64,000 bases of DNA. Source: Sphaerimonospora thailandensis. GTDB lineage: Bacteria; Actinomycetota; Actinomycetes; Streptosporangiales; Streptosporangiaceae. The notes below the pieces were generated by a model. That model had not been told where the DNA came from and did no database searches. It saw only the letters and a list, made by a program, of their open reading frames with translations. Of this stretch, positions 1 through 64,000 are shown one piece after another. Each line of letters opens with the position of its first letter. The stretch's first letter is position 1. The translations under genes and the position numbers were made by a program. The stretch spans positions 62,001-126,000 of the forward strand of contig NZ_BOOG01000013.1 in the NCBI RefSeq assembly GCF_016863115.1. The letters run 5' to 3'.

Positions 1-888
1 TCGTCAAGATATCTATATTTTTGGTTTAGGAGCGAATATTTTCGACGTCAGGCCGCAGCCTTCAAGGGTCAGACGGATATGGCTGACTATTTAAACCTGT
101 CTGACATCAAGTCTCTGAGGGTATCTCTACCGTCTCGTCGACGGCAAGACGCGGCATGTAGCGTTCTAGGCGTGCTCGAGAAAAAAATGACCGTTAACGG
201 GCACATTGCCTCGACATCGCTTGGACTTGCTGCTATCGGCTTCTCGGCCGTAATGCAGAAAGATCAGTCTACCGTTACCCTGACTATAGGTGAGGCTGCC
301 GACGTTTTTGATGGGCCGCATGCGACCCCTACGAAGACTGAGGATGGTCCGTGGTTTCTCAGTATATCGAGTCTGGAAAACGGCTTGCTGAAACTGACGG
401 AGTCGGCACACCTTTCTGAGGATGACTTCGTCAAATGGACGCGTCGCGTCACTCCGGCGGCAGGTGATGTGCTGTTCTCTTATGAGACACGCCTGGGTGC
501 CGCTGCTTTGATGCCGCCGGGTGTGCGCGGATGTTTGGGGCGGAGGATGGCTCTCATGAGAGTTCGGCATGGAGCGATTCAACCGGAGTTGCTACTACAT
601 GCTTTTCTCGGAAGAGAGTTCCAGGAGACGATCCAGCGGCGGGCCATCCATGGCGCCACCGTGGATCGGATCCCCTTGAAGGAGCTTCCAAGCTGGCCGA
701 TCAGGTTGCCGAGAGAAGGTAGGCGAGAGCAGCTTGCCAAGCTTCTACGGTCCCTGCACAACAACATCTTCCGGGCACAGCGAGAGAACCAAACCTTGGC
801 TGAGCTTAGAGACGCATTGCTGCCGAAGCTGATTTCAGGTGAGATCCGTATCAAGGATGCGGAAGGCCTCGTAGAAGGCATGGTCTGA
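1..888 (+). CDS. hsdS: Type I restriction-modification specificity subunit HsdS (5' end outside window)
   Basis: The frame is open from base 1, so the gene enters from the left and only its C-terminal part is seen; the ATG at 79 is internal. The visible protein holds a central conserved spacer helix region, a second target-recognition domain (roughly residues 60-215 counted from base 79) and a distal coiled helix ending in LRDALLPKLISGEI, the usual closing helix of HsdS. HsdS reads the split recognition sequence and docks HsdM and HsdR. hsdR follows 107 bases downstream. The region is less GC-rich than its neighbours, in keeping with horizontal gain of restriction loci. The family call is strong; the target sequence cannot be told. 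Confidence 0.87.
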   Translation, partial: SSRYLYFWFRSEYFRRQAAAFKGQTDMADYLNLSDIKSLRVSLPSRRRQDAACSVLGVLEKKMTVNGHIASTSLGLAAIGFSAVMQKDQSTVTLTIGEAADVFDGPHATPTKTEDGPWFLSISSLENGLLKLTESAHLSEDDFVKWTRRVTPAAGDVLFSYETRLGAAALMPPGVRGCLGRRMALMRVRHGAIQPELLLHAFLGREFQETIQRRAIHGATVDRIPLKELPSWPIRLPREGRREQLAKLLRSLHNNIFRAQRENQTLAELRDALLPKLISGEIRIKDAEGLVEGMV

Positions 889-995
889 CTTCGCATGAAG
901 GTGGCATCGGCTGGAATTGTCAGCATGATGCATGGCTGATCAGGTAGGACCATCGGGGGTCGGTGACGAATAGCTGAGGTAGGAGACGAGGCGTA

Positions 996-3900
996 ATGGG
1001 TAAGCCGGGTCGGCCTCCGACTGAGGAAGACTGGGAGCAGTACGCTCTCGAGTGGCTGGCCGAGTGGGACTGGTTGCCGGTCAAGGGCACTGAGATAGCG
1101 CCTGGCGCCGATCCGGCGCAGCGGCCGTCCTGGGACGAACTGATCATTGGGCCGCGACTCCGGCAGGCGATCGAGCGGATCAACCCGGCCCTCCCGAGCG
1201 TGGCCGTGGATGACGTGATCGCCCAGATGTTGCGCCGGGAGTCGCAGCGTGCGTTCAGCGCGAACCGTCTCATGCATGAGCGGTTGACCCGCGGTGTCAC
1301 CGTTTCCTACCGGGATGCGCATGGCCGGGAGCAGAACCGGACCGCATGGCTGCTGGATTTCGAAAATCCAAGCGCCAACGAGTTTCTCGCGGTCAACCAG
1401 GTCATCATCAAGCACGGCCGGCATCATCGCCGGTTCGACATCGTCTGCTATGTGAACGGGCTGCCGCTGGCGGTCTTCGAACTGAAGAAGGCCGATGATC
1501 CGTACGGCACGACGGAGTCCGCATACCGCCAACTCCAGACATACGTCAGAGAGTTCGGCCCGGTCGGCTTCGCCCTGCCCGCCATTGTGATCGCGAGTGA
1601 CGGGATCACGGCCAGATACGGCACGCCGTTCACTCCCTGGGAGCACATGGCACCGTGGAACACCGACGAAGAGGGGCAGCGCGTCCAGATCGCGCATGGG
1701 GCTGCGCTGGAAGTGCTGATTGCTGGGCTTTTCGATCCCCCTCGATTCATTGACATCATCGCCAACTTCATTTCCTTCTCCAGGAAGAACGGAGGAATCA
1801 AGCGCGTCGCCAAGGCCCACCAGTTCCATGCGGTCAATCTGGCAGTGAGTAGAACACTTCTCGCTGCGGCAAGGGACGGCAGGGCGGGGGTCGTCTGGCA
1901 TACGCAGGGCTCGGGCAAGAGCCTGGAAATGGAATTTTACGCAGCGAAGATTCTCCAACAGCCCGCACTTGGGAACCCCACGATCGTGGTGCTCACTGAC
2001 CGTACTGATCTGGACAATCAGCTCTTCGAGGAGTTCGCGGCAAGTGAGTTGCTGGGCGAGTCGCCGGTTCAGGTTGCATCGCGGGAGGGGTTACGCCGGG
2101 AACTGATTCAGCGACCGACAGGTGGCATCGTCTTCTCCACCTTACAGAAGTTCAGCCTGTCGAAGGAGGAGCGGGAGGCTAGCATCACCGATCATCCGCT
2201 GCTATCGGATCGCCGAAATATCGTCGTGATCGTTGATGAAGCGCATCGCAGTCACTACCGATTCATCGATGGGCTGGCGAAGAACCTGCGGCAGGCCCTT
2301 CCCAATGCCACGTTCATCGCCTTTACGGGCACGCCGATCGCTACCGCCGGGGCCAATACTGAGGCGGTCTTTGGTCCTGTGATCGATGTATACGACCTCA
2401 CAAGAGCCGTTCAAGACGGCGCGACGGTCAAGGTGTACTACGAGAACCGGCACATCCCCGTCCGTTGGCGGGCCGACGTGGACCCTGTGCAGATCGATGA
2501 GCGGGTTGACGATGTGACCGCCGAACTCGACGAGGACGAGCGGCGGGAGGCACAGCACGCTTTCAGTATTTATGAGGAGATGATCCAGGCTGACGGCCGG
2601 CTGGCCAAGGTCGCGGCGGATGTGATCGATCACTGGGAGCGCCGTCGCGAGGGGATGAAGAAGACCACCGGTCACCGAGGCAAGGGCATGATCGTCTGCT
2701 TTTCGCGACTGGTCTGCGCGCGTCTTTATGAGGAGATCATCAAGCTCCGCCCTCAATGGCACCACCCGGACGACGACAAGGGAACGATCAAGGTCGTTTA
2801 TACCTCGCGGCCGTCCGATAAGGCCTCAGTGTCACAGCACAGCCGGAGCGCGGCGCATCTCAAGGAGATCCAACGTCGTGCCGTAGACGCGGACGACGAG
2901 CTTGAGTTGGTCATCGTCCGCGACATGTGGCTCACAGGCTTCGACTCGCCGCCACTGCATACGCTCTACATCGACAAGCCGATGCGTGGAGCGGCCCTCA
3001 TGCAGGCCGTTGCCCGGGTCAACCGCCGGTTCAAGGAGAAGGACGCCGGGCTGGTCGTGGACTACCTCGGCATCGCCGAAAGCCTCACCCAGGCGCTCGC
3101 TCAGTACACCGTCAGGGATCAACGTGAGCGTACGGTCGGAGACGCGATCGCATCCGCGGCCGATCTGGTCGTTGAGCGGCACGATGTCATCTGCGGCATC
3201 CTGTCGGGTTGCGAGTGGCGTTCGGTGCGGGACTCGGGCCGTCGGAGAGCTCACGTCGAGGCCGCTCTCGGTGCCGTGGACTACCTCCGCGACCCGATCA
3301 GAGAGGCGCAGGATCGTGAAGCCAGATTGGAGACGTTACCCAAGCGGTTCGCACAGGCGTACCGGACCATGTCCGCCGCGCTCACTCTGTGTCCTACCCA
3401 TGAGCGTGTCATGCCGCTGATGGCGGACATCAGGTTCTTCGACTCGGTACGCGTATACATGGCCAAGTTCGACGAGGATGGTCGACGGGCCAGAGGGCTG
3501 GCAACGACGCAGGAGATCGAAATCGCTCTTCGGGAACTCGCTGCGCAGGCTCTCGACTTCGGCGAGGTGGTGGACATCTATACCGCAGCGGGGATCGAGA
3601 AGCCCGACATCACCCGGCTCGATGAGGTGTTCATCGAGCGCTTCAGGCAGAGCATGCGGCCCAATCTGGCGATCGAAGCCCTGCGGCGCAGGATCGAAGA
3701 GGAGAACCGCGAGGCGAATCGTCTCAACCTGGTCCGCAGGAACGCCGTCACTTCCAAGATCGAGGAGATGTTCTCAAAACGGATCAGCGCCGCCATGAAC
3801 AGATACACCAACCAGGCGCTGGGCTCAGCACAGATCATTGAACGACTGATCGAACTCGCGCGTGAACTCCAGGCGGACCGGGAGCGTGCCGTCAGGATGG

Positions 3901-4199
3901 GACTCACGGAACCGGAACTCGCGTTTTTCGACGCGGTGGCGGCGAACGAGTCGGCTAAAGAAGTCCTTGGTGACGCGGCTTTGGTAGTGATCGCCCGTGA
4001 ACTTGTCGAAGCCATCCGAGGTGACGCTGTGGTGGACTGGATGGAACGGGCTCAGGTACAGGCCAAGCTGCGCAGCAAGGTCAGATATCTGCTGGCCAAG
4101 CATGGATATCCGCCGGACGGCCAGACTGAGGCGGTCAAGCTGGTGTTGGAGCAGACCAAGGTGCTCGCTCAGGAATGGGCTACCACGGCGATGGGCTGA
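996..4199 (+). CDS. hsdR: Type I restriction enzyme subunit R (HsdR), ATP-dependent translocase/endonuclease
   Basis: A 1067-residue protein of normal HsdR length. In order: an N-terminal PD-(D/E)xK nuclease domain (FDIV near residue 147 and ELKK near 162 supply the acidic and lysine residues), a Walker A motif GSGKS near 305, the DEAH box (VDEAHRS) near 413, helicase motif VI (QAVARVNRR) near 670, and a long helical C-terminus that would bind the methylase core. It translocates DNA and cuts unmethylated foreign DNA together with HsdM and HsdS. The ATG at 996 follows a purine-rich AGGAGACGAGG stretch. It lies downstream of hsdS; an hsdM must lie left of the window if the system is complete. 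No lesion is seen. Confidence 0.96.
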   Translation: MGKPGRPPTEEDWEQYALEWLAEWDWLPVKGTEIAPGADPAQRPSWDELIIGPRLRQAIERINPALPSVAVDDVIAQMLRRESQRAFSANRLMHERLTRGVTVSYRDAHGREQNRTAWLLDFENPSANEFLAVNQVIIKHGRHHRRFDIVCYVNGLPLAVFELKKADDPYGTTESAYRQLQTYVREFGPVGFALPAIVIASDGITARYGTPFTPWEHMAPWNTDEEGQRVQIAHGAALEVLIAGLFDPPRFIDIIANFISFSRKNGGIKRVAKAHQFHAVNLAVSRTLLAAARDGRAGVVWHTQGSGKSLEMEFYAAKILQQPALGNPTIVVLTDRTDLDNQLFEEFAASELLGESPVQVASREGLRRELIQRPTGGIVFSTLQKFSLSKEEREASITDHPLLSDRRNIVVIVDEAHRSHYRFIDGLAKNLRQALPNATFIAFTGTPIATAGANTEAVFGPVIDVYDLTRAVQDGATVKVYYENRHIPVRWRADVDPVQIDERVDDVTAELDEDERREAQHAFSIYEEMIQADGRLAKVAADVIDHWERRREGMKKTTGHRGKGMIVCFSRLVCARLYEEIIKLRPQWHHPDDDKGTIKVVYTSRPSDKASVSQHSRSAAHLKEIQRRAVDADDELELVIVRDMWLTGFDSPPLHTLYIDKPMRGAALMQAVARVNRRFKEKDAGLVVDYLGIAESLTQALAQYTVRDQRERTVGDAIASAADLVVERHDVICGILSGCEWRSVRDSGRRRAHVEAALGAVDYLRDPIREAQDREARLETLPKRFAQAYRTMSAALTLCPTHERVMPLMADIRFFDSVRVYMAKFDEDGRRARGLATTQEIEIALRELAAQALDFGEVVDIYTAAGIEKPDITRLDEVFIERFRQSMRPNLAIEALRRRIEEENREANRLNLVRRNAVTSKIEEMFSKRISAAMNRYTNQALGSAQIIERLIELARELQADRERAVRMGLTEPELAFFDAVAANESAKEVLGDAALVVIARELVEAIRGDAVVDWMERAQVQAKLRSKVRYLLAKHGYPPDGQTEAVKLVLEQTKVLAQEWATTAMG

Positions 4200-4205
4200 G
4201 TCAGG

Positions 4206-4246
4206 AGCGGGCGTCCCGTGCTGTGCGCGGACACGGGACGCCCGCT
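4206..4246. terminator. Perfect 15-bp hairpin between convergent hsdR and LPMO genes
   Basis: Bases 4206-4220 are exactly complementary to 4232-4246 around an 11-base loop. The hairpin starts 7 bases after the hsdR stop and sits 41 bases from the stop of the opposing gene, so it probably ends transcription in both directions. There is no long T run, as is usual in high-GC actinomycetes. Confidence 0.8.
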
Positions 4247-4286
4247 GGCGGTGACTCGGTGATCTACCGGGTCGATTGAGGAAAGG

Positions 4287-5072
4287 TCAGACGGCCTGCC
4301 AGAGCGCCGGGACGTTCGGCGGCTCCCAACCGGTCAGCGCGGTGTGCCCCTGGATGCACCGGTAGGTGCGGCCGTTGTAGGTGACCAGGTCGCCGGTCTT
4401 GTAGGGCGTGCCGGCGGTCCAGGCGCCGCCGGGGGTCGTCGGAGGAGTCGGCGTGGGCGTCGGGGTCGGCCTCGGCGTGGGGCTGGGGCTCGGGGGCGGG
4501 GTCGGGGTGGGAGTCGGCCTCGGGGTCGGCGTGGGGGTGGGGGTGGGGATGCCCGGGCCGCCGGGGCCGACCTGGAGGTCGACGCAGTTGTAGAAGGCCA
4601 TCGCCGTGTCGGCGATGTTCCAGATCGCGAGCAGCTTGATCCGGCCGGTCCTGTTGCCCAGGTTCACCGTGTGCGTGACGGTGGAACCGGGCAGCCTGCC
4701 GCGGTCGTTGAACTGGGCGATCCGCTCGTTGCCGACGTAGTAGTCCCATGTGCTGGTGGAGTGCCGGGCTTCGATCCGCCACTGGAAGTTGACCGTGCTG
4801 CCGACCGTGGTGACCGGCCACGGCTTGCTGTCGTCGTCGAGCGGAGACCACCGGGCATCGCCGGCGCTGCAGTTGCGCTGACCCTTGGGCCCTTCGACGC
4901 TGGCCGGCTCCCAGATGATCTGCCCGCAGTTGGGGACCTTGCCCATGGCGCACCAGGCCTGCCTGCTCGGCGGGTCCGAGATGTAGCCGTGGGCCGAAGC
5001 GGGCGAGGCCATGACCACCACCGATGTGGCGGCGACGGCGAGTCCCGCCAGGGGCGCGAACAGTTTGCGCAT
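4287..5072 (-). CDS. Secreted AA10 lytic polysaccharide monooxygenase with C-terminal chitin/cellulose-binding module
   Basis: A 261-residue preprotein. A Sec-type signal peptide ends ASPASA, leaving His28 as the mature N-terminus (HGYISDPPSRQ), the first ligand of the copper histidine brace; His104 (EARHSTSTW) fits the second. The catalytic domain runs to about residue 172. A Pro-Thr linker (about 173-212) and a CBM5/12-type domain with conserved aromatics (W, Y, W) follow. The enzyme would oxidatively cleave crystalline chitin or cellulose outside the cell. Substrate and regioselectivity cannot be read from the sequence. It stands alone, with no glycoside hydrolase nearby. A palindrome in its promoter suggests sugar-responsive repression. 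Confidence 0.93.
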   Translation of the reverse strand: MRKLFAPLAGLAVAATSVVVMASPASAHGYISDPPSRQAWCAMGKVPNCGQIIWEPASVEGPKGQRNCSAGDARWSPLDDDSKPWPVTTVGSTVNFQWRIEARHSTSTWDYYVGNERIAQFNDRGRLPGSTVTHTVNLGNRTGRIKLLAIWNIADTAMAFYNCVDLQVGPGGPGIPTPTPTPTPRPTPTPTPPPSPSPTPRPTPTPTPTPPTTPGGAWTAGTPYKTGDLVTYNGRTYRCIQGHTALTGWEPPNVPALWQAV

Positions 5073-5105
5073 GTCGTGCTTCCTTCGCTGGGGGGTAGTG
5101 AGGTC

Positions 5106-5134
5106 AATATAAAGGAAAGTTTCCTAACAAAGAA
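5106..5134 (-). promoter_or_regulatory. Candidate LPMO promoter with AGGAAA-G-TTTCCT operator
   Basis: On the minus strand a TTCTTT (5129-5134) and a TATATT (5106-5111) are spaced 17 bases apart, a plausible -35/-10 pair about 35 bases before the LPMO start. Between them lies the inverted repeat AGGAAA-G-TTTCCT (5113-5125). A palindrome between the promoter boxes fits a repressor site. The repressor is not identified. The palindrome is seen directly; promoter function is inference. Confidence 0.5.
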
Positions 5135-5704
5135 CCCTCTGTCAGGACCTGGTATGGATCTCTGTCAGGAGGGTGGCTTGATGGCCGGTCACGACGGTCT
5201 GCCGTCGGCCCGGCTCTTTCGCCCCGTCCCCCACGAGGTCGTACGGGCGCGCGCGGCACCTCGCGGGACGCGGTGCCGGGCAGCACGCTCACCGCGCATG
5301 CCGGGCTCCTCACCGCCGTCGGCCGCGGTATCCCCCTCCGCCGGCGGCAGGTCTGATCGGTCGGCGGCTCGAGAGCAACCGCAGTCTCCCCTGCCCGCCA
5401 AGAGCCCAGAAAGAGCGTGCTGGAGGATCTTTGGGGCATGCCTACGGTAAGTCACTTCCTGGGATGCCAGTGGAAACACTTGCATCAAGTGGCCTAGACG
5501 CGTCGGGACAGCACGATTAAGGATCGGAATATGGCCGCTCGGGGGTGATTGCGCCCGAGAAAATTCACCCCCTTTTGTCCCGATCAATCATTTTCGCCGT
5601 TATGGCGATGGGGGAGTGGGGTGGAAACTCCTCGGCCATTCCAGGGCCCAGGAAAACCTGGCGTCCTGACCTGCCTGAGCCCGACCCGGGCCAAAGGAGG
5701 GAAC
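5135..5704. other. Intergenic stretch without a convincing gene
   Basis: About 570 bases with open frames on both strands, none showing a recognisable domain, ribosome-binding site or conserved composition. A direct repeat CTCTGTCAGGA occurs at about 5138 and 5161. The part from about 5450 onwards is more AT-rich and probably holds the promoter of the exported protein gene at 5705. It may contain decayed coding sequence that I could not identify. Confidence 0.5.
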
Positions 5705-6340
5705 ATGCATCGGAAATCCAGTCGACTCGCCCTGGCTCTCTGCGCCTCTACGCTGACGGCCGGCGGCGTCGCGCTGCTCAGCGGACCCGCCTTCGCCGCG
5801 ACCAGCGGGTGGGAAGACTGCGCCGAAGTCGTCGAGTCGTCCTACTCGGCTTCCGAGATCGCGCTGCCGCTTCAGCTGTCCGAAGTGTCCACGGTCTCCA
5901 CGCCGGTCATCTCACAGCCGGTCATCTCACAGCCGGTGCTCGCACAGCGGGTCATCGCGCAGCCTGTGATCGCGCAGCCGGTCCTCGCCGAGCCGATGAA
6001 TGTCTCGGTCAGCTTCCAGCCCGAGTTCTCAAGCCCGCGGTACTTCCAGAGCGAACGGTTCGTGAGCGAGCCGATCTCGTTCCAGTACCGCAGCGCGCGG
6101 TTCTCGAGCGAGCTCCTGCCGTCGCGGTTCGTGCGCGGCGAGCAGAGTCCGCTCGGTGCCCAGGAGCAGGTCGAGGCCGAGGCAAGCGAGGCGAAGTCCC
6201 GCATCCAGCACCACGCGAACGTGGCCAAGGCACGCATCAACCGTGAGGTGCGGAAGTCCGAGCGACGCATCGCCAGCGAGACGCAGAGGAGCGAGAGCAG
6301 CAGGATGGCGGAGACGTCCTGGCTGTCCGACTGCTGCTAG
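5705..6340 (+). CDS. Exported protein of unknown function with VI(S/A)QP repeats
   Basis: A 211-residue protein. The ATG at 5705 is chosen because AAAGGAGGG lies just upstream; the in-frame ATG at 5549 has no such site. A signal peptide ends GPAFA-A. From about residue 66 a run of five-to-six-residue units follows (VISQP, VISQP, VLAQR, VIAQP, VIAQP, VLAEP). Then come Phe/Ser/Arg-rich segments (QSERFVSEPISFQ), a charged helical part from about 155, and a C-terminus ending SDCC. I recognise no enzyme motif. The signal peptide, repeats and terminal Cys pair suggest a cell-surface or matrix protein. A strong terminator follows at once, so it is monocistronic. Confidence 0.8.
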   Translation: MHRKSSRLALALCASTLTAGGVALLSGPAFAATSGWEDCAEVVESSYSASEIALPLQLSEVSTVSTPVISQPVISQPVLAQRVIAQPVIAQPVLAEPMNVSVSFQPEFSSPRYFQSERFVSEPISFQYRSARFSSELLPSRFVRGEQSPLGAQEQVEAEASEAKSRIQHHANVAKARINREVRKSERRIASETQRSESSRMAETSWLSDCC

Positions 6341-6374
6341 GGACCCGACCCAGGGACCCCGGCCGTCCATTCAG

Positions 6375-6402
6375 GTGGCCCCGTGCTTCGGTGCGGGGCC
6401 AC
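6375..6402 (+). terminator. Rho-independent-type terminator with TTCG tetraloop
   Basis: GTGGCCCCG and CGGGGCCAC pair around an inner stem closed by a TTCG loop, giving about 12 pairs including two G.T wobbles. It begins 34 bases after the stop of the exported protein gene. Confidence 0.82.
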
Positions 6403-6723
6403 TCGCCGTTCCGGAACGTTCCCGAGCCTGCGTCGTCGCATTCGATACCTCTCTGAGCTGCGAGGAAACCAATACGTGGCGGTTAGGTAAACGGTGTCCC
6501 CGCTGGCCAGGCGTAACGTGCTTTTCGGCGGATCGGTTGATTGCGGGGCGTCTCGGCGGGACGCGGATCCGGTTTGCTCGATCGCGGCGATGCTTGCACC
6601 ATGGGCGTGGCTCACCTGGAAGAATCGGCGGGACCGCTAGGGTGATTACTTGAATCGGCTTAACCGGATCGAGAGTAAGACGAAACCGCGCCAGCCGGGG
6701 GGATCGGCGCGAGCGGAGGCGTG
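6403..6723 (+). other. Leader region of the secretion operon; weak promoter only
   Basis: No gene is seen in these 320 bases. TAGGGT at 6638-6643 resembles an actinomycete -10 box, but no clear -35 accompanies it. GGAGG at 6715-6719 is the ribosome-binding site of the first operon gene. The region presumably holds the promoter of the whole 6.7-19.1 kb gene set. Confidence 0.4.
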
Positions 6724-7740
6724 ATGGCTCGCAGGTCAAACGTCCAGCAGGATCCGCGGATCGCTGGCGACCCCGAGTCGTACCCTCCGGAGGGTCCCGA
6801 CGAGGTGACCACGGGCCGGGGCGTCTCCGCCCGGCGCGGAGGCGGGTGGAGCGGCGGCGGAGGCCGCTGGCTCGTCTGGATCGGCCGCGTCGTCCTCTGG
6901 GCTCTGATCATCGTGATCGTCGTCAACGGCGTCCGTGCCCCGTTCGAACGGCTGAGCCAGGGTGGTGACCCGACGACCGCCAGCAGTCCGAGCGACGTGG
7001 GATTCCCGGTCACCGAGGCGTCCGCGTTCGCCAACCAGTTCGCCGCCGTCTACATGAACTACGACGCCGCCAATCCCCAGCAGAGAGCGGAGCGGTTGAA
7101 GTCGTTCCTCCCCGAGGACGAGGATGACAAGCAGTTCGGCTGGAACGGATATGGACGGATGTCCGCCGGGGCGTTCCAGTTCGCCGGAATCAGCGTGATC
7201 GACGCGCACAACGCTCGCGTCACCGTGTCGTACCAGTCCGGCGGCAGGCGCGGGCTGCTCTCCGTGCCCGTCTATTACGACGGCACCGGGTTGGTCGTGT
7301 CGGAGAAGCCGGCGTTGCTGCCCGAGGCGGCGCCGGCCGGTCTGCCCCCGATCTCCGATCCCGACCGCGACTCCGCCGCCGAGGCCGAACTGCGCCCCCA
7401 GCTTGAGGGTTTCTTCAAGGCGTACGCCGCGGGCAACCAGGTGGATCTGCAGCGCTATGTCGCCAACCGGGTGACGATAGAGGGCTTCAACGGGGAGTTC
7501 ACGCTCACCCAGTTGAAGGACGTGATCGTGCCGCCGGGTGAGGCGAACAGCAGGGATGTCACCGCCGTCGTCGTGTGGGCGGTCGCCTCGGGTGGTGCGG
7601 CTCCGACGCAGACCCCGTCCATCGACGACCCGACGAGACAGCCGGGCGGACTCGAGCAGGCCTACCGGCTCACCATCGAGAAGCAGGGTGACAAGTGGTT
7701 CGTCAGGGACGTCCAGGGCGCGAAGCGGCCCGCGGGGTGA
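6724..7740 (+). CDS. TcpC/VirB8-like conjugal transfer membrane protein
   Basis: A 338-residue protein with a Gly-rich cytoplasmic N-terminus, one membrane helix at about residues 49-69 and a large extracytoplasmic part. That part resembles the two NTF2-like domains of TcpC (Tn916 Orf13 family), whose fold matches VirB8; it holds the FANQFAAVYMNYD and GFFKAYAAGNQVDLQRYV segments typical of each domain. TcpC joins the cell-wall-spanning channel of Gram-positive type IV secretion systems. The ATG at 6724 is chosen over the GTG at 6721 because GGAGG ends only one base before the GTG. First gene of the operon. The family call rests on fold-like segments and gene order. Confidence 0.75.
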   Translation: MARRSNVQQDPRIAGDPESYPPEGPDEVTTGRGVSARRGGGWSGGGGRWLVWIGRVVLWALIIVIVVNGVRAPFERLSQGGDPTTASSPSDVGFPVTEASAFANQFAAVYMNYDAANPQQRAERLKSFLPEDEDDKQFGWNGYGRMSAGAFQFAGISVIDAHNARVTVSYQSGGRRGLLSVPVYYDGTGLVVSEKPALLPEAAPAGLPPISDPDRDSAAEAELRPQLEGFFKAYAAGNQVDLQRYVANRVTIEGFNGEFTLTQLKDVIVPPGEANSRDVTAVVVWAVASGGAAPTQTPSIDDPTRQPGGLEQAYRLTIEKQGDKWFVRDVQGAKRPAG

Positions 7741-7790
7741 CGCATGCCCGATCATGTCATCGCTGATCCATACCCCCGGGAGGGCGAGAA

Positions 7791-8123
7791 TTGATTGTGA
7801 AGACCATGGTGGACGGTTTCATCGATGGAATCGTCGGTTCCGGCGGCTTCGGTGGCAGTGTCCACGATCTGGCCGCCGCACCTTCCCCCGAACCGACGAC
7901 GGGCATCAACACCGCGGGGCTGGCGGATTTCCTCCGGACTTTCTTCGCCCCGCTCTTCCTCGCCGTCGTCTCCGTAGTGGCGATCTTCTTTCTCTTCACC
8001 CGCGAGATCACCAGATTTGTGCAGTTCATCATCTTGGCGATCGCAATCGGCGTGATCTTCTATGTGCCCAACATCATCGAGGTGACGGCCAAGGCCATCG
8101 CGGGCGCACTCGGCATCAAGTGA
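7791..8123 (+). CDS. Small two-helix membrane protein of the secretion operon
   Basis: A 110-residue protein starting at TTG 7791, with GGGAGGG five bases upstream. Two hydrophobic helices lie in the second half (about residues 47-68 and 75-97); the first half is Gly/Ala-rich and weakly hydrophobic. Size and topology resemble VirB2/VirB3- or TrbC-type small subunits, but no family motif is plain, so the role is inferred from position between the TcpC-like and TcpE-like genes. Confidence 0.72.
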   Translation: MIVKTMVDGFIDGIVGSGGFGGSVHDLAAAPSPEPTTGINTAGLADFLRTFFAPLFLAVVSVVAIFFLFTREITRFVQFIILAIAIGVIFYVPNIIEVTAKAIAGALGIK

Positions 8124-8152
8124 CCGAGTGATCGGGCGGAGAGGAGGAACGG

Positions 8153-10807
8153 GTGGATCTGCCCACGTATACCAATATTTGGCGTATTGAGAAGCGGCTG
8201 TACAAGCTGTACGACCTTCGGCTGCCCATGCCGCTTCCCATCGTCTGGATCGGTGTGTTCGTGGGCGTGCTGGTCCCCTGGTGTGTCCTCCTCGCCCTGT
8301 TCGGGTTGCCGTTCCGGGCTCCGTGGCATGTCGTCTACCTGGTGCCGCCCGGCGTGCTGACCTGGCTCTCCACCCGCCCGGTGATCGAGGGCAAGCGGCT
8401 CACCGAGCTCCTGCAGTCCCAGCTCCGCTACCTGGCCGAGCCCCGCACCTGGTGCCGCATGGCTCCGATGGGCGAGCCCGAAGAGATCACCTTCACCGCC
8501 CGGGTATGGCGGGTCACGTCGCCGCAGGCCGTTCCGGCCATCGCCGAAACCACAGCCAAGGCCCCTGCGAGGGGCCCAGCGAGGGTCGCCGTCAGGGCCG
8601 CGGGGAAGACGAGTGGGAAGGCCAAGGCCGCAGCCATGGGGGCGGGGCCGGTCGGGAAGGGCCCTCGGGTGACCGGGTTGCCGACCGCCGAGCCTCCGGC
8701 GCTCGCCCATTCCGCCCGACCAGTGGCCAAGGGCACCGGGCGTCCCGCCCGCGGCGGTTTCCGGGGTGTCGACCATTCGGCCGGCACTGGTTCGTCGGCC
8801 GGCACTGGGGCGTCGGCTACCGCGGTGCCGTCGGCCGACGAGGTGCCGTCGGGCATCGTGCGTCCGGCGGTGGCCGCCGCCGCGGCGGCTGCCGCTCCCA
8901 TCGCCGATGTCCCGTCCTCCGTCTCATGGCGTACGGCTTCCGCGTCCGGGAGGGGCGTCGCGTCGGGGGGTGAGCGTGCGTTCTCCACCACGGAGGCGGG
9001 GACGACGTCCACGGCACGGGAGGCGGCGGAGCCGGTAGCGCCGCCCTCCGCCGGAGCCCAGACCTTGGGCGCCCAGGTTTCGGACGCCCAGGTCTCGGAG
9101 GTTTCGACTTCAGATGTGGCGGCGACCGCGCCGGTCTCGGACGTGCCGGTCTCGGACGTGCCGCCCATCGGGACCGAGGCACTCCGCCGCCTTCGCAGGC
9201 TCGCGGCGTCGGCGGAGAACCGTGCCGTACGGCAGACCGATCCGGCTCCGCGACAGGACGGACCCGCCTGGCAGGAGGAGGCAGCGGAGCACGTCGCAGC
9301 CGAGGCCCCTCCCGTAGAGAGCCGGCGCATGGAGAGCGGGCCCATGGAGAGCGGGCCCATGGAGAGCGGGCTCGCGGAGAGCCATGCCGCCGAGAGCCGC
9401 GGTCCCGGAGTCACCGTCGAGGAGGTGGCCGATCTCGGCAAGCCCGCCGTGAGCGACGAACTCGGGGACGTGGAGCACCCCGCGGAAGCGCGGCGGACGG
9501 GGGATCCGGAGCCCACGAGTGGTGAAGAAGTGGGCACGAGGGCCGCCCGGCGGCGGGATTCCGACGATTGGCAGCGCAGAGCTCGGGAGCAGCACAGGAA
9601 GGGGCGGCCGCCGAAACCCATGCGACCCGAGCAGCCCAAGCGGGAGACGGGGCCGACGCAGCCACCCGTCCAGCCGGTCCACCCCGCACCGTCCGCGCCG
9701 CCCATCCAGCCAGTTCAACCCGTCCAGCCAGTTCACCCCGCACCGTCCGCGCCGCCCGCACAACCGGGGCAGGCCGCTCATCCGTCGCGGGTGCGGCCGG
9801 AGGTCCCGGGGACGGCGATCCGGCCGCCGAAGCTCCAGCCGCCCAAGGTGAGGGGGGAGGAACCGCCCAAGCTCCGCCGGGTCGAGGCCGTCGTCGGCCG
9901 CGACCCCGCCGGCGGCTGGCGGCGGCTCGCCCAGGTCGTCGTGGGCGGAAGCCGTACCGACGGGATGGAGATCGACGAGGCGCGGGCCCGCACGCCGCTC
10001 GCCGACAGCAAGCGGATCATGGTGCTGGGCTGCACGGGTGGCGCCGGACAGACGACCACGGCGCTGATGCTGGGACACTCGCTGGCCCGCTACCGGGAAG
10101 AGCGCGTGCTGGCCCTCGACGCGAGCGGCGGCGACGACACGATGACCAGGCGGATCGCGGCCGCGCCCGCCGAGCGGCTGGGCTCACTCCTCGACGGTGC
10201 CGGATCGCTGACCCGCTACCTCGGCCTCGGCGCGCGTACCTCACGCTGCGGGTCGGGGCTGGAGGTGCTCGGGGCGGACATCGACGACCAGGCGGCGCAG
10301 CGTCTGGCGGACCGGGCGTCGCTCGGCGACTGGAGCCGGACGCTGGCCGTGCTCGATCGCCATTACGGGCTCACCGTGATCGACCCCGCCGCCGCGCTGG
10401 CGGCCCGGCTGCTGCCGTACGCCGACCAGCTCGTGCTGGTGGCCCCCGCGAGCGCGGACGCCCCGGAGGCGATCGCCATGACCTACGAGTGGCTCGACGG
10501 CCACGACTGCTCCGACCTGCGGCGCCGGGGCGTGATGGTGATCAACGGGGTGAGCCGGCGCAGCCTGCCCGAGGTGGAGCAGGCGGAGGCGGTGGCCAGC
10601 GGCCGGTGCCGGGCGATCGTCCGCGTCCCCTGGGAGGACGAGCTCGCGCCAGGCCGTCCGGGACCTGTTGACCTCAACAACCTTCGCGCGGGGGGCCGCA
10701 GGGCGTACGTTGCACTTGCGGGAGTGATCGTGAGCAGCCTGGCCGCGAACCGGCCGAGCGACGCGCACAGGGTCCGAGAACGCGCGGGCGAGAAAGCGGG
10801 TGAGTGA
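8153..10807 (+). CDS. TcpE-like membrane protein fused to a degenerate ParA/MinD-like NTPase domain
   Basis: An 884-residue protein with three parts. Residues 1-115 match TcpE: IEKRLYKLYDLRLPMPLP followed by two membrane helices. Residues about 150-600 are low-complexity Ala/Pro/Ser/Glu sequence with internal repeats (MESGP units; a duplicated HPAPSAPP segment). Residues about 615-870 resemble a ParA/MinD NTPase, with a P-loop-like CTGGAGQTTTALML near 626, DASGGDD and a late V-P-W-E segment. Both P-loop lysines of the ParA consensus (KGGxGKTT) are replaced by Thr and Gln, so ATP binding may be weakened or lost. GTG 8153 follows GAGGAGGAACG. It sits between the small membrane protein and the VirB4 gene. 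Confidence 0.75.
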   Translation: MDLPTYTNIWRIEKRLYKLYDLRLPMPLPIVWIGVFVGVLVPWCVLLALFGLPFRAPWHVVYLVPPGVLTWLSTRPVIEGKRLTELLQSQLRYLAEPRTWCRMAPMGEPEEITFTARVWRVTSPQAVPAIAETTAKAPARGPARVAVRAAGKTSGKAKAAAMGAGPVGKGPRVTGLPTAEPPALAHSARPVAKGTGRPARGGFRGVDHSAGTGSSAGTGASATAVPSADEVPSGIVRPAVAAAAAAAAPIADVPSSVSWRTASASGRGVASGGERAFSTTEAGTTSTAREAAEPVAPPSAGAQTLGAQVSDAQVSEVSTSDVAATAPVSDVPVSDVPPIGTEALRRLRRLAASAENRAVRQTDPAPRQDGPAWQEEAAEHVAAEAPPVESRRMESGPMESGPMESGLAESHAAESRGPGVTVEEVADLGKPAVSDELGDVEHPAEARRTGDPEPTSGEEVGTRAARRRDSDDWQRRAREQHRKGRPPKPMRPEQPKRETGPTQPPVQPVHPAPSAPPIQPVQPVQPVHPAPSAPPAQPGQAAHPSRVRPEVPGTAIRPPKLQPPKVRGEEPPKLRRVEAVVGRDPAGGWRRLAQVVVGGSRTDGMEIDEARARTPLADSKRIMVLGCTGGAGQTTTALMLGHSLARYREERVLALDASGGDDTMTRRIAAAPAERLGSLLDGAGSLTRYLGLGARTSRCGSGLEVLGADIDDQAAQRLADRASLGDWSRTLAVLDRHYGLTVIDPAAALAARLLPYADQLVLVAPASADAPEAIAMTYEWLDGHDCSDLRRRGVMVINGVSRRSLPEVEQAEAVASGRCRAIVRVPWEDELAPGRPGPVDLNNLRAGGRRAYVALAGVIVSSLAANRPSDAHRVRERAGEKAGE
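9329..9373 (+). repeat. Three tandem 15-bp units inside the TcpE-ParA-like gene
   Basis: ATGGAGAGCGGGCCC occurs twice and then a third time with one change (ending CTC), encoding MESGP-MESGP-MESGL. The repeats lie in the low-complexity linker and probably arose by slippage. A second, looser duplication encoding HPAPSAPP lies near 9680-9760. Confidence 0.85.
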
Positions 10808-10810
10808 GCG

Positions 10811-13288
10811 ATGAGCAGGGCGCGAAGCCGCCTGGCGGTGCGGTACTTCGACGATCGCGTCCTTCTCACCGAGTCGGCGGCATGGGCGTACTTCCGGCTG
10901 CCGACGGTGAGCTACGAGTTCCTCACGTCGGAGGAGCGTGAGGCGCTCGCCACCAACATCACCATCGCGCTCGCCGCGATCAGGATGTCCGACGCCGAGG
11001 TGCATCTGCGGATCGCGCACCGGGCCTATCCGGCGGCCGAGTGGGCGATGGCGCTCAACACGACATCCGACGAGGGGCCGGGCTGGCGGGAGTACCTGGA
11101 GGAGATGTATCGCCACGTCTGGGCCAAGGACTTCTGGAGCAAGGAGGTCTACCTGGGCGTACGGCTCGGCCCGCGCGGCGCCCAGCTCGGCGCCGGCGTG
11201 TTGGCCCAGCTCTTCGGCTTCTACCAGCGCGGGGAGAAGGCGCTCGGGATCGAGGACGACCATGTGCCGGCCCGCGAGATCGAGCGGTGGACCGAGGCGG
11301 CGCAGCGGCTCGGCCGGGCCCTCGCCTCCAGCGCCCTCTACGCCCGCCACGCCACCTCTACGGAGATCGCCTGGCTGTTCCAGCACGCCGCCTCCGGGGG
11401 GCTCGGCGACCGGCCGCCGTCGGCGTCGCCGCGGCGCAGGTGGGGCCGGGGCGAGATCGAGTCGCTGGTCGAGGGGCAGATCCACAACGGCCGCTCCCTG
11501 CTTCGCGTGGAGCAGCCGGCGGGTGACAGCTTCGTCGCGCACCTGTCGTTCGCCCGGTTCCCCGACCTCATGGCGTTCCCCGACGGGGAGCCGTGGCTGC
11601 ACTTCGCCGACCAGTTGCCCTTCCCGGTCGAGGTCTCCAGCAGGATGCGGCTGATCCCGCCGGTGCGGGCGAGCAAGGACGTGGCGCGCAAGCTGGCCCA
11701 CGCCCGCGACATGGACATCCACATCCGCGAGGCCGGGGCGGAGGCGCCGCTCGCGCTGGCCGAGCAGATCGACGCCGCCCGCATGCTGGAGCACGGCATC
11801 ACCAAGGAGCGGCTGCCCTTCGTGTACGGATGGCACCGGTTGAGCGTGAGCGCGCCGACGGAGGAGATCTGCGTCCAGCGGGTCGAGGCCGTCGTGGAGC
11901 ACTACCGCGACATCGGCATCGACGTGGTCAACTCCACCGGTGACCAGTTCTCGCTCTTCTGCGAGGCCCTTCCCGGGGAGCGGCTGCGGATCAACGCGTA
12001 CGCCCAGCGGCAGCCGCTGCGGACGATCGCGGGCGGCATGGCGACGGCGACCGTGGAGGTCGGCGACCGGGTGGACGAGTCGAACGCCGGGTGGGCCGGG
12101 CCGTACATCGGCGAGACCCTTGGGCGGGCGCGCGGCATCGTGCACTTCGATCCGCTGGTCGCGGCGGCGCGCAACCGCCCGACGGCCATCGCGATCACCG
12201 GCGAACCGGGCGGCGGCAAGACGACGCTCGCGCTGCTGCTGATCTACCAGATGGCGCTGCGCGGCGTGACCGTCGCGGTGATCGACCCGAAGGGCGACGC
12301 GGAGTCGCTCGTACGGCTCCTGCGGCGGAGCGGCCGCCAGGCGCGGATGATCCCGCTGGGGTCGGCGGCGCCCGGTCTGCTCGATCCGTTCTCGTTCGGC
12401 GACGACATCGCGGCCAGGAAGACGATGGCCAGCGAGACGCTGCGGCTGCTGCTGCCGCGCATGTCGGAGGAGCGCGAGTCGGTCATGATCCAGGCGGTGG
12501 CCGCGGTGTCGAACGAGCCCGACCCGTCGCTGGGCAAGGTGGTCGACCACCTGGAGAGGTCGGAGGACCCCGCGTCGAAGAACCTCGGGGCCGTGCTGCG
12601 GTCGATGTCCGAGATGCATCTGGCCAGGCTCTGCTTCGACCCCTCCGGCGGAGAGCAGATCGACACCGAGGGCTGGACCACGGTGTTCACACTCGGCGGT
12701 CTCACGCTGCCCGACGTCATGACTCCGAGGGACGACTACTCCTACGAGCAGCGGTTGTCGGTGGCCCTGCTCTACCTGGTGTCGCAGTTCGCCCGGCGGC
12801 TGATGAACGGGCTCGACCGGCGCACGCCCAAAGCGATCTTCCTTGACGAGGCCTGGGCGATCACGTCCACGCCGGAGGGCGCCAAGCTGGTGCCCGAGGT
12901 CTCCAGGATGGGCCGGTCCCGCAACACGGCGCTCGTCCTGGTGTCCCAGAACGCGGGCGATCTGCTCAACGAGCAGGTCACCAACTGCCTGTCGTCGGTC
13001 TTCGCTTTCCGCTCGACCGAGCGGGTGGAGGTCGAGCACGTGATGGAGCTCCTCGGCGTGGACCCGTCGGAGGAGCACAAGGCGGTGCTGCGCTCCCTGG
13101 GCAACGGGGAGTGCGTGTTCCGTGATCTGGACGGCCGGGCGGGTCGCATCGGGGTGGACCTGATCTCGGCGGAGCTGCTGCGGTGGCTGGACACGAATCC
13201 GACGCACGAAAAGCCAGGCGAGAACGGAAACGAACTCGATGTCGGGGGTTCCGGTCGGTCGGGGGTCACGCAGGAGGTGCGGTCTTGA
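10811..13288 (+). CDS. VirB4-type secretion ATPase
   Basis: An 825-residue protein with the VirB4/TrbE layout: an N-terminal domain of about 430 residues for contacts with the membrane complex, then a RecA-like motor with Walker A GEPGGGKTT near residue 465 and Walker B KAIFLDEAW near 675, followed by VLVSQNAGDLL and a helical C-terminus. VirB4 powers assembly of, and substrate movement through, type IV secretion channels. It starts three bases after the preceding stop, and its own stop overlaps the next TTG start, so it is translationally linked to both neighbours. All core motifs are intact. Confidence 0.88.
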   Translation: MSRARSRLAVRYFDDRVLLTESAAWAYFRLPTVSYEFLTSEEREALATNITIALAAIRMSDAEVHLRIAHRAYPAAEWAMALNTTSDEGPGWREYLEEMYRHVWAKDFWSKEVYLGVRLGPRGAQLGAGVLAQLFGFYQRGEKALGIEDDHVPAREIERWTEAAQRLGRALASSALYARHATSTEIAWLFQHAASGGLGDRPPSASPRRRWGRGEIESLVEGQIHNGRSLLRVEQPAGDSFVAHLSFARFPDLMAFPDGEPWLHFADQLPFPVEVSSRMRLIPPVRASKDVARKLAHARDMDIHIREAGAEAPLALAEQIDAARMLEHGITKERLPFVYGWHRLSVSAPTEEICVQRVEAVVEHYRDIGIDVVNSTGDQFSLFCEALPGERLRINAYAQRQPLRTIAGGMATATVEVGDRVDESNAGWAGPYIGETLGRARGIVHFDPLVAAARNRPTAIAITGEPGGGKTTLALLLIYQMALRGVTVAVIDPKGDAESLVRLLRRSGRQARMIPLGSAAPGLLDPFSFGDDIAARKTMASETLRLLLPRMSEERESVMIQAVAAVSNEPDPSLGKVVDHLERSEDPASKNLGAVLRSMSEMHLARLCFDPSGGEQIDTEGWTTVFTLGGLTLPDVMTPRDDYSYEQRLSVALLYLVSQFARRLMNGLDRRTPKAIFLDEAWAITSTPEGAKLVPEVSRMGRSRNTALVLVSQNAGDLLNEQVTNCLSSVFAFRSTERVEVEHVMELLGVDPSEEHKAVLRSLGNGECVFRDLDGRAGRIGVDLISAELLRWLDTNPTHEKPGENGNELDVGGSGRSGVTQEVRS

Positions 13289-15693
13289 AGCGATTGCGGC
13301 GCAGGCGGCGCAGGCTGGTCCTGTTCCTGGTGGCCTTCACGGCTTTCGCGGCGTTCGTGACGCTGCCGCTCGTCTTCCCGTCGGGCACGGCGAGCGCGGT
13401 AGGGCCCTGTGACCTGTCCGCCGATCTCGCCCCCGAGATGGTCGGCGGCGGCATCGACGGCCTGGTCCGCCCGCCCGCACCCGACGCCGCCACCGGGGGT
13501 GGCACAGGGAATGGCGCGGCCGCCGCGCCGGAGGCGAAGGAGCCGCTCACCAACTACGAGCGGTACGGCATGTCCGGCCAGTTCTGGCACACCTACGGAC
13601 TCGGCTGCTCGGACGTCGCCGCCGTGCTCGGCAACGCCTGGGCCAACACGGTCTTCTCCTGGGCCAAGGCCGTCGACCGGCTGACGATCAGCACCTACGA
13701 GGCGGCGGCCACCGAAGGACCGCTCCAGCCCATCAAGGAGGCGGCCGACGCGATCGTCACCAAGCTGGCCGACGCCATGTACTGGCCCTATCTGCGGCCC
13801 GTGGTCATCCTCGGCGCGGTCTGGCTCGCCTGGTACGGCCTGATCCGCAGGCGGGCGACGACCACCACCGAGGGCGTCATCTGGATGGTGCTCGCGGTCA
13901 CGGTGGCCGTCTGGTTCTTCAGCCGCCCCGGCGACTTCACCAACATCGGCAAGACCGTGACCGACAAGACCGGCGAGATCGTCAACTCGGCCTTCTCCGG
14001 CCTGCCCGGCGCCGGCGGCGCGTCGTGCCTGCCGCTCAAGGACGACGGCGGCGCGGGGGCGGAGCCGGAGGTCAAAGCAGGGGGGTACGGCAGGCCGGGC
14101 ACGCCGGGGGTCGCCCAGAACGCCGACGCGCTCTGGTCGACGCTCGTCTGCAAGCCGTGGCTGATGGGACAGCTGGGCACGGCCGACCCGAAAGCGCACA
14201 TCGTACAGGACTTCGGCGCAAAGATCCTTAATCTGCAGGCCATCGATGCGGCCGAGCAGGCCGCGAACCAGACGCCGGCCAGCGACGTCCACCAGAAACG
14301 GTTCGAGGAGGAGATCGCCAAGCCGCTGGAGAACACCCCGGTGTTCTTCCTCGTCCAGGGCAAGGACTGGACGAGTCGGCTCGGCATCGCGATAGGCGCG
14401 TTCATCGCCGCCATGGTCGCCGGGCTGCTCATCTTCCTCGTGGCGGTGTCGCTGCTGGTGCTCAAGGTCGGCTTCCTGCTGCTGCTCATGCTGGGGCCGG
14501 TGTTCCTGCTGATCGGCGTGCATCCGGGCTCAGGGCGGATCATCGCGATGCGCTGGGTGGAGATGGTCATCGGCACTCTGCTGCGCCAAGCCGTACTGGC
14601 CGTCGTGCTGGGCGTCCTCGTGTACGGCTACGCACTGATCATCTCGACCGGGCTGCCCTGGGGCATGCAGATCCTGTTCATGGCGCTGCTGACGATCGCC
14701 GTCTTCTTCTACCGGCGGCCGTTCCAGCATCTGTTCTCCTCGATGGACGGGCACACGCTCACGACCCGGATGCTCGGGGAGGCCGCGAGCGCGCCCACGC
14801 TGTCGCGTGCGGCGAACGCGCTGCCTCCGGTGGCCGCGGCGCGGATGGGACGTTGGGGCCTGCGCAAGGCCGAGCCGTTGATCGGCGCCGCCGCGATGGT
14901 GAGCGGCGCGGGCACCGCGGGCGCGGTCGCCGCGTCGGTGGCGCAGGGGCGTGTCCGCGGTGAGGAAGGGGCGGCCGGGCCCGCGGCGGCTCAGGCGGCG
15001 GGACAGACGGGAGAGCAGGTGGGTGCCAGAGCCGGCGGGGCCCAACCCGCGCCGCTGGATGCCGATGCTCAGGCCGCCGGCCGTCGCAGGGCGGGGACGG
15101 CGCCACGCCCGGGATCGGCCCCTCCGCTCAACCTTTCCGGCGTGAGGTCCGCGGGCCCCGCCGGGCCCACGGCCGCTCCGAGTCGCTCGGCCGCCTCGTC
15201 GGGTTCGGTCGCGTCCGGATCGGGCTCCCGGTCGAGCTCTGGACCGGGTTCCGGGTCGGGTTCCGGTGCGACCTCGGGCGGCGGCGCAGGCTCACGCGGT
15301 GGCTGGTTCAGCGGGCGATCGGGCGGCTGGACCTCCCGCGGTTCGAGTGGTTCGCCCAGCTCGAACGGCTCACGCGGCTCACGCGGTTCACGCGGTTCAG
15401 GCGGCGGCTCAGGCTCACGCGGTTCGAACGGGTCCGGAAGGTCCCGGGGTTCCACCGGCTCCGGTGGCATCTTCGGCGGTGGTTCCGGCGGCGGTTCCGG
15501 TGGTGGCATCTTCGGGGGCGGCGGCTTACGCGACCGGGGATCGGCGGATCGCTCATCCCGGTCCGGCGGCTCGTCGTCCGGCAGGGCGTCCGGCGCTCCG
15601 CCGCTGTGGCTGCCCAGCCGGGGGAGCGGCGGGCGGACACCCGACGACGCGCCCACCCCGTTCTGGGCCAAGCCCTCGGACTCCGCCGACTGA
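13285..15693 (+). CDS. VirB6-like polytopic membrane protein with long Gly/Ser-rich tail
   Basis: The start is set at TTG 13285 because AGGAGG lies seven bases upstream and the TTG overlaps the VirB4 stop (TTGA). The protein is then 802 residues and begins with an Arg-rich stretch before its first hydrophobic segment, rather than starting at GTG 13183 inside virB4. Further membrane helices lie at about residues 175-190, 200-215, 370-410, 430-455 and 460-475. This resembles the VirB6/TrbL-type channel protein (Tn916 Orf15 position). From about residue 630 the sequence is Gly/Ser/Arg low complexity (bases 15190-15600) with RGSRGSRGSG and GIFGGG units. The tail is probably disordered and cytoplasmic. 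Confidence 0.78.
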   Translation: MKRLRRRRRRLVLFLVAFTAFAAFVTLPLVFPSGTASAVGPCDLSADLAPEMVGGGIDGLVRPPAPDAATGGGTGNGAAAAPEAKEPLTNYERYGMSGQFWHTYGLGCSDVAAVLGNAWANTVFSWAKAVDRLTISTYEAAATEGPLQPIKEAADAIVTKLADAMYWPYLRPVVILGAVWLAWYGLIRRRATTTTEGVIWMVLAVTVAVWFFSRPGDFTNIGKTVTDKTGEIVNSAFSGLPGAGGASCLPLKDDGGAGAEPEVKAGGYGRPGTPGVAQNADALWSTLVCKPWLMGQLGTADPKAHIVQDFGAKILNLQAIDAAEQAANQTPASDVHQKRFEEEIAKPLENTPVFFLVQGKDWTSRLGIAIGAFIAAMVAGLLIFLVAVSLLVLKVGFLLLLMLGPVFLLIGVHPGSGRIIAMRWVEMVIGTLLRQAVLAVVLGVLVYGYALIISTGLPWGMQILFMALLTIAVFFYRRPFQHLFSSMDGHTLTTRMLGEAASAPTLSRAANALPPVAAARMGRWGLRKAEPLIGAAAMVSGAGTAGAVAASVAQGRVRGEEGAAGPAAAQAAGQTGEQVGARAGGAQPAPLDADAQAAGRRRAGTAPRPGSAPPLNLSGVRSAGPAGPTAAPSRSAASSGSVASGSGSRSSSGPGSGSGSGATSGGGAGSRGGWFSGRSGGWTSRGSSGSPSSNGSRGSRGSRGSGGGSGSRGSNGSGRSRGSTGSGGIFGGGSGGGSGGGIFGGGGLRDRGSADRSSRSGGSSSGRASGAPPLWLPSRGSGGRTPDDAPTPFWAKPSDSAD

Positions 15694-15711
15694 CCTGGTG
15701 ATCACACGTCG

Positions 15712-16374
15712 ATGAGCGCACAGAGAAGTGACAGGGGCAAGGGGCTCGCGTTCGCCGTGGCCGTCGTCGTGCTGGCCGCCGTGGGCCTCTACCTGACGAT
15801 GAATCCACCGACGTCGGAGTCGGAGGGCGGCGACGGCCGTACGGCGGCGGCCGAACCGGCGGCGAGGTCGCCTGAGGCGACCGGCGGTGCGGTGCGCAGC
15901 CCGGTGCCGCGCCAGGTCGCGACCACCCCGGCCGTCTTCGACGTCTACGCCTACCTGCCGCTGTCCCGGCAGGAGCTCGGCGCGGCGGCGGACCTCGCGC
16001 GCCGGTTCACCGAGTCGTACGGAACCTTCCGGTACGACGAGGAGCCGGCGGCGTTCGCCGGACGGCTCAAGGCGTTCGCCACGGACGAGTTCGCCGCGCA
16101 GCTCACCCGGGCCATGACCGATCCGGGGCTGGTGGAGCGCAACCGCGCCGGCCGGGTGGTCTCGCGGGCCTCGGCGGAGGTGAAGAAGATCAGGGACATG
16201 ACCGCCGACCAGGTGGTCTTCGTCGTCGGCTCGGTGCGGCACGTGACGGGCGATGACGGTGACAAGGACGAGAACGACCGGTTCGCCGTGACCGTGATCA
16301 GGGCGGGGAGCGACTGGCGGGTCTACGATCTGGAACTCGCCGACGCGGGCCAGGACGGGGACACGACGCCGTGA
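15712..16374 (+). CDS. Single-pass membrane protein of the secretion operon, possibly TcpC/VirB8-like
   Basis: A 220-residue protein with one membrane helix near residues 9-30, a disordered linker, then a compact domain of about 150 residues. FTESYGTFRYDEEPAAFAGRLK looks like a single NTF2-like domain, so this may be a second, one-domain relative of the TcpC-like protein at the operon start. The ATG at 15712 has a weak ribosome-binding site. Its TGA overlaps the GTG of the following hydrolase gene. No catalytic motif is seen; the role is inferred from the operon. Confidence 0.68.
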   Translation: MSAQRSDRGKGLAFAVAVVVLAAVGLYLTMNPPTSESEGGDGRTAAAEPAARSPEATGGAVRSPVPRQVATTPAVFDVYAYLPLSRQELGAAADLARRFTESYGTFRYDEEPAAFAGRLKAFATDEFAAQLTRAMTDPGLVERNRAGRVVSRASAEVKKIRDMTADQVVFVVGSVRHVTGDDGDKDENDRFAVTVIRAGSDWRVYDLELADAGQDGDTTP

Positions 16375-17513
16375 CCGTGCCGCCCCGTCGGGCGTCGCTT
16401 CAGACGTCGTTCCGGGTGATCTCGGCCCGCGGGCGGTCCCGGCCGGTCCTGGCCATCGTCCTCGCCCTGGCCGTGATCGTCCCGCTCGCGCTCATCGGGT
16501 CGATCATCCTGATGACGCCGCTGCCGTCGTTCCTCCTCGGCGGGAGATCCGCGGAGGACTGCGCGCAGGCCGGTACGATCGCCACCGGCGCGTCGGAGAC
16601 GGCCAGGACGGACATTCCAGCCGAATATCTCGAGCTCTACACGAAGGTCGGCAAGCAGACCGGCGTCCAGTGGAACGTGCTCGCCGCCATCGGCAAGCGC
16701 GAGACCGACCACGGCCGGTCGAAGCTGCCGGGAGTCAGCAGCGGCACCAACTACGCGGGCGCCGCCGGGCCGATGCAGTTCCTGATCAGCACATGGGGCG
16801 GCCAGGCCAAGATCAAGGTCGCGTCGGGAATCAACGGGTACGCCTCGGACGGCGACGGTGACGGGTACGGCGACGTCTACAACCCGGCCGACGCCATCCT
16901 CGGCGCGGCGAAGATGCTCAAGCGCAACGGCGCCCCCGACGACCTCAGGCGCGCGATCTTCGTCTACAACCGGGCCACCTGGTACGTCGACCAGGTCCTG
17001 GAGATCGCCGAGCGCTACGCGGTCACCGGCGACATCGGTCTGCCGCCCGAGGCCGACCCGGCCTGCGACACCAACTATGTGGCCGCGGCCTCCGACGAGG
17101 TCGTGCAGAAGATCCTTGAGTATGCCCTGGACCAGCGCGGCAAGCCGTACCGGTGGGGCGGGACCGGCCCGGATGCCTTCGACTGCTCGGGGATCATCTA
17201 CATGGCCTACCGCAATGCCGGGCTGTCGATCCCCAGGACGACGTTCGAGCAGTGGCCCTTCGGGGTGCGGGTGCAGCAGGGCAGCGAACGGCCGGGTGAT
17301 CTGGTGTTCTTCAACGCCGGGCCGGGCACGTCGGTGGACCGCCCCGGTCACGTGGGCCTGGTGGTCGCGCCGGGGAAGATGGTCGAGGCGCGCTGCACAC
17401 GCTGTGGACCCATCAAAGTCACGACATACGGCGACAGGCCGAACATCGTGGGCTTCACTCGGCCCCTGGAGAACGACCAGGTGCAGGCCCAACTCAGGCA
17501 CGACCTAACGTAG
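16371..17513 (+). CDS. Membrane-anchored bifunctional wall hydrolase (SLT lysozyme-like + NlpC/P60)
   Basis: A 380-residue protein. An N-terminal membrane helix is followed by a transglycosylase-like domain with the likely catalytic Glu at about residue 111 (GKRETDHG) and GPMQF. A C-terminal NlpC/P60 domain carries Cys at about 272 (FDCSG) and His at about 327 (GHVGLV). This two-domain layout is that of Tn916 Orf14/TcpG-type hydrolases, which open peptidoglycan so that a secretion channel can cross the wall. GTG 16371 overlaps the previous stop (GTGA). Catalytic residues appear intact. Last gene clearly tied to the secretion machine. Confidence 0.87.
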   Translation: MTVPPRRASLQTSFRVISARGRSRPVLAIVLALAVIVPLALIGSIILMTPLPSFLLGGRSAEDCAQAGTIATGASETARTDIPAEYLELYTKVGKQTGVQWNVLAAIGKRETDHGRSKLPGVSSGTNYAGAAGPMQFLISTWGGQAKIKVASGINGYASDGDGDGYGDVYNPADAILGAAKMLKRNGAPDDLRRAIFVYNRATWYVDQVLEIAERYAVTGDIGLPPEADPACDTNYVAAASDEVVQKILEYALDQRGKPYRWGGTGPDAFDCSGIIYMAYRNAGLSIPRTTFEQWPFGVRVQQGSERPGDLVFFNAGPGTSVDRPGHVGLVVAPGKMVEARCTRCGPIKVTTYGDRPNIVGFTRPLENDQVQAQLRHDLT

Positions 17514-17519
17514 GCGCTC

Positions 17520-17909
17520 ATGGATTCGACGCGGAAGCTCGTGGTGGGGGCGGCGATCGTACGGGACGGCAGACTGCTCGCCGCGCAACGGGCCGCTCCA
17601 CCGGAGTTGCGGGGCGGCTGGGAGTTCCCCGGCGGCAAGGTGGACCCGGGGGAGAGCGAGCATGAGGCGCTGGTGCGCGAGTGCGCCGAGGAACTCGGCA
17701 TCGAGATCCTCGTCGGAGGCCGGGTGGGCGGGGACTGGCCGCTGCCCGGCGGGCATGTCATGCGGGTCTGGCTCGCGGCCATCGCGGCGGGCGTCCCGTA
17801 CCCGCGTGAGCACCTCGCGCTGCGCTGGCTGGAGCCGCGCGAGCTGTACGAGGTCGCCTGGATCCCGGCAGATCTGCCGATCGTCGCCGCCGTCGCGAAG
17901 CTCCTGTGA
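17520..17909 (+). CDS. NUDIX hydrolase (MutT-like)
   Basis: A 129-residue protein with a complete Nudix box (GGKVDPGESEHEALVRECAE plus ELGI) at about residues 40-63, preceded by GGWEFPGG, the arrangement seen in MutT-type (8-oxo-dGTP or related) pyrophosphatases. The enzyme removes nucleoside-diphosphate-linked products; the true substrate is not shown. ATG 17520 is six bases after the hydrolase stop, so it may be co-transcribed with the secretion genes although nothing links it to them functionally. Confidence 0.88.
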   Translation: MDSTRKLVVGAAIVRDGRLLAAQRAAPPELRGGWEFPGGKVDPGESEHEALVRECAEELGIEILVGGRVGGDWPLPGGHVMRVWLAAIAAGVPYPREHLALRWLEPRELYEVAWIPADLPIVAAVAKLL

Positions 17910-18026
17910 CGTACGAGCTTTTTGAGGGGCGAATTCGTGACCTAGAAGGGCTTTGCCGGGCGTTTGACGTAACTAGAATCTTTCTTGACTTTAGGTGGCA
18001 CGCGACATCGTGGAGGGCGAGCGGTG

Positions 18027-19088
18027 ATGGGACGCGCAAAGATCAGGGCCGCGTCCTCGGCCATCGCCTCGCTGGCTCTGGCCACGCTGGCCGTGCTCGC
18101 CGTGGGACCGGCGATCAGCGCCAGCGCGGCCGACGATCCGCCGGTAGAGCCGTGCCGACCGGGCGAGTGCGACACCGTCACCGTGACCATCACCCAGACG
18201 CCCGGGACAAGTCCATCGCCGACCGGAGATCCGGTCGTCACGGCGACCGTCACGGTCACCCCGACGCCTCCGCGGCCGAGCACGACCAAGACGGCCGCCG
18301 CACAGCAGAAGCCCGACGACGTCTCGGCCCCGATCCCGACAAAGCTGGCGGACATCCCGAACACCTCGGACCTCACGGATCCCACGGGCACCACAGACGA
18401 CGGGTCGGACGTCTCCCTGCCTCCGGCGACGACACCGCCCCCGGCACAGGAACCGGCGCCGACCACGGCACCCGAGCAGACGCCCACCCAGGGCATGTCG
18501 TTCGAAGCGCCCGCGCCGGAATCAGCGCAGTACGAGATCCGCAGCGCCTCGCCGGAGTTCGACAAACCGGCGCTGGCCAACAAGCTCGCGATCCCCGCCG
18601 CCGTACTCGTGGTGCTCGCCCTGCTCGCGTGGCTCGTGTTCGAGGGCCGGCTGCGCCGGATGGCGCACGCGGCGGCCGTCGGGAAGGCCGGTCCGCAGGC
18701 GAAGACCACCGGCGGGCCGGAGGCGGCCGCCTATCCGGGGGCGCCGGGCTACGCCGTCGGTTTCGTGCCGGTTCAGCCGTACCCGGTGTATCCCCAGCAG
18801 GCACCGTACGGCTACCCGATGCCCTACGGCACTCCCCACCCGTACGGTGCCCCGCCGCAGGCGTACGGGGCCCAACCGCAGGGCTACGGGCCCCCGCCGC
18901 AGGGGTACGGCGCCCAGCCGCAGGCGTACAGTCAGACGCCGTATCCTCCGCAGGGATACCCGGCGTACTACCAGCAGGCCCAGCCGATGCCTCAGGGTCA
19001 CGCCGAGACTCCGCCGCAGGGCGCCCCCGCACCGCAGGCCCCCCCGCCAGCCGCCGCACCAGGCCCCGACGACCACCCCCGCGCGTGA
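18027..19088 (+). CDS. Membrane-anchored surface protein with Thr/Pro-rich ectodomain and PYG/AQPQ-repeat tail
   Basis: A 353-residue protein. ATG 18027 is preferred over upstream starts because GGAGGGCGAG lies 6-15 bases before it and a signal peptide (ending ISASA) follows directly. The ectodomain (about 33-190) is Thr/Pro/Asp-rich. A second hydrophobic helix (about 190-208) is followed by basic residues and then a cytoplasmic tail of repeated Pro-Tyr-Gly-Ala-Pro-Pro-Gln units (bases about 18770-18980). A possible promoter (TAGAAT at 17974-17979) lies upstream. No domain is recognised. It closes the secretion region on the same strand and may be an accessory protein, but that is inference. 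Confidence 0.75.
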   Translation: MGRAKIRAASSAIASLALATLAVLAVGPAISASAADDPPVEPCRPGECDTVTVTITQTPGTSPSPTGDPVVTATVTVTPTPPRPSTTKTAAAQQKPDDVSAPIPTKLADIPNTSDLTDPTGTTDDGSDVSLPPATTPPPAQEPAPTTAPEQTPTQGMSFEAPAPESAQYEIRSASPEFDKPALANKLAIPAAVLVVLALLAWLVFEGRLRRMAHAAAVGKAGPQAKTTGGPEAAAYPGAPGYAVGFVPVQPYPVYPQQAPYGYPMPYGTPHPYGAPPQAYGAQPQGYGPPPQGYGAQPQAYSQTPYPPQGYPAYYQQAQPMPQGHAETPPQGAPAPQAPPPAAAPGPDDHPRA

Positions 19089-19157
19089 TCTTGTAGATCC
19101 TCGCAGGGCTGCCATGCAGGTCAGTGGGCCTATATGACAGCAACTGCAAGATCACGC
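19083..19157. terminator. Long-range inverted repeat between convergent genes
   Basis: GCGTGATCTTG at 19083-19093 is exactly complementary to 19147-19157. The stem extends by about three more pairs (one wobble) and encloses about 48 bases. It overlaps the end of the surface protein gene and faces the stop of the opposing sdhB at 19206. It could act as a bidirectional terminator or be a dispersed intergenic repeat. Confidence 0.5.
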
Positions 19158-19205
19158 CCTGGGAGAGTGGTCGCCGGGGTTTCCCCTGGGGTGGTTTGGT
19201 CTCGG

Positions 19206-19961
19206 TCAGCTCGAGCGCTTGAAGATCTTCGAGCCGAGCCAGACCAGCGGGTCGTACTTCCGGTCGACGGCGCGTTCCTTCATCGGGATGATCGCGTTGT
19301 CGGTGATCTTGATGTGCTCGGGACAGACCTCGGTGCAGCACTTGGTGATGTTGCAGTAGCCGAGTCCGTGCTCCTCCTGCGCGGCCTGCGGGCGGCGGTC
19401 CCGCACGTCGTACGGGTGCATGTCGAGCTCGGCGATCCGGATGAAGAAGCGCGGGCCGGCGAACGCCGGCTTGTTCTCCTCATGGTCGCGGATCACGTGG
19501 CAGACGTTCTGGCACAGGAAGCACTCGATGCACTTGCGGAACTCCTGCGACCGCTGCACGTCGACCTGCTGCATCCGGTACTCGCCCGGCTTGACGTCCG
19601 CGGGCGGCGTGAACGACGGGATCTCACGCGCCTTCTCGTAGTTGAACGAGACGTCGCAGACGAGGTCCTTGATGACCGGGAACGTCCGCAGCGGCGTGAC
19701 GGTGATCGTCTCATCCTCCGTGAACGTGGACATCCGGGTCATGCAGCCCAGTCGCGGCTTGCCGTTGATCTCCATCGAGCACGAACCGCACTTGCCGGCC
19801 TTGCAGTTCCACCGCACCGCGAGGTCGGGAGCCTGGGTGGCCTGCAGCCGGTGGATGATGTCGAGGACGACCTCGCCCTCGTTCACCTCGACCGTGAAGT
19901 CCTCCAGCCGTCCTTCGCCGCTCTCACCGCGCCAAACGCGGAACTTCGCCTTGTATCCCAT
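19206..19961 (-). CDS. sdhB: Succinate dehydrogenase iron-sulfur subunit, Sdh1 type
   Basis: A 251-residue protein. The ATG at 19961 overlaps the sdhA stop by one base (TGATG) and has AAGGAG upstream; longer frames running back into sdhA are rejected. Cysteine clusters in order: CKAGKCGSC with a later C for [2Fe-2S]; CIECFLCQNVC; and CNITKCCTEVCPE for the [4Fe-4S]/[3Fe-4S] centres. It passes electrons from FAD towards quinone. Its sequence and three-gene order (anchor-sdhA-sdhB) match the mycobacterial Sdh1 operon (Rv0249c-Rv0247c) rather than the sdhCAB set found on the other strand nearby. Confidence 0.92.
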   Translation of the reverse strand: MGYKAKFRVWRGESGEGRLEDFTVEVNEGEVVLDIIHRLQATQAPDLAVRWNCKAGKCGSCSMEINGKPRLGCMTRMSTFTEDETITVTPLRTFPVIKDLVCDVSFNYEKAREIPSFTPPADVKPGEYRMQQVDVQRSQEFRKCIECFLCQNVCHVIRDHEENKPAFAGPRFFIRIAELDMHPYDVRDRRPQAAQEEHGLGYCNITKCCTEVCPEHIKITDNAIIPMKERAVDRKYDPLVWLGSKIFKRSS

Positions 19962-21865
19962 CACGACTCCTTGACCGCGTTCTCGAGCGCGGCGTCGAAC
20001 TCCGCCAACTCGTCCTCGGTGAGGTACTTCTCCAGCTCGGACCGCTCGAACAGGGTGATCAGGTCGCCGCGCATGGACGGCTGGGCCTGCTCCTCCACCT
20101 TCACGTTCGAGCCGTCCGGGGCGGCGGAGCACACCAGCAGCCTGCGCCGCCACTCCGCCGTCATGGTCGGGAAGTCGTCACGGGTGTGCCCGCCACGGCT
20201 CTCCTGTCGCAGCAGCGCCGCCCGCGCCACGCACTCGCTGACCAGCAGCATGTTCCGTAGGTCGATCGCGAGGTGCCAGCCGGGATTGTAGATCCGGCTG
20301 CCGGTCGAGGCGGTGTTGCCCGCCCGCTCCTTGAGCTTCTCGATCCCCTGCAGCGCCTCGCTCATCTCCTCGGCCTTGCGGATGATGCCGACGAGGTCGT
20401 TCATGGTGCGCTGCAGCTCGTGATGGACCTCGTACGGATTCTCACCGCCCGTCCGCTCCAGTGGTTCGAGGGCCTCGGCCTTGGCCTCCTCCACACCCGA
20501 CGGGACCGGGCGCCTGGTCAGGTCGTTGACGTACGCCGACGCGCCCGCGCCGGCCCGGCGGCCGAAGACCAGCAGGTCGGACAGGGAGTTGCCGCCGAGG
20601 CGGTTGGAGCCGTGCATGCCGCCCGACACCTCACCGGCCGCGAACAGGCCGGGCACCGAGGCGGCCTGGGTGTCCGCGTCGACCTCGATGCCGCCCATCA
20701 CGTAGTGGCAGGTCGGGCCGACCTGCATCGGCTCGGCGGTGATGTCGACGTCGGCCAGCTCCTTGAACTGGTGGTACATCGACGGCAGTCGCCGGGTGAT
20801 CTCCTCGGCCGGCAGCCGGGTGGAGACGTCCAGGAACACGCCGCCCTGGGGTGAGCCGCGTCCGGCCTTCACCTCGGAGTTGATCGCCCGGGCCACCTCG
20901 TCACGCGGCAGCAGCTCCGGCGGGCGGCGGTTGTTCGCCTGGTCGGTGTACCAGCGGTCTCCCTCCTCCTCCGTCGTGGCGTACTTGTCCTTGAACACGT
21001 CGGGGATGTAGTCGAACATGAACCGGCGGCCCTCGGAGTTGCGGAGCACGCCGCCGTCGCCGCGGACCGACTCGGTCACGAGGATGCCGCGCACGGACGG
21101 CGGCCACACCATGCCGGTCGGGTGGAACTGGATGAACTCCATGTTGATGAGCTTCGCGCCGGCCAGCAGGGCCAGCGCGTGCCCGTCACCGGTGTACTCC
21201 CAGGAGTTCGAGGTGACCACGAACGACTTGCCGATGCCGCCGGTGGCCAGCACCACGGCCGGGGCGTCGAACACGATGAAGTCGCCCGTCTCGCGCCGGT
21301 AGCCGAAGGCTCCCGCGATCGCGCCGGTCTCCTCGTCCTTGAGCAGCCGCGTGACCGTGCACTCGGCGAACACTTTGATGTACGCCTCGAAGTCGCCGTG
21401 CAGCTCCTCGTCCTCCTGCTGGAGGGCGACGACGCGCTGCTGAAGCGTACGGATCAGCTCCAGGCCGGTACGGTCGCCGACGTGGGCGAGGCGCGGGTAC
21501 TCGTGGCCGCCGAAGTTCCGCTGGCTGATCTTGCCGTCCTTCGTGCGGTCGAACAGCGCGCCCCACGCCTCCAGCTCCCAGACCCGGTCGGGGGCGTCCT
21601 TGGCGTGCAGTTCGGCCATCCGCCAGTTGTTCAGGAACTTGCCTCCGCGCATCGTGTCGCGGAAGTGAACCATCCAGTTGTCGTTGGGGTTGACGTTGCC
21701 CATCGCGGCGGCCGCGCCGCCCTCGGCCATGACCGTGTGGGCCTTGCCGAACAGCGACTTGCAGACGATGGCCGTCCGCTTGCCCTGCTGCCGCGCCTCG
21801 ATCGCCGCGCGGAGTCCCGCTCCGCCGGCTCCGATGACGACGACGTCGTATTCGTGACGCTCCAC
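19961..21865 (-). CDS. sdhA: Succinate dehydrogenase/fumarate reductase flavoprotein subunit, Sdh1 type
   Basis: A 634-residue protein. It has an N-terminal dinucleotide fold (VVVIGAGGAGLRAA), the covalent-FAD histidine in KAHTVMAEGG near residue 43, the substrate region EFIQFHPTG, and late FAD-binding GLFAAGEVSGGMHGSNRLGGNSL. It oxidises succinate to fumarate on the cytoplasmic face of the membrane as part of complex II. It lies 10 bases downstream of the membrane anchor gene and overlaps sdhB. No defect is seen. Confidence 0.95.
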   Translation of the reverse strand: MERHEYDVVVIGAGGAGLRAAIEARQQGKRTAIVCKSLFGKAHTVMAEGGAAAAMGNVNPNDNWMVHFRDTMRGGKFLNNWRMAELHAKDAPDRVWELEAWGALFDRTKDGKISQRNFGGHEYPRLAHVGDRTGLELIRTLQQRVVALQQEDEELHGDFEAYIKVFAECTVTRLLKDEETGAIAGAFGYRRETGDFIVFDAPAVVLATGGIGKSFVVTSNSWEYTGDGHALALLAGAKLINMEFIQFHPTGMVWPPSVRGILVTESVRGDGGVLRNSEGRRFMFDYIPDVFKDKYATTEEEGDRWYTDQANNRRPPELLPRDEVARAINSEVKAGRGSPQGGVFLDVSTRLPAEEITRRLPSMYHQFKELADVDITAEPMQVGPTCHYVMGGIEVDADTQAASVPGLFAAGEVSGGMHGSNRLGGNSLSDLLVFGRRAGAGASAYVNDLTRRPVPSGVEEAKAEALEPLERTGGENPYEVHHELQRTMNDLVGIIRKAEEMSEALQGIEKLKERAGNTASTGSRIYNPGWHLAIDLRNMLLVSECVARAALLRQESRGGHTRDDFPTMTAEWRRRLLVCSAAPDGSNVKVEEQAQPSMRGDLITLFERSELEKYLTEDELAEFDAALENAVKES

Positions 21866-21875
21866 CTTGAGATCC

Positions 21876-22676
21876 TTAAGCGAACGGGAAGTTGATGATG
21901 CCCTTTGCGACCAGCCGCACGTAGAAGTCCGCGATCATCACCGAGAACAGCGACGCCCAGGCGAACTGCTGGTGCTTGGCGTTGAGCTTCGACACGAAGG
22001 TCCAGGCCCGGTACCGCAGCGGGTGCTTCGAGAAGTGGTTCAGCCGACCGGCCGTGATGTGGCGGCAGGAGTGGCAGCCGAGGGTGTAGAGCCAGATCAG
22101 GACCGCGTTGACCACGAGAATGATCGTGCCGAGACCCAGGTGGCCCCAGTTGCCGTCCTTGTCGCGGAACGAGAGCACCGCGTCGTACGACAGAACAGTG
22201 GCGATGACCACCGCGAGGTAGAAGAAGTACCGGTGGATGTTCTGGAAGATCAGCGGGAAGCGGGTCTCGCCGGTGTACTTCTTGTGCGGCTCCCCGACCG
22301 CGCAGGCGGGCGGAGACAGCCAGAACGCCCGGTAGTACGCCTTGCGGTAGTAGTAGCACGTGAGCCGGAAGCCGGCCGGCAGGCCGAGGATCAGGATCCC
22401 GGGCGGGAGCGTGTACCAGTCGCCGAACGGCGCCAGCCCGAAGAGACGGGCCTCCGGCGGACACGAGGTCGCCAGACATGGCGACGCGAAGGGCGCGTGG
22501 TACGGCGCGACGAAGTAGCTCTTGTCGAAAATCGCCCAAAATCCGTAGATCAGGAACGCCATGAGCCCGGCGAACACCAGCGCCGGGGCCAGCCACCATC
22601 TGTCGGTACGAAGTGTGCGCATCTTCAACTGCGCGCGTTGTTTCCTGACCGGGCTCTCGGCCGTTGTCTGGGTCAT
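21876..22676 (-). CDS. Membrane anchor subunit of Sdh1-type succinate dehydrogenase
   Basis: A 266-residue protein with about five hydrophobic helices. Conserved-looking histidines (NIHRYFFYLA, GCHSCRHITAG, SKHPLRY) lie in or near membrane segments and could bind haem or quinone. It resembles the single large anchor of mycobacterial Sdh1 (Rv0249c, about 270 residues) rather than paired SdhC/SdhD. ATG 22676 has GGAAGG upstream on the minus strand. First gene of the operon. Three Crp/FNR-type sites lie upstream at 22787-22897. Confidence 0.85.
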   Translation of the reverse strand: MTQTTAESPVRKQRAQLKMRTLRTDRWWLAPALVFAGLMAFLIYGFWAIFDKSYFVAPYHAPFASPCLATSCPPEARLFGLAPFGDWYTLPPGILILGLPAGFRLTCYYYRKAYYRAFWLSPPACAVGEPHKKYTGETRFPLIFQNIHRYFFYLAVVIATVLSYDAVLSFRDKDGNWGHLGLGTIILVVNAVLIWLYTLGCHSCRHITAGRLNHFSKHPLRYRAWTFVSKLNAKHQQFAWASLFSVMIADFYVRLVAKGIINFPFA

Positions 22677-22786
22677 CGGAGACCTTCCACCTAACTGACT
22701 CCGCGCACGCCGGAGCTCTCGCGCCGAACTGCTTGTGGCCGTGCGCGCATTGGTGGGGGAAACATTACGACGGGCAGATCACGAAC

Positions 22787-22802
22787 TGTGAGGAGGGTCA
22801 CT
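22787..22802. promoter_or_regulatory. Crp/FNR-type site 1 upstream of sdh1
   Basis: TGTGA-GGAGGG-TCACT matches the actinobacterial Crp consensus TGTGA-N6-TCACA at nine of ten defined positions. It is centred about 118 bases before the start codon of the Sdh1 anchor gene. Confidence 0.6.
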
Positions 22803-22811
22803 CTTCCCGTG

Positions 22812-22827
22812 TGTGATTCCCGTCACT
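22812..22827. promoter_or_regulatory. Crp/FNR-type site 2 upstream of sdh1
   Basis: TGTGA-TTCCCG-TCACT, again nine of ten consensus positions. Its centre is 25 bases from that of site 1. Confidence 0.6.
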
Positions 22828-22881
22828 TCCCTGGCAGTTCGGCTCGGTTCACCTCGTGTTTCACCTGTTCCGAGGCCGCGT

Positions 22882-22897
22882 GGTGACGAAAATCACG
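22882..22897. promoter_or_regulatory. Crp/FNR-type site 3 between sdh1 and the LysR gene
   Basis: GGTGA-CGAAAA-TCACG has the intact GTGA-N6-TCAC core. It lies near the 3' end of the LysR gene and about 210 bases upstream of the Sdh1 operon. Confidence 0.5.
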
Positions 22898-22932
22898 GCC
22901 TCATCGACCCACCCTAGTAACTCCACCGGGAT

Positions 22933-23901
22933 TCACGAACTCGGGGCGTCTGGTATGCGGGCCTCGATGCCCTGCGGCAGGGTGCCGTCCCGGGCCGCCT
23001 CGGACAGGAAGGACAGCAGGGTGGCGCGGAAGGCCCGGGCCGCCCGCGTCGGCTCGACGTCCTTGCGGTTGGCGAGTGCGACGGTCCTGCGCAACCGGGG
23101 GACCAGCGGTGTCCCCACCAGCTTGGGCCTGCCGTTCAACACCATCGAGGGGACGACCGCGATCCCCAGTCCGGCCTCGACGAACCGCAGCACCGCGTCC
23201 ATCTCGCCGCCCTCCACCGCGAAGCGCGGCTCGAACCCCGCCTGGCGGCACGCCGCGAGCGTCGCCTCCCGCACGTCGTACCCACGCCGGAACATCACCA
23301 TCGGACGTCCGCGCAGGTCCTGGATGCGCACGTACGGCTTACGCCCGCCGACGGCGGGCGCCGACGCGGCGGCGGAGGCGGACGTGGCGGCGGCGACCAC
23401 GAGGTTCTCCTGGAGGATCTCCTCGGTCACCAGGGACGGATCCGTGCTCTGCAGCGGCAGGATGATGAGCGCCAGATCGAGCTGTCCCCTGGCGAGGCCG
23501 CGCACGAGGTCACGGGAGCCGCTCTCCTCCACCAGCAGTTCCACTCCGGGATAGCCGCGATGGAAGCGGGCCAGCGCGTCCGCGAGCAGCCCGGCGCACA
23601 GCGACGGCGTGGCGCCGAGCCGTACCCGGCCTCTCTTCAGCCCCACCAGCTCCGCTATCTCGCGCCGCGCGGTCTCGGCGTCGGCGAGCATGCGGCGGGC
23701 CAGCGGGAGCAGCGCCTCCCCGGCCGCGGTGAGCGTGACGTTGCCCCGGGCCCGGCTGAACAGCTGGGCTCCCAGCTCGGTCTCCAGCACCTTGATCTGC
23801 TTGCTGAGCGACGGCTGCGCCACCCGCATCCGCTCGGCGGCCTGAGTGAAGTGCCGGGTTTCGGCCACTGCCAGGAAGTATGCGAGTTGTTGGAGCTGCA
23901 C
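22933..23901 (-). CDS. LysR-family transcriptional regulator
   Basis: A 322-residue protein with the N-terminal LysR winged helix-turn-helix (HFTQAAERMRVAQPSLSKQI, residues about 17-36), a linker helix, and a two-lobed effector-binding domain from about residue 90. GTG 23901 is used. It has no ribosome-binding site, but TACGCT lies seven bases upstream, as in a leaderless transcript. The gene sits between the two succinate dehydrogenase operons, divergent from sdhCAB. Identical T-N11-A boxes at its own -10 and at about -66 of sdhCAB suggest that it represses itself and activates sdhCAB. The effector is unknown. Confidence 0.9.
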   Translation of the reverse strand: MQLQQLAYFLAVAETRHFTQAAERMRVAQPSLSKQIKVLETELGAQLFSRARGNVTLTAAGEALLPLARRMLADAETARREIAELVGLKRGRVRLGATPSLCAGLLADALARFHRGYPGVELLVEESGSRDLVRGLARGQLDLALIILPLQSTDPSLVTEEILQENLVVAAATSASAAASAPAVGGRKPYVRIQDLRGRPMVMFRRGYDVREATLAACRQAGFEPRFAVEGGEMDAVLRFVEAGLGIAVVPSMVLNGRPKLVGTPLVPRLRRTVALANRKDVEPTRAARAFRATLLSFLSEAARDGTLPQGIEARIPDAPSS

Positions 23902-23906
23902 TTCTC

Positions 23907-23921
23907 ATAGCGTACGGCTAT
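23907..23921. promoter_or_regulatory. LysR box 1 (ATAGC-N5-GCTAT) at the regulator's own promoter
   Basis: ATAGC-GTACG-GCTAT has T-N11-A geometry. On the minus strand it contains TACGCT, the likely -10 of the LysR gene, whose GTG follows seven bases later. Binding here should block the promoter (autorepression). Confidence 0.65.
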
Positions 23922-23985
23922 CGCCGCGACCGACCCGAGGCAGGGTCTACCAGGAGCCCGCCAGGGTCGAAGGTCCGGGGCGGAG

Positions 23986-24001
23986 TGTGATTTAGCTCGC
24001 A
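23986..24001. promoter_or_regulatory. Crp-like site upstream of sdhCAB
   Basis: TGTGA-TTTAGC-TCGCA differs from TGTGA-N6-TCACA at a single position. It lies between the two LysR boxes. Confidence 0.45.
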
Positions 24002-24047
24002 TCCGGGCAGGTCGCGCATGTCGCCAGAAGGGCGCGGGACAGAGGGC

Positions 24048-24062
24048 ATAGCCTCCGGCTAT
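24048..24062. promoter_or_regulatory. LysR box 2 (ATAGCC-TCC-GGCTAT) upstream of sdhCAB
   Basis: The same ATAGC-N5-GCTAT pattern as box 1, with a longer perfect arm. Its centre (24055) is about 66 bases before the predicted transcription start near 24121, the classical activating position for LysR proteins. Confidence 0.65.
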
Positions 24063-24083
24063 AGAAACCAGTCCGGTGATGAC

Positions 24084-24113
24084 TTGGACGCGCGGAATGT
24101 CCGTTCTTAGCGT
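24084..24113 (+). promoter_or_regulatory. Predicted sdhCAB promoter, leaderless
   Basis: TTGGAC (24084-24089) and TAGCGT (24108-24113) are 18 bases apart. The sdhC ATG lies eight bases after the -10 and has no ribosome-binding site, so transcription probably starts at or within a base or two of the ATG. Confidence 0.6.
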
Positions 24114-24121
24114 GGGCAGAC

Positions 24122-24903
24122 ATGACTGCGACTGTTGACCACGCGATCGAGCGTGGGCAGGCGACCACGCCTGTCCCCCCGCCGGTCGCACCCGCTCCTG
24201 TGCCAACGCGCAGGAGACGTTCCGGGTTCCCGACCCGGTTGGTCTCCTCTTCGAACGGCAAGAAGGCCGTCATGGCGATCACCGGGGCCGTCCTTGTGCT
24301 CTTCCTGATCGGCCACATGCTCGGGAACCTGAAGATCTTCCTGGGCGCCGACGCCTTCAACGGCTACGCCGAATGGCTGCGCACGGTCGGCGAGCCCGCG
24401 CTGCCCGCCCGTACGATTCTGACGATCACCGAGATCGTGCTCGTGGCCGCCGTGGTGCTGCACATGTGGTCGGCGGTGTCGCTGGCCCGGCGGGCCGCCC
24501 GGGCCAGGCCCGTCAGGTACGCGGTGCGGCGCAGGTCGCAGGCGAACGGGTACGCGACCCACGTGATGCGATACGGCGGGATCGTCATCCTGCTGTTCGT
24601 CGTGTGGCATCTGCTCGACATGACCTTCGGCGTGGTGAACCCCGAGGGCTACGCCGCCACGCCGTACGACCGGATGGTCGCCGGCTTCGCGCCCTCCCGC
24701 TGGTGGGTGACGTCGTTCTACGTGGTCGCACTCGCCATGGTCGGGCTGCATCTGCGGCACGGGGTGTGGAGCGCGTTCCAGACCCTCGGGCTGGCGGGCG
24801 GCCGCAGCTACCGGCCGCTGCGCGCCCTGGCGGGCGTGGTGGCGCTGGCGCTGGTCGCGGGCTTCCTCGCGGCCCCCCTCGCGGTGACGATCGGAGTGAT
24901 CAA

Positions 24904-24907
<4 letters not shown>
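24122..24907 (+). CDS. sdhC: Succinate dehydrogenase cytochrome b subunit SdhC
   Basis: A 261-residue protein with a Pro-rich N-terminus and five membrane helices. Histidines in successive helices ([27 protein letters not shown]) fit the di-haem b anchor of Bacillus/actinobacterial-type complex II (single SdhC, no SdhD). It binds haem and quinone and anchors SdhAB. The start is leaderless as described for its promoter. Its stop overlaps the sdhA GTG (GTGA). Confidence 0.92.
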
Positions 24908-26849
<1,942 letters not shown>

Positions 26850-26853
<4 letters not shown>

Positions 26854-27602
26854 GCGGGCGCGGCATGAACCTGACTCTGAAGATCTGGCGCCAGAACGGC
26901 CCGGAGGACCGCGGCCGCATGGTGACCTACCAGGTGGAGGACGTGTCGCCGGACATGTCCTTCCTGGAGATGCTCGACGTGCTCAACGAGCGGCTGACCC
27001 TCGCCGGCGAGGAGCCCGTCGCCTTCGACCACGACTGCCGCGAGGGCATCTGCGGCATGTGCGGCATGGTCATCAACGGCGTCGCGCACGGCGAGCAGCG
27101 CGCCACCACGACCTGCCAGCTTCACATGCGGCACTTCAAGGACGGCGACACCGTCACCATCGAGCCGTGGCGGGCCGCGCCGTTCCCGGTGATCAAGGAC
27201 CTGGTCGTGGACCGGTCGTCGTTCGACCGGATCATCCAGGCCGGCGGTTTCATCTCCGTGCCGACAGGGGCGGCGCCCGACGCCCACTCGGTCCCGGTGC
27301 CCAAGGACGCTGCCGACGCCGCTTTCGACGCCGCCACCTGCATCGGCTGCGGCGCGTGTGTGGCCGCCTGCCCGAACGGCTCGGCGTCCCTGTTCACCGC
27401 CGCCAAGGTCACCCACCTGGGCCTGCTGCCCCAGGGCCAGCCGGAGCGCGCCTCGCGTGCCAAGGCGATGGTCGAGCAGATGGACGCCGAGGGCTTCGGC
27501 GGCTGCACCAACACCGGTGAGTGCACGGCGGTCTGCCCCAAGGGCATCCCGCTGGACGCGATCGCCCGGATGAACGCCGACTACCTGAAGGCGTCCAAGT
27601 AA
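26850..27602 (+). CDS. sdhB: Succinate dehydrogenase iron-sulfur subunit SdhB (second set)
   Basis: A 250-residue protein if GTG 26850 is used; that codon overlaps the sdhA stop (GTGA) and has GGAG six bases upstream. ATG 26865 ([12 protein letters not shown]), where relatives usually start, is a good alternative. Cys clusters: CREGICGMC plus a later C for [2Fe-2S]; [12 protein letters not shown] and [12 protein letters not shown] for the other two centres. Last gene of sdhCAB, followed by a strong terminator. Confidence 0.93.
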
Positions 27603-27611
27603 CGAGCCCTG

Positions 27612-27649
27612 CCTGCCGAAGGCGGCGCTCCGCCGTCGCCTTCGGCAGG
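27612..27649 (+). terminator. Terminator of sdhCAB
   Basis: CCTGCCGAAGGCG pairs perfectly with CGCCTTCGGCAGG (13 bp) around a 12-base loop, starting nine bases after the sdhB stop. Confidence 0.85.
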
Positions 27650-27708
27650 GGTACGTGTGGAGAAGGCGATCTGTTGACTTTTTGACCTTCTCATGGGAAT
27701 TCACTTCC

Positions 27709-28608
27709 ATGAGAGGTTCGATTGGCGTCCGGCGGGCGCTCGGTGCGATTGCGCTCGCGACCGGCCTGGCCGTTTCCATTACCGCGGTCCCGGCCGCGGC
27801 ATCGGCGGCGGTGCCCGCGGCGGTGACGGTGCGCGCGGCGCTCGCACCGATGAGCCAGGCGGCGCTGGGCCGCCCCGCCTACTACACCTATTCCGGATAC
27901 AGCTCTGCTCAGCACCGTAAGAAGGGCAAGCAGCTCGAGAAGAAGGGATATCGCCCGATTTCCCTCAGCGTTACCGGCTCGCGGCTGTCGGCGGTGTGGG
28001 CCAAGACGGGTGGTCCCGCGTGGTGGTGCCTCGACGGCTTCACCGCGAAGACGTACGAGAAGGAGCTCAAGAAACTACGGAAGAAGGGGTACGTTCCCGC
28101 GATCATCACGGCCTCCGGAGGCGGGTACGGCGCGGCCTTCGCCGGCGTCTTCGAGAAGCGGAACATCGGCTGGCAGGTCCAGTGGGGCATGACCGGGGCG
28201 CAGTTCAAGAAGACCGACAAGCGGCAGTCCGGCAAGGGCCTCGCCCTGGTCTCGCTCACCGCGTACGGCACGGCCTCCGACGTCCGGTACGCCGCGATCT
28301 GGCACCAGTCGTCGGCGGGCTACGGCTGGGTCACCGGCCATACCTCGGCCAAGTTGACGAAAGTCATCAAGAAGAACGACAAGAAGGGCTACTTCCCCAA
28401 GCAGGTGATCGTGGCGCCCGACGGCACCTACGCCGCGGTCTTCCACCGGGCGGCCGGGCAATGGTGGACCCAGTACGGCATGACCGCGTCCCAGCTGAAC
28501 AAGAAGCACGACTCCTACGGCAAGAAGGGCTACTACCCGGTCAGCGTCGACGGTGAGTACGTCCCGCGGCATGGCACCTACTACGCCGCGACCTGGTACA
28601 AGTACTGA
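27709..28608 (+). CDS. Secreted Lys/Tyr-rich tandem-repeat protein (BTRD1-like repeats)
   Basis: A 299-residue protein. ATG 27709 is preferred over GTG 27655 because a clean signal peptide (ending AASA) follows it. After cleavage come about five imperfect units of about 45 residues, each with a KKGY(R/V/F/Y)P(I/V) turn and a G-(Y/T)-(G/Y)AAxF/AAIW strand, such as YAAIWHQ, YAAVFHR and YAATWYKY. These resemble the bacterial tandem repeat domain 1 found in secreted hydrolases such as polyglycine hydrolase-like proteins, but no catalytic domain accompanies them here. Binding or structural role at the cell surface is inference. Monocistronic between two hairpins. Confidence 0.75.
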   Translation: MRGSIGVRRALGAIALATGLAVSITAVPAAASAAVPAAVTVRAALAPMSQAALGRPAYYTYSGYSSAQHRKKGKQLEKKGYRPISLSVTGSRLSAVWAKTGGPAWWCLDGFTAKTYEKELKKLRKKGYVPAIITASGGGYGAAFAGVFEKRNIGWQVQWGMTGAQFKKTDKRQSGKGLALVSLTAYGTASDVRYAAIWHQSSAGYGWVTGHTSAKLTKVIKKNDKKGYFPKQVIVAPDGTYAAVFHRAAGQWWTQYGMTASQLNKKHDSYGKKGYYPVSVDGEYVPRHGTYYAATWYKY

Positions 28609-28621
28609 CCGTGCCTGTTGA

Positions 28622-28651
28622 GCCGCGACTCCTGAACGCAGGAGACGCGGC
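28622..28651 (+). terminator. Terminator hairpin after repeat protein gene
   Basis: GCCGCG-A-CTCCTG pairs with CAGGAG-A-CGCGGC around an AACG loop: 12 pairs with one A.A mismatch, 13 bases past the stop. Confidence 0.8.
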
Positions 28652-28733
28652 AGGGCCCCCGCCTTCCGCATCGCCGCCGCCATCCGAACACGGAATCGGG
28701 CGGTAGCCGTACGGGATCAATGCGATACTCCGC

Positions 28734-29444
28734 GTGACGGCAACTGTGCGAGCGGAAGCGGGTACGGCCATGGTCATGACATCCAGGCGAGATCACCAGG
28801 ACGCCCAGGCTGCCGGGCAACCGGAACCGGTCACCGGCATGGAGCCGGCTTCCGAGACGGAACAGGTTCCCGCCGTCGAGCCCACGACCTCCAGGATGCC
28901 GACGACCATCAGGGAGTTCGTCGACTGGCTGCCCGAGATGCCGGGCTTCCACATCGAGATCGTCAACGGAAGGGTGATCGTGAGCCCACGTGGTAACCCC
29001 CGGCAGTCCTGGATCATCGCCTTGCTGGTCGAGGCGTTCCTGCCCGTCGCCAGAGAGCACAGCTGGCGAACCTGGCCCGAACTCGACGTCTGCATCGCCT
29101 GGACCCGGGAGCCCCTGATCCCCGACTTCGCGATGGGCCCCAAGGACGCTCCGCTGTGGGGCGACCGGGAGGTCCTCTCCGACGGGCTGATCCTGGTCGC
29201 CGAGGTGGTGTCCGCCAACAGCGTGCGCGAGGACCGCGAGGACAAGCCCGGCATCTACGCGCGTGGCGGAGTGCCGCTCCTGCTGATCGTCGATCCCGAA
29301 GCCGAGCCCAGGACGGTCAGCGTGCACACCGACCCGTCAGAGGACGGCTATCGGACCGTCACCCGGGTGAAGATGGGCGAGGAACTGCGCATTCCCGCAC
29401 CGGTCGACTTCACCCTCGACACCTCGGTCTTCCTCGACGCCTGA
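28734..29444 (+). CDS. Uma2-family (DUF820) putative restriction-endonuclease-fold protein
   Basis: A 236-residue protein whose conserved part starts near residue 55 (MPTTIREFVDWLPEM) and contains the Uma2 signature: an E-x-VNG-x-V segment, PDF with a following acidic residue (IPDFAMG), EVVS, then K-x-x-x-YARGGVPLLLIVDP. These supply the PD-(D/E)xK-like acidic residues. Uma2 proteins are abundant in actinomycetes and cyanobacteria; their function is not established. The start is uncertain: GTG 28734 would be leaderless (GATACT four bases upstream), and ATG 28770 or 28896 are alternatives. Confidence 0.82.
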   Translation: MTATVRAEAGTAMVMTSRRDHQDAQAAGQPEPVTGMEPASETEQVPAVEPTTSRMPTTIREFVDWLPEMPGFHIEIVNGRVIVSPRGNPRQSWIIALLVEAFLPVAREHSWRTWPELDVCIAWTREPLIPDFAMGPKDAPLWGDREVLSDGLILVAEVVSANSVREDREDKPGIYARGGVPLLLIVDPEAEPRTVSVHTDPSEDGYRTVTRVKMGEELRIPAPVDFTLDTSVFLDA

Positions 29445-29482
29445 CCCGGGATATCCGGAGGCCGCCCGGGAAGGCTCCGAGG

Positions 29483-29491
29483 TTATCCACA
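29483..29491 (+). promoter_or_regulatory. Isolated perfect DnaA box
   Basis: TTATCCACA matches the strict DnaA-box consensus and lies 80 bases before the next start codon. No second box is nearby, so this is not an origin; it could titrate DnaA, regulate the adjacent gene, or be chance. Confidence 0.4.
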
Positions 29492-29570
29492 GAGCGGCGT
29501 TCGGGGCCGGGCCGGGGGTGTGGCGGCTGCGAACGTGTGTCTTCCGTTCCCGCACAGGAAGGCACACCCC

Positions 29571-30509
29571 ATGGCCACCCGGATCCCGCTGTCCGTCCCC
29601 GCATCGGTGAGCGCCACGCTGGTGGCGGCCGCGCCAGAACGACCCCTGCCGGCCGAGGCGGTCGCAGGGTTGCGAGAAGGTCTGCCGGGCGGCGTCGACC
29701 TCCGGATGACGGAGATCGACGGCCGCGATCCCGCTCTCGCCGAGACCATTTCCCAGCTGAGGTGTCCGCACTGCACGCCTGGCGTGGATCCGCTCGTCGC
29801 GGTGCTGCTGGAGGGAACGGACGGCCACCTTGCCGTCACGTGCACGGCCCCGCCGGGCTGGCCGCCGGCCCATCTGGACGCCTGCGCCGCGACGGTCGAG
29901 CGGGTCGCCGAGATGACCGGCGGCATGCTCCTGGACACCGAGCGGGCCGTGCTCCTGCCCCCGGCATGGCGGCCGAGGACGTCACCATCGCCGGAGCACT
30001 TTCCCATCCGGGACTGGGTCGGGGTGGACGTCCGCGTGGACGACGACGGACGATACGGCGTGGACACCACCGGGATGTCCCGGTTCGGGCTGCCCGATCT
30101 GCGGGCGGCCGGACTCCAGGAGCACCACATACACGGATGGCTCCACCTGATGTACGGCCTCGCGGGCGTCCTGGTGAGACGGGTCCTCAAGGACGCCGGG
30201 GTGCGGCGGCGAGACGGCGTCCACATGGTGCCGGTGGAGATCTCCGTCTCGACGACGGACACGGCGATCGCCATGGCGTCGCAGCCGGGACCGGCACGGC
30301 CACCGGGGCCGCGGCCACCGGGGTCGCGGACGGCCGGCCCGGCGGGTTCTGAAGTGCGGCGCGCGATCCCGCCGGGTCGGGCGACCGTGCGCCTGCGGCA
30401 CGACACGTCCGCGGGTCGCCTCCTTGTGCTTCCCCCGGCGAATCACGCCGAGGCCCGCTGGCGTGACCGCACGGCCCTGGTGATGTGCCAGGGCGACGAC
30501 GCCCCCTGA
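29571..30509 (+). CDS. Hypothetical protein, 312 residues
   Basis: ATG 29571 is chosen for the AGGAAGG eight bases upstream. The N-terminal half includes a lone RCPHCTPGVDP motif, a Cys pair that is short of a full zinc site. The middle (WVGVDVRVDDDGRYGVDTTGMSRFGLPDL, about 145-175) looks like a compact alpha/beta domain. A Pro/Arg/Gly-rich low-complexity stretch (bases about 30285-30360) is followed by a short C-terminal domain. I do not recognise the family. It is flanked by a weak hairpin that separates it from the convergent hepT remnant. Confidence 0.7.
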   Translation: MATRIPLSVPASVSATLVAAAPERPLPAEAVAGLREGLPGGVDLRMTEIDGRDPALAETISQLRCPHCTPGVDPLVAVLLEGTDGHLAVTCTAPPGWPPAHLDACAATVERVAEMTGGMLLDTERAVLLPPAWRPRTSPSPEHFPIRDWVGVDVRVDDDGRYGVDTTGMSRFGLPDLRAAGLQEHHIHGWLHLMYGLAGVLVRRVLKDAGVRRRDGVHMVPVEISVSTTDTAIAMASQPGPARPPGPRPPGSRTAGPAGSEVRRAIPPGRATVRLRHDTSAGRLLVLPPANHAEARWRDRTALVMCQGDDAP

Positions 30510-30517
30510 GCAGGCAA

Positions 30518-30541
30518 GCCGTAAATCTTGGGACTTACGGC
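30518..30541. terminator. Weak hairpin between convergent genes
   Basis: GCCGTAA and TTACGGC pair around a 10-base loop just after the hypothetical gene stop and before the end of the opposing hepT remnant. Confidence 0.45.
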
Positions 30542-30551
30542 CTACGCTTCC

Positions 30552-30922
30552 TCAGTCCCGCTGGTCCAACCTGGCCGCGATCTCCGGGTAAAGCATGCGG
30601 AGTAGGGCATGCACTTGATGCTCCAGTTCGGGCACGTTCTTTGTCGCAACGTTGTAGACGATCTTCCAGTCCACGCTGAAGTATCTGTGCAGGACGCCGT
30701 TACGCATCCCGCGGATCAGTTTCCAGGGGATCTCGGGTGCCATCGCACGGGTTTCGTCCGAGATGGCACCTGCGGCTTCACCAATGATCGAAAGCTGCCA
30801 GATGACGGCGTCTCGGCGCATCTCGTCAGCATCTCAGGCCTCCGGTGAGACACCTTCCAGGTAAGCGTGACCCTCCGGGCCGCTTCTACGATGTCGCCGA
30901 GATAGAGCCCTTCACGCTGCAT
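30552..30922 (-). pseudogene. hepT: hepT toxin (DUF86/HEPN), broken by frameshift and stop
   Basis: The N-terminus (MQREGLYLGDIVEAARRVT, from 30922) lies in one frame. The rest, EGVSPEA then DADEMRRDAVIWQLSIIGEA and the RNMRN-like GMRNGVLHRYFSVDW, lies in another. One base appears to be missing after RRVT, and a TGA follows EGVSPEA in the second frame. The HEPN motif R-x4-6-H is present downstream (RGMRNGVLH). An intact HepT is an RNase-like toxin held inactive by its MntA partner, whose gene overlaps by 11 bases. As drawn, no full HepT can be made, although MRRD at 30821 could start a 89-residue C-terminal fragment. Confidence 0.75.
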
Positions 30923-31208
30923 AAAGGACCTGGGCATCGTTGAGCACATGGTCTCGGATGATCCAGTGCAGGCCTTCCTTGGAAACGACGTCCACCTTGT
31001 GGCCGAGCAGTTTCTCGAGTTCCTCTTGGAAGTTGAAGAACTCGAGCCCGATGTCGTTGCCTTCCGCGAGCACGTAGAGGAGGTCGATGTCGCTGTCGGG
31101 CCTTGCCCTGCCACGCGCGACGGAGCCGAAGACCGACAGTTCGGCGATGCCATACTTTCTGCACAGCTCGATGAGCTGCGGGCGAACTGCCTGGAAGTCG
31201 ATTCTCAT
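30912..31208 (-). CDS. mntA: MntA-type nucleotidyltransferase antitoxin
   Basis: A 98-residue protein with the minimal nucleotidyltransferase motif FGSVARGRARPDSDIDLLY (GSxxxG...D-x-D) near residues 27-45. In MntA-HepT modules this protein adds AMP groups to HepT and silences it. ATG 31208 follows GGAGGTGTT, a strong ribosome-binding site. The gene is intact although its hepT partner downstream is broken, as expected when the toxin is lost first. Confidence 0.85.
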   Translation of the reverse strand: MRIDFQAVRPQLIELCRKYGIAELSVFGSVARGRARPDSDIDLLYVLAEGNDIGLEFFNFQEELEKLLGHKVDVVSKEGLHWIIRDHVLNDAQVLYAA

Positions 31209-31314
31209 AACACCTCCGATGCTTATCGTGCCATGCGGTCGGCCTCTGGAGGGGAGCTTCCCCGGGGAAAATCATTTGCCCGCCCACCTGTGATCTTGCG
31301 AGCCTGGAACGGTC

Positions 31315-33042
31315 ATGCGCTCCCTCGTCGCCGGTGATCCCGGCATTCCCGACGTCCGCGGCCCCATCGGCTACCTGTGGTGGGTGGCGCGCGGTCAGAC
31401 GCGTCTCATCCTCATCGGGATCGGTTTCGCCGTCGTATGGTGGCTGGGCCAGGCACTCGTCCCGGCGGCGCTGGGCCTGGCGATCGACGCGCTGATCGCC
31501 AAGGACGGCGACGCGCTCATCTGGTGGTCCGGCGCGGTGCTGGGCCTCGGCGTCGTCCAGGCCGCGGCGGGCGCGTCACGACATCGCATGGCCGTGTACA
31601 ACTGGTTGTCGGCGGCCTATCGCACAGTGCAGGTCACCACACGGCAGGCGACCCGGCTCGGCGCCACGCTCCCGAAACGCCTGTCCACCGGTGAAGTGGT
31701 CAGCGTCGGCAACTCCGACATCGAGCACATCGGCAGTTCGATGGACATCCTGCTGCGCGGAGTCGGCGCGGTCGTCGCCATCGCCGTGGTGACGGTGATC
31801 ATGATTTCCACCTCGCCTCTTCTCGGGATCGTCGTGCTCGTCGGAGTGCCGATGGTGACGGCGGCGGTCGGCCCGCTGCTGCGGCCGCTCCATCGCAGGC
31901 AGCTCCGACAGCGCGATCTCCAGGGCGAGCTGGCGACCCGGGCCGCCGACATCGTCGGGGGCCTGCGGGTGCTGCGCGGCATCGGCGGTGAGCAGGTCTT
32001 CGCCGCCCGGTACCGCGAGGAGTCGCAGCGGGTACGGCACGCGGGCGTGCGGGTCGCCTCGGTCGACTCGATGCTGGCGGGCGCGGAGATCCTGCTTCCG
32101 GGCGTGCTCATCGCCTGTGTCACCTGGCTGGCCGCGCGTTTCGCGCTGGACGGCCGGGTCAGCGCCGGCCAGCTCGTGGCCTTCTACGGATACGCGGTGT
32201 TCCTGATCGCCCCGATCAGGACGCTCACCGAGGCGGCCGACAAGATCACCAAAGGGCATGTGGCCGCGCGCCGCGTGTGCCACATCCTGTCGATCGAGCC
32301 GGAGATCCAGGACGCCCCGGAGCTCCGGGAAACGCTCCGCGAGGACCCGCCGGCACGGCACACGCCGTCCGACGGCGTGCTGGTCGATGAGCGGTCCGGC
32401 GTCGCCGTACGGCCGGGCCGGCTGACCGCGCTCGCCGCGGCCGTGCCGGAGGACGCGATCGCCATCGCCGACCGGCTCGGGTGGTACGCACCGGGTGAGG
32501 TGACGCTCGACGGGACGCCGCTCGCGGACCTGCCGGTCGCGTGGGTGCGGGGGCACATCCTGGTCGCGGACAACGAGGCGAAACTGTTCGCCGGGCGGCT
32601 GCGCGACGAACTGGACATCACGGGGTCGGCCACCGACGAGGACGTGCGGCAGGCGCTCTACAGCGCGTGTGCCGAGGACATCGTGGCGGCCCTGCCCGAG
32701 GGGCTGGACGCCCAGGTGGCGGAGTCCGGACGGGAGTTCTCCGGAGGCCAGCGGCAGCGGCTGCGGCTGGCCCGCGCGCTGCTCGCCGATCCGGAGATCC
32801 TGATCCTGGTCGAGCCGACCAGCGCCGTCGACGCGCACACGGAGGCGCGTATCGCCGAGCGGCTCGGCAAGGCCCGCGCGGAGCGCACGACGCTCGTCTG
32901 CACCACCAGCCCGCTGGTCCTCGACCGGGCCGACCTGGTCCTGTTCGTCGAGGATGGCGAAGTCAGCGCAGAGGGCACCCACCGGGAACTGCTCGCGACC
33001 TCGTCCGGCTATCGATCCAGCGTGACCCGAGGGGAAGACTGA
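31315..33042 (+). CDS. ABC exporter half-transporter A, with degenerate Walker A and B
   Basis: A 575-residue protein: six membrane helices (about residues 20-300), then a nucleotide-binding domain. Where the Walker A motif should be, the sequence reads GRLTALAAAVPEDAIAIADR, lacking G-x4-GK(S/T). Walker B is ILILVEPTSAVD, with Val replacing the Asp. The signature FSGGQRQRL is intact. So this half cannot form its own ATP site but can complete one on the partner. The next gene, two bases downstream, encodes the complementary half. Substrate unknown (multidrug or lipid/peptide export is usual). The start has no clear ribosome-binding site. Confidence 0.88.
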   Translation: MRSLVAGDPGIPDVRGPIGYLWWVARGQTRLILIGIGFAVVWWLGQALVPAALGLAIDALIAKDGDALIWWSGAVLGLGVVQAAAGASRHRMAVYNWLSAAYRTVQVTTRQATRLGATLPKRLSTGEVVSVGNSDIEHIGSSMDILLRGVGAVVAIAVVTVIMISTSPLLGIVVLVGVPMVTAAVGPLLRPLHRRQLRQRDLQGELATRAADIVGGLRVLRGIGGEQVFAARYREESQRVRHAGVRVASVDSMLAGAEILLPGVLIACVTWLAARFALDGRVSAGQLVAFYGYAVFLIAPIRTLTEAADKITKGHVAARRVCHILSIEPEIQDAPELRETLREDPPARHTPSDGVLVDERSGVAVRPGRLTALAAAVPEDAIAIADRLGWYAPGEVTLDGTPLADLPVAWVRGHILVADNEAKLFAGRLRDELDITGSATDEDVRQALYSACAEDIVAALPEGLDAQVAESGREFSGGQRQRLRLARALLADPEILILVEPTSAVDAHTEARIAERLGKARAERTTLVCTTSPLVLDRADLVLFVEDGEVSAEGTHRELLATSSGYRSSVTRGED

Positions 33043-33044
33043 AC

Positions 33045-34805
33045 GTGGCACGGGAAATCCTGCCGGTGGCCGACCGGGCCCAGGTGCGTGCCTACGCACG
33101 GCGGCTGATGCTGAAGCATCCCGGGGAGCTCGTGCTGGCTCTGGCCCTGCACGCGCTCGCGGCGGTGACGGGGCTGGTGACGCCGCGACTGCTCGGCGAG
33201 CTGGTCCAGGACGTGGCGGGTGGTTCCGCCCACGTTCGCGTGGACGTGATCGCGCTGGCCATCGCGGGCTTCGTGGCAGCGCAGGCCGTGCTGACCAGGT
33301 TCGCCGTCTTCGCCTCGTCCAGGTTGGGCGAGAAGGTGCTGGCCGAGCTGCGTGAGGACTTCGTCGACCAGGTGCTCGGCCTGCCGCTCTCGACCATCGA
33401 AGGGGCGGGATCGGGCGATCTGATCACCAGAACCTCCCGGGACGTCGACGCCCTGTCTCACACCGTGCGGCGCGCCGTGCCCGAGACGCTGATCGCCATT
33501 GTCACCGGTTCGTTCATCGTCGGAGCGGTCGTCCTGGTCGGCCCGGTGATGGCCGTTCCGGCGCTGATCGCCGTACCGCTGCTGTGGGGGGCCACCAGGT
33601 GGTACCTCAACCGTGCCAGGGACGGCTATCTGCGGGAGAACGCCGCGTACGCGGACATGACGGAGGGGTTGGCCGAAACCGTCGAGGGCTCGCGCACGAT
33701 CGAGGCCCTGGGGCTGCAGCGGCGCCGTCATGAGCGGGCCGACCGGGACATCGCCCGGTCCTTCGCGGCCGAGCGCTACACCCTGGGCCTGCGCCTGGTC
33801 TGGTTCCCGGCCGTCGAGATCGGCTACGTGATCCCGGTGGTGGCGACCCTGCTGATCGGCGGGCTGTTCTACATCGAAGGCTGGGTCTCGCTGGTGCAGG
33901 TGACCACGGCCACGCTCTACGTCCAGCAGCTCATCGATCCGGTCGACCGGCTGCTGTCGTGGGTGGACGAGCTCCAGGTGGGCGGCGCCTCGATGGCGCG
34001 GCTCCTGGGCGTGGCCGACGTGCCGGAGGACCGGACGCCCGGAGCGACGCGGCCCGCCGGGGAGGATCTCAGGGCCGTCGGCGTGCGGTACGCCTACCGC
34101 GAGGATCGTGACGTGCTGCACGGCGTCGACCTGGAGGTGCGCAGAGGCGAGCGCCTGGCGATGGTCGGCCCTTCGGGGGCGGGCAAGTCCACGCTCGGCC
34201 GCCTGCTCGCCGGGATCCACGCCCCGCGGACCGGGTCGGTCACGGTCGGCGGCGTCCCACTTGTGGAGCTGCCGATCGACGAGCTTCGGGGCGAGGTCGC
34301 GCTGGTCACCCAGGAGCATCACGTGTTCCGCGGCACGGTCAGGGAGAACCTGCTGATCGCCAGGCCGGAGGCCGCGGACGCCGACGTGTGGCGTGCCCTC
34401 GAGGCCGTCGACGCCCGGGAGTGGGTCGAGGCCCTCGGCGGGACCCTTGGCGAGGGACTCGACACCATGGTCGGATCGGGCGGCCAGACGGTCTCCCCGG
34501 CGCAGGCCCAGCAGCTCGCGCTCGCCAGGCTGGTGCTGGCCGACCCGCACACGCTGGTCCTGGACGAGGCGACCTCGCTCATCGATCCTCGCGCCGCCCG
34601 GCACCTGGAGCGGTCGCTGGCCGCCGTGCTGGCGGGCCGTACGGTGATCGCCATCGCTCACCGGCTGTACACGGCGCACGACGCGGACCGCGTCGCGGTC
34701 GTGGAGGACGGCCGCATCACCGAGCTGGGCCCCCACGACGAGCTGGTCGCGGCCGGAGGCCCGTACGCCGCCCTGTGGGAGAGCTGGCACGGCACGGCCA
34801 AATAG
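33045..34805 (+). CDS. ABC exporter half-transporter B, with degenerate signature motif
   Basis: A 586-residue protein starting at GTG 33045 with GAGGGGA nine bases upstream. Six membrane helices, then a nucleotide-binding domain with intact Walker A (GPSGAGKST), Q-loop (LVTQEHHVF), Walker B (LVLDEATSLID) and switch His (IAIAHRL). The signature loop is altered: TVSPAQAQQLALARL replaces LSGGQxQR. Together with half A this gives one complete composite ATP site (Walker A/B of B, signature of A) and one site defective on both faces. Confidence 0.9.
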   Translation: MAREILPVADRAQVRAYARRLMLKHPGELVLALALHALAAVTGLVTPRLLGELVQDVAGGSAHVRVDVIALAIAGFVAAQAVLTRFAVFASSRLGEKVLAELREDFVDQVLGLPLSTIEGAGSGDLITRTSRDVDALSHTVRRAVPETLIAIVTGSFIVGAVVLVGPVMAVPALIAVPLLWGATRWYLNRARDGYLRENAAYADMTEGLAETVEGSRTIEALGLQRRRHERADRDIARSFAAERYTLGLRLVWFPAVEIGYVIPVVATLLIGGLFYIEGWVSLVQVTTATLYVQQLIDPVDRLLSWVDELQVGGASMARLLGVADVPEDRTPGATRPAGEDLRAVGVRYAYREDRDVLHGVDLEVRRGERLAMVGPSGAGKSTLGRLLAGIHAPRTGSVTVGGVPLVELPIDELRGEVALVTQEHHVFRGTVRENLLIARPEAADADVWRALEAVDAREWVEALGGTLGEGLDTMVGSGGQTVSPAQAQQLALARLVLADPHTLVLDEATSLIDPRAARHLERSLAAVLAGRTVIAIAHRLYTAHDADRVAVVEDGRITELGPHDELVAAGGPYAALWESWHGTAK

Positions 34806-34894
34806 GGGTCGAGGGAGGTCGACAAGTCGGCCTAGGTCCAATGATGGATGGAAATTTCGGTCCACGGACCGAGGCGTGCGGGCCGGCGTCCGAT

Positions 34895-34900
34895 TAGCGT
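34895..34900 (+). promoter_or_regulatory. -10 box TAGCGT of leaderless questin-oxidase-like gene
   Basis: TAGCGT ends eight bases before ATG 34909, the same box and spacing as in front of sdhC. A GGAGG lies one base from the ATG, too close to serve as a normal ribosome-binding site. Confidence 0.5.
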
Positions 34901-34908
34901 GCGGAGGT

Positions 34909-35946
34909 ATGGATGACACCGGCATGCTGGAAGAAGCCTACGAACGGTTGCACCGGACGGGCCCCGAGTTCGAGGGCTGGCTGTCCAACCACGGCCCGAT
35001 GGCGGTCGAGTCGATGGTCAGGCGCGGGCGCGCGCGTGACGTCCATCGCTGGCTCGACGCCTATATGGACCGTCTCGAAGAGCTGCCGAGCGGCACCTGG
35101 ACGATCACCGATGGCGGCTGGCGCGAGGCACTGGGCGACGGACGTCGTCTCGGTGACTGGCTGAGCTTCTTCGAGACCGAGCTGAAGCGGCAGCCGTGGC
35201 GTGCCGTGCTGGAGACCTGGTGGCCGCGGCTGTTGCCGGGCATCGCGGCGGGGGCGACCCATGGGGTGATCCGTACCGGGCACGCGGTCCGTGAGCTGCT
35301 GAGCCACGAGGACGAGATGCGGCTGGCCGAGCTCGGCCAGGCCCTCGGCTACTGGGCGGCGCGCTGGCAGACGGTCGCCGCTACCGCGACGCCCTCCGGT
35401 ACGGCCGACCCGGCCGGCGCCCTGGCCGGCGTGCCAAGAGTGCCGGACCAGAACCAGGGCATCAACCACCGGCTCGCGCAACTGGCCGGTACCGCCGGAT
35501 GGGAGGGGTCGCTGGCCGCGCTCAGACCGGCCGCCGACGCCGAGCAGGCCCGGGAACGGCTCGCCGAGCTGGCGAACGCGGCCACGCTGCGCTATCTCGC
35601 ACATGCGCATGGCAATCCGGTCATGCTGGTCCATTCCGCTACCGCGCCCACGGCCGTACTGCGCACCCTGCCCGCGCTGCCGACGTCACTTTGGGGCCCC
35701 AGCCTCGCCGCCGCCTGGGCGGCCAGCGCCGCGGTGATCGCCGCGTACGGCCCTGCCGAGCCGGCGCCCAGGGAAGACCTGCCGGCCGCGCCCGAACGGG
35801 AGGAGGCGTTCGACCGCGCCGTCCGCCACGGGGACGAGCATGCGATCAAGTTCGCCGACACCGCCCTCGACGTCTACGACCGCACCGGCGACCCCGACGC
35901 CCTGGCCGCCGTGATCCGCGCCGTCGACTCCATCGCCCCCCTCTGA
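34909..35946 (+). CDS. Questin oxidase-like family protein (DUF4243)
   Basis: A 345-residue protein with the hallmark opening (LEEAYERLHRTGPEFEGWLSNHGPMAVESM) and the block WWPRLLPGIAAGATHGVIRTGHAVREL, which carries conserved histidines. Relatives include the fungal questin oxidase, a Baeyer-Villiger-type enzyme, but most bacterial members have no known substrate. ATG 34909 is used (leaderless). Apparently monocistronic. Confidence 0.82.
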   Translation: MDDTGMLEEAYERLHRTGPEFEGWLSNHGPMAVESMVRRGRARDVHRWLDAYMDRLEELPSGTWTITDGGWREALGDGRRLGDWLSFFETELKRQPWRAVLETWWPRLLPGIAAGATHGVIRTGHAVRELLSHEDEMRLAELGQALGYWAARWQTVAATATPSGTADPAGALAGVPRVPDQNQGINHRLAQLAGTAGWEGSLAALRPAADAEQARERLAELANAATLRYLAHAHGNPVMLVHSATAPTAVLRTLPALPTSLWGPSLAAAWAASAAVIAAYGPAEPAPREDLPAAPEREEAFDRAVRHGDEHAIKFADTALDVYDRTGDPDALAAVIRAVDSIAPL

Positions 35947-36028
35947 TCCGGATGGTCATGGACGCCGTCGTGTAGACCGTTTGCCGCAGACGACCCGCCA
36001 ATCCCTATCATCGGGTCGACATCCGAGC

Positions 36029-36034
36029 TACTGT
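36029..36034 (+). promoter_or_regulatory. -10 box TACTGT of the toxin-antitoxin-like pair
   Basis: TACTGT ends seven bases before GTG 36042. The upstream in-frame GTG at 36033 lies inside this box, so it is not the start. Confidence 0.45.
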
Positions 36035-36041
36035 GGATGTC

Positions 36042-36515
36042 GTGACTACGGCCTATGAGGACGTGCCCTTCAGCGAGCTACTTCATCATCCCGGTGCGAC
36101 CACGCGCCGCCTGGACGCCGTTCGCGCGCTGCGGCTGCGGCGGCGCGACGCAGGGGACCTCGCGCTGATGCGCGTCGATCAGATGGAGCGCGACGCCACA
36201 GTCGTGGACTTCACCACCCGCTTGCTGGCCGGGCTGGTACGGACCGGGAACATCGCCGCCCTGCGCCAAGCACTGCCTGAGGCCCTGCCGTGGAGTACCT
36301 TCCTGCCCGCCGAGGACATAGACGCGTTTCTCGCCGAGCTGGTGGACACGGCACGTGGGGCGGTGGCCTTGGACAACCTCACTCCGATCGCCCTTCTGCT
36401 CACCCAGTGGCGGCACAGCGCCGAGATCTACGCGGACCCCGCCCTGAGTGCCATCCTCACCCGTGAGCCAGATGGCGATCTCGGACCGGTCGCAGTGCCC
36501 GAGGCATCGGAGTGA
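36042..36515 (+). CDS. Probable antitoxin of a RelE-like module
   Basis: A 157-residue, mostly helical acidic protein beginning MTTAYEDVPFSELLHHPG. I recall actinobacterial relatives annotated as prevent-host-death-type proteins, with the same LALMRVDQMERDATVVD and ALPWSTFLPAEDIDAFLAEL blocks. Its stop overlaps the GTG of a RelE-like gene (GTGA), a typical toxin-antitoxin arrangement. GTG 36042 is chosen for leaderless spacing. Antitoxin function is inferred from the pairing. Confidence 0.7.
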   Translation: MTTAYEDVPFSELLHHPGATTRRLDAVRALRLRRRDAGDLALMRVDQMERDATVVDFTTRLLAGLVRTGNIAALRQALPEALPWSTFLPAEDIDAFLAELVDTARGAVALDNLTPIALLLTQWRHSAEIYADPALSAILTREPDGDLGPVAVPEASE

Positions 36516-36865
36516 GCCCGAAGCGCGGCGATCGGGCCGCGCCGCCCCCGATCGGCAACGAGTACGACCTCCGGTTCGCCAACGCCGAGGCCGCCGATGG
36601 CTGGGAACACCTGAGCCGCCATGCAGCGGGCAACCTGCGTCGCGCCTTCGAAAAGATTCGTGCCAATCCCCGCGCCGCCGACAACCCCGAGCGTCAGCAC
36701 CGCCTCAAGGGCAAGCTGGGCACCGGCAGCTTCAAGGGGCAGGAACTGGAACACTGGCAATACGAGGTCACCGGCAGCGGACGCATCTGGTACCTGCTTG
36801 ACGACGCAGGCCGTACCGCCTGGATCACCTACGCGGGCACAGCTCACCCCAAGGCCACAGACTGA
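36512..36865 (+). CDS. RelE/ParE-like toxin
   Basis: A 117-residue basic protein. After a short lead it has ANPRAADNPERQHRLKGKLGTGSFKGQELEHWQYEVTGSGRIWYLLDDAGRTAWITYAGTAHP; the fragment order (R-x2-LKG, Y-E-V, RIWY, V/I-x-x-AGTAHP) follows the RelE/ParE fold with a C-terminal His. Such toxins cleave ribosome-bound mRNA or poison gyrase. GTG 36512 overlaps the antitoxin stop by four bases. It may be a RelE-type translational repressor; the target is unproven. Confidence 0.75.
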   Translation: MSPKRGDRAAPPPIGNEYDLRFANAEAADGWEHLSRHAAGNLRRAFEKIRANPRAADNPERQHRLKGKLGTGSFKGQELEHWQYEVTGSGRIWYLLDDAGRTAWITYAGTAHPKATD

Positions 36866-36931
36866 GCTTCTCCTCGCTCACCTACCGCAGCCACCGGCCC
36901 CTGGCGGCATCGGCCAGTTGCCGATTGAACT

Positions 36932-36954
36932 CAGACTAGTCGGAGACTAGTCTG
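36932..36954 (+). promoter_or_regulatory. Perfect 10-bp inverted repeat at the group II intron insertion site
   Basis: CAGACTAGTC-GGA-GACTAGTCTG, followed by ATTTCAT and then the intron. It also reads as two copies of the palindrome GACTAGTC. It could be the terminator-like hairpin targeted by group IIC introns, the operator of the downstream vapBC module, or both. TAGTCT at 36949-36953+ could serve as a -10 box for vapB once the intron is spliced out. Confidence 0.6.
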
Positions 36955-37465
36955 ATTTCATGTTGCGTCCTGCAAGCTGCGTCAGGCCAGCGGGTGAAAG
37001 TCCCGTCCGGGTAGGCACCGGAGCGCCCGGTAGCAGGCCCCGGTCCTGCGGAGAGATCCAATGGGCTGAGCGGGGTGTCAAGAGCCTCTTTGGAGGGAGC
37101 AAGAGCGCGGGCCGTAGCGTGAAGCGAACGCTGCAGCCTCGTCAAAGAAACAACGGTGAGAGCCGAGCCGCTCATGTCACGGCGAAGGCCACGCCCGGTG
37201 AGCCCTGTTCCGGGGTCAGCTCGCCGGGTCTCCCCGGGGTACGGGCGGCGGCACGCGCTCACGGTCTGACGCGGAACAGGAGAGACCCGTCTGCCCACGC
37301 CTGCGTCGGGCACGAGACCGGACGTATAAGCCGATGGTGAAGTCGTCCGGAGGGCAGCGGGAGTCCGAGGGGGTCGTAGTACCGCTGATCGGCGTGCAGC
37401 ATAACGCGCCGGGAGGGAAGGGCCCTCACTTTGATCATGCGTGTAGAGCAGGTAAGCGTCAGGGC

Positions 37466-38830
37466 ATGACCGAGGTGACTCGGTCCGATCACTCCGGCGG
37501 GCTGTGGCCCGTCGTACCCGTCGAAAGCGCTTCGCCGGGGAAAGTGCGAGGACTGCAACGCACGCTATGGACTGCGGCCAAGCAGTCGGAGGATCGGCGT
37601 TTCCACGCCCTGTATGACCGTGTCTGCAGGGGTGACGTCCTGTGGGAGGTGTGGGAGCGGGTCCGCGCGAATCGAGGCGCCGCCGGGGTGGATCGCATCA
37701 CCCTTCAGGCGGTGGAGAACTACGGGGTTGCCCGGATGCTCGGGGAGCTCCAAGAAGATCTCCGTGCAGGGGAGTATCGTCCCGCGCCTGCCAGGCGCGT
37801 GGACATCCCGAAACCAGATGGTGGCAGGCGGCCGCTGGGGATTCCCACGGTCCGTGATCGGGTGGTCCAGCAGGCGGCCAAGCTGGTGCTGGAGCCGATT
37901 TTCGAGGCGGATTTCCTTCCGTGCTCGTATGGGTTTCGGCCGAAGCGGTCGGCCACGCAGGCTATGGAGCGGCTGCGTGTCGCTTTCATCGCCGGGTTCA
38001 CCTGGGTCGTGGAGTTCGACATCCGTAGCTTCTTCGGTGAGATCGACCATGAGCGGTTGCTCGCGCTGGTCGGGGAACGGGTGTCGGACCGGCGGGTGCT
38101 CAAGCTGATCCGGTTGTGGCTGCAGGCAGGGGTGATGGCCGATGGTGGTCTTCAGCGGACGGTCGCGGGGACTCCGCAGGGCGGGGTGATCTCCCCGCTT
38201 CTGGCCAACATCTACCTGCATGTCCTGGACCGCGAGCTGGCCTCACGCGGGGTCGGCGAGCTGGTGCGCTACGCCGACGACGGCGTGGTGTTGTGCCGCG
38301 ATGAGCGGCAGGCCAGGGCTGCCCTGGCGGCGGTGGAGGAGATCCTCACCGGGCTGGGACTGCGACTGCACCCGGACAAGACGAAGGTGGTCGATCTGCG
38401 GCAGGGCCGTCAAGGGCTGGACTTCCTCGGGTGTCACTTCAGAGCGCGCATGTCGGGCCGGCTGTGGGAGCAGAAGCGGATCATCCGCTACTACCTGCAC
38501 CGATGGCCTGGTCAGCGGGCGATGAAGCGGCTCCGGGACAAGGTCCGGGAACGGACCGGCCGCAACCGGGTAGGCCGGGATATCCGTGACGTGATCGCGG
38601 ATGTCAACCCCGTCCTACGCGGGTGGGGCAACTACTTTCGCACCGGGAACGCTGCCAAGAAGTTCCGGCAGATGGACAACTACGTGGTGGGACGTCTGAT
38701 CCGTCTCATGATCAGGAAGCGTGGTCGGAATCTGCGTGCCGGACAGGCGCGGCAGTGGACCGAAGCCTGGTTCAACGGGCATGGCCTGCATCGATTGCGT
38801 GGAACTGTCCGCTATCCGAAGGCGGCGTAA
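37466..38830 (+). CDS. ltrA: Group II intron reverse transcriptase/maturase
   Basis: A 454-residue protein from ATG 37466; the frame is open upstream to 37334, but that part looks like intron RNA rather than protein. RT blocks in order: RANRGAAGVDRITL, IPKPDGGRRPLGIPTVRDRV, SYGFRPKRSATQAM, VVEFDIRSFFGEIDH, GTPQGGVISPLLANI, and the catalytic YADDG near residue 269. A maturase (X) domain with RDVIADVNPVLRGWGNYFRTGNA follows. No HNH endonuclease is present. It helps the intron RNA fold and splice, and copies it at new sites. The gene appears intact. Confidence 0.95.
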   Translation: MTEVTRSDHSGGLWPVVPVESASPGKVRGLQRTLWTAAKQSEDRRFHALYDRVCRGDVLWEVWERVRANRGAAGVDRITLQAVENYGVARMLGELQEDLRAGEYRPAPARRVDIPKPDGGRRPLGIPTVRDRVVQQAAKLVLEPIFEADFLPCSYGFRPKRSATQAMERLRVAFIAGFTWVVEFDIRSFFGEIDHERLLALVGERVSDRRVLKLIRLWLQAGVMADGGLQRTVAGTPQGGVISPLLANIYLHVLDRELASRGVGELVRYADDGVVLCRDERQARAALAAVEEILTGLGLRLHPDKTKVVDLRQGRQGLDFLGCHFRARMSGRLWEQKRIIRYYLHRWPGQRAMKRLRDKVRERTGRNRVGRDIRDVIADVNPVLRGWGNYFRTGNAAKKFRQMDNYVVGRLIRLMIRKRGRNLRAGQARQWTEAWFNGHGLHRLRGTVRYPKAA

Positions 38831-38852
38831 CCATGTCAAGAAGATCATCGGT

Positions 38853-38885
38853 AAGCCGTGTGCGGGAAAACCGCACGCACGGATT
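38853..38885 (+). ncRNA. Group II intron domain V (catalytic hairpin)
   Basis: AGC (38854-38856) forms the catalytic triad. CCGTG-TGCGG pairs with CCGCA-CG-CACGG across a GAAA loop and leaves the two-base CG bulge expected of domain V. Confidence 0.85.
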
Positions 38886-38937
38886 GAAAGGGGGATGGGG
38901 AAACGGGCTCGCGAGAGCACCGCGCCCCTGACTACCA

Positions 38938-39174
38938 ATGGAATCGGTTGGAGCCTACGAAGCCAAGACGTACCTGCCGCGGCTGCTCGACGAGGTGGCT
39001 ACGGGAAAGACGATCGTGATCACCAAACATGGAACTCCGGTCGCCAGGCTGACCCCCGCTCAGGGCGAGGCGCCTCGGCCCGAAGATGTCATAAAGGCTC
39101 TCCGACATGCCCGTCACGGCGTTACCCTCGGTGACCTGTCCATCAGGGATCTCATAGAAGAAGGGCGGCGCTGA
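38938..39174 (+). CDS. vapB: Phd/VapB-type antitoxin
   Basis: A 78-residue protein of the Phd/YefM fold: MESVGAYEAKTYLPRLLDEVATGKTIVITKHGTPVARL is the DNA-binding half, and the C-terminal helices should wrap the VapC toxin. ATG 38938 lies only two bases after the predicted intron end and has no ribosome-binding site. After splicing, the upstream palindrome would lie about 13 bases before the ATG. The stop is directly followed by the vapC GTG. Confidence 0.88.
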   Translation: MESVGAYEAKTYLPRLLDEVATGKTIVITKHGTPVARLTPAQGEAPRPEDVIKALRHARHGVTLGDLSIRDLIEEGRR

Positions 39175-39612
39175 GTGCCTCTGGTGATCGACGCCTCGGT
39201 TGCTCTCGCCTGGTGCTTCGAGGACGAGGCGACACCGGAGACCGAGGCCGTTCTCGATCTGGTTGGGAAGGAGACCGCGGTCGTCCCGCCGATCTGGGAG
39301 TTGGAGATGGCCAACGTCCTGCTGGGCGCTGAGAAGCGCGGGCGGTTGAGCGAGTTCCAGACGGCGAGGTTCGTGTCACTGCTCGGCCAACTCCCGATCA
39401 TGGTCGATTCCGCGCCGTCGGACATCAAGGCGGTTATCGCGACCGGACGTCGGCATGGGCTGACCTCATACGACGCCACTTACCTGCTTCTCGCTGAGAG
39501 AGAAGGCCTGGAGTTGGCCACGCTCGATGCCGCACTGGTCGCCGCCGCCGAGACTGCCGGTGTTCCCCTGACCATTCAACGCCTGCAGGAGGGACACCAG
39601 GAAGGCGTTTAG
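39175..39612 (+). CDS. vapC: VapC-type PIN-domain toxin
   Basis: A 145-residue PIN-domain RNase. Acidic residues: Asp in VIDASVALAW (residue 5), Glu in WELEMANVL, and Asp in LTSYDATYLLLAE, followed by LATLDAALVAAA. VapC toxins cut tRNA or rRNA when VapB is degraded. GTG 39175 abuts the vapB stop. Apparently intact. Confidence 0.9.
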   Translation: MPLVIDASVALAWCFEDEATPETEAVLDLVGKETAVVPPIWELEMANVLLGAEKRGRLSEFQTARFVSLLGQLPIMVDSAPSDIKAVIATGRRHGLTSYDATYLLLAEREGLELATLDAALVAAAETAGVPLTIQRLQEGHQEGV

Positions 39613-39619
39613 CGGGTGC

Positions 39620-39862
39620 TCAGCCGAACTCGCCGTCTTTGACGCCGAGGACGAAGGCTTCCCACTCGCTGGGTGTAAAGATCAGGGCGGGACCGTCGGG
39701 GTTCTTGGAGTCGCGAACCGCGTACAGGAGTTCGCCGGTCTTGTGGCCGCCGGAGGCCGAGACCACGGCCACCTCGACGCAGTCGCCGCCGTTGGTGCTG
39801 CGACTGCTCTTGCGCCAGCGGGCACTGGACGGGTCGATGTTCGGGGGGGTCATTGCGTCCAT
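39620..39862 (-). CDS. DUF397 protein
   Basis: An 80-residue protein with the DUF397 signature ARWRKSSRSTNGGDCVEVA and late V-R-D-S-K-N-P-DGPALIFTPSEWEAF. ATG 39862 or 39853 may be the start; GAGAGG is better spaced for 39853. The gene follows the XRE/DUF5753 gene by 21 bases on the same strand. This is the standard actinomycete pair (cf. BldB/WhiJ-type systems), in which the small protein is thought to be partnered with the regulator. Confidence 0.9.
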   Translation of the reverse strand: MDAMTPPNIDPSSARWRKSSRSTNGGDCVEVAVVSASGGHKTGELLYAVRDSKNPDGPALIFTPSEWEAFVLGVKDGEFG

Positions 39863-39883
39863 CCTCTCTCGTCGGCACGAGCG

Positions 39884-40732
39884 CTATGAGCTGATGCTGC
39901 GGGAGATGAGCCTGGCGGACTCGTCGGCGGAGAGCGCCCTGGCGGTGAGGGCGCTGAACGTACGGGTGTACCAGTCGATCTCCCCGGCGTCTTCGAGCAT
40001 AAGCCCGCTGGTGGCCTGTTCGAGGTAGACGATGTCGGGATCCGCCGAATCGGGAAACCTCAGAATGATGAATGGACCGTCCATGGCGGAGTGCGCCCCC
40101 GCGCGGAAGGGGAGCACCTGGATCGTGACGTTCGGCAGGCCGGCCCGTTCGACCAGGAAGGTGAGCTGCTCGGCCATGATGGCCGGTCCACCAACTTCCC
40201 GACGCAGCACTGCCTCATCGAGTACGGCATGCAGGTGGACGGGAGCCTCATGAGTCAGCAACTGTTGCCGCGACAGGCGGACGTCGACCTTCTCGTCGGC
40301 GCGATCGGCGACCTGCTTGATGGCGGTGGCCTCGATCACCGCGCGGGCGTACGCCTCGGTCTGCAGCAGGCCGGGGACCACCTGAGCCTGGTAAGTCATG
40401 ATGATCGAGGCATCCGACTCGAGACCGATGTAGGAGTCGAATCCCGCCTTGAGCGTGTCGCGGTGGCGGTGCCACCACCCCTTCTGCCGCGACTCCCGGG
40501 CGAGAGTGATCAAATGTTGGCGGAGGCTCTCGTCCGCGACGTTGTAGAGGTCGAGCAGGTCGCCCACATCGCCATGGTGAACAGCCACTCGCCCGGTCTC
40601 GATGCGCGACAACTTCGTGGCCGACCACCCCAGGGGCCGGGTCACCTCGACGCCGTTGAGATTGGCCGCCTCCCGTAAGCGTCGCAGCTCGATCCCCAGT
40701 CGCCGCCGCCGAGCCGTCGGGCTGGTGGGCAT
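39884..40732 (-). CDS. XRE-family regulator with DUF5753 domain
   Basis: A 282-residue protein. Helix-turn-helix near residues 15-65 (LRRLREAANLNGVEVTRPLGWSATKLSRIETGR). The DUF5753 domain follows, with the typical VPGLLQTEAYARA and VLPFRAGAHSAMDGPFIILRF blocks. ATG 40732 is chosen over GTG 40738 because AAGGAG sits five bases before it and overlaps the GTG. WhiJ-like regulators of this kind influence development or antibiotic production in Streptomyces; the target here is unknown. Paired with the DUF397 gene downstream. Confidence 0.9.
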   Translation of the reverse strand: MPTSPTARRRRLGIELRRLREAANLNGVEVTRPLGWSATKLSRIETGRVAVHHGDVGDLLDLYNVADESLRQHLITLARESRQKGWWHRHRDTLKAGFDSYIGLESDASIIMTYQAQVVPGLLQTEAYARAVIEATAIKQVADRADEKVDVRLSRQQLLTHEAPVHLHAVLDEAVLRREVGGPAIMAEQLTFLVERAGLPNVTIQVLPFRAGAHSAMDGPFIILRFPDSADPDIVYLEQATSGLMLEDAGEIDWYTRTFSALTARALSADESARLISRSISS

Positions 40733-40880
40733 GTCCACTCCTTCCGTGGTTCGAGATCGCGGGTGCGGCCGGATAACGACCCTACCTGCGCACTCCGCAC
40801 CCAGACCGGGGTACGGCGGCGCGGTCGATGCTCGTCCAGGGGAAGGGATGGGTAGCTGCTCCGCCGGGCCCCTCGGCTTG

Positions 40881-40939
40881 TCGACCTTGACGTTGTTGCT
40901 GCGAAAGTCGCGTTTTTAGAGCAACAACGTCAAGGTCGA
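40881..40939. terminator. Perfect 20-bp inverted repeat downstream of S9 peptidase gene
   Basis: Bases 40881-40900 are exactly complementary to 40920-40939 (arm TCGACCTTGACGTTGTTGCT), with a 19-base spacer containing a T run. It begins 23 bases past the stop of the minus-strand peptidase gene. It is an unusually long perfect stem for a terminator and might also be a dispersed repeat. Confidence 0.65.
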
Positions 40940-40961
40940 TCCTGCGCCACGTCGGCGAAGA

Positions 40962-43025
40962 TCAGAGGCCGAGGGACTTCTTGAGGAAGTCGAGCTGGAG
41001 GAGGAGCAGGTTCTCGGCGACGACCTCCTGAGGGGTCATGTGCGTGACGCCTGACAGCGGCAGCACGGTGTGCGGACGGCCCGCCGCGAGCAGCGCGGAC
41101 GACAGCCGCAGCGTGTGCGCCGCCACCACGTTGTCGTCGGCCAGGCCGTGCACGAGCAGCAGCGGGCGGTCCAGCTTCTCCGCGTCGGCGAGCAGCGAGG
41201 ACGCCTCGTAATGTCCCTCGTCCGGATGGCCGAGGTAACGCTCGGTGTAGCAGGTGTCGTACAGCCGCCAGTCGGTGACCGGCGCCCCCGCGACGGCCGC
41301 GTGGAACACGTCGGGCCGGCGCAGCACCGCGAGGGCGGCCAGATATCCGCCGAAGGACCACCCGCGGATGGCGACCCGGGAGAGGTCCAGGTCGTCGGCG
41401 TGCTGCGCGGCGACCCCCTGGAGGGCGTCCACCTGGTCCTCGAGCGACAGCGTGAAGTCGTGCCGGATCTCGCGCTCGAAGGCCGGGCCGCGTCCCGGCG
41501 TGCCCCGCCCGTCGGCCACGATGACGGCGAAGCCCTGCTCGGCCCACCACTGGGGCTCCAGGAACATCCGCCGCGCGGCGAGCACCCGCTGCGCGTGCGG
41601 TCCGCCGTACGGGTCCATGAGGACGGGCAGCCTGCCCGACCCCGGCACGTGCCAGGAGGGGAACAGGATCGCGGTCGACAGCTCGCGCGAGCCCGCCCGG
41701 ACGAGGGAGACGCGCGGGTCCAGGGACGGCCGCTCGGCCATCGACCGGATCGAGTCGGCCATCCGCGAGCCGTCGGGCCGGATGACCGAGACCGAGGTGC
41801 CCTCGGTCTCGAGGCTCTGGCCGGTGACGACGGTGACGCCGCCCGCGCGGCGGCCGCCGTACACTCCGGGCTCCATGGTCACCGGGCTGATCGTGCCGCC
41901 CGAGCAGGTCCACAGGTTGATCTCGGTGGGCTCCCCGCTCGCCTGGAAGAGCACGGTGTCGCCGTCCACGTCGAGCACCGCCCTGACCTGCAGCGACGGC
42001 GGTGTGGCCGGTGTGGATCCGATGATCAGGCGGCGGCCGCCCTCGGCGTCGGCCACCCACACGAGCGTGCCGTCGGACAGGCGGGCCGGCACGCCGGCCA
42101 CGATGTCCAGCCAGGCGGGGTCGGTGTCCTCCCGGAGCGACTCGGTCGTGCCGGTCGCGGGATCGACCGAGAGCAGGCGCATGGTCCGCTGGTCACGGGA
42201 GAGCGTCACGATCGCGGGCCCGTGCGCGTCCCAGATCGCGGTGACCAGATATTCCTGCTCGTACGGCACGGCGACGCGCGAGCCGTCCAGCCCGATCACG
42301 AACAGGGAGACCTCGGCGTTGGCCGTCCCGGCCGCGGGATAACGCTGCGGCACGGCCGGGCGGTCGGGATTGGCGGGGTCGGCGATGTGCCAGAGCCCGA
42401 CGGGGGAGTCGTCCACGCGGGCCACCAGCAGGCGGTCGCCCGACGGGGACCACCAGTAGCCGCGCATGCGGTCCATCTCCTCGGCGGCGACGAACTCGGC
42501 CAGGCCGTAGGAGACCTCGTCGTGCTCGGGCGTGGCCAGGGCGGTGTCCGTTCCGGTGGCGAGGTCCTGGACGCGCAGGGCGCCGCCGGTGACGTACGCG
42601 ACCTTCGTGCCGGTCGGGTCGAGCCGGGGATCGATGACCGGGCCCGGGGTCTCCAGCCGGCGCACCGCACCGCTGGAGAGATCGACGAGGTGAAGCTCGC
42701 CGGACAGGGCGAAGACGGCGGCGCGCACCTGCCGGTCGGTCGAGTACCCGACCACGCCGCCCGCCGACTCCCTGGACCGCTCGCGACGGGCTCGCTCCTC
42801 CGGCGGCAGATCCTCGTCCGCCGCACCGAGCGCGAGCGGGTCGACGAGCAGCCGCTCGGTCCCTGTCGCGATGTCGAACTCCCACAGGCACGTCACGGGA
42901 TCGATGCCGGACTTCGTGCGCAGGAAGATCACTCGATCGCCCTGTGGGGAGATCGTGAAGCCGCGCGGCACCCCGAGGGTGAACCGCCGGGTCCTCGCCT
43001 GCAAGCGCGGGAAGCTGTCTGTCAT
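40962..43025 (-). CDS. S9-family serine peptidase (dipeptidyl peptidase IV-like)
   Basis: A 687-residue protein with an N-terminal beta-propeller that includes the DPP-IV-type EFVAAEEMDRMRGYWWSP segment with paired glutamates. An alpha/beta-hydrolase domain follows, with the nucleophile Ser at about residue 557 (RGWSFGGYL), then Asp in HGLADDNV and His in GVTHMTP. It should remove dipeptides from peptide N-termini; no signal peptide is seen, so it acts in the cytoplasm. ATG 43025 is used (GGGAGG directly before it) rather than 43052. Divergent from mshB with 47 bases between the starts. Confidence 0.92.
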   Translation of the reverse strand: MTDSFPRLQARTRRFTLGVPRGFTISPQGDRVIFLRTKSGIDPVTCLWEFDIATGTERLLVDPLALGAADEDLPPEERARRERSRESAGGVVGYSTDRQVRAAVFALSGELHLVDLSSGAVRRLETPGPVIDPRLDPTGTKVAYVTGGALRVQDLATGTDTALATPEHDEVSYGLAEFVAAEEMDRMRGYWWSPSGDRLLVARVDDSPVGLWHIADPANPDRPAVPQRYPAAGTANAEVSLFVIGLDGSRVAVPYEQEYLVTAIWDAHGPAIVTLSRDQRTMRLLSVDPATGTTESLREDTDPAWLDIVAGVPARLSDGTLVWVADAEGGRRLIIGSTPATPPSLQVRAVLDVDGDTVLFQASGEPTEINLWTCSGGTISPVTMEPGVYGGRRAGGVTVVTGQSLETEGTSVSVIRPDGSRMADSIRSMAERPSLDPRVSLVRAGSRELSTAILFPSWHVPGSGRLPVLMDPYGGPHAQRVLAARRMFLEPQWWAEQGFAVIVADGRGTPGRGPAFEREIRHDFTLSLEDQVDALQGVAAQHADDLDLSRVAIRGWSFGGYLAALAVLRRPDVFHAAVAGAPVTDWRLYDTCYTERYLGHPDEGHYEASSLLADAEKLDRPLLLVHGLADDNVVAAHTLRLSSALLAAGRPHTVLPLSGVTHMTPQEVVAENLLLLQLDFLKKSLGL

Positions 43026-43060
43026 ACCTCCCAATCCTGCCAGCTCCGGCATTCGTTCTT

Positions 43061-43066
43061 TAAGCT
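43061..43066 (+). promoter_or_regulatory. -10 box TAAGCT of leaderless mshB
   Basis: TAAGCT ends six bases before ATG 43073. There is no ribosome-binding site in the intervening bases. Confidence 0.45.
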
Positions 43067-43072
43067 CGATTC

Positions 43073-43981
43073 ATGTTCGATCGCCGTTTGCTGCTCGTGC
43101 ACGCCCACCCCGACGACGAGTCGATCGGGACCGGGGCGACCATGGCCAAATACGCGGCCGAAGGAGCGCATGTGACGCTGGTGACCTGCACCCTCGGGGA
43201 GGAGGGCGAGGTCATCCCGCCGCGCCTCGCGCACCTCGCGGCCGACCGTGACGACACCCTCGGGAAATACCGCGTCGGCGAGCTCGCCGCCGCCTGCGAG
43301 GCGCTGGGCGTCAAGGATCACCGCTTCCTGGGCGGCGCGGGCCGCTGGCGCGACTCCGGCATGATGGGCGTCCCGTCCAACGACGTCCCCGGCTGCTTCT
43401 GGCGGGCCGATCTCGACGAGGCGGCCGGTGAGCTGGTCGAGGTGATCCGCGAGGTCCGGCCGCAGGTGCTGGTCACCTACGACGAGAACGGCTTCTACGG
43501 GCATCCCGACCACATTCAGGCGCATCGCGTCGCCTGGCGCGCCTTCGAGCTGGCCGCCGACCCCGCCCACGCCGGCGGCGGCGAGCCGTGGCGGATCGCC
43601 AAGTTCTACCTCACCGCCACCCCGAAGTCGCTCATGAAGCGGGCCGCCGAGGCGATGCGGGAGGCCGGCGTCGGCTTCATGGTCGAGCCCGTCGACGACC
43701 TGTCGTACGGGTGCGCGGACGAGGCGGTCACCACGGAGATCGACGCCAGGCCGTACGTCTCGGCCAAGCTGGACGCGATGCGGGCGCACGCCACGCAGAT
43801 CACCGTCGCGGGCCCGTGGTTCGCGCTCTCCAACAACGTCGGCCAGCGGGCGTTCGGCGTCGAGCACTTCATCCTGCGGGCCGGGGCCGGCGGACCCTGC
43901 GGAGCCGGAGTGCCGTACGACGAGGGCGGCCTGGGCGAGCCGTACGACCGCGAGACCGACCTGTTCGCGGGCATCGACTAA
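43073..43981 (+). CDS. mshB: Mycothiol biosynthesis deacetylase MshB
   Basis: A 302-residue zinc deacetylase of the LmbE/PIG-L family. HPDDE at residues 12-16 and HPDH near 144 provide the zinc ligands and catalytic Asp. The protein matches MshB, which deacetylates GlcNAc-Ins to give GlcN-Ins in mycothiol synthesis, by length and by segments such as [28 protein letters not shown] and [15 protein letters not shown]. Mycothiol is the actinobacterial redox thiol. A DUF6113 membrane protein follows at once, a pairing I recall from other actinomycetes. Confidence 0.95.
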
Positions 43982-43991
43982 CCTCGCCCAT

Positions 43992-44510
43992 ATGAGGGCC
44001 CATAAGAGGGAGGAGACGTCCGGCACCCCCGGGGCCGAGTCACACCGACTCGACCACGACCACGTTCCGGGGCGGGGTTTCGACGACGACGGCGTCATGG
44101 GGCCGCTGAGCAGCCCATTGAGCGGCTCATTGACCGCCGTGGTCACCGGAGCCGCCTACGGCGTGCTCTTCCTCCTGGGCATCGCGCTCGGGGTCGTCGG
44201 CGGATTCCAGCACTCCTGGTACATGGGGGAGGCGCCCGTCGCGGCCCTGGCCTGGCTGGTGATCCTGTTCGCCGTGCCGTACGGGACGGGCCGGCTGATG
44301 GACGGAAAGGCGGGAGCGCTCGTGCCGGCGGCCGGGTGGCTCGCGTCGTCGTTCCTGCTGGCCGCCAAGCAGCGCGCCGGTGATCTCGTCATCGCGGGGG
44401 ACGTCTCAGGGTACTGGTACCTGTACGGCGGGGTCGTCGCGGTGGCGGCAGCGGTGATCGCGACAAGATCCAGCGGCTCCTGGCTGCTCAGGTCGTACGA
44501 CAGGACCTAG
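43992..44510 (+). CDS. DUF6113-like four-helix membrane protein
   Basis: A 172-residue protein with a hydrophilic acidic N-terminus of about 45 residues and four hydrophobic helices (about 48-70, 80-100, 108-124, 140-156). TAACCT overlapping the mshB stop lies seven bases before ATG 43992. It may share the mshB transcript or have its own leaderless one. Function unknown. Confidence 0.78.
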   Translation: MRAHKREETSGTPGAESHRLDHDHVPGRGFDDDGVMGPLSSPLSGSLTAVVTGAAYGVLFLLGIALGVVGGFQHSWYMGEAPVAALAWLVILFAVPYGTGRLMDGKAGALVPAAGWLASSFLLAAKQRAGDLVIAGDVSGYWYLYGGVVAVAAAVIATRSSGSWLLRSYDRT

Positions 44511-44603
44511 GCCGCGTCTGACGCGCTGCGGTGTGGAACTGTTATACGACGCTGCGTCATCGGACCGCTTTACTGGCGAGTTGACGAAGCGCATGCTGAT
44601 GGC

Positions 44604-45026
44604 ATGCGGCGTTCGCACCGGATCAGACAGGTGGTCAACTACGCGAACCTCTCCACTCCGCTGGGGCTGCTGATCGCGCTGATCGGCGGTGCACGGCCCC
44701 GACGCGGCGAGCGAGGGCTCCTCTACGCGTACGGCTACCGCATCCCCTTTCCGGTGGCGGGGGCCTTCACGGTCGGGAACGTGATCACGACCAGGCATGC
44801 CGAAGGCCATCTCACCGGCAGGCTTCTCGACCACGAGTCGCGGCACGCCACGCAGTACGCCGCCTGCGTCGGGCTGCCCATGCTCGTCCTGTACGTGCTG
44901 GCGTCGGTGCTCTCACTCGCCGTGTGCGGCCATCCCGCCTCCTGGAACGTGTTCGAACGGCTGGCCGGTCTGGAAGACGGCGGTTATCCCCGTCTGACCC
45001 CCTGGTGGCGTCCGACACGAGAATGA
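44604..45026 (+). CDS. Hypothetical membrane protein with HESRH-x2-Q motif
   Basis: A 140-residue protein with a hydrophobic hairpin near residues 14-28 and a second helix near 92-110. Between them lies TGRLLDHESRHATQYA, a motif seen in many small actinobacterial proteins next to membrane segments and reminiscent of zincin-like HExxH, but with Ser-Arg instead of the usual spacing. I cannot assign a function. The start at ATG 44604 has no ribosome-binding site. Confidence 0.68.
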   Translation: MRRSHRIRQVVNYANLSTPLGLLIALIGGARPRRGERGLLYAYGYRIPFPVAGAFTVGNVITTRHAEGHLTGRLLDHESRHATQYAACVGLPMLVLYVLASVLSLAVCGHPASWNVFERLAGLEDGGYPRLTPWWRPTRE

Positions 45027-45098
45027 GTGGAATCCGCCTGCCGCAGGAGGAATATTTTCGCCCGCGTGGGGATCATGGAATGCGGAAGGGAGGGGTAC

Positions 45099-46145
45099 AT
45101 GTCGCAGACGATCCGCCCTGAGAGCCCGGAGTCGCCGATAGTCCCGCAAGTAGTCCAAGAAGTTCCCCCGTCGCCCCAGATTCCCGAAGCCCCCGAAGTC
45201 CCCGAAAGCCCGGTTGGTTCGCGCCGCCGGTGGCCGTCGAGTTTCTCGGACCGCCTGACCACACCGCTGCCGGATTTTCGCGAGGTCCTGAGCGTGATGT
45301 GGCACGGAGGGTTCCGTACCGACGTCGGCGACGCCGACCAGATCCCCGTCCGCCGCAGCGGGCTTCCCCGGGCCGCCGCCACCGACGTGATCGTGACCTG
45401 GGTGGGCCACGCGACGTACGTCGTGCAGATCGGCGGGCTCACCGTCCTCACCGATCCCGTCTGGTCCCGCAAGATCCCCGGAGTGCGTCAGCGGCTGACC
45501 CCTCCGGGCGTGGCCTGGTCCGACCTGCCGAAGATCGACGCCGTCGTCATCAGCCACAACCACTACGACCACCTCGACGCCCCCACCGTTCGCCGGCTGC
45601 CGAAGGACACGGCGGTCTTCGTCCCCGCCAAGCTCGCCTCCTGGTTCACCCGCCGGGGCTTCCGGAACGTCACCGAGCTCGACTGGTGGGAGTCGGCCCG
45701 CATCGGCGACGTGACGTTCGACTTCGTGCCCGCCCACCACTGGAGCCGCCGCACGCTGTGGGACACCTGCCGCACACTGTGGGGCGGCTGGGTGCTCGGC
45801 TCGGGCGACCGCCGCGTCTACTTCGCCGGCGACACCGCCTACGGTGAGCGGTTCGCCCAGATCGGCGAACGCCATCCGGGCATCGATCTCGCCCTCATGC
45901 CGGTCGGGGCCTATGAGCCGCGCTGGTTCATGAAGGCGACCCATGTCGATCCGGCGCAAGCCGTACAGGCCTGCGTCGACGTCGGGGCACGGCGGATGGC
46001 GACCATGCACTGGGGCACGTTCGTGCTCTCGGGCGAGCCGCTCCTCGGGCCGCTACGGGAGGCGCGGGAGGCCTGGGCCGCGCACGGCCTCGACCCCGAT
46101 GACCTGTGGGATCTCGCCGTCGGTGAGAGCCGCGTCCTGCGCTGA
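45099..46145 (+). CDS. MBL-fold metal-dependent hydrolase (UlaG/NAPE-PLD-like)
   Basis: A 348-residue protein. ATG 45099 is chosen for the GGGAGGGG five bases upstream. After a Pro/Glu-rich N-terminus comes WVGHATYVVQIGGLTVLTDP and the metal motif HNHYDHLD near residues 152-159; later FVPAHHWSRR, YFAGDTAYG and MHWGTF complete the site. It is related to NAPE-hydrolysing phospholipase D-like and RomA-type proteins; the substrate may be a phospholipid or other phosphodiester. Convergent with the CysRS-like gene. Confidence 0.88.
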   Translation: MSQTIRPESPESPIVPQVVQEVPPSPQIPEAPEVPESPVGSRRRWPSSFSDRLTTPLPDFREVLSVMWHGGFRTDVGDADQIPVRRSGLPRAAATDVIVTWVGHATYVVQIGGLTVLTDPVWSRKIPGVRQRLTPPGVAWSDLPKIDAVVISHNHYDHLDAPTVRRLPKDTAVFVPAKLASWFTRRGFRNVTELDWWESARIGDVTFDFVPAHHWSRRTLWDTCRTLWGGWVLGSGDRRVYFAGDTAYGERFAQIGERHPGIDLALMPVGAYEPRWFMKATHVDPAQAVQACVDVGARRMATMHWGTFVLSGEPLLGPLREAREAWAAHGLDPDDLWDLAVGESRVLR

Positions 46146-46152
46146 CCGTCCG

Positions 46153-46920
46153 CTAGATCTTGCCGATGTCGGCCGGGAGGTCGAGGCCGAGGATGTGGTC
46201 GAAGTGCAGGAACGTCTCGAACCGCGAGCCCGGCGGCACCGGCTCGGCGTCTGCGAGATCGGCCAGCAGTCGCAGCGCGAGGGAGGTGTCGAGGTCGTCA
46301 TCGAGCGCGGCCTGGATCCGCGCCGCGTGACCCTCGTCGATCGGACGGCTGGCCGACTCGGCCCACTCGGCGACCCGCCGCCGCCACCGCCTGAGCGCCT
46401 CATCCGCCGCCCGCAGGTGGTCCCAGGTCAGCTCGACCGGCCGCCGGTAGCGGCGCCCGAGGAAGGCCAGCCGTACGGCCAGCGGATCGAGCCCGGCGTC
46501 GGAGACATCAGACAGGTACGAGGCATTCGGCTCCCCCGGGAGGCCGACCCGCCCGGTTCGCGCCCAACGGCCGGAAGAAACGCTGCCGGGAGCGACCCCG
46601 CCGACGTGCAGGTCGATCCGCACATCGGCGCCCGCCGGGGGCGGGGGGTCCTCCTGCGGGCGGATGTTGAGCGCGAGGATTTCGTCGCGGGGCGGCTCCC
46701 CGTCATGGAAGGCGAGCACCCGCAGCCGCTGCCGCTCGCCCGTCCTGCGGACCAGATCGGCGAGCAGAAGCGGGCGCAGTTCGTCCAGACGTGCGGACCG
46801 GCGGCCGGCCTCCCCTCTCAAATCATGATCGGGTATGTGGACGCGCATCCGCAGGACCCGTGAACCGGGCGGGACGATCGGCTCGGTCCTCTCGGTGACC
46901 GTGTCGTACAGGCACAGCAT
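46153..46920 (-). CDS. Degenerate cysteinyl-tRNA synthetase/MshC-like protein
   Basis: A 255-residue protein that follows CysRS/MshC from end to end but is shortened and has lost the catalytic motifs. LCLYDTVTERTEPIVPPG aligns with the usual LYDTxxGxVxPxxP start; RMRVHIPDHD replaces MYVCGITPYD and the HIGH region. DLHVGGVAP recalls DIHGGG. GRVGLPGEPNASYLSDVSDAGLDPLAVRLAFL aligns with the KMSKS-to-DALR segment without KMSKS. The C-terminal helical domain is kept. It cannot be an ordinary synthetase (about 410-470 residues with HIGH, KMSKS and zinc cysteines). A regulatory or binding role is inference. mshB lies 3 kb away. Confidence 0.72.
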   Translation of the reverse strand: MLCLYDTVTERTEPIVPPGSRVLRMRVHIPDHDLRGEAGRRSARLDELRPLLLADLVRRTGERQRLRVLAFHDGEPPRDEILALNIRPQEDPPPPAGADVRIDLHVGGVAPGSVSSGRWARTGRVGLPGEPNASYLSDVSDAGLDPLAVRLAFLGRRYRRPVELTWDHLRAADEALRRWRRRVAEWAESASRPIDEGHAARIQAALDDDLDTSLALRLLADLADAEPVPPGSRFETFLHFDHILGLDLPADIGKI

Positions 46921-46959
46921 GCCCTCGACCCTATGCCGTGACCCGTGGGACTTCCGAGC

Positions 46960-48843
46960 CTATGCCGACGGGAGGAACCGCAGGATGTCTCGATCGCCGC
47001 GCTCACGCAGCCGGTCGAGCACCTCCTCGCGCGACGCGTCCTCCGGCAGGCCGATGCGGGCGCCGATCAGCCGCAGCCCCTCCGCCTCGGAGGCGACCGG
47101 CGCTGTGTAGCCGATGAGGTACAGGGCCTGGTTGAGTGGCGGCAGCCCGGCCACGGCGGCGGGCAGGAACCGGGTCAGCAGTTCGCCGCCGTCGGAGACC
47201 GTGAGGAAGACGTGGTCTCCCTCGGAGGCGTTGTACTCGGCCAGGACCGGCCTGATCGACCCGATCGTCGGCTGGTTGTGCCAGCTTATGATCACCTCGC
47301 CGCTGGCGGCCGAGGCGGTGAGCTGGCCGCCCGGTGCCATGCCCAGGTGCGCGGCGAAGCCGGTCGGCAGGGGCGAGCCGGAGCCCCGCAGATGCTCGGC
47401 GTTGACGTCGACCCGGTGCCACCAGCGGCTGTCGCGGCTGCGGAAGCAGCGGCGGGTCATCGATACGTCGCGACGCGGATGGTACGACTCGGCGGGCTCC
47501 TGTCCGGCGATCCTTATGTGGCCGCGCTGGGTGCGCTCGAATCCGGGGCCCCCGGCGTACGCCCTTATGGAGTTCTCGCTCACGTCATAGTGCGAGGTGA
47601 GGTTCTCCACGATCGTGTTCACGGACGCCTCGCCGCCGGCCCGCTCGATCTCCCGGCTGATCATCTCCCGGATGCCCAGGTATTCGTCGCCGCCCCAGCG
47701 CCGCAGGCCGTACTTGTTGCGGTCGAGGCGCAGGAACCGGTCGTCGGCGCCGAGCTGGTTGCGTACGCCGGTCACGCTGTTGTCCCCGCCGATCCGCGCC
47801 TGGATCTCCTCGGGTGTCAGCGGGGTGCCGGTGACGGCCAGCACCGCCTCGGCCCGGTCGCCCAGGCCGCGCGCCCATGGGGCCACGTGGCCGTCCAGGA
47901 CCCGCAGGTGCGGGATCGAGCCGAGCCAGCGCTCGGCCACGTCCTCGCGGATGCCGAGCCTGCCGACCATGGTCATCGACTCGCCCAGCGGGTGAGGTCC
48001 GTCGGTGAAGAGCTGCCGGGTCTTCTCCCGCAGCTCCTCCGCGCCCCCGGCGATCAGCCAGCCGTCCACCTGCTCATAGCCGGTGAGCAGCGTACGGACC
48101 ACCCGCCAGGCGGGGATCGCCAGCGTGGCGAGCTCGGCGCGGTGCCAGGGCACGGTCGCGGCGAGGTCGTCCGCCGGCACGGCCGCGCCGAGCCGGGTGC
48201 GCAGCCAGGACAGGTGGGCGTTCAGAGGGGCCGCCCCCGGACGGTTCAGCCACTCCATGACGTGGTCGCGCAGGTCGCGTTCGATCTGCCGGATCCGCTC
48301 CCGGGTGACCGAGAACCGCTGGGCGAGTTCGTCAAGGGTGGCCCGGTGGTGGGCGGCCTGGCCGGGTTGCTGATGGGAGTCGAAGTAGAGCCGGTCTCTC
48401 GCGATGGCCAGTTGCCGTTCGTCCAGTCCGGTGAAGATCTCGTCGATGATCTCGGGCAGCGGGCGTTCCGGCAGGGCCGGGGGGACCGGGGCGCCGGCGG
48501 CCGCGGCCTCCTCGTCGGGTTCGGTGGCCAGCAGCTTGTCGATCACCTCGGTGAAGAGGCGGTGGACGCTCTCGCGGGGGCCGGGCGCCTGCAGGCTCTC
48601 CAGGGGGTCGGTGAACCTGAGCAGCGGAAGGATGTCCCCGAGCATCAGGTGCGCCCAGCAGGCGGTGGTGAGGTCGGCCAGCCGGGACGCCACCTGGGTG
48701 GTGCCCACCGCCGCGCAGGCCCGGTCGAGTGGCAGCGAGTGCCACCAGGCGTCGGGAAGGCCGGGATCGCTCGCGATCGGCTCTACCTGGCTGGGCGCGG
48801 TCCAGCGCAACGGGGGCACGATGTCGCTAAGGCTCAGGTTCAT
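46960..48843 (-). CDS. Large protein with sigma-70 region 4-like helix-turn-helix
   Basis: A 627-residue protein. Near residues 160-195 it carries ATLDELAQRFSVTRERIRQIERDLRDHVMEWL, a typical sigma-70 region 4 helix-turn-helix, with no region 2, so it is not a sigma factor. The remainder shows winged-helix-like segments (PLTPEEIQARIGGDNSVTGVRNQLGADDRFLRLDRNKYGL and EASVNTIVENLTSHYDVSENSIRAYAGGPGFER), as in proteins linked to nucleases or helicases. A UvrD-type helicase C-terminus lies just upstream on the same strand. I know of no assigned function. Confidence 0.78.
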   Translation of the reverse strand: MNLSLSDIVPPLRWTAPSQVEPIASDPGLPDAWWHSLPLDRACAAVGTTQVASRLADLTTACWAHLMLGDILPLLRFTDPLESLQAPGPRESVHRLFTEVIDKLLATEPDEEAAAAGAPVPPALPERPLPEIIDEIFTGLDERQLAIARDRLYFDSHQQPGQAAHHRATLDELAQRFSVTRERIRQIERDLRDHVMEWLNRPGAAPLNAHLSWLRTRLGAAVPADDLAATVPWHRAELATLAIPAWRVVRTLLTGYEQVDGWLIAGGAEELREKTRQLFTDGPHPLGESMTMVGRLGIREDVAERWLGSIPHLRVLDGHVAPWARGLGDRAEAVLAVTGTPLTPEEIQARIGGDNSVTGVRNQLGADDRFLRLDRNKYGLRRWGGDEYLGIREMISREIERAGGEASVNTIVENLTSHYDVSENSIRAYAGGPGFERTQRGHIRIAGQEPAESYHPRRDVSMTRRCFRSRDSRWWHRVDVNAEHLRGSGSPLPTGFAAHLGMAPGGQLTASAASGEVIISWHNQPTIGSIRPVLAEYNASEGDHVFLTVSDGGELLTRFLPAAVAGLPPLNQALYLIGYTAPVASEAEGLRLIGARIGLPEDASREEVLDRLRERGDRDILRFLPSA

Positions 48844-48894
48844 GCATTTCCAACAGGGGGAAGGTAACCGCGTTCAGACTAGGGGATCAATCGA

Positions 48895-49200
48895 TCATGC
48901 GGGCAGGAAGGGACTGGCGCGTCCGCAATAGGACACGTAAAGAAGCCCGCTTGCCCGTGCGCATGCCACGTAGAGCAGCCCCCGTTCTCTCTGCGGAGCG
49001 TGCGCCCGAGCCGTGGGATCCTCCGTGGCCGGGGTCGGCGCGTCGGGCGCCGGCACGATTCCGTCTGCCACGCCTATCACGGCCACCCGCCGGAGTTCCA
49101 GTCCTTTCATGCCGTGCGGCATGGTCACTTTGACCGTGATGCCCGCGTCGTGCAGTGCCGTACGGGCTGTTTCGACGAGGTCCGCGGTGCGGGCGGCGGT
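48895..49200 (-). pseudogene. Remnant of UvrD/Rep-type superfamily I helicase (C-terminus only)
   Basis: About 100 residues in one frame match a UvrD-type C-terminal end: VKVTMPHGMKGLELRRVAVIGVADGIVP (motif V-like), RERGLLYVACARASGLLYVSYCGRASPFLPA (motif VI-like, usually YVAxTRA). There is no start codon, no Walker A and no upstream helicase sequence; the methyltransferase gene ends exactly where it begins. In a complete locus the helicase would precede the sigma-region-4-like gene, so this is probably the scar of a lost partner. Confidence 0.75.
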
Positions 49201-50069
49201 CAGTGGCGTACGGCGGCGAAACGCAGGCGGACGTAGTCGGCCAGCCAGCCCGACTCGTGCCGCAACGCGGGGGCGGCGAGTTCGTTGACCCGCCGGAGCA
49301 GCGGCTCCACGGTCGCCGCGGGCACTTTTTCGAGCAGCGATCCGGCGAACATCCGCACCCAGTCGGCCGCGCCGTTCGGACAACCGTCCAGCGGTGTGGG
49401 GCAGTCGAAGCACTCCACGACCTTGACCGCGAAACCTCCCTTCTCCAGGCGCATGGCGTATTCGGCCGGACTGGGGAAGTACCACGGCAACTCGGGCTCG
49501 TACAGGCCGTGCTCCCGCCACGCGGTGAGCATCGCCGAGGTCAGCGTGGCGCAGTTGCCCGCGCCGCCGAGCTCGGCCACGAACCGGCCACCGGGCCGCA
49601 GCGCCAGGCGGACGCACGAGATCACCGCGTCCGGGTCGCGGCTCATCCAGTGCAGCGCCGCGTTCGAGAAGACCGCGTCGTACGGCTGGGCCACGGTGAA
49701 GTCGTGGGCGTCGCCGACGGTGAAGTCGAGTCCGGGGTGCTGTGCTATCGCGGCCTCGATCATGGTGTGCGAGCCGTCGATGCCCAGCACGTGCGCGCCG
49801 CGTGCGGCGATCTCGGCGGTCAGCACTCCGGTGCCGCAGCCGAGGTCGAGCACGCGCTCACCCGGCCGGGGGTCGAGCAGATCGACGATCGGCGCTCCCT
49901 GCGCGGAGACGTAACCGAAGAAGGACCCGTCGTGGGCGCGGGTGTGCCATGTGGTGCGAGTCGAGGTGTCCCACCCGGTGCCGCCTGAGGTGTCCCACCC
50001 CGTGCTGCCTGAGGTGTTCCACCCCATGCGACTCGGGGTTTCGTAACTCAAGGTCGGCTCGCATTCCAA
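49200..50069 (-). CDS. Class I SAM-dependent methyltransferase
   Basis: A 289-residue protein. The SAM-binding motif VLDLGCGTGVLTAEIA lies near residues 73-88, then the acidic GIDGS and the post-I motif YDAVFSNAALHWM. The set is like trans-aconitate/ubiquinone-type methyltransferases; the substrate is unknown. The N-terminus before GSFFGYVS consists of repeated GW(N/D)TSG(S/G)T units encoded by a 24-bp DNA repeat, unusual for the family, so the true start may be later than 50069. The stop abuts the helicase remnant. Confidence 0.82.
   Translation of the reverse strand: MECEPTLSYETPSRMGWNTSGSTGWDTSGGTGWDTSTRTTWHTRAHDGSFFGYVSAQGAPIVDLLDPRPGERVLDLGCGTGVLTAEIAARGAHVLGIDGSHTMIEAAIAQHPGLDFTVGDAHDFTVAQPYDAVFSNAALHWMSRDPDAVISCVRLALRPGGRFVAELGGAGNCATLTSAMLTAWREHGLYEPELPWYFPSPAEYAMRLEKGGFAVKVVECFDCPTPLDGCPNGAADWVRMFAGSLLEKVPAATVEPLLRRVNELAAPALRHESGWLADYVRLRFAAVRH
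49963..50034 (-). repeat. Three tandem 24-bp units at the 5' end of the methyltransferase gene
   Basis: Units at 49963-49986, 49987-50010 and 50011-50034 share GAGGTGT(C/T)CCACCC on the + strand with a few changes. On the minus strand they encode the GWDTSGGT octapeptide repeats. In-frame expansion or loss would not disrupt the gene. Confidence 0.85.
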
Positions 50070-50099
50070 GATTGCTGTGATAGCGACGCAATTTTACGG

Positions 50100-51200
50100 T
50101 CACGTGCCGGTGATTTGGGACCAGTGGGCTTTGAGGTAGGCCTTGGCCTGGTCCTGCTGCGGGATGGTGAGCACCACCGGGGTGCCGGAGGCCGCGGGGA
50201 GCTTGGCCGCCGCGTCCCGGTCCACGGTCCCGCGCATCTCCATCGCCTCCATCCGGGCCGGCCGGGCGTACGCCCTCAGGAAGAGGTTCTGGCCCTCGTC
50301 GGAGAGCAGGAACTCCTCCCACAGCCGGGCGGCGGCCGGGTGCGGCGCCTCGGCGTTGATGGCCTGGAGGTAGTAGGACGCGAGCACCTCGCCCCGCGGG
50401 ATGGTCACGTGCCAGGACTTCTGGTCTCTGGCGGCGGCCGCCGAGTTCATGAAGTCCCAGTCGAGCACGGCCGTGGCGTGGTCGGGGCGGCTGAGCATCC
50501 CGCCCTTCTTGAGCCGGGAGAAGAAGTCGACCCCACGTGCCGCGTCCGCTTGCCCGCCCTGAAGCGATGCGGCCATCACGCCGCTGAACGCCGACGCCAT
50601 CCGCCGCGGGTCGCCGGGCAGCGCGACCTGGGCCCCCGGCCGGAGCAGTGCGGCGTAGGACGTCGGCGCGGGAAGCTTGCGCGGGTCGTAGCCGATCGAC
50701 ATGTAACCGCCGTACGCCGCGTACCAGAGGCCCTTGGGGTCCTTCAAGGTGTCGGGGATGTCCGTCCAGTGGCCGACCTGGTACGGCGCGAATTTCTTCG
50801 CGTTGGCGACGGCGACACCGAGGCTGAGATCGAACACGTCGGGCGCGTCCTTGGTGCCGCTCAGCCGCTTGGCCATGGCGATCTGCTGCCTGCTGCTCGC
50901 GTCCGGGGTGGAGCTGACGACCTTGATGCCGTACTTGTCCGAGAATCGAGAGATGATCTCCCCGTAGCCGACCCAGTTGCGGGCCAGCCCGACGACGGTC
51001 AGCGTGCCCTCCTTCTTGGCCGCGTCGACCAGCCGGTCCATCGTGCCGAATCCCTCGCTCAGGCTCGAGGCCCGGGGGTTCACCGGCGGAAGCTTCTTGT
51101 CTGTCGGCTGCGGCGTCGAGCACGAGGTCGTCACCGAGACGGTCACGGAGACGGTCACAGAGGCGAGGATCGCCGTCACGGCACGGGCACGAATGGTCAC
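50100..51200 (-). CDS. Orphan ABC transporter substrate-binding lipoprotein (iron/polyamine type)
   Basis: A 366-residue protein. The signal peptide contains VTVSVTVSVTTS repeats and ends in a lipobox TTSC, so Cys is the lipidated residue. The body follows the Fe(3+)/spermidine-putrescine class: AAKKEGTLTVVGLARNWVGYGEIISRFSDKYGIKV, DVFDLSLG, and AARLWEEFLLSDEGQNLFLRAYARP. No permease or ATPase gene is adjacent, so its partner must be elsewhere. Ligand not evident. Confidence 0.87.
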   Translation of the reverse strand: MTIRARAVTAILASVTVSVTVSVTTSCSTPQPTDKKLPPVNPRASSLSEGFGTMDRLVDAAKKEGTLTVVGLARNWVGYGEIISRFSDKYGIKVVSSTPDASSRQQIAMAKRLSGTKDAPDVFDLSLGVAVANAKKFAPYQVGHWTDIPDTLKDPKGLWYAAYGGYMSIGYDPRKLPAPTSYAALLRPGAQVALPGDPRRMASAFSGVMAASLQGGQADAARGVDFFSRLKKGGMLSRPDHATAVLDWDFMNSAAAARDQKSWHVTIPRGEVLASYYLQAINAEAPHPAAARLWEEFLLSDEGQNLFLRAYARPARMEAMEMRGTVDRDAAAKLPAASGTPVVLTIPQQDQAKAYLKAHWSQITGT

Positions 51201-51373
51201 GCCCCGAATATCGGTGAATCAGGGCCACCGGGCGAGTAGGCACGCGGCAGCCGGTGCCGCCGTTTGCCCGGGAATTACCGGCCCATTCAGCCGGGGTTCC
51301 GCCGAGGCGCCGAGAGGGGCTGACCGGTGGATCTCCCAAGAGACCCGCGCGGGGGCGCCATCTCGGCGCCGGC

Positions 51374-51595
51374 TCACCGGGACGGCACGACCTTGCCCGC
51401 CACCAGTGTCTCCTCGGCGATCTCGACCAGCGTGCCGTCCCGCTTCCGTACGGCGAGCACGCCGTCGTGCCAGGATTCCAACACGCCGACGGCGTCGCGG
51501 AAGCCGCCCGGCGCCCTGCGCCGCAACGTCACCCGTCGTCCCACGTCATCGGGGTTGACTGTGACCACGAGCCGAGCTACGAGGCGAGGCTCCAC
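51374..51595 (-). CDS. SH3-like mini-protein resembling the N-terminus of Rv0428c-type GNATs
   Basis: GTG 51595 is chosen because AGGAGGGG lies nine bases upstream; longer frames reach 51655. The 73-residue product (VEPRLVARLVVTVNPDDVGRR..., then LESWHDGVLAVRKRDG) looks like the SH3-like barrel that precedes the acetyltransferase domain in Rv0428c-type proteins. Here it ends at VVPSR with no acetyltransferase after it. Such GNAT genes commonly lie beside fdxA, as this does, divergently. It may be a trimmed remnant or a free-standing domain. Confidence 0.62.
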   Translation of the reverse strand: MEPRLVARLVVTVNPDDVGRRVTLRRRAPGGFRDAVGVLESWHDGVLAVRKRDGTLVEIAEETLVAGKVVPSR

Positions 51596-51692
51596 GGCAA
51601 CCACCCCCTCCTGTTTCCGGCGACAGTCGGGCAACGCAATACTAGGTAATAGCAACCGCGGTCGAGCAGTGTGAACCCAGAAGGAGCCCGAG

Positions 51693-52019
51693 GTGACCTA
51701 CGTCATCGCGCAGCCTTGCGTGGATGTCCTGGACAAGGCGTGTGTTGAGGAATGCCCCGTCGACTGCATCTACGAGGGCGAGCGCATGCTCTACATCCAC
51801 CCCGACGAGTGCGTGGACTGCGGGGCCTGCGAGCCGGTCTGCCCGGTCGAGGCGATTTTCTACGAGGACGACCTTCCCGACCAGTGGAAGGACTTCTACA
51901 AGGCCAATGTCGAGTTCTTCGAGGAGTTGGGGTCCCCGGGCGGCGCCTCGAAGGTCGGAAAGATCCACAAGGACCACCCCGTCGTGGCCGCCCTCCCGCC
52001 GCAGGCCGAGGGACACTGA
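51693..52019 (+). CDS. fdxA: 7Fe ferredoxin FdxA
   Basis: A 108-residue protein starting at GTG 51693 with AGGAG upstream. It has [29 protein letters not shown] and [16 protein letters not shown], giving one [3Fe-4S] and one [4Fe-4S] cluster as in mycobacterial FdxA. It is an electron carrier in the cytoplasm. The dapC gene follows, a common actinobacterial neighbour. Confidence 0.95.
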
Positions 52020-52064
52020 CGGACGACCGGGGCCGGGGGAAGCGTCCTGCGGCCCGGCAGCGAC

Positions 52065-52088
52065 ACGCGCGTGCCGCCGCACGCGCGT
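52065..52088 (+). terminator. Hairpin between fdxA and dapC
   Basis: ACGCGCGTG and CACGCGCGT pair (9 bp) around CCGCCG, 46 bases after fdxA and 37 before dapC. It could terminate or attenuate read-through. Confidence 0.5.
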
Positions 52089-52124
52089 ATCGCATTCGAG
52101 CACCGCACTGACGAGGGGATTTTC

Positions 52125-53204
52125 TTGATCGCGTTGCCGGACTTCCCGTGGGATCGGCTGCTGCCGTACCAGGACCTGGCGCGGGCGCATCCCGACGGGA
52201 TCGTCGACCTGTCGGTCGGCACCCCGGTCGACCCGGTGCCCCCCGTCGTCCGTACGGCACTGGCCGAGGCCGCCGACAGCCCTGGTTATCCCCAGACGTA
52301 CGGAACCCCGCGGCTGCGTGAGGCGGCCGCGGGATGGCTGCGGCGCCGCCACGGGGCGACCGTCGATCCGGCGGACATCCTCCCGACCATCGGCTCCAAG
52401 GAACTGGTGGCCTGGCTGCCGACGCTCCTCGGCGTGGGCCCCGGCGAGCGTGTCGTGCTCCCCGAGCTGGCCTATCCCACCTATGACGTCGGGGCCAGGA
52501 TCGCGGGGGCCGAGCCGTACGCCGCGGACGGGCTGCTGGCGCTGGGGCCCGAGCGGGTGCCGCTCGTGTGGGTGAACTCCCCGTCCAATCCGACGGGCAA
52601 GGTGCTGCCGGCCGAGCATCTGCGCAAGGTCGTGGCGTGGGCGCGCGAGCGCGGTGCGATCGTGGCCTCCGACGAGTGCTACATCGAGCTGGGCTGGGAG
52701 GAGCAGCCCATCTCGATCCTCCATCCCGACGTGTGCGGCGGATCACAGGAGGGCCTGCTGGCGGTCCACTCGCTGTCGAAGCGGTCGAACCTCGCCGGAT
52801 ATCGCGCCGGGTTCGTCGCGGGGGATTCCTCGCTCGTCAAGCGTCTGCTCGAGGTACGCAAGCACGCGGGCATGATTATGCCCGCACCGGTCCAGGCCGC
52901 GATGGCCGTCGCGCTCGACGACGACCGGCACGCGCAGGAGCAGCGGGAGCGGTACGCCCGGCGTCGGGCCGTGCTGCGGCCGGCACTCGAGCGGGCGGGC
53001 TGGCGGATCGAGCACTCGACGGCGGGCCTCTATCTGTGGGCCACCAACGGCACGAACTGCTGGGACCAGGTACGCGCGCTCGCCGAGAAGGGGATTCTCG
53101 TGGCGCCGGGCGACTTCTACGGGGACGCAGGCCGCTCCCACATCCGTGTCGCGATCACCGCCACGGACGAGCGGGTCGACGCTGCCGTAATGCGGCTTCA
53201 GTAA
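52125..53204 (+). CDS. dapC: N-succinyldiaminopimelate aminotransferase DapC
   Basis: A 359-residue class I aminotransferase. TTG 52125 is preferred because GAGGGG lies six bases upstream and MIALPDFPWDRLLPY is the usual family start. PLP site: NSPSNPTGK, SDECYIELGW, and the Schiff-base Lys in HSLSKRSNLAGYRAGF. It transfers an amino group to N-succinyl-2-amino-6-oxopimelate in the succinylase route to diaminopimelate and lysine. dapE of the same pathway lies 1.5 kb downstream. Confidence 0.92.
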   Translation: MIALPDFPWDRLLPYQDLARAHPDGIVDLSVGTPVDPVPPVVRTALAEAADSPGYPQTYGTPRLREAAAGWLRRRHGATVDPADILPTIGSKELVAWLPTLLGVGPGERVVLPELAYPTYDVGARIAGAEPYAADGLLALGPERVPLVWVNSPSNPTGKVLPAEHLRKVVAWARERGAIVASDECYIELGWEEQPISILHPDVCGGSQEGLLAVHSLSKRSNLAGYRAGFVAGDSSLVKRLLEVRKHAGMIMPAPVQAAMAVALDDDRHAQEQRERYARRRAVLRPALERAGWRIEHSTAGLYLWATNGTNCWDQVRALAEKGILVAPGDFYGDAGRSHIRVAITATDERVDAAVMRLQ

Positions 53205-53212
53205 GCCTCCAG

Positions 53213-53218
53213 TAGGAT
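53213..53218 (+). promoter_or_regulatory. -10 box TAGGAT of leaderless DUF4178 gene
   Basis: TAGGAT ends eight bases before ATG 53227; no ribosome-binding site intervenes. Confidence 0.45.
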
Positions 53219-53226
53219 CGCGCGGC

Positions 53227-53877
53227 ATGGCGACAGCGGTCGTGCTCGTATTGAGTTTTGCCACAATTGTTGTGGTTTTGGGTGCTTTTATCGCGAGTTC
53301 GCGGCAGAAGAACCGCGCACCGGCTCCGATCCCGGCGCCGCCATCGCCGGACGATACCGAGCGGGGAGACGGCGGGGGTTCCGCCGACGAATCCGACTAT
53401 TTCGATCCCAGGACGATCAGGGTCGGCGACACGGTCTACGTCCAGGCCGCGCGGCTGCGGGTCCTCGGCGCGCTGCACCTGGGCCTGCAGGGCGACCAGT
53501 GGACCGAATATCTGCTGGACGACGGCACCCGGCGCGCCCAGTGGCTGTCGGTGAAGGAGCGGCCGGGCCCGGCGGAGGGCGTACCCGGTCACCTGGAGGT
53601 CATGCTGTGGACCGAGGTTCCCACCCAGGGCATGGTCCCGGCAAAGCACATGCTGATCTTGGAAGGCGTCGAGTTCTATCCCGTCGACCGCGGCACTGCG
53701 TCCTTCCGCTCCGAGGGGACGACGGGCTTTCCCGACCGCGGCCTGCTCGACTTCGCCGACTACCGGGCCGCCGACGGCCGCCATCTGTCCTTCCAGCGCT
53801 TCCAGGGAGGTCGGTGGGTCTCGTCCCACGCCCATCCGCTGCCCCCCGGGTCGATCTCCGTGGCGGGCCTTCCCTGA
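53227..53877 (+). CDS. DUF4178 membrane-anchored protein
   Basis: A 216-residue protein with one N-terminal membrane helix (residues about 3-24), a Pro/Asp-rich linker and a DUF4178-like beta domain from about 60: IRVGDTVYVQAARLRVLGALHL, TEYLLDDGTRRAQWLSVKE, EVMLWTEVP. DUF4178 proteins often lie beside membrane-stress or lipid-related genes; function unknown. It lies between dapC and the SLT-like protein gene. Confidence 0.8.
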   Translation: MATAVVLVLSFATIVVVLGAFIASSRQKNRAPAPIPAPPSPDDTERGDGGGSADESDYFDPRTIRVGDTVYVQAARLRVLGALHLGLQGDQWTEYLLDDGTRRAQWLSVKERPGPAEGVPGHLEVMLWTEVPTQGMVPAKHMLILEGVEFYPVDRGTASFRSEGTTGFPDRGLLDFADYRAADGRHLSFQRFQGGRWVSSHAHPLPPGSISVAGLP

Positions 53878-53898
53878 TGTCATGGGTAGGTTCTGTAC

Positions 53899-54711
53899 GT
53901 GAGTAGGCGTCCATCTCGAACCGCTGTGACCATCGCGGTCATCGTCGCCCTGCTGGCGGGCGGCATCTACTTCGGCGTCTATCACCTGTTGAAGAAGGCC
54001 CGGCCGTTCGCGCTCGGCGAACACTGCATCATCGACACCCCCGACGGAACGCTCGATCTCGACATCGAGCAGACGCAGATCGCCGCCACGATCGCGGCCG
54101 TCGCGGCGCGGCGGAGGCTGCCGGAACGGGCGCTGCAGATCGCGTACGTGACCGCCATCCAGGAGTCGAAGCTGGCGAACCTGCCGTACGGCGATCGCGA
54201 CTCGGTCGGCGTGTTCCAGCAGCGGCCGTCCCAGGGCTGGGGCACGTCCGACGAGCTCCAGGATCCCGTCTACGCGACCAGGAAGTTCTTCGCCGCCCTG
54301 GAGAAGGTGAGTCGCTACCGGAACCTGCCGCTGCACGACGCGGCCCAGGCCGTGCAACGCTCGGCCGACGGCTCGGCCTACGCCCAGCACGAGCCGGCCG
54401 CCAGGATCCTCGCCGCGGCGTTCACCGGCCGCGTCCCCAGGGCGGTGCACTGCTGGTACCCGCCGCCGGCCGACTCGGTCAAGGCCCGACCGGCGGCGGC
54501 GCGCAAGCAGCTCCTGCGGGCGCTCGGCGACGACTCCTCGCCCAAACGCGGCTGGTTGATCGCCGCGTGGTACGTGGCGCACGCGCAGAAGTACGGCCTG
54601 CGGCAGGTGCGCTATGACGGGGTCGCCTGGACGGCGGCCGCCGGCCACGACGGCTGGCTGAAGGACGCCAAGGGCGGCGGCAAGGCCGTCGGGGCCGTGC
54701 AGATCGCCTGA
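53899..54711 (+). CDS. Membrane-anchored lytic transglycosylase-like protein
   Basis: A 270-residue protein starting at GTG 53899 (TAGGTT six bases upstream, leaderless). One N-terminal membrane helix is followed by a helical domain with TAIQESKLANLPYGDRDSVGVFQQRPSQGWG. Glu in AIQESKL and the GVFQQRPS segment are placed like the catalytic Glu and GLMQ-type motif of SLT domains. Such proteins have been misnamed heavy-metal transporters in databases. A wall-active or wall-binding role is likely; activity is unproven. Confidence 0.72.
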   Translation: MSRRPSRTAVTIAVIVALLAGGIYFGVYHLLKKARPFALGEHCIIDTPDGTLDLDIEQTQIAATIAAVAARRRLPERALQIAYVTAIQESKLANLPYGDRDSVGVFQQRPSQGWGTSDELQDPVYATRKFFAALEKVSRYRNLPLHDAAQAVQRSADGSAYAQHEPAARILAAAFTGRVPRAVHCWYPPPADSVKARPAAARKQLLRALGDDSSPKRGWLIAAWYVAHAQKYGLRQVRYDGVAWTAAAGHDGWLKDAKGGGKAVGAVQIA

Positions 54712-54721
54712 CCGGCACGAC

Positions 54722-54727
54722 TAAGGT
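54722..54727 (+). promoter_or_regulatory. -10 box TAAGGT of leaderless dapE
   Basis: TAAGGT ends eight bases before ATG 54736. An AGGAG also lies in the gap, so some leadered translation remains possible. Confidence 0.45.
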
Positions 54728-54735
54728 CAGGAGAC

Positions 54736-55791
54736 ATGCGGCTTGACCTTGCACAGGATGTGGGAGCGCTGACGGCGCAGCTGGTGGACATCGAGTCCGT
54801 GAGCGGGGCGGAGAAGGAGCTCGCCGACGCGATCGAGGAGGCCCTGCTCCCGCTGGGCCACCTGACCGTACGGCGCGACGGCCAGAACATCGTGGCCCGC
54901 ACCGAGCTCGGGCGCGCCGAGCGGGTCGTGATCGCCGGGCACCTCGACACGGTGCCGGTGGCCGGCAACCTGCCGAGCCGGGTGGCCGACGGCGTTCTCT
55001 ACGGCTGCGGCACCTCGGACATGAAGAGCGGCATGGCCGTACAGCTCAAGCTCTGCCTGCTGGAGAACCCGAACCGGGACCTGACCTTCGTCTTCTACGA
55101 CTGCGAGGAGGTCGAGGCGGAGCGCAGCGGCCTGCTGCGGCTGACCCGCGAGCACCCGGACTGGCTGGCCGGCGACTTCGCGATCGTGATGGAGGGGACG
55201 AACGGGTTGATCGAGGGCGGCTGCCAGGGCACGCTGCGGGTCGAGGTGGTCGCCCGCGGCGTACGCGCCCACAGCGCGCGCTCGTGGGAGGGCGTCAACG
55301 CGATCCACGCGATCAAGCCGATCATCGACGTGCTGGATCGCCACGAGGCTCGTAGGCCCGTCGTGGACGGCCTGGAATATCACGAAGGGCTGAACGCCGT
55401 CGCCGTACGCGGCGGGGTCGCGGGCAACGTCATCCCGGACGAGTGCGTGGTGACGGTCAACTACCGTTTCGCCCCGGATCGCACCCTCGATGAGGCCTTC
55501 GATCACGTCCGCGAGGTGTTCGACGGTTTCGAGGTCCGGCTCACCGACGGCGCTCCCGGCGCCCGCCCCGGGCTGACCCATCCGGTGGCCGCGGCCTTCG
55601 CGGCGGCGATCGGCGGCGAGCCGCGAGCCAAGCTGGGCTGGACCGACGTCGCCAGGTTCTCCGCTCTCGGCATGCCGGCGGTCAACTGCGGGCCGGGCGA
55701 CCCCAACGTCGCGCACACGAGCGGGGAGCACGTCAGCCTGGCGAAGATCGCGGAGTGTGAGCGCCGCATGGTCGACTGGCTGACCGCGTGA
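54736..55791 (+). CDS. dapE: Succinyl-diaminopimelate desuccinylase DapE
   Basis: A 351-residue M20-family dizinc hydrolase. Metal and catalytic residues: His69 (AGHLDTVP), Asp95 (GTSDMKSG), Glu124-Glu125 (DCEEVEAE), and late GVRAHSARSWEG and NVAHTSGEHV. It removes succinate from N-succinyl-LL-diaminopimelate, the step after DapC. A strong hairpin follows. Confidence 0.93.
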   Translation: MRLDLAQDVGALTAQLVDIESVSGAEKELADAIEEALLPLGHLTVRRDGQNIVARTELGRAERVVIAGHLDTVPVAGNLPSRVADGVLYGCGTSDMKSGMAVQLKLCLLENPNRDLTFVFYDCEEVEAERSGLLRLTREHPDWLAGDFAIVMEGTNGLIEGGCQGTLRVEVVARGVRAHSARSWEGVNAIHAIKPIIDVLDRHEARRPVVDGLEYHEGLNAVAVRGGVAGNVIPDECVVTVNYRFAPDRTLDEAFDHVREVFDGFEVRLTDGAPGARPGLTHPVAAAFAAAIGGEPRAKLGWTDVARFSALGMPAVNCGPGDPNVAHTSGEHVSLAKIAECERRMVDWLTA

Positions 55792-55815
55792 GTCCGGTGG
55801 GCACCGGCAGAAAGA

Positions 55816-55863
55816 CGAAGGTGACTTTCCTCGTCGGCCATTAGACGGGGAAAGCCACCTTCG
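55816..55863 (+). terminator. Terminator of dapE
   Basis: A 20-bp stem (55816-55835 with 55844-55863; 18 Watson-Crick pairs and two mispairs or wobbles) closes an 8-base loop, 25 bases past the dapE stop. Confidence 0.82.
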
Positions 55864-55948
55864 ATCCCGAGCAGCACCCTCGCCTCTTAGACGGCGCCAC
55901 CTCCGATCCCGGTTCCGTACGGTTTCAAGATTGTTCACCTCGGTGGGC

Positions 55949-55954
55949 TAGCGT
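55949..55954 (+). promoter_or_regulatory. -10 box TAGCGT of leaderless LOG gene
   Basis: TAGCGT ends eight bases before ATG 55963, the same box and spacing as at sdhC (24108) and 34895. Confidence 0.5.
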
Positions 55955-55962
55955 GGACAGGC

Positions 55963-56709
55963 ATGAATTCCCAGATGCCCGAACGCCGCCAGGGCCCGTC
56001 AGTGGTCCGCGGCGACCTCGTTCCGAAATCGACGTATGACCAGCGCCTGCTCGATCGCAAGGGCCCGACCGGATGGCTGCACGAGGACCCCTGGCGGGTG
56101 CTGCGCATCCAGTCGGAGTTCGTCGAGGGATTCAGCGTCCTCGCCGAACTGCCCACGGCGGTGACGGTCTTCGGCTCCGCCCGCGTCCCGCCGGACAGCC
56201 CCGACTACGAGCTCGGCGTACGGCTCGGCGCGGCGCTGGCCGAGGCGGGCTTCGCGGTGATCACGGGAGGCGGTCCCGGCCTCATGGAGGCGGCCAACAA
56301 GGGTGCGATGGAGGCCGGCGGCATCTCCGTGGGACTGGGCATCGAGCTGCCCCACGAGCAGCACCTCAACGACTACATCAATCTCGGCGTCGAGTTCCGC
56401 TACTTCTTCGTGCGCAAGACGATGTTCACCAAGTACGCCTGCGGGTTCATCGCGCTGCCCGGAGGGTTCGGCACGCTCGACGAGCTGTTCGAGTCGCTGA
56501 CCCTCGTGCAGACGCGCAAGGTCACCTCATTCCCGGTGATCTTGATGGGGTCGGACTTCTGGGGCCCCCTGCTCGACTGGGTCCGCGGCACGCTGGCGGA
56601 GACCGGCAAGATCTCCTCGCGCGACGTCGATCTGCTCTCGGTCACGGACGATCCCGAGGAGGCCGTCCGGATCGTCACCGAGGCCGCCCGGCGCAACGGT
56701 GATCGATAG
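55963..56709 (+). CDS. LOG-family protein (TIGR00730), long form
   Basis: A 248-residue protein with the LOG motifs TVFGSARVP, ITGGGPGLMEAANKGA and LPGGFGTLDELFE (residues about 167-177). LOG proteins are Rossmann-like hydrolases; plant and some bacterial members release cytokinin bases from their ribotides by phosphoribohydrolase action. The N-terminal extension of about 60 residues marks the long bacterial type. A second, shorter LOG gene follows nine bases later. The natural substrate is uncertain. Confidence 0.9.
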   Translation: MNSQMPERRQGPSVVRGDLVPKSTYDQRLLDRKGPTGWLHEDPWRVLRIQSEFVEGFSVLAELPTAVTVFGSARVPPDSPDYELGVRLGAALAEAGFAVITGGGPGLMEAANKGAMEAGGISVGLGIELPHEQHLNDYINLGVEFRYFFVRKTMFTKYACGFIALPGGFGTLDELFESLTLVQTRKVTSFPVILMGSDFWGPLLDWVRGTLAETGKISSRDVDLLSVTDDPEEAVRIVTEAARRNGDR

Positions 56710-56718
56710 GGTGGCCCG

Positions 56719-57294
56719 GTGTTCGTCTGCGTGTACTGCTCGTCCAGCCAGAAGATCGACCGCAAGTACCTCGACCTCGCCAGGGACGTGGGCGCGGAGC
56801 TGGCCCGGCGTGGTCACGGCCTGGTCAGCGGAGGGGCGATCGTCTCCTGCATGGGCGAGGTCGCGAGAGCCGTACGGGACGGCGGCGGCCACACCGTGGG
56901 GGTGATCCCCCAGGCCCTGGTGGACATCGAGATCGCCGACACCGAAGCCGGCGAGTTGGTCATCACGGCGGACATGCGGGAGCGCAAGGGCGTCATGGAC
57001 GCCCGCGCCGACGCGTTCCTCGTGCTGCCGGGCGGCATCGGCACGCTGGAGGAGCTCTTCGAGATCTGGACCACCCGCGTGCTCGGCCTCCATGATCGAC
57101 CATTGGTCGTGCTCGACCCGTGGGGCCTGTACGAGCCGTTGCGCGATCTCGTCGACGGGATGTACGAGCAGGGCTTCACCCGGCCGAACGTCTTCGACGG
57201 GATCTCCTGGGCGACCACGGTAGAGGAGGCCCTCGACCTGCTCGACAGGCCGGGTCCGCCGCTGCGGCCGACCGGAGAGGAGCTGGGCGAGTAG
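56719..57294 (+). CDS. LOG-family protein, short form (cytokinin riboside phosphoribohydrolase-like)
   Basis: A 191-residue protein starting at GTG 56719, with the LOG set CVYCSSS, VSGGAIVSCMGEVARAV and LPGGIGTLEELFE. The classical motif GGGxxGLMG is changed to GGAIVSCMG. TAGGGT overlapping the previous gene's TAG stop lies six bases upstream, so it may be transcribed both from the upstream LOG gene and from its own leaderless start. Confidence 0.88.
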   Translation: MFVCVYCSSSQKIDRKYLDLARDVGAELARRGHGLVSGGAIVSCMGEVARAVRDGGGHTVGVIPQALVDIEIADTEAGELVITADMRERKGVMDARADAFLVLPGGIGTLEELFEIWTTRVLGLHDRPLVVLDPWGLYEPLRDLVDGMYEQGFTRPNVFDGISWATTVEEALDLLDRPGPPLRPTGEELGE

Positions 57295-57454
57295 CGGTGG
57301 GGCAATCATGATTCTTTAGTGGTTTATGTGCGATTTGTCCGCTATTGCGGTTAGTGTGGGCAACCACCCGCGGAAGCCAAGGCGCGTCCAGGGGCGCGCC
57401 CCGGGACGCGACCAGGGAGGTTTCCCCCGTAACGACCGCAGGGAGCTGTTTCAT

Positions 57455-58021
57455 ATGCGAGGGCGCGTCCACTCCCAGACGAGCCATCCGGATCACGGCC
57501 GGTCGGAGACCCTGTCAGGACCGGCCGACGACTCCAGCCCCGTGAACAGGAAGACTCTTGTCATCGCCGCTTCCGCCCTGGTCGCCGTATTGGCCGCAGG
57601 CGGCGTCGGCTTCGCCGTTCTGAGTGGATCCGATGCTCCTGCCCGGGGCCCGGCGCCCGCGGCGTCGGAGCAGGCAGGAGTCGATCAGTCCGATGCTGAT
57701 CAGTCCGGTGGTGAAGGCGCCGACCAGGCTCAGGAGCCGGGCGGGGCCGGCGACACGGGCTCCGATGCCGCGAGCGGTTCAGGCGCCCCGGAGGGTTCCG
57801 GCGGCGGGGCCTCCGACGGCGCGGGAACCGGGACCGACAAGAGCGGCGCGACCGGCGACGGCGCCGCGAGCAAGCCGCGCGACACCGGCAAGAATCGGGC
57901 GGACCAGAACAAGGAAGGCTCCGGCTCGGGTTCGACGGGTTCGGCCGCGGATGACGCCGGCTCCCCGGCGGACGGTCCGGCCGGGCTCATCCCCGGCGAG
58001 TGCGCCAAGAGCGGGTGTTAG
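57455..58021 (+). CDS. Membrane-anchored low-complexity (Gly/Ser/Ala/Asp) protein
   Basis: A 188-residue protein. ATG 57455 is chosen for the GGGAG nine bases upstream; the frame stays open to 57326. A short basic N-terminus is followed by one membrane helix (NRKTLVIAASALVAVLAAGGVGFAVL, about residues 30-55). The rest is about 130 residues of Gly/Ser/Ala/Asp/Glu low complexity, ending GECAKSGC with two cysteines. Probably an exported disordered stalk; I recognise no domain. Confidence 0.68.
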   Translation: MRGRVHSQTSHPDHGRSETLSGPADDSSPVNRKTLVIAASALVAVLAAGGVGFAVLSGSDAPARGPAPAASEQAGVDQSDADQSGGEGADQAQEPGGAGDTGSDAASGSGAPEGSGGGASDGAGTGTDKSGATGDGAASKPRDTGKNRADQNKEGSGSGSTGSAADDAGSPADGPAGLIPGECAKSGC

Positions 58022-58073
58022 GGAGCCGGGCTTAGCGACTCGTGGGGATACGACTTGTGGCACGATTCGTAAT

Positions 58074-58487
58074 GTGCTGATCGTACTCGTCATCGCCGGG
58101 ATCGCCGTCGTCGGGTGCGTGGTGCTGGCCTCCCTCGGACACGGCGGTGAGATGGCCGAGTTCCCGCCTGACGTGCCGCCGCTCGATCTGCCCGACGTCC
58201 ACCGGATGACCGCGGCGGACCTGGTCGTGCTGCGCCTCCCGATCGGCATCGTGGGCTACAACACGGAGGCGGTCGACGAGACGCTGCGGCGGGTCGCGAC
58301 CGCGCTGAGCGAGCGGGACACGCGGATCGCGGTGCTGGAGCAGCGCCTGGCCGAGTGGACCGCCGGGCGGGTGGAGACGCTCCGGGAGGCGTACGCCCGG
58401 CCGGTAGGCGCCCGGCGCGAGCCGAAGAGCCTGTCCGCGGCCGAGGTCTGGCAGGACGATCGGGCGGACGCGGAGGAGTCGTGGTGA
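58074..58487 (+). CDS. DivIVA-domain small membrane protein
   Basis: A 137-residue protein starting at GTG 58074 with CACGAT seven bases upstream. It has one N-terminal membrane helix (LIVLVIAGIAVVGCVVLASLG), then a DivIVA-like motif LVVLRLPIGIVGYNTEAVDETLRRV (the F/Y-x-x-x-L-R-G-Y-x-x-x-x-V-D pattern). A short coiled coil follows (VATALSERDTRIAVLEQRLAEW). It may localise to curved membrane or poles. It overlaps tag by four bases. Confidence 0.8.
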   Translation: MLIVLVIAGIAVVGCVVLASLGHGGEMAEFPPDVPPLDLPDVHRMTAADLVVLRLPIGIVGYNTEAVDETLRRVATALSERDTRIAVLEQRLAEWTAGRVETLREAYARPVGARREPKSLSAAEVWQDDRADAEESW

Positions 58488-59056
58488 TCCGTTGCGGCTG
58501 GGCCGCCTCGGCGTCCGACTACGCCGCCTACCACGACGACGAGTGGGGCCGGCCGGTCCGCGGCGACGACCGCGTCTATGAGCGGCTGACGCTGGAGGCC
58601 TTCCAGTCGGGGCTGTCCTGGCTGACGATCCTGCGCAAACGGGAGAACTTCCGGGCCGCCTTCGCGGGCTTCTCCATCCCCGCCGTGGCCGCGTTCGATG
58701 AGTCTGACGTGGCACGGCTGATGGCCGACCCGGGCATCGTACGCAACCGCGCCAAGATCGACGCGGCTGTCTCCAACGCCCGGGTGGCGTTGGAGCTGCC
58801 GGGTGGGGTGTCAGACCTGGTCTGGCGGTACGCGGAGGAGCCGGGGACGCCTCCCGGGACGCCGGCCGACGTCCCGGCCTGGACCGCGGCCTCGGCGGCC
58901 CTGGCGAAGGAGCTCAGGAAACACGGTTTCCGGTTCGTCGGCCCCACCACCGCGTACGCCCTCATGCAGGCCATCGGCCTGGTGAACGACCACATCGCCG
59001 ACTGCTGGGTGCGTGCGGAGGTCACCGCTCTTCGAAGCGAGGCAGCGGCTCATTAG
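58484..59056 (+). CDS. tag: DNA-3-methyladenine glycosylase I
   Basis: A 190-residue protein. GTG 58484 overlaps the preceding stop (GTGA), with GGAGGAG five bases upstream. Zinc ligands of the TagI family are in place: Cys4 and His17 at the N-terminus, and the C-terminal H-x3-C (NDHIADCWVR). LEAFQSGLSWLTILRKRENFR holds the recognition helices. It excises 3-methyladenine from alkylated DNA. Confidence 0.94.
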   Translation: MIRCGWAASASDYAAYHDDEWGRPVRGDDRVYERLTLEAFQSGLSWLTILRKRENFRAAFAGFSIPAVAAFDESDVARLMADPGIVRNRAKIDAAVSNARVALELPGGVSDLVWRYAEEPGTPPGTPADVPAWTAASAALAKELRKHGFRFVGPTTAYALMQAIGLVNDHIADCWVRAEVTALRSEAAAH

Positions 59057-59069
59057 CTTTCCAGGCTGC

Positions 59070-59837
59070 TCAGCTTTCCAGGCTGCGGTCGACGAACGCC
59101 GCGGCGGCGGGCAGCAAACGGGCGGCCTCCCGCTCGAAGAAGGCGCGTGCCGCCTCGCCGGGCCAGCCGGTCGGCAGCAGTTCGACGGGCAGCCCGGGGT
59201 CGCGGAACAGGAAGTTGCGCCAACCGTGCAGGAGCCTGCTGCGGACCGCGAAGACCAGGTCGTCCGGGGCGCTCTCGGACAGGGACCCGACGAGGTCGAC
59301 CGCACAGGTCAGCCAGTCCTCATAAGCCTTGGCGATGCCGTCGAGGTCCCATGCCCGGGCCAGCAGCGTGCGGGGGTCGCCTTCCAACGTCGCTTCGAAC
59401 CGGTGGGCGGGCATGTGCAGTTCGTCGAGCTCCGGCGAGGGTCGTGGTCCGATCCAGGTCGTCTCGGTCAAAGGCGCGTACCCGAGGAAGGTCAGGTCGG
59501 CCCGGAGCCGTTCGCGTCTGGCACGGTCCCTGATCGGCTCGAGCACCAGGATGTGCCACCGTCCTGACCAGGTCATTCCGCCCATGCGGTAGATCCGTGC
59601 GGCGGTCTCGTCGAGGCGCCGCTCACACTTCGGAGTGACCGCGTAACCGGGCCCCTGCCGGAGCCGTACGGGATCGAGCCAGCCCTGGCGCACCATGCGG
59701 GAGATCGCGGTACGGACGGCCGGGGCGGCGATGCCGAGCGGCGCGAGCAGACGGACGAGCGCTGCGACCGAGGCGCGGCCGCCTCGCGTGCGGAGGTGGT
59801 CGCCGTAGAGGTCGAAAAGGGCGGCTCGGGCGTTCAT
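59070..59837 (-). CDS. PaaX-family transcriptional regulator
   Basis: A 255-residue protein. ATG 59837 is chosen because GGAGGGG and a TACACT (seven bases upstream) precede it; the frame runs on to 59873. The N-terminal winged helix (SVAALVRLLAPLGIAAPAVRTAISRMVRQGWL), then the PaaX-type central domain (WSGRWHILVLEP...RRERLRADLTFLGYAPLTETTWIGPRP), and a C-terminal domain. PaaX proteins repress phenylacetate catabolism and sense phenylacetyl-CoA, but no paa genes are near, so the target is unknown. Convergent with tag. Confidence 0.88.
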   Translation of the reverse strand: MNARAALFDLYGDHLRTRGGRASVAALVRLLAPLGIAAPAVRTAISRMVRQGWLDPVRLRQGPGYAVTPKCERRLDETAARIYRMGGMTWSGRWHILVLEPIRDRARRERLRADLTFLGYAPLTETTWIGPRPSPELDELHMPAHRFEATLEGDPRTLLARAWDLDGIAKAYEDWLTCAVDLVGSLSESAPDDLVFAVRSRLLHGWRNFLFRDPGLPVELLPTGWPGEAARAFFEREAARLLPAAAAFVDRSLES

Positions 59838-60028
59838 CCCCTCCAGTGTGTAGTCAGGAGCCGCCGGCCACAACGGGGACGAACGGGCATTGATCCACTG
59901 AACGGAGCCGGGGCGTTACCTTTTTGAGCCCGGAGGCGGGATAATAAGACATCACAGAAACGTGAATACGCCGGTTACCCCAAGGGTTACCCCGCGGGGC
60001 GGCCGACAACGCGGGAAGGGATACACGC

Positions 60029-60196
60029 ATGGCGGCGATGAAGCCGCGGACCGGCGACGGTCCGCTGGAGGTCACCAAGGAAGGACGGGGCATCGTCATG
60101 CGGGTCCCGCTTGAGGGTGGTGGCCGACTCGTCGTCGAGCTGTCGGCGGACGAGGCCAGCGCCCTCGGCGACGCGCTGAAGAACGTGGTCGGCTGA
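60029..60196 (+). CDS. DUF3117 small protein
   Basis: A 55-residue protein, MAAMKPRTGDGPLEVTKEGR to NVVG, matching the highly conserved actinobacterial DUF3117 family almost over its full length. GGGAAGGG lies 9-17 bases before ATG 60029. Function unknown; its strict conservation suggests a basic cellular role. A strong hairpin follows, and pepA lies downstream. Confidence 0.93.
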   Translation: MAAMKPRTGDGPLEVTKEGRGIVMRVPLEGGGRLVVELSADEASALGDALKNVVG

Positions 60197-60219
60197 ACCC
60201 CCAGCCGACTGTTGATTAA

Positions 60220-60268
60220 GGCCCCGGCGCAGGGGGGAGTAACAGCGGGATTCCCCAGCGCCGGGGCC
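60220..60268 (+). terminator. Terminator between the DUF3117 gene and pepA
   Basis: GGCCCCGGCGC (60220-60230) pairs perfectly with 60258-60268. An inner GGGGA/TTCCCC stem extends the hairpin. It lies 23 bases after the DUF3117 stop and 23 before the pepA start. Confidence 0.82.
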
Positions 60269-60291
60269 GCTCCGTTCGCTGGAGGTGTTAC

Positions 60292-61782
60292 TTGCCCATC
60301 GAGACCACGCCGACCTTCGCCGGGGACCGGGATGCGGTCGTGAACGCGGAACTCGTCGCCCTGCCCTTCGGGACCGATCTCACGCTCGGCGTCGAGGAGT
60401 CGTCGCTCGCGGCGCTCCGCGCCGAACTGCCGGTGCCCCCGGGCGCGTTGCTCGCACATTACGAGGCCAAGGGGGAGGCCGGCGAGGTCTTCGAACTGCC
60501 GGTCATGCGTGGCGACGGCGTCGGCCGCCTCCTGCTGTACGGCACGGGCGACTGCGAGGGACGGGCCCTGCGCAAGGCGGGGGCGGCGCTCGCCAGGAAG
60601 GCGAAGGGCCGCGCGTCGCTGACCGTCGTCGTCCCGGAGCGGGGAGACATGGCGGCGCTCGCCGAAGGTGCGCTGCTGGCCACCTACACGTTCACCATCG
60701 GCAAAGGCGGCGCCAAACCGGTCGGTGAGATCCAGTTCGCGGGTGGACTGCACACGGGTGGATCGGGCGCCGGTGGCGGGGGGTTCGCCGATGGGCAGGA
60801 GGACGCGCTGCGCCGCGGCGCGGCGGTCGCCCGCGCCACCGCGCTGGCCCGTGACCTCATCAACATGCCCGCCTCCGTGAAGACCCCGGCCTGGCTCGCC
60901 GAACAGGCCGCGGCGGTGGCCGCCGACTCCGGCCTCGCCGTACGGATCCGGGACGAGACGGACCTCGGGGAGTTCGGCGGCATCCGCGCGGTCGGACAGG
61001 GGTCGGTCAGCCCGCCCAGGCTGGTGGAGCTCTCCTATTCGCCCGAGGGCGCGAGGGCTCACGTGGTGCTCGTCGGGAAAGGGATCACGTTCGACACCGG
61101 AGGGTTGTCGCTCAAGCCCACGGAGAGCATGAAGGCGATGAAGACCGACATGGCGGGCGGCGCAGCCGTGATCGCCACCATGAGCGCGCTGTCGGCTTTC
61201 GCGGCGCCGGTCCGGGTGACCGGGCTGGTCGCCTGCGCGGAGAACGCCATCTCGGGATCGGCCCAGCGGCCGAGCGACGTGATCAGGCAGTATGGCGGGC
61301 GCACGGTCGAGGTGCTGAACACCGACGCGGAGGGCCGTCTCGTCATGGCGGACGCGCTGGCCTACGCGGACGCCGAGCTCGATCCCGACGTGATGATCGA
61401 CATCGCCACGCTGACCGGCGCGGCCAAGGTGGCCCTCGGCCAGCGGGTCGCCGCGCTCTACGCCACCGACGAATCGCTGGCCGGCGAGTTGCTCGCGGCC
61501 GGCGAGGCCGGCGGAGAGCCGCTCTGGCGGATGCCCCTGGTGGACGACTACCGGTCCGACCTCGACTCCGACATCGCGGACCTGGCGAACGTGGACCGGA
61601 AGATGTCGGGCGCCGCCGGATCGATCACCGCGGCGCTGTTCCTCCGCGAGTTCACCGGCGGGCGGTCCTGGGCCCACCTCGACATCGCCGGCCCGGCCAG
61701 GGCGGCGGCGGACGACGCCGAGATCACCAAGGGCGGCACCGGCTACGGCGTGCGCCTGCTCCTCCGCTACCTCGCGGGGTAG
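60292..61782 (+). CDS. pepA: Leucyl aminopeptidase PepA (M17)
   Basis: A 496-residue protein starting at TTG 60292 with GGAGGTG four bases upstream. The N-terminal macro-like domain is followed by the M17 catalytic domain with GKGITFDTGGLSLKP, MKTDMAGGAA and the signature NTDAEGRLVMADAL, which holds the two-metal ligands and the catalytic Lys/Arg. It is a cytoplasmic hexameric aminopeptidase used in peptide turnover; some relatives also bind DNA. Confidence 0.95.
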   Translation: MPIETTPTFAGDRDAVVNAELVALPFGTDLTLGVEESSLAALRAELPVPPGALLAHYEAKGEAGEVFELPVMRGDGVGRLLLYGTGDCEGRALRKAGAALARKAKGRASLTVVVPERGDMAALAEGALLATYTFTIGKGGAKPVGEIQFAGGLHTGGSGAGGGGFADGQEDALRRGAAVARATALARDLINMPASVKTPAWLAEQAAAVAADSGLAVRIRDETDLGEFGGIRAVGQGSVSPPRLVELSYSPEGARAHVVLVGKGITFDTGGLSLKPTESMKAMKTDMAGGAAVIATMSALSAFAAPVRVTGLVACAENAISGSAQRPSDVIRQYGGRTVEVLNTDAEGRLVMADALAYADAELDPDVMIDIATLTGAAKVALGQRVAALYATDESLAGELLAAGEAGGEPLWRMPLVDDYRSDLDSDIADLANVDRKMSGAAGSITAALFLREFTGGRSWAHLDIAGPARAAADDAEITKGGTGYGVRLLLRYLAG

Positions 61783-61809
61783 ACCCGGGGCCGGACAGGG
61801 CAGGAACGA

Positions 61810-62439
61810 TCAGGCCAGCCTGACGGCGGCCAGCAGACCGTCGCCGAGCGGCAGCAGCAGCGGGCGCAGCCGCTCGTCGTTCCTGACCAGCTTGCCGAGT
61901 TCGCGCATCGCGACCGTGTCCGGGTCGCGCCGGGTCGGATCGGCGACCTGATCGTCACAGAAGGCGTTGCGGAAGGCGACGACGCCGCCCGGGCGCAGCA
62001 GCCGTACCGACTCGGTGAGGTAGTCGATGTACTCCTGCTTCGCGGCGTCGCAGAAGACCAGGTCGTATCCGCCGTCGGCGAGACGGGGCAGCACGTCGAG
62101 GGCGAGGCCGCCGATCAGGCGGATCCGGCTGCCGGAGAAGCCGGCCTCGGCGAATGCCTGCCGGGCCATCCGCTGGTGTTCCCGCTCGACGTCGACGCTG
62201 GTCAACGTGCCGTCGGAGCGCATGCCGCGCAGCAGCCACAGCCCCGAGACTCCGCAGCCTGTGCCGACCTCCACCACTGAGCGGGCGTTGACCGCGGTGG
62301 CGAGGAAGCAGAGCGCTGCTCCGCATCCGGGCAGGATCGGGTGCGCTCCGACTTCGATGCCACGCCGGCGCGCGGACCGCAGGATGTCGTCCTCGGGAAC
62401 GAACTCCTCCGCGTACTCCAGGCTGGCCGGTGTCGCCAT
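61810..62439 (-). CDS. O-methyltransferase (Rv1220c-like)
   Basis: A 209-residue class I methyltransferase: SVVEVGTGCGVSGLWLLRG (SAM-binding), SVDVEREHQRMARQAF, LVFCDAAKQEYIDYL, and LLRPGGVVAFRNAF. It resembles the caffeoyl-CoA/catechol-type O-methyltransferases and the gene that lies divergent to sigE in Mycobacterium (Rv1220c), which it matches in position too. Substrate unknown. Confidence 0.88.
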   Translation of the reverse strand: MATPASLEYAEEFVPEDDILRSARRRGIEVGAHPILPGCGAALCFLATAVNARSVVEVGTGCGVSGLWLLRGMRSDGTLTSVDVEREHQRMARQAFAEAGFSGSRIRLIGGLALDVLPRLADGGYDLVFCDAAKQEYIDYLTESVRLLRPGGVVAFRNAFCDDQVADPTRRDPDTVAMRELGKLVRNDERLRPLLLPLGDGLLAAVRLA

Positions 62440-62497
62440 CGGCCTCTCCCTCCCTGCTTCCTTCTGGGACGCAGCCTAGGGGAGTCGGCCCGGATCG

Positions 62498-62523
62498 GGA
62501 ACTCATGCCACAACAGGGACGTT
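62498..62523 (+). promoter_or_regulatory. Predicted ECF (SigE-type) promoter of sigE
   Basis: GGAAC (62498-62502), an 18-base spacer and GTT (62521-62523) match the consensus recognised by SigE/SigH-class ECF factors. It lies about 57 bases before the first possible sigE start, suggesting positive autoregulation. Confidence 0.6.
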
Positions 62524-62579
62524 GCACGCTTTGAACGGTCTTTGTTCAAGGCTGCTCGGCACAAGGTGCGCAGGAAGGG

Positions 62580-63233
62580 GTGAAACCAGGCACTATGGCT
62601 TTAGCGACAGTCCTGCAGAGAGGAATGCCGGTGGCCGACGACCACGACCACCAGGCGGAGACTTCGGTGTCCGACTGGACGCCTCCCACGTGGGAGGAGG
62701 TGGTCCGCACGCATTCCGCCAGGGTTTATCGCCTGGCCTACCGCCTGACCGGCAACGTCCACGACGCCGAGGATCTCACCCAGGAGGTCTTCGTCCGTGT
62801 CTTCCGGTCCCTGTCGAGCTACACGCCCGGCACATTCGAGGGCTGGTTGCACCGGATCACGACCAACCTCTTCCTTGACATGGCCCGGCGCAGGCAGCGC
62901 ATCCGTTTCGAGGGGTTGGCGGACGACGCGGCCGAGCGGCTGCACGGTCGTGAACCTTCACCGGCGCAGGCCTACCACGACGCGCACCTGGAGCCCGACA
63001 TCCAGGCCGCGCTCGACGCCCTGGCACCGGAGTTCCGGGCGGCGGTCGTGCTGTGCGACATCGAAGGGCTGTCGTACGAGGAGATCGCCGCGACGCTGGG
63101 GGTCAAGCTCGGCACCGTGCGCAGCCGCATCCACCGGGGCCGGGCCCAGCTTCGGGAGGCGCTCGACCACCGGGCGCCCTCGGCCAACAGAAATGATCAA
63201 ACCCCCCCTTCGTTCAGCAGGGAGGGACTATGA
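62580..63233 (+). CDS. sigE: ECF sigma factor SigE
   Basis: 217 residues from GTG 62580; ATG 62595 or GTG 62631 (GAGAGGA six bases upstream) are possible later starts. Region 2: [42 protein letters not shown] and [21 protein letters not shown]. Region 4: [41 protein letters not shown]. These match actinobacterial SigE, the envelope-stress factor. The gene overlaps the zinc anti-sigma gene and is divergent from the O-methyltransferase, as in mycobacteria. Confidence 0.94.
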
Positions 63234-63808
63234 GTCATCTCGGCGAGCGCGTCTCCGCGCTCATCGACGGCGAACTCGGTCACACCGAACGGGAGCGCGC
63301 GCTGGCGCACCTGACGTTCTGTGCGGACTGCCGCGCCGAGGTCGATGCGATGAGGGCGCTGAAGAGCCGCCTCCGTTCGATGGACCCCCCGGCAATGCCG
63401 GCGGATCTCACCATGTCGCTGCTGAGGATGTCGGAGCCGGGCGGCCCGCTGCCGCCGCGGATCCGGCCCTTTCCCGACCGCGGCGCGTTCGGCGCCGGAG
63501 GCGGGCTTCCGGGCATGCACGGCGGCGCCCCCCTTGACGGTCGGCCACTGGACAACCGGCCGGGCCGGGTCTCCGGGGCGGTCGGTCCGGGACGGTCCGG
63601 CCGGGCCAGGCGGGCCGGTTATGTCGCGGTGGGAGTGGCCTCCGCCGCCATGGCCATCGGGACGATGTTCATGGTGAACGGAGCGGGCGCCCACCAGCGG
63701 CCGGTCCCGGGTGAGGGCTTCGTCAACCCGCCGGTTCAGCACCTGGTGCCGACCGCGAAGATCTCACCGACCCCGTCGCGGAGCGCCACCCCAGGGCTCT
63801 CTCACTGA
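63230..63808 (+). CDS. rseA: Zinc-binding anti-sigma factor (RseA-like)
   Basis: A 192-residue protein. ATG 63230 overlaps the sigE stop (ATGA). The anti-sigma zinc motif H-x3-C-x2-C is His27, Cys31, Cys34 (HLTFCADC), preceded by [26 protein letters not shown] Pro/Gly-rich linker and one membrane helix (about 127-147: [19 protein letters not shown]) follow. It should hold SigE at the membrane until redox or envelope stress frees it. Longer than mycobacterial RseA (about 150 residues) and with a clear membrane segment. Confidence 0.9.
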
Positions 63809-63885
63809 CCGCTTTCTCGCCGGTGGTTTACCGTAGAGCGTGTTGTCCGGATGGATGACGTCGTGCGCGAGGAGTGAGTGTCCCG

Positions 63886-64000
63886 ATGACCGATCACACG
63901 CGTTCCTCGGGCGCGAAGGACCGGCCCGAGTTCCTGCCTCCCCCGCTGCCGGGGGAGCACGGGGAGCCCCCCGACCAGGGCGGCCGCGGGCAAGGCGACT
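63886..64000 (+). CDS. N-terminus of next gene, probably HtrA-like serine protease (cut by window end)
   Basis: ATG 63886 follows GAGGAG about 11 bases upstream and opens a frame to the window end: MTDHTRSSGAKDRPEFLPPP, then more Pro/Gly-rich sequence. No catalytic domain is in view. In mycobacteria the gene after sigE-rseA is htrA, whose product also begins with a Pro-rich cytoplasmic segment. The call is by synteny only. Confidence 0.55.
   Translation, partial: MTDHTRSSGAKDRPEFLPPPLPGEHGEPPDQGGRGQGD

Follow-up and report, generated by a model that had tools for sequence, protein, structure and literature searches.

The window, i.e., the whole stretch of 64,000 nucleotides that was analysed, carries at positions 6724-17513 a type IV secretion system (T4SS) block of seven co-directional genes on the + strand with touching or overlapping ends. 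An earlier sequence-only reading of this DNA had reported seven such consecutive genes, and all of them are present as listed. Its parts list holds for TcpC, the small subunit, VirB4, VirB6, the VirB8-like protein and the two-domain hydrolase, but the TcpE gene encodes a fusion, of which the MinD-like domain had been overlooked. The genes of the block and the two that follow it are:

6724..7740, + strand, TcpC-family protein (VirB8-like) with one N-terminal TM segment (PF12642, E 1.2e-14; TM scan)
7791..8123, + strand, small two-TM subunit (TM scan)
8153..10807, + strand, TcpE (VirB3-like) + MinD-like fusion (PF12648, E 6.8e-23)
10811..13288, + strand, VirB4 ATPase (AAA_10, E 1.1e-67; NCBIfam TcpF ATPase, E 4.8e-71, which falls under the curated cut-off)
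13282..15693, + strand, VirB6/TrbL membrane protein whose C-terminal tail is of low complexity (TrbL PF04610, E 4.2e-9; NF046089, E 2.2e-21, under its cut-off)
15712..16374, + strand, second VirB8-fold (NTF2-like) membrane-anchored protein (AlphaFold model, pLDDT 84.6; Foldseek; sequence profile)
16371..17513, + strand, membrane-anchored two-domain wall hydrolase, SLT transglycosylase + NlpC/P60 (VirB1-like; profile matches)
17520..17909, + strand, NUDIX hydrolase, not counted as a T4SS part (PF00293, E 3.8e-17)
18024..19088, + strand, low-complexity membrane protein (no Pfam/NCBIfam match)

Components and neighbours of the block

On inspection of the sequence, GGAGG precedes the GTG/ATG start of the TcpC gene, while a promoter/terminator scan gave no useful signal. 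The small subunit has no Pfam match above cut-off and no pilin-family match; its place and topology suggest a VirB2/TcpD-like protein. VirB4 displays the Walker A motif GEPGGGKTT and the Walker B motif FLDEAW, and a motif survey found the Walker motifs kept. For VirB6, a start at about 13282 is more likely than the one first listed (13183), the gene caller having proposed 13330. The VirB8-like protein at 15712-16374 lacks a Pfam match above cut-off, but its AlphaFold model matches TraM, IcmL-like, PrgL, DotI and CagV (Foldseek, E 3.9e-5 to 5e-4), and it matches OmamC among sequence profiles (E 7.9e-6). Finally, the catalytic motifs of the hydrolase are present across 89 tblastn hits. With VirB3 (TcpE), VirB6, VirB8 and VirB1-like parts encoded together beside a VirB4 with intact Walker motifs, the block is, judged by these sequences, a monoderm (MPF-FA/FATA-like) T4SS apparatus. 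The VirB1-, VirB3(TcpE)-, VirB4-, VirB6- and VirB8-like set is also that of the Tcp/Con-type systems with which Gram-positive elements conjugate (pCW3, ICEBs1), from which the block differs by having neither relaxase nor coupling protein (T4CP) and by its MinD-like fusion. A passage of a 2025 review describes TcpE as a likely VirB3, upstream of virB4 (PMC12857230). The VirB4 of Bacillus plasmids is about 30% identical to that of the block.

Downstream, the NUDIX gene, which starts 6 bases past the block, is followed by the gene of the low-complexity membrane protein and then by sdhB and sdhA on the - strand; further neighbours are R-M and LPMO genes, and a search of the window for tRNA genes gave none. 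Upstream, ychF lies at C13:47053-48141, about 20.6 kb ahead of the block; a sugar transporter gene and genes of a type I R-M system lie in between. The NUDIX gene occurs downstream in 69/78 loci and thus accompanies the block in only part of the family. The low-complexity protein, whose TM segments cover residues 26-44 and 201-219 in the 367-aa reading, with a Pro/Tyr/Gln-rich tail after the second, had been put forward (at 18027, as a surface protein) as a partner or substrate of the apparatus. Its cluster is present in 15/38 gene-called stretches, a homologue adjoins the block in only part of the family, and no match was found in the loci of more divergent clades (L112-L122, L124-L126), so that we regard it as a lineage-limited neighbour and reject it as a family-wide partner.

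Distribution and inheritance of the block

VirB4 is present in 197/200 genomes of the window's family, including all 170 with a completeness of 90% or more and a contamination of 5% or less; completeness is just 67-74% in the three negative genomes. Across the order, it was found in 147/150 genomes (1/1 in family f68, 0/3 in family f69), while most other genomes sampled from the class lack the block and VirB4 relatives outside the order reached at most 50% identity in our search. There is one VirB4 orthologue per genome, the second matches of 12 re-searched genomes being pieces of the same gene or other systems at 27-31% identity. Variable presence among close strains, named in the sequence-only reading as the mark of a mobile element, is thus not what is seen.

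The neighbourhood is likewise conserved. TcpC, the small subunit and TcpE lie on the same strand in all 79 loci with 8 kb upstream, ychF stands upstream of the block in 64 of these 79, and VirB6, the VirB8-like protein and the hydrolase are present in 77 of the 78 loci with 8 kb downstream, the loci behind these counts (79 upstream, 78 downstream) not being all independent. Moreover, VirB4 diverges as slowly as YchF and SdhA: its distances track those of YchF over 60 loci (r 0.896) and those of SdhA over 25 (r 0.916), the means being 0.117 for VirB4 and 0.136 for YchF, while the correlation with SdhB is poor (r 0.419, 50 loci). Compared with two relatives, VirB4 gives dN/dS values of 0.08 and 0.11. 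Its frame is split in two genomes (G119 and G123), where the gene may be defective or wrongly assembled. Altogether, the block appears to occupy one ancestral chromosomal place and to be core and vertically inherited in the family.

At face value, such an operon might be taken for an integrative conjugative element, intact or decaying, since every part has relatives in conjugative elements, but this is highly improbable given the near-universal single orthologue, the conserved neighbourhood, the strong purifying selection and the lack of a linked relaxase, T4CP or tRNA, and we reject a mobile element or remnant on distribution, synteny, distances and selection. Recruitment from a phage was also rejected, as viral contigs gave no match and four phage records matched at only 22-28%. 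So was a defence system, the match of VirB4 to PADLOC mad8 (E 1.9e-14) covering the ATPase part only and being taken as generic.

DNA-processing genes and a plasmid cousin

No relaxase or T4CP is linked to the block. In the organism's own genome, genome-wide searches recovered no VirD4-type T4CP (no PF12696, no PF02534, no plasmid-VirD4 match), and a TcpA/FtsK-type T4CP search with one query yielded a single weak match (24%), located on a different contig. Among the relaxase classes searched (TrwC, PF03432, MobA_MobL (PF03389)), TrwC and MobA_MobL are missing from this genome, which has a single, unlinked MobP-type relaxase (PF03432) on another contig (C7:252510), next to a NikA-like gene. The earlier statement that there is no relaxase is thus correct for the block but not for the genome, and the flanking relaxase and T4CP that would have spoken for conjugation were not found.

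We surveyed 30 near-complete genomes of the family, all of which carry the block. Sixteen show neither VirD4-type T4CP signal, and 14 of these sixteen also lack a relaxase of the TrwC, PF03432 and PF03389 classes. A VirD4-type T4CP occurs somewhere in 14/30, and only G021 has a VirD4-like gene close to the block, about 5 kb downstream.

Among the closest known systems is a T4SS on Nocardiopsis plasmids (NZ_CP099838.1; also NZ_CP080600.1, NZ_CP074136.1), whose VirB4 is 71-74% identical to that of the block. Identity is 59-62% for TcpE, 64% over 89 columns between a 95-aa plasmid protein and the small subunit, 33% for TcpC and 29% over 472 columns for VirB6, and VirB8-like, SLT and MinD homologues are shared as well. 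The plasmid genes are broken up in order and lie on both strands, whereas those of the block lie on one; TcpE and MinD are separate genes on the plasmids, with a canonical MinD P-loop (KGGVGKTT), whereas in the block they are fused and glutamine takes the place of the lysine. PLSDB classes NZ_CP099838.1 and NZ_CP080600.1 (the latter viewed in part only) as non-mobilizable. In VirB4 trees, the plasmid copies are nested inside the family, chromosomal monophyly not being rejected with VirB4 alone (AU p 0.239); it is rejected by a quick tree of seven joined proteins with one long-branch outgroup (AU p 0.0038). The separate, canonical plasmid MinD, with 27-36% identity to every chromosomal copy compared, argues for an older split.

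On NZ_CP099838.1, viewed whole, MobF and a VirD4 gene stand beside the cousin apparatus, so this type of apparatus can serve conjugation. The block might accordingly be read as a DNA machine, either for uptake or release without a T4CP, for which ComB and Ced would be parallels, or as a conduit shared by mobilizable elements that bring their own relaxase and T4CP. Two further observations agree with a DNA machine: no T4SS was seen beside the NikA-like and PF03432 relaxase pair of the own genome, and a small contig of G012 (60,000 of 62,024 bases viewed) bears a MobF relaxase along with parts of VirD4 in several frames, with no VirB4, VirB6, TcpC or TcpE match. Against it stand the 14 block-carrying genomes without a VirD4-type T4CP or any relaxase of the classes searched; moreover, an old orthologue, present once per genome and under strong purifying selection, is not easily accounted for by loans to passing elements. 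We consider a DNA machine unlikely, if the most serious of the alternatives.

A TcpE-MinD fusion and the function of the apparatus

In the 884-aa product of the TcpE gene, TcpE itself (residues about 5-103) is joined through a long linker of low complexity to a MinD/ParA-like domain (residues about 601-884), in which glutamine occupies the P-loop lysine position. The AlphaFold model of the fused domain (pLDDT 84) has the MinD/ParA fold and matches FlhG, Soj/ParA and MinD. A P-loop survey of 141 tblastn hits found GGAGQ or a close variant in all 136 readable chromosomal copies; of the other hits, 3 could not be read and 2 are plasmid copies, which have K. Q occupies the lysine position in 35/35 rows of the MinD-domain alignment and also in a sister-family genome. 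The deviant Walker A lysines of MinD/ParA ATPases (KGGxGK[ST]) are not found in the TcpE-fused domain. The MinD-like fold is used for positioning, by FlhG, Soj and TadZ as well as by VirC1. The domain of the block has its fold in common with FlhG, Soj and TadZ but differs from them by the glutamine and by its fusion to a T4SS membrane subunit. Since the P-loop lysine is lost, it is probably a scaffold or a positioning/substrate receptor rather than an ATPase.

A positioning fold, a membrane-anchored wall hydrolase and occurrence throughout a family of filamentous bacteria could also point to a structure of wall or development, in which VirB4 would power the assembly of a surface fibre or a septal/hyphal channel and no soluble cargo would be secreted. 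Yet no pilin-family match was obtained, Pfam giving nothing above cut-off for the two-TM subunit, and many of the class genomes that lack the block are presumably filamentous too; we hold such a structure to be more doubtful still than a DNA machine.

The explanation we prefer, with reasonable though not strong confidence, is a T4SS that is core to the lineage, domesticated and non-conjugative, and that probably exports protein. "Domesticated", already proposed in the sequence-only reading, fits well, because the block has no linked relaxase or T4CP, is not variable among relatives and is kept where no VirD4-type T4CP was found; a conjugation-like export machine without its usual DNA-handling parts has probably been turned to a different task, perhaps the export of protein. 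Speaking against this explanation are the VirD4-type T4CPs of 14/30 genomes (in G021 close to the block), the unlinked relaxase of the own genome, the weak TcpA/FtsK-type match, the plasmid cousin beside MobF and VirD4, the poor SdhB correlation and the split VirB4 frames. What the data show is gene content, conservation, synteny, the lack of linked DNA-processing genes and the loss of the lysine, whereas a protein cargo, the part played by the MinD-like domain and the activity of the enzymes are what we infer. Briefly, a monoderm (Tcp) T4SS would have entered the chromosome before the window's family split from its sister family, would have lost, or never had, a relaxase and a VirD4-type T4CP, and would have become core and vertically inherited. 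The SLT + NlpC/P60 hydrolase would open the wall, two VirB8-fold proteins and VirB6 would form the channel, VirB4 would drive it, and TcpE would bear the lysine-less domain as scaffold or receptor. Bordetella Ptl and Brucella VirB are protein exporters. By analogy with these two systems, cited in a passage of PMC12102498 as T4CP-less exceptions, the most likely cargo would be one or a few proteins moved without VirD4, although both are diderm systems of single genera with outer-membrane parts, whereas the block is a family-wide core. In the passages of PMC12102498 on Patescibacteria, the T4SS is chromosomal, monoderm, mostly without relaxase and proposed to be co-opted; however, many VirD4-type T4CP genes and VirB2-like pilins are described, in another phylum, and a MinD-like fusion goes unmentioned there. 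The Gram-positive 89K T4SS of Streptococcus suis is reported to secrete a protein (in a passage of PMC12857230) but, unlike the block, has VirD4 and sits on a mobile island. Our literature searches, mostly of openly accessible papers, returned no description of the present system among the matches listed.

We also raise, tentatively and as a less probable proposal than domestication itself, that the block defines a T4SS subclass of this lineage, in which a catalytically dead MinD domain on VirB3 took over the docking or positioning role of VirD4. If true, free-living Gram-positive bacteria would own a dedicated, family-wide, non-conjugative secretion machine, and the fused pseudo-MinD subunit would offer a concrete handle on how a T4SS operates without VirD4. 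Whether Gram-positive T4SSs have evolved into dedicated effector translocators is a long-standing question, as a passage of the same 2025 review puts it (PMC12857230), and a family-core T4SS in drug-producing soil bacteria, often without a VirD4-type T4CP or any of the relaxases searched for, would make it testable in non-pathogens.

Make-up of the block and a fused MinD-like domain

The sequence-only reading had described seven consecutive + strand genes with overlapping or near-touching ends, and all seven are indeed present, neighbouring genes lying no more than about 50 bases apart and in several cases overlapping at their ends. The block and the genes preceding it are:

Window 996-4199 and positions 60089-61669 of the window's own contig (C13): hsdR and hsdM (type I restriction-modification), between ychF and the block
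Window 4287-5072 (-): chitin/cellulose-active LPMO (AA10) bearing a CBM5/12 module
Window 5549-6340: small secreted protein rich in Val/Gln/Pro repeats
Window 6724-17513 (+): the block, i.e., TcpC, a two-TM small protein, TcpE, VirB4, VirB6, a second VirB8-like protein and an SLT+NlpC/P60 wall hydrolase

The GC content is lower over the hsdR/hsdM region (about 0.59-0.62 at window 1-4000), while the repeat-rich secreted protein has matches in Microbispora loci only (six) among the loci compared. The second VirB8-like protein matches no Pfam family above the family cut-off. The best structural matches of its AlphaFold model (mean pLDDT 84.6) include TraM (E 3.9e-5), an IcmL-like protein, PrgL, DotI and CagV. 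Across the loci read, VirB4 and the wall hydrolase retain recognisable catalytic motifs.

The TcpE-like part had been recognised from the sequence, but the MinD-like domain fused to it had been overlooked: the 884-codon gene encodes TcpE, a low-complexity linker and then this domain, the model of which (mean pLDDT 84.2, pTM 0.86) matches FlhG (E 1.8e-9), ParA, Soj and MinD. Its P-loop reads GCTGGAGQ[TS] and lacks both lysines of the MinD/ParA signature, and the domain probably cannot hydrolyse ATP. The glutamine is found in 136 of 141 tblastn hits (some loci being one genome counted twice), three others being unreadable there and two, Nocardiopsis plasmid copies, having KGGVGKTT; it is invariant in the 35 rows of our domain alignment, chosen out of 94 usable hits, and recurs in a sister-family genome (G495), within a 1006-residue open frame matching both TcpE and MinD profiles. 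Mean column identity is 69% for the MinD-like domain in that alignment vs. 46% for the VirB8-like protein, which indicates that the domain is kept.

Distribution, gene order and descent

Variable presence, which the sequence-only reading had named as a sign of a mobile element, was not seen: VirB4 occurs in 197 of 200 genomes of family f1, which we infer to be Streptosporangiaceae (the three without it being 67–74% complete), and in 170/170 good ones, with identities of roughly 76–96% among the matches listed. The order search recovered it in 147 of 150 genomes (family f68: 1/1, at 81%; f69: 0/3), the class search (E 1e-60) in 51 of 394, of which 48 are from the family of the window (its own genome counted) and three are at 32% identity, and the phylum search (E 1e-30) in 16 of 296, one being the genome of the window and the other 15 having identities of 50, 48 and 40% at best and 27–33% for the remainder. 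Among 80 of the 258 confirmed stretches of the GTDB collection, named relatives are Sphaerimonospora, Microbispora, Microtetraspora, Nonomuraea, Streptosporangium and similar genera, the closest being Sphaerimonospora mesophila (96%). When the 12 genomes with two VirB4 matches were searched again, in four of them the second match belonged to the one VirB4 gene, cut by a contig end (G024, G144) or a split frame (G119, G123); in the other eight it was a different system, 27–31% identical.

In loci whose flanks are long enough, TcpC, the small protein and TcpE lie upstream of VirB4 on the same strand in 79/79, and VirB6, the VirB8-like protein and the hydrolase downstream in 77/78; in one genome (G164; loci L117, L163), virB4 and virB6 are about 7 kb apart with other genes in between, the last three genes being intact. 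YchF is found upstream in 64/79 of these loci, NUDIX downstream in 69/78 and SdhB downstream in 54/78, and the rmuC/ychF flanking order is also kept in the sister-family genome (gene names read from sequences). In the window's genome, ychF lies about 20.6 kb upstream on the same strand, the interval holding sugar-transporter, regulator, type I restriction-modification and LPMO genes.

Distances between pairs of VirB4 proteins are correlated with those of YchF (r 0.896, 60 loci) and SdhA (r 0.916, 25 loci), the correlation with SdhB being weak and unexplained (r 0.419, 50 loci). For the same pairs, VirB4 is slightly slower than YchF (0.117 vs. 0.136) and SdhA (0.091 vs. 0.106). Its dN/dS is 0.083 and 0.108 against two relatives, and values for other genes range from 0.15 to 0.54 (VirB6 having none).

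DNA-processing genes and plasmid relatives

The claim that relaxase and coupling protein are missing stands for the block, to which neither is linked; as to the relaxase, the genome does have one of the PF03432 family, on another contig (C7) beside a NikA-like gene. The genome has no match to PF12696, PF02534, plasmid VirD4, TrwC or MobA_MobL, and an FtsK/SpoIIIE-type coupling query gave one match (24%, contig C21). Across 30 selected near-complete genomes, each of which carries the block, coupling-protein signals were plasmid-VirD4 matches in 11 and PF02534 in 13 (either in 14), and relaxases TrwC in four, PF03432 in nine and MobA_MobL in none; 16 block-bearing genomes thus have neither coupling signal and 14 none of the five markers. 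One observation speaks against a non-conjugative reading: in G021 the hydrolase gene is followed, after about 5 kb, by a VirD4-like gene in the same orientation. Its congener G076 has no VirD4-like gene.

Elsewhere in the family, two VirD4-bearing clusters (L164 in G063, L193 in G085), one combining an M23 peptidase and a ParB-like gene with a weak sub-cut-off EccE match, the other having a TraG/AAA_10-like ATPase below cut-offs, are apparently different systems. A 62-kb contig (C1 of G012; L197-L199) carries MobF genes together with VirD4 pieces spread over several frames, with no VirB4, VirB6, TcpC or TcpE match within the 60 kb read, and is possibly a borrower of the host apparatus.

Four plasmid records have a VirB4 of at least 60% identity. 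Three are Nocardiopsis plasmids (71–74%; two of nearly equal length, 144.77 kb), and the fourth, NZ_LT559118.1 (11.85 Mb), catalogued as a plasmid of Nonomuraea gerenzanensis, must be a chromosome. Unlike the block, the Nocardiopsis plasmid NZ_CP099838.1 has a rearranged set with TcpE and MinD as separate genes, and bears MobF and a VirD4-type gene elsewhere. The chromosomal-domain profile matches plasmid MinD at E 2.5e-50 and 1e-44, vs. 0.006 for that plasmid's own ParA, so that MinD is a real shared component. Trees conflict on whether plasmid copies fall inside or outside the chromosomal ones.

In two distant relatives (L128, L129), TcpE stands alone, with no MinD match within the stretches examined, and L129 has a coupling-protein-like gene nearby. 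L128 (G414, 14916-18711; VirB4 48% identical) adjoins a STAND-type regulator and a Pvc16_N gene (contractile injection systems), and lies beside a protein of 1455 aa that contains Ig-like and propeller repeats.

Proposed working

No description of this system was found in the literature searched, and the part of PMC3218068 consulted does not mention Thermobifida, Streptosporangium, Thermomonospora or Nocardiopsis. Altogether, the block is very probably domesticated. VirB4 proteins provide energy, VirB6 and VirB8 channels, and such hydrolases wall passage; because of these known roles, VirB4 would supply energy, VirB6 and the two VirB8-fold proteins would form the channel, and the hydrolase would give passage through the wall. 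These family roles are in part described in PMC12857230 and PMC12102498, the latter also naming systems that have no coupling protein. A machine without a coupling protein, yet so constrained, would most simply export a small set of proteins, like those systems, although we give protein as the main cargo about an even chance; a joint statement of domestication and probable protein export, its parts being worded with hedges, is somewhat favoured. The pseudo-MinD domain would position the machine or dock its cargo.
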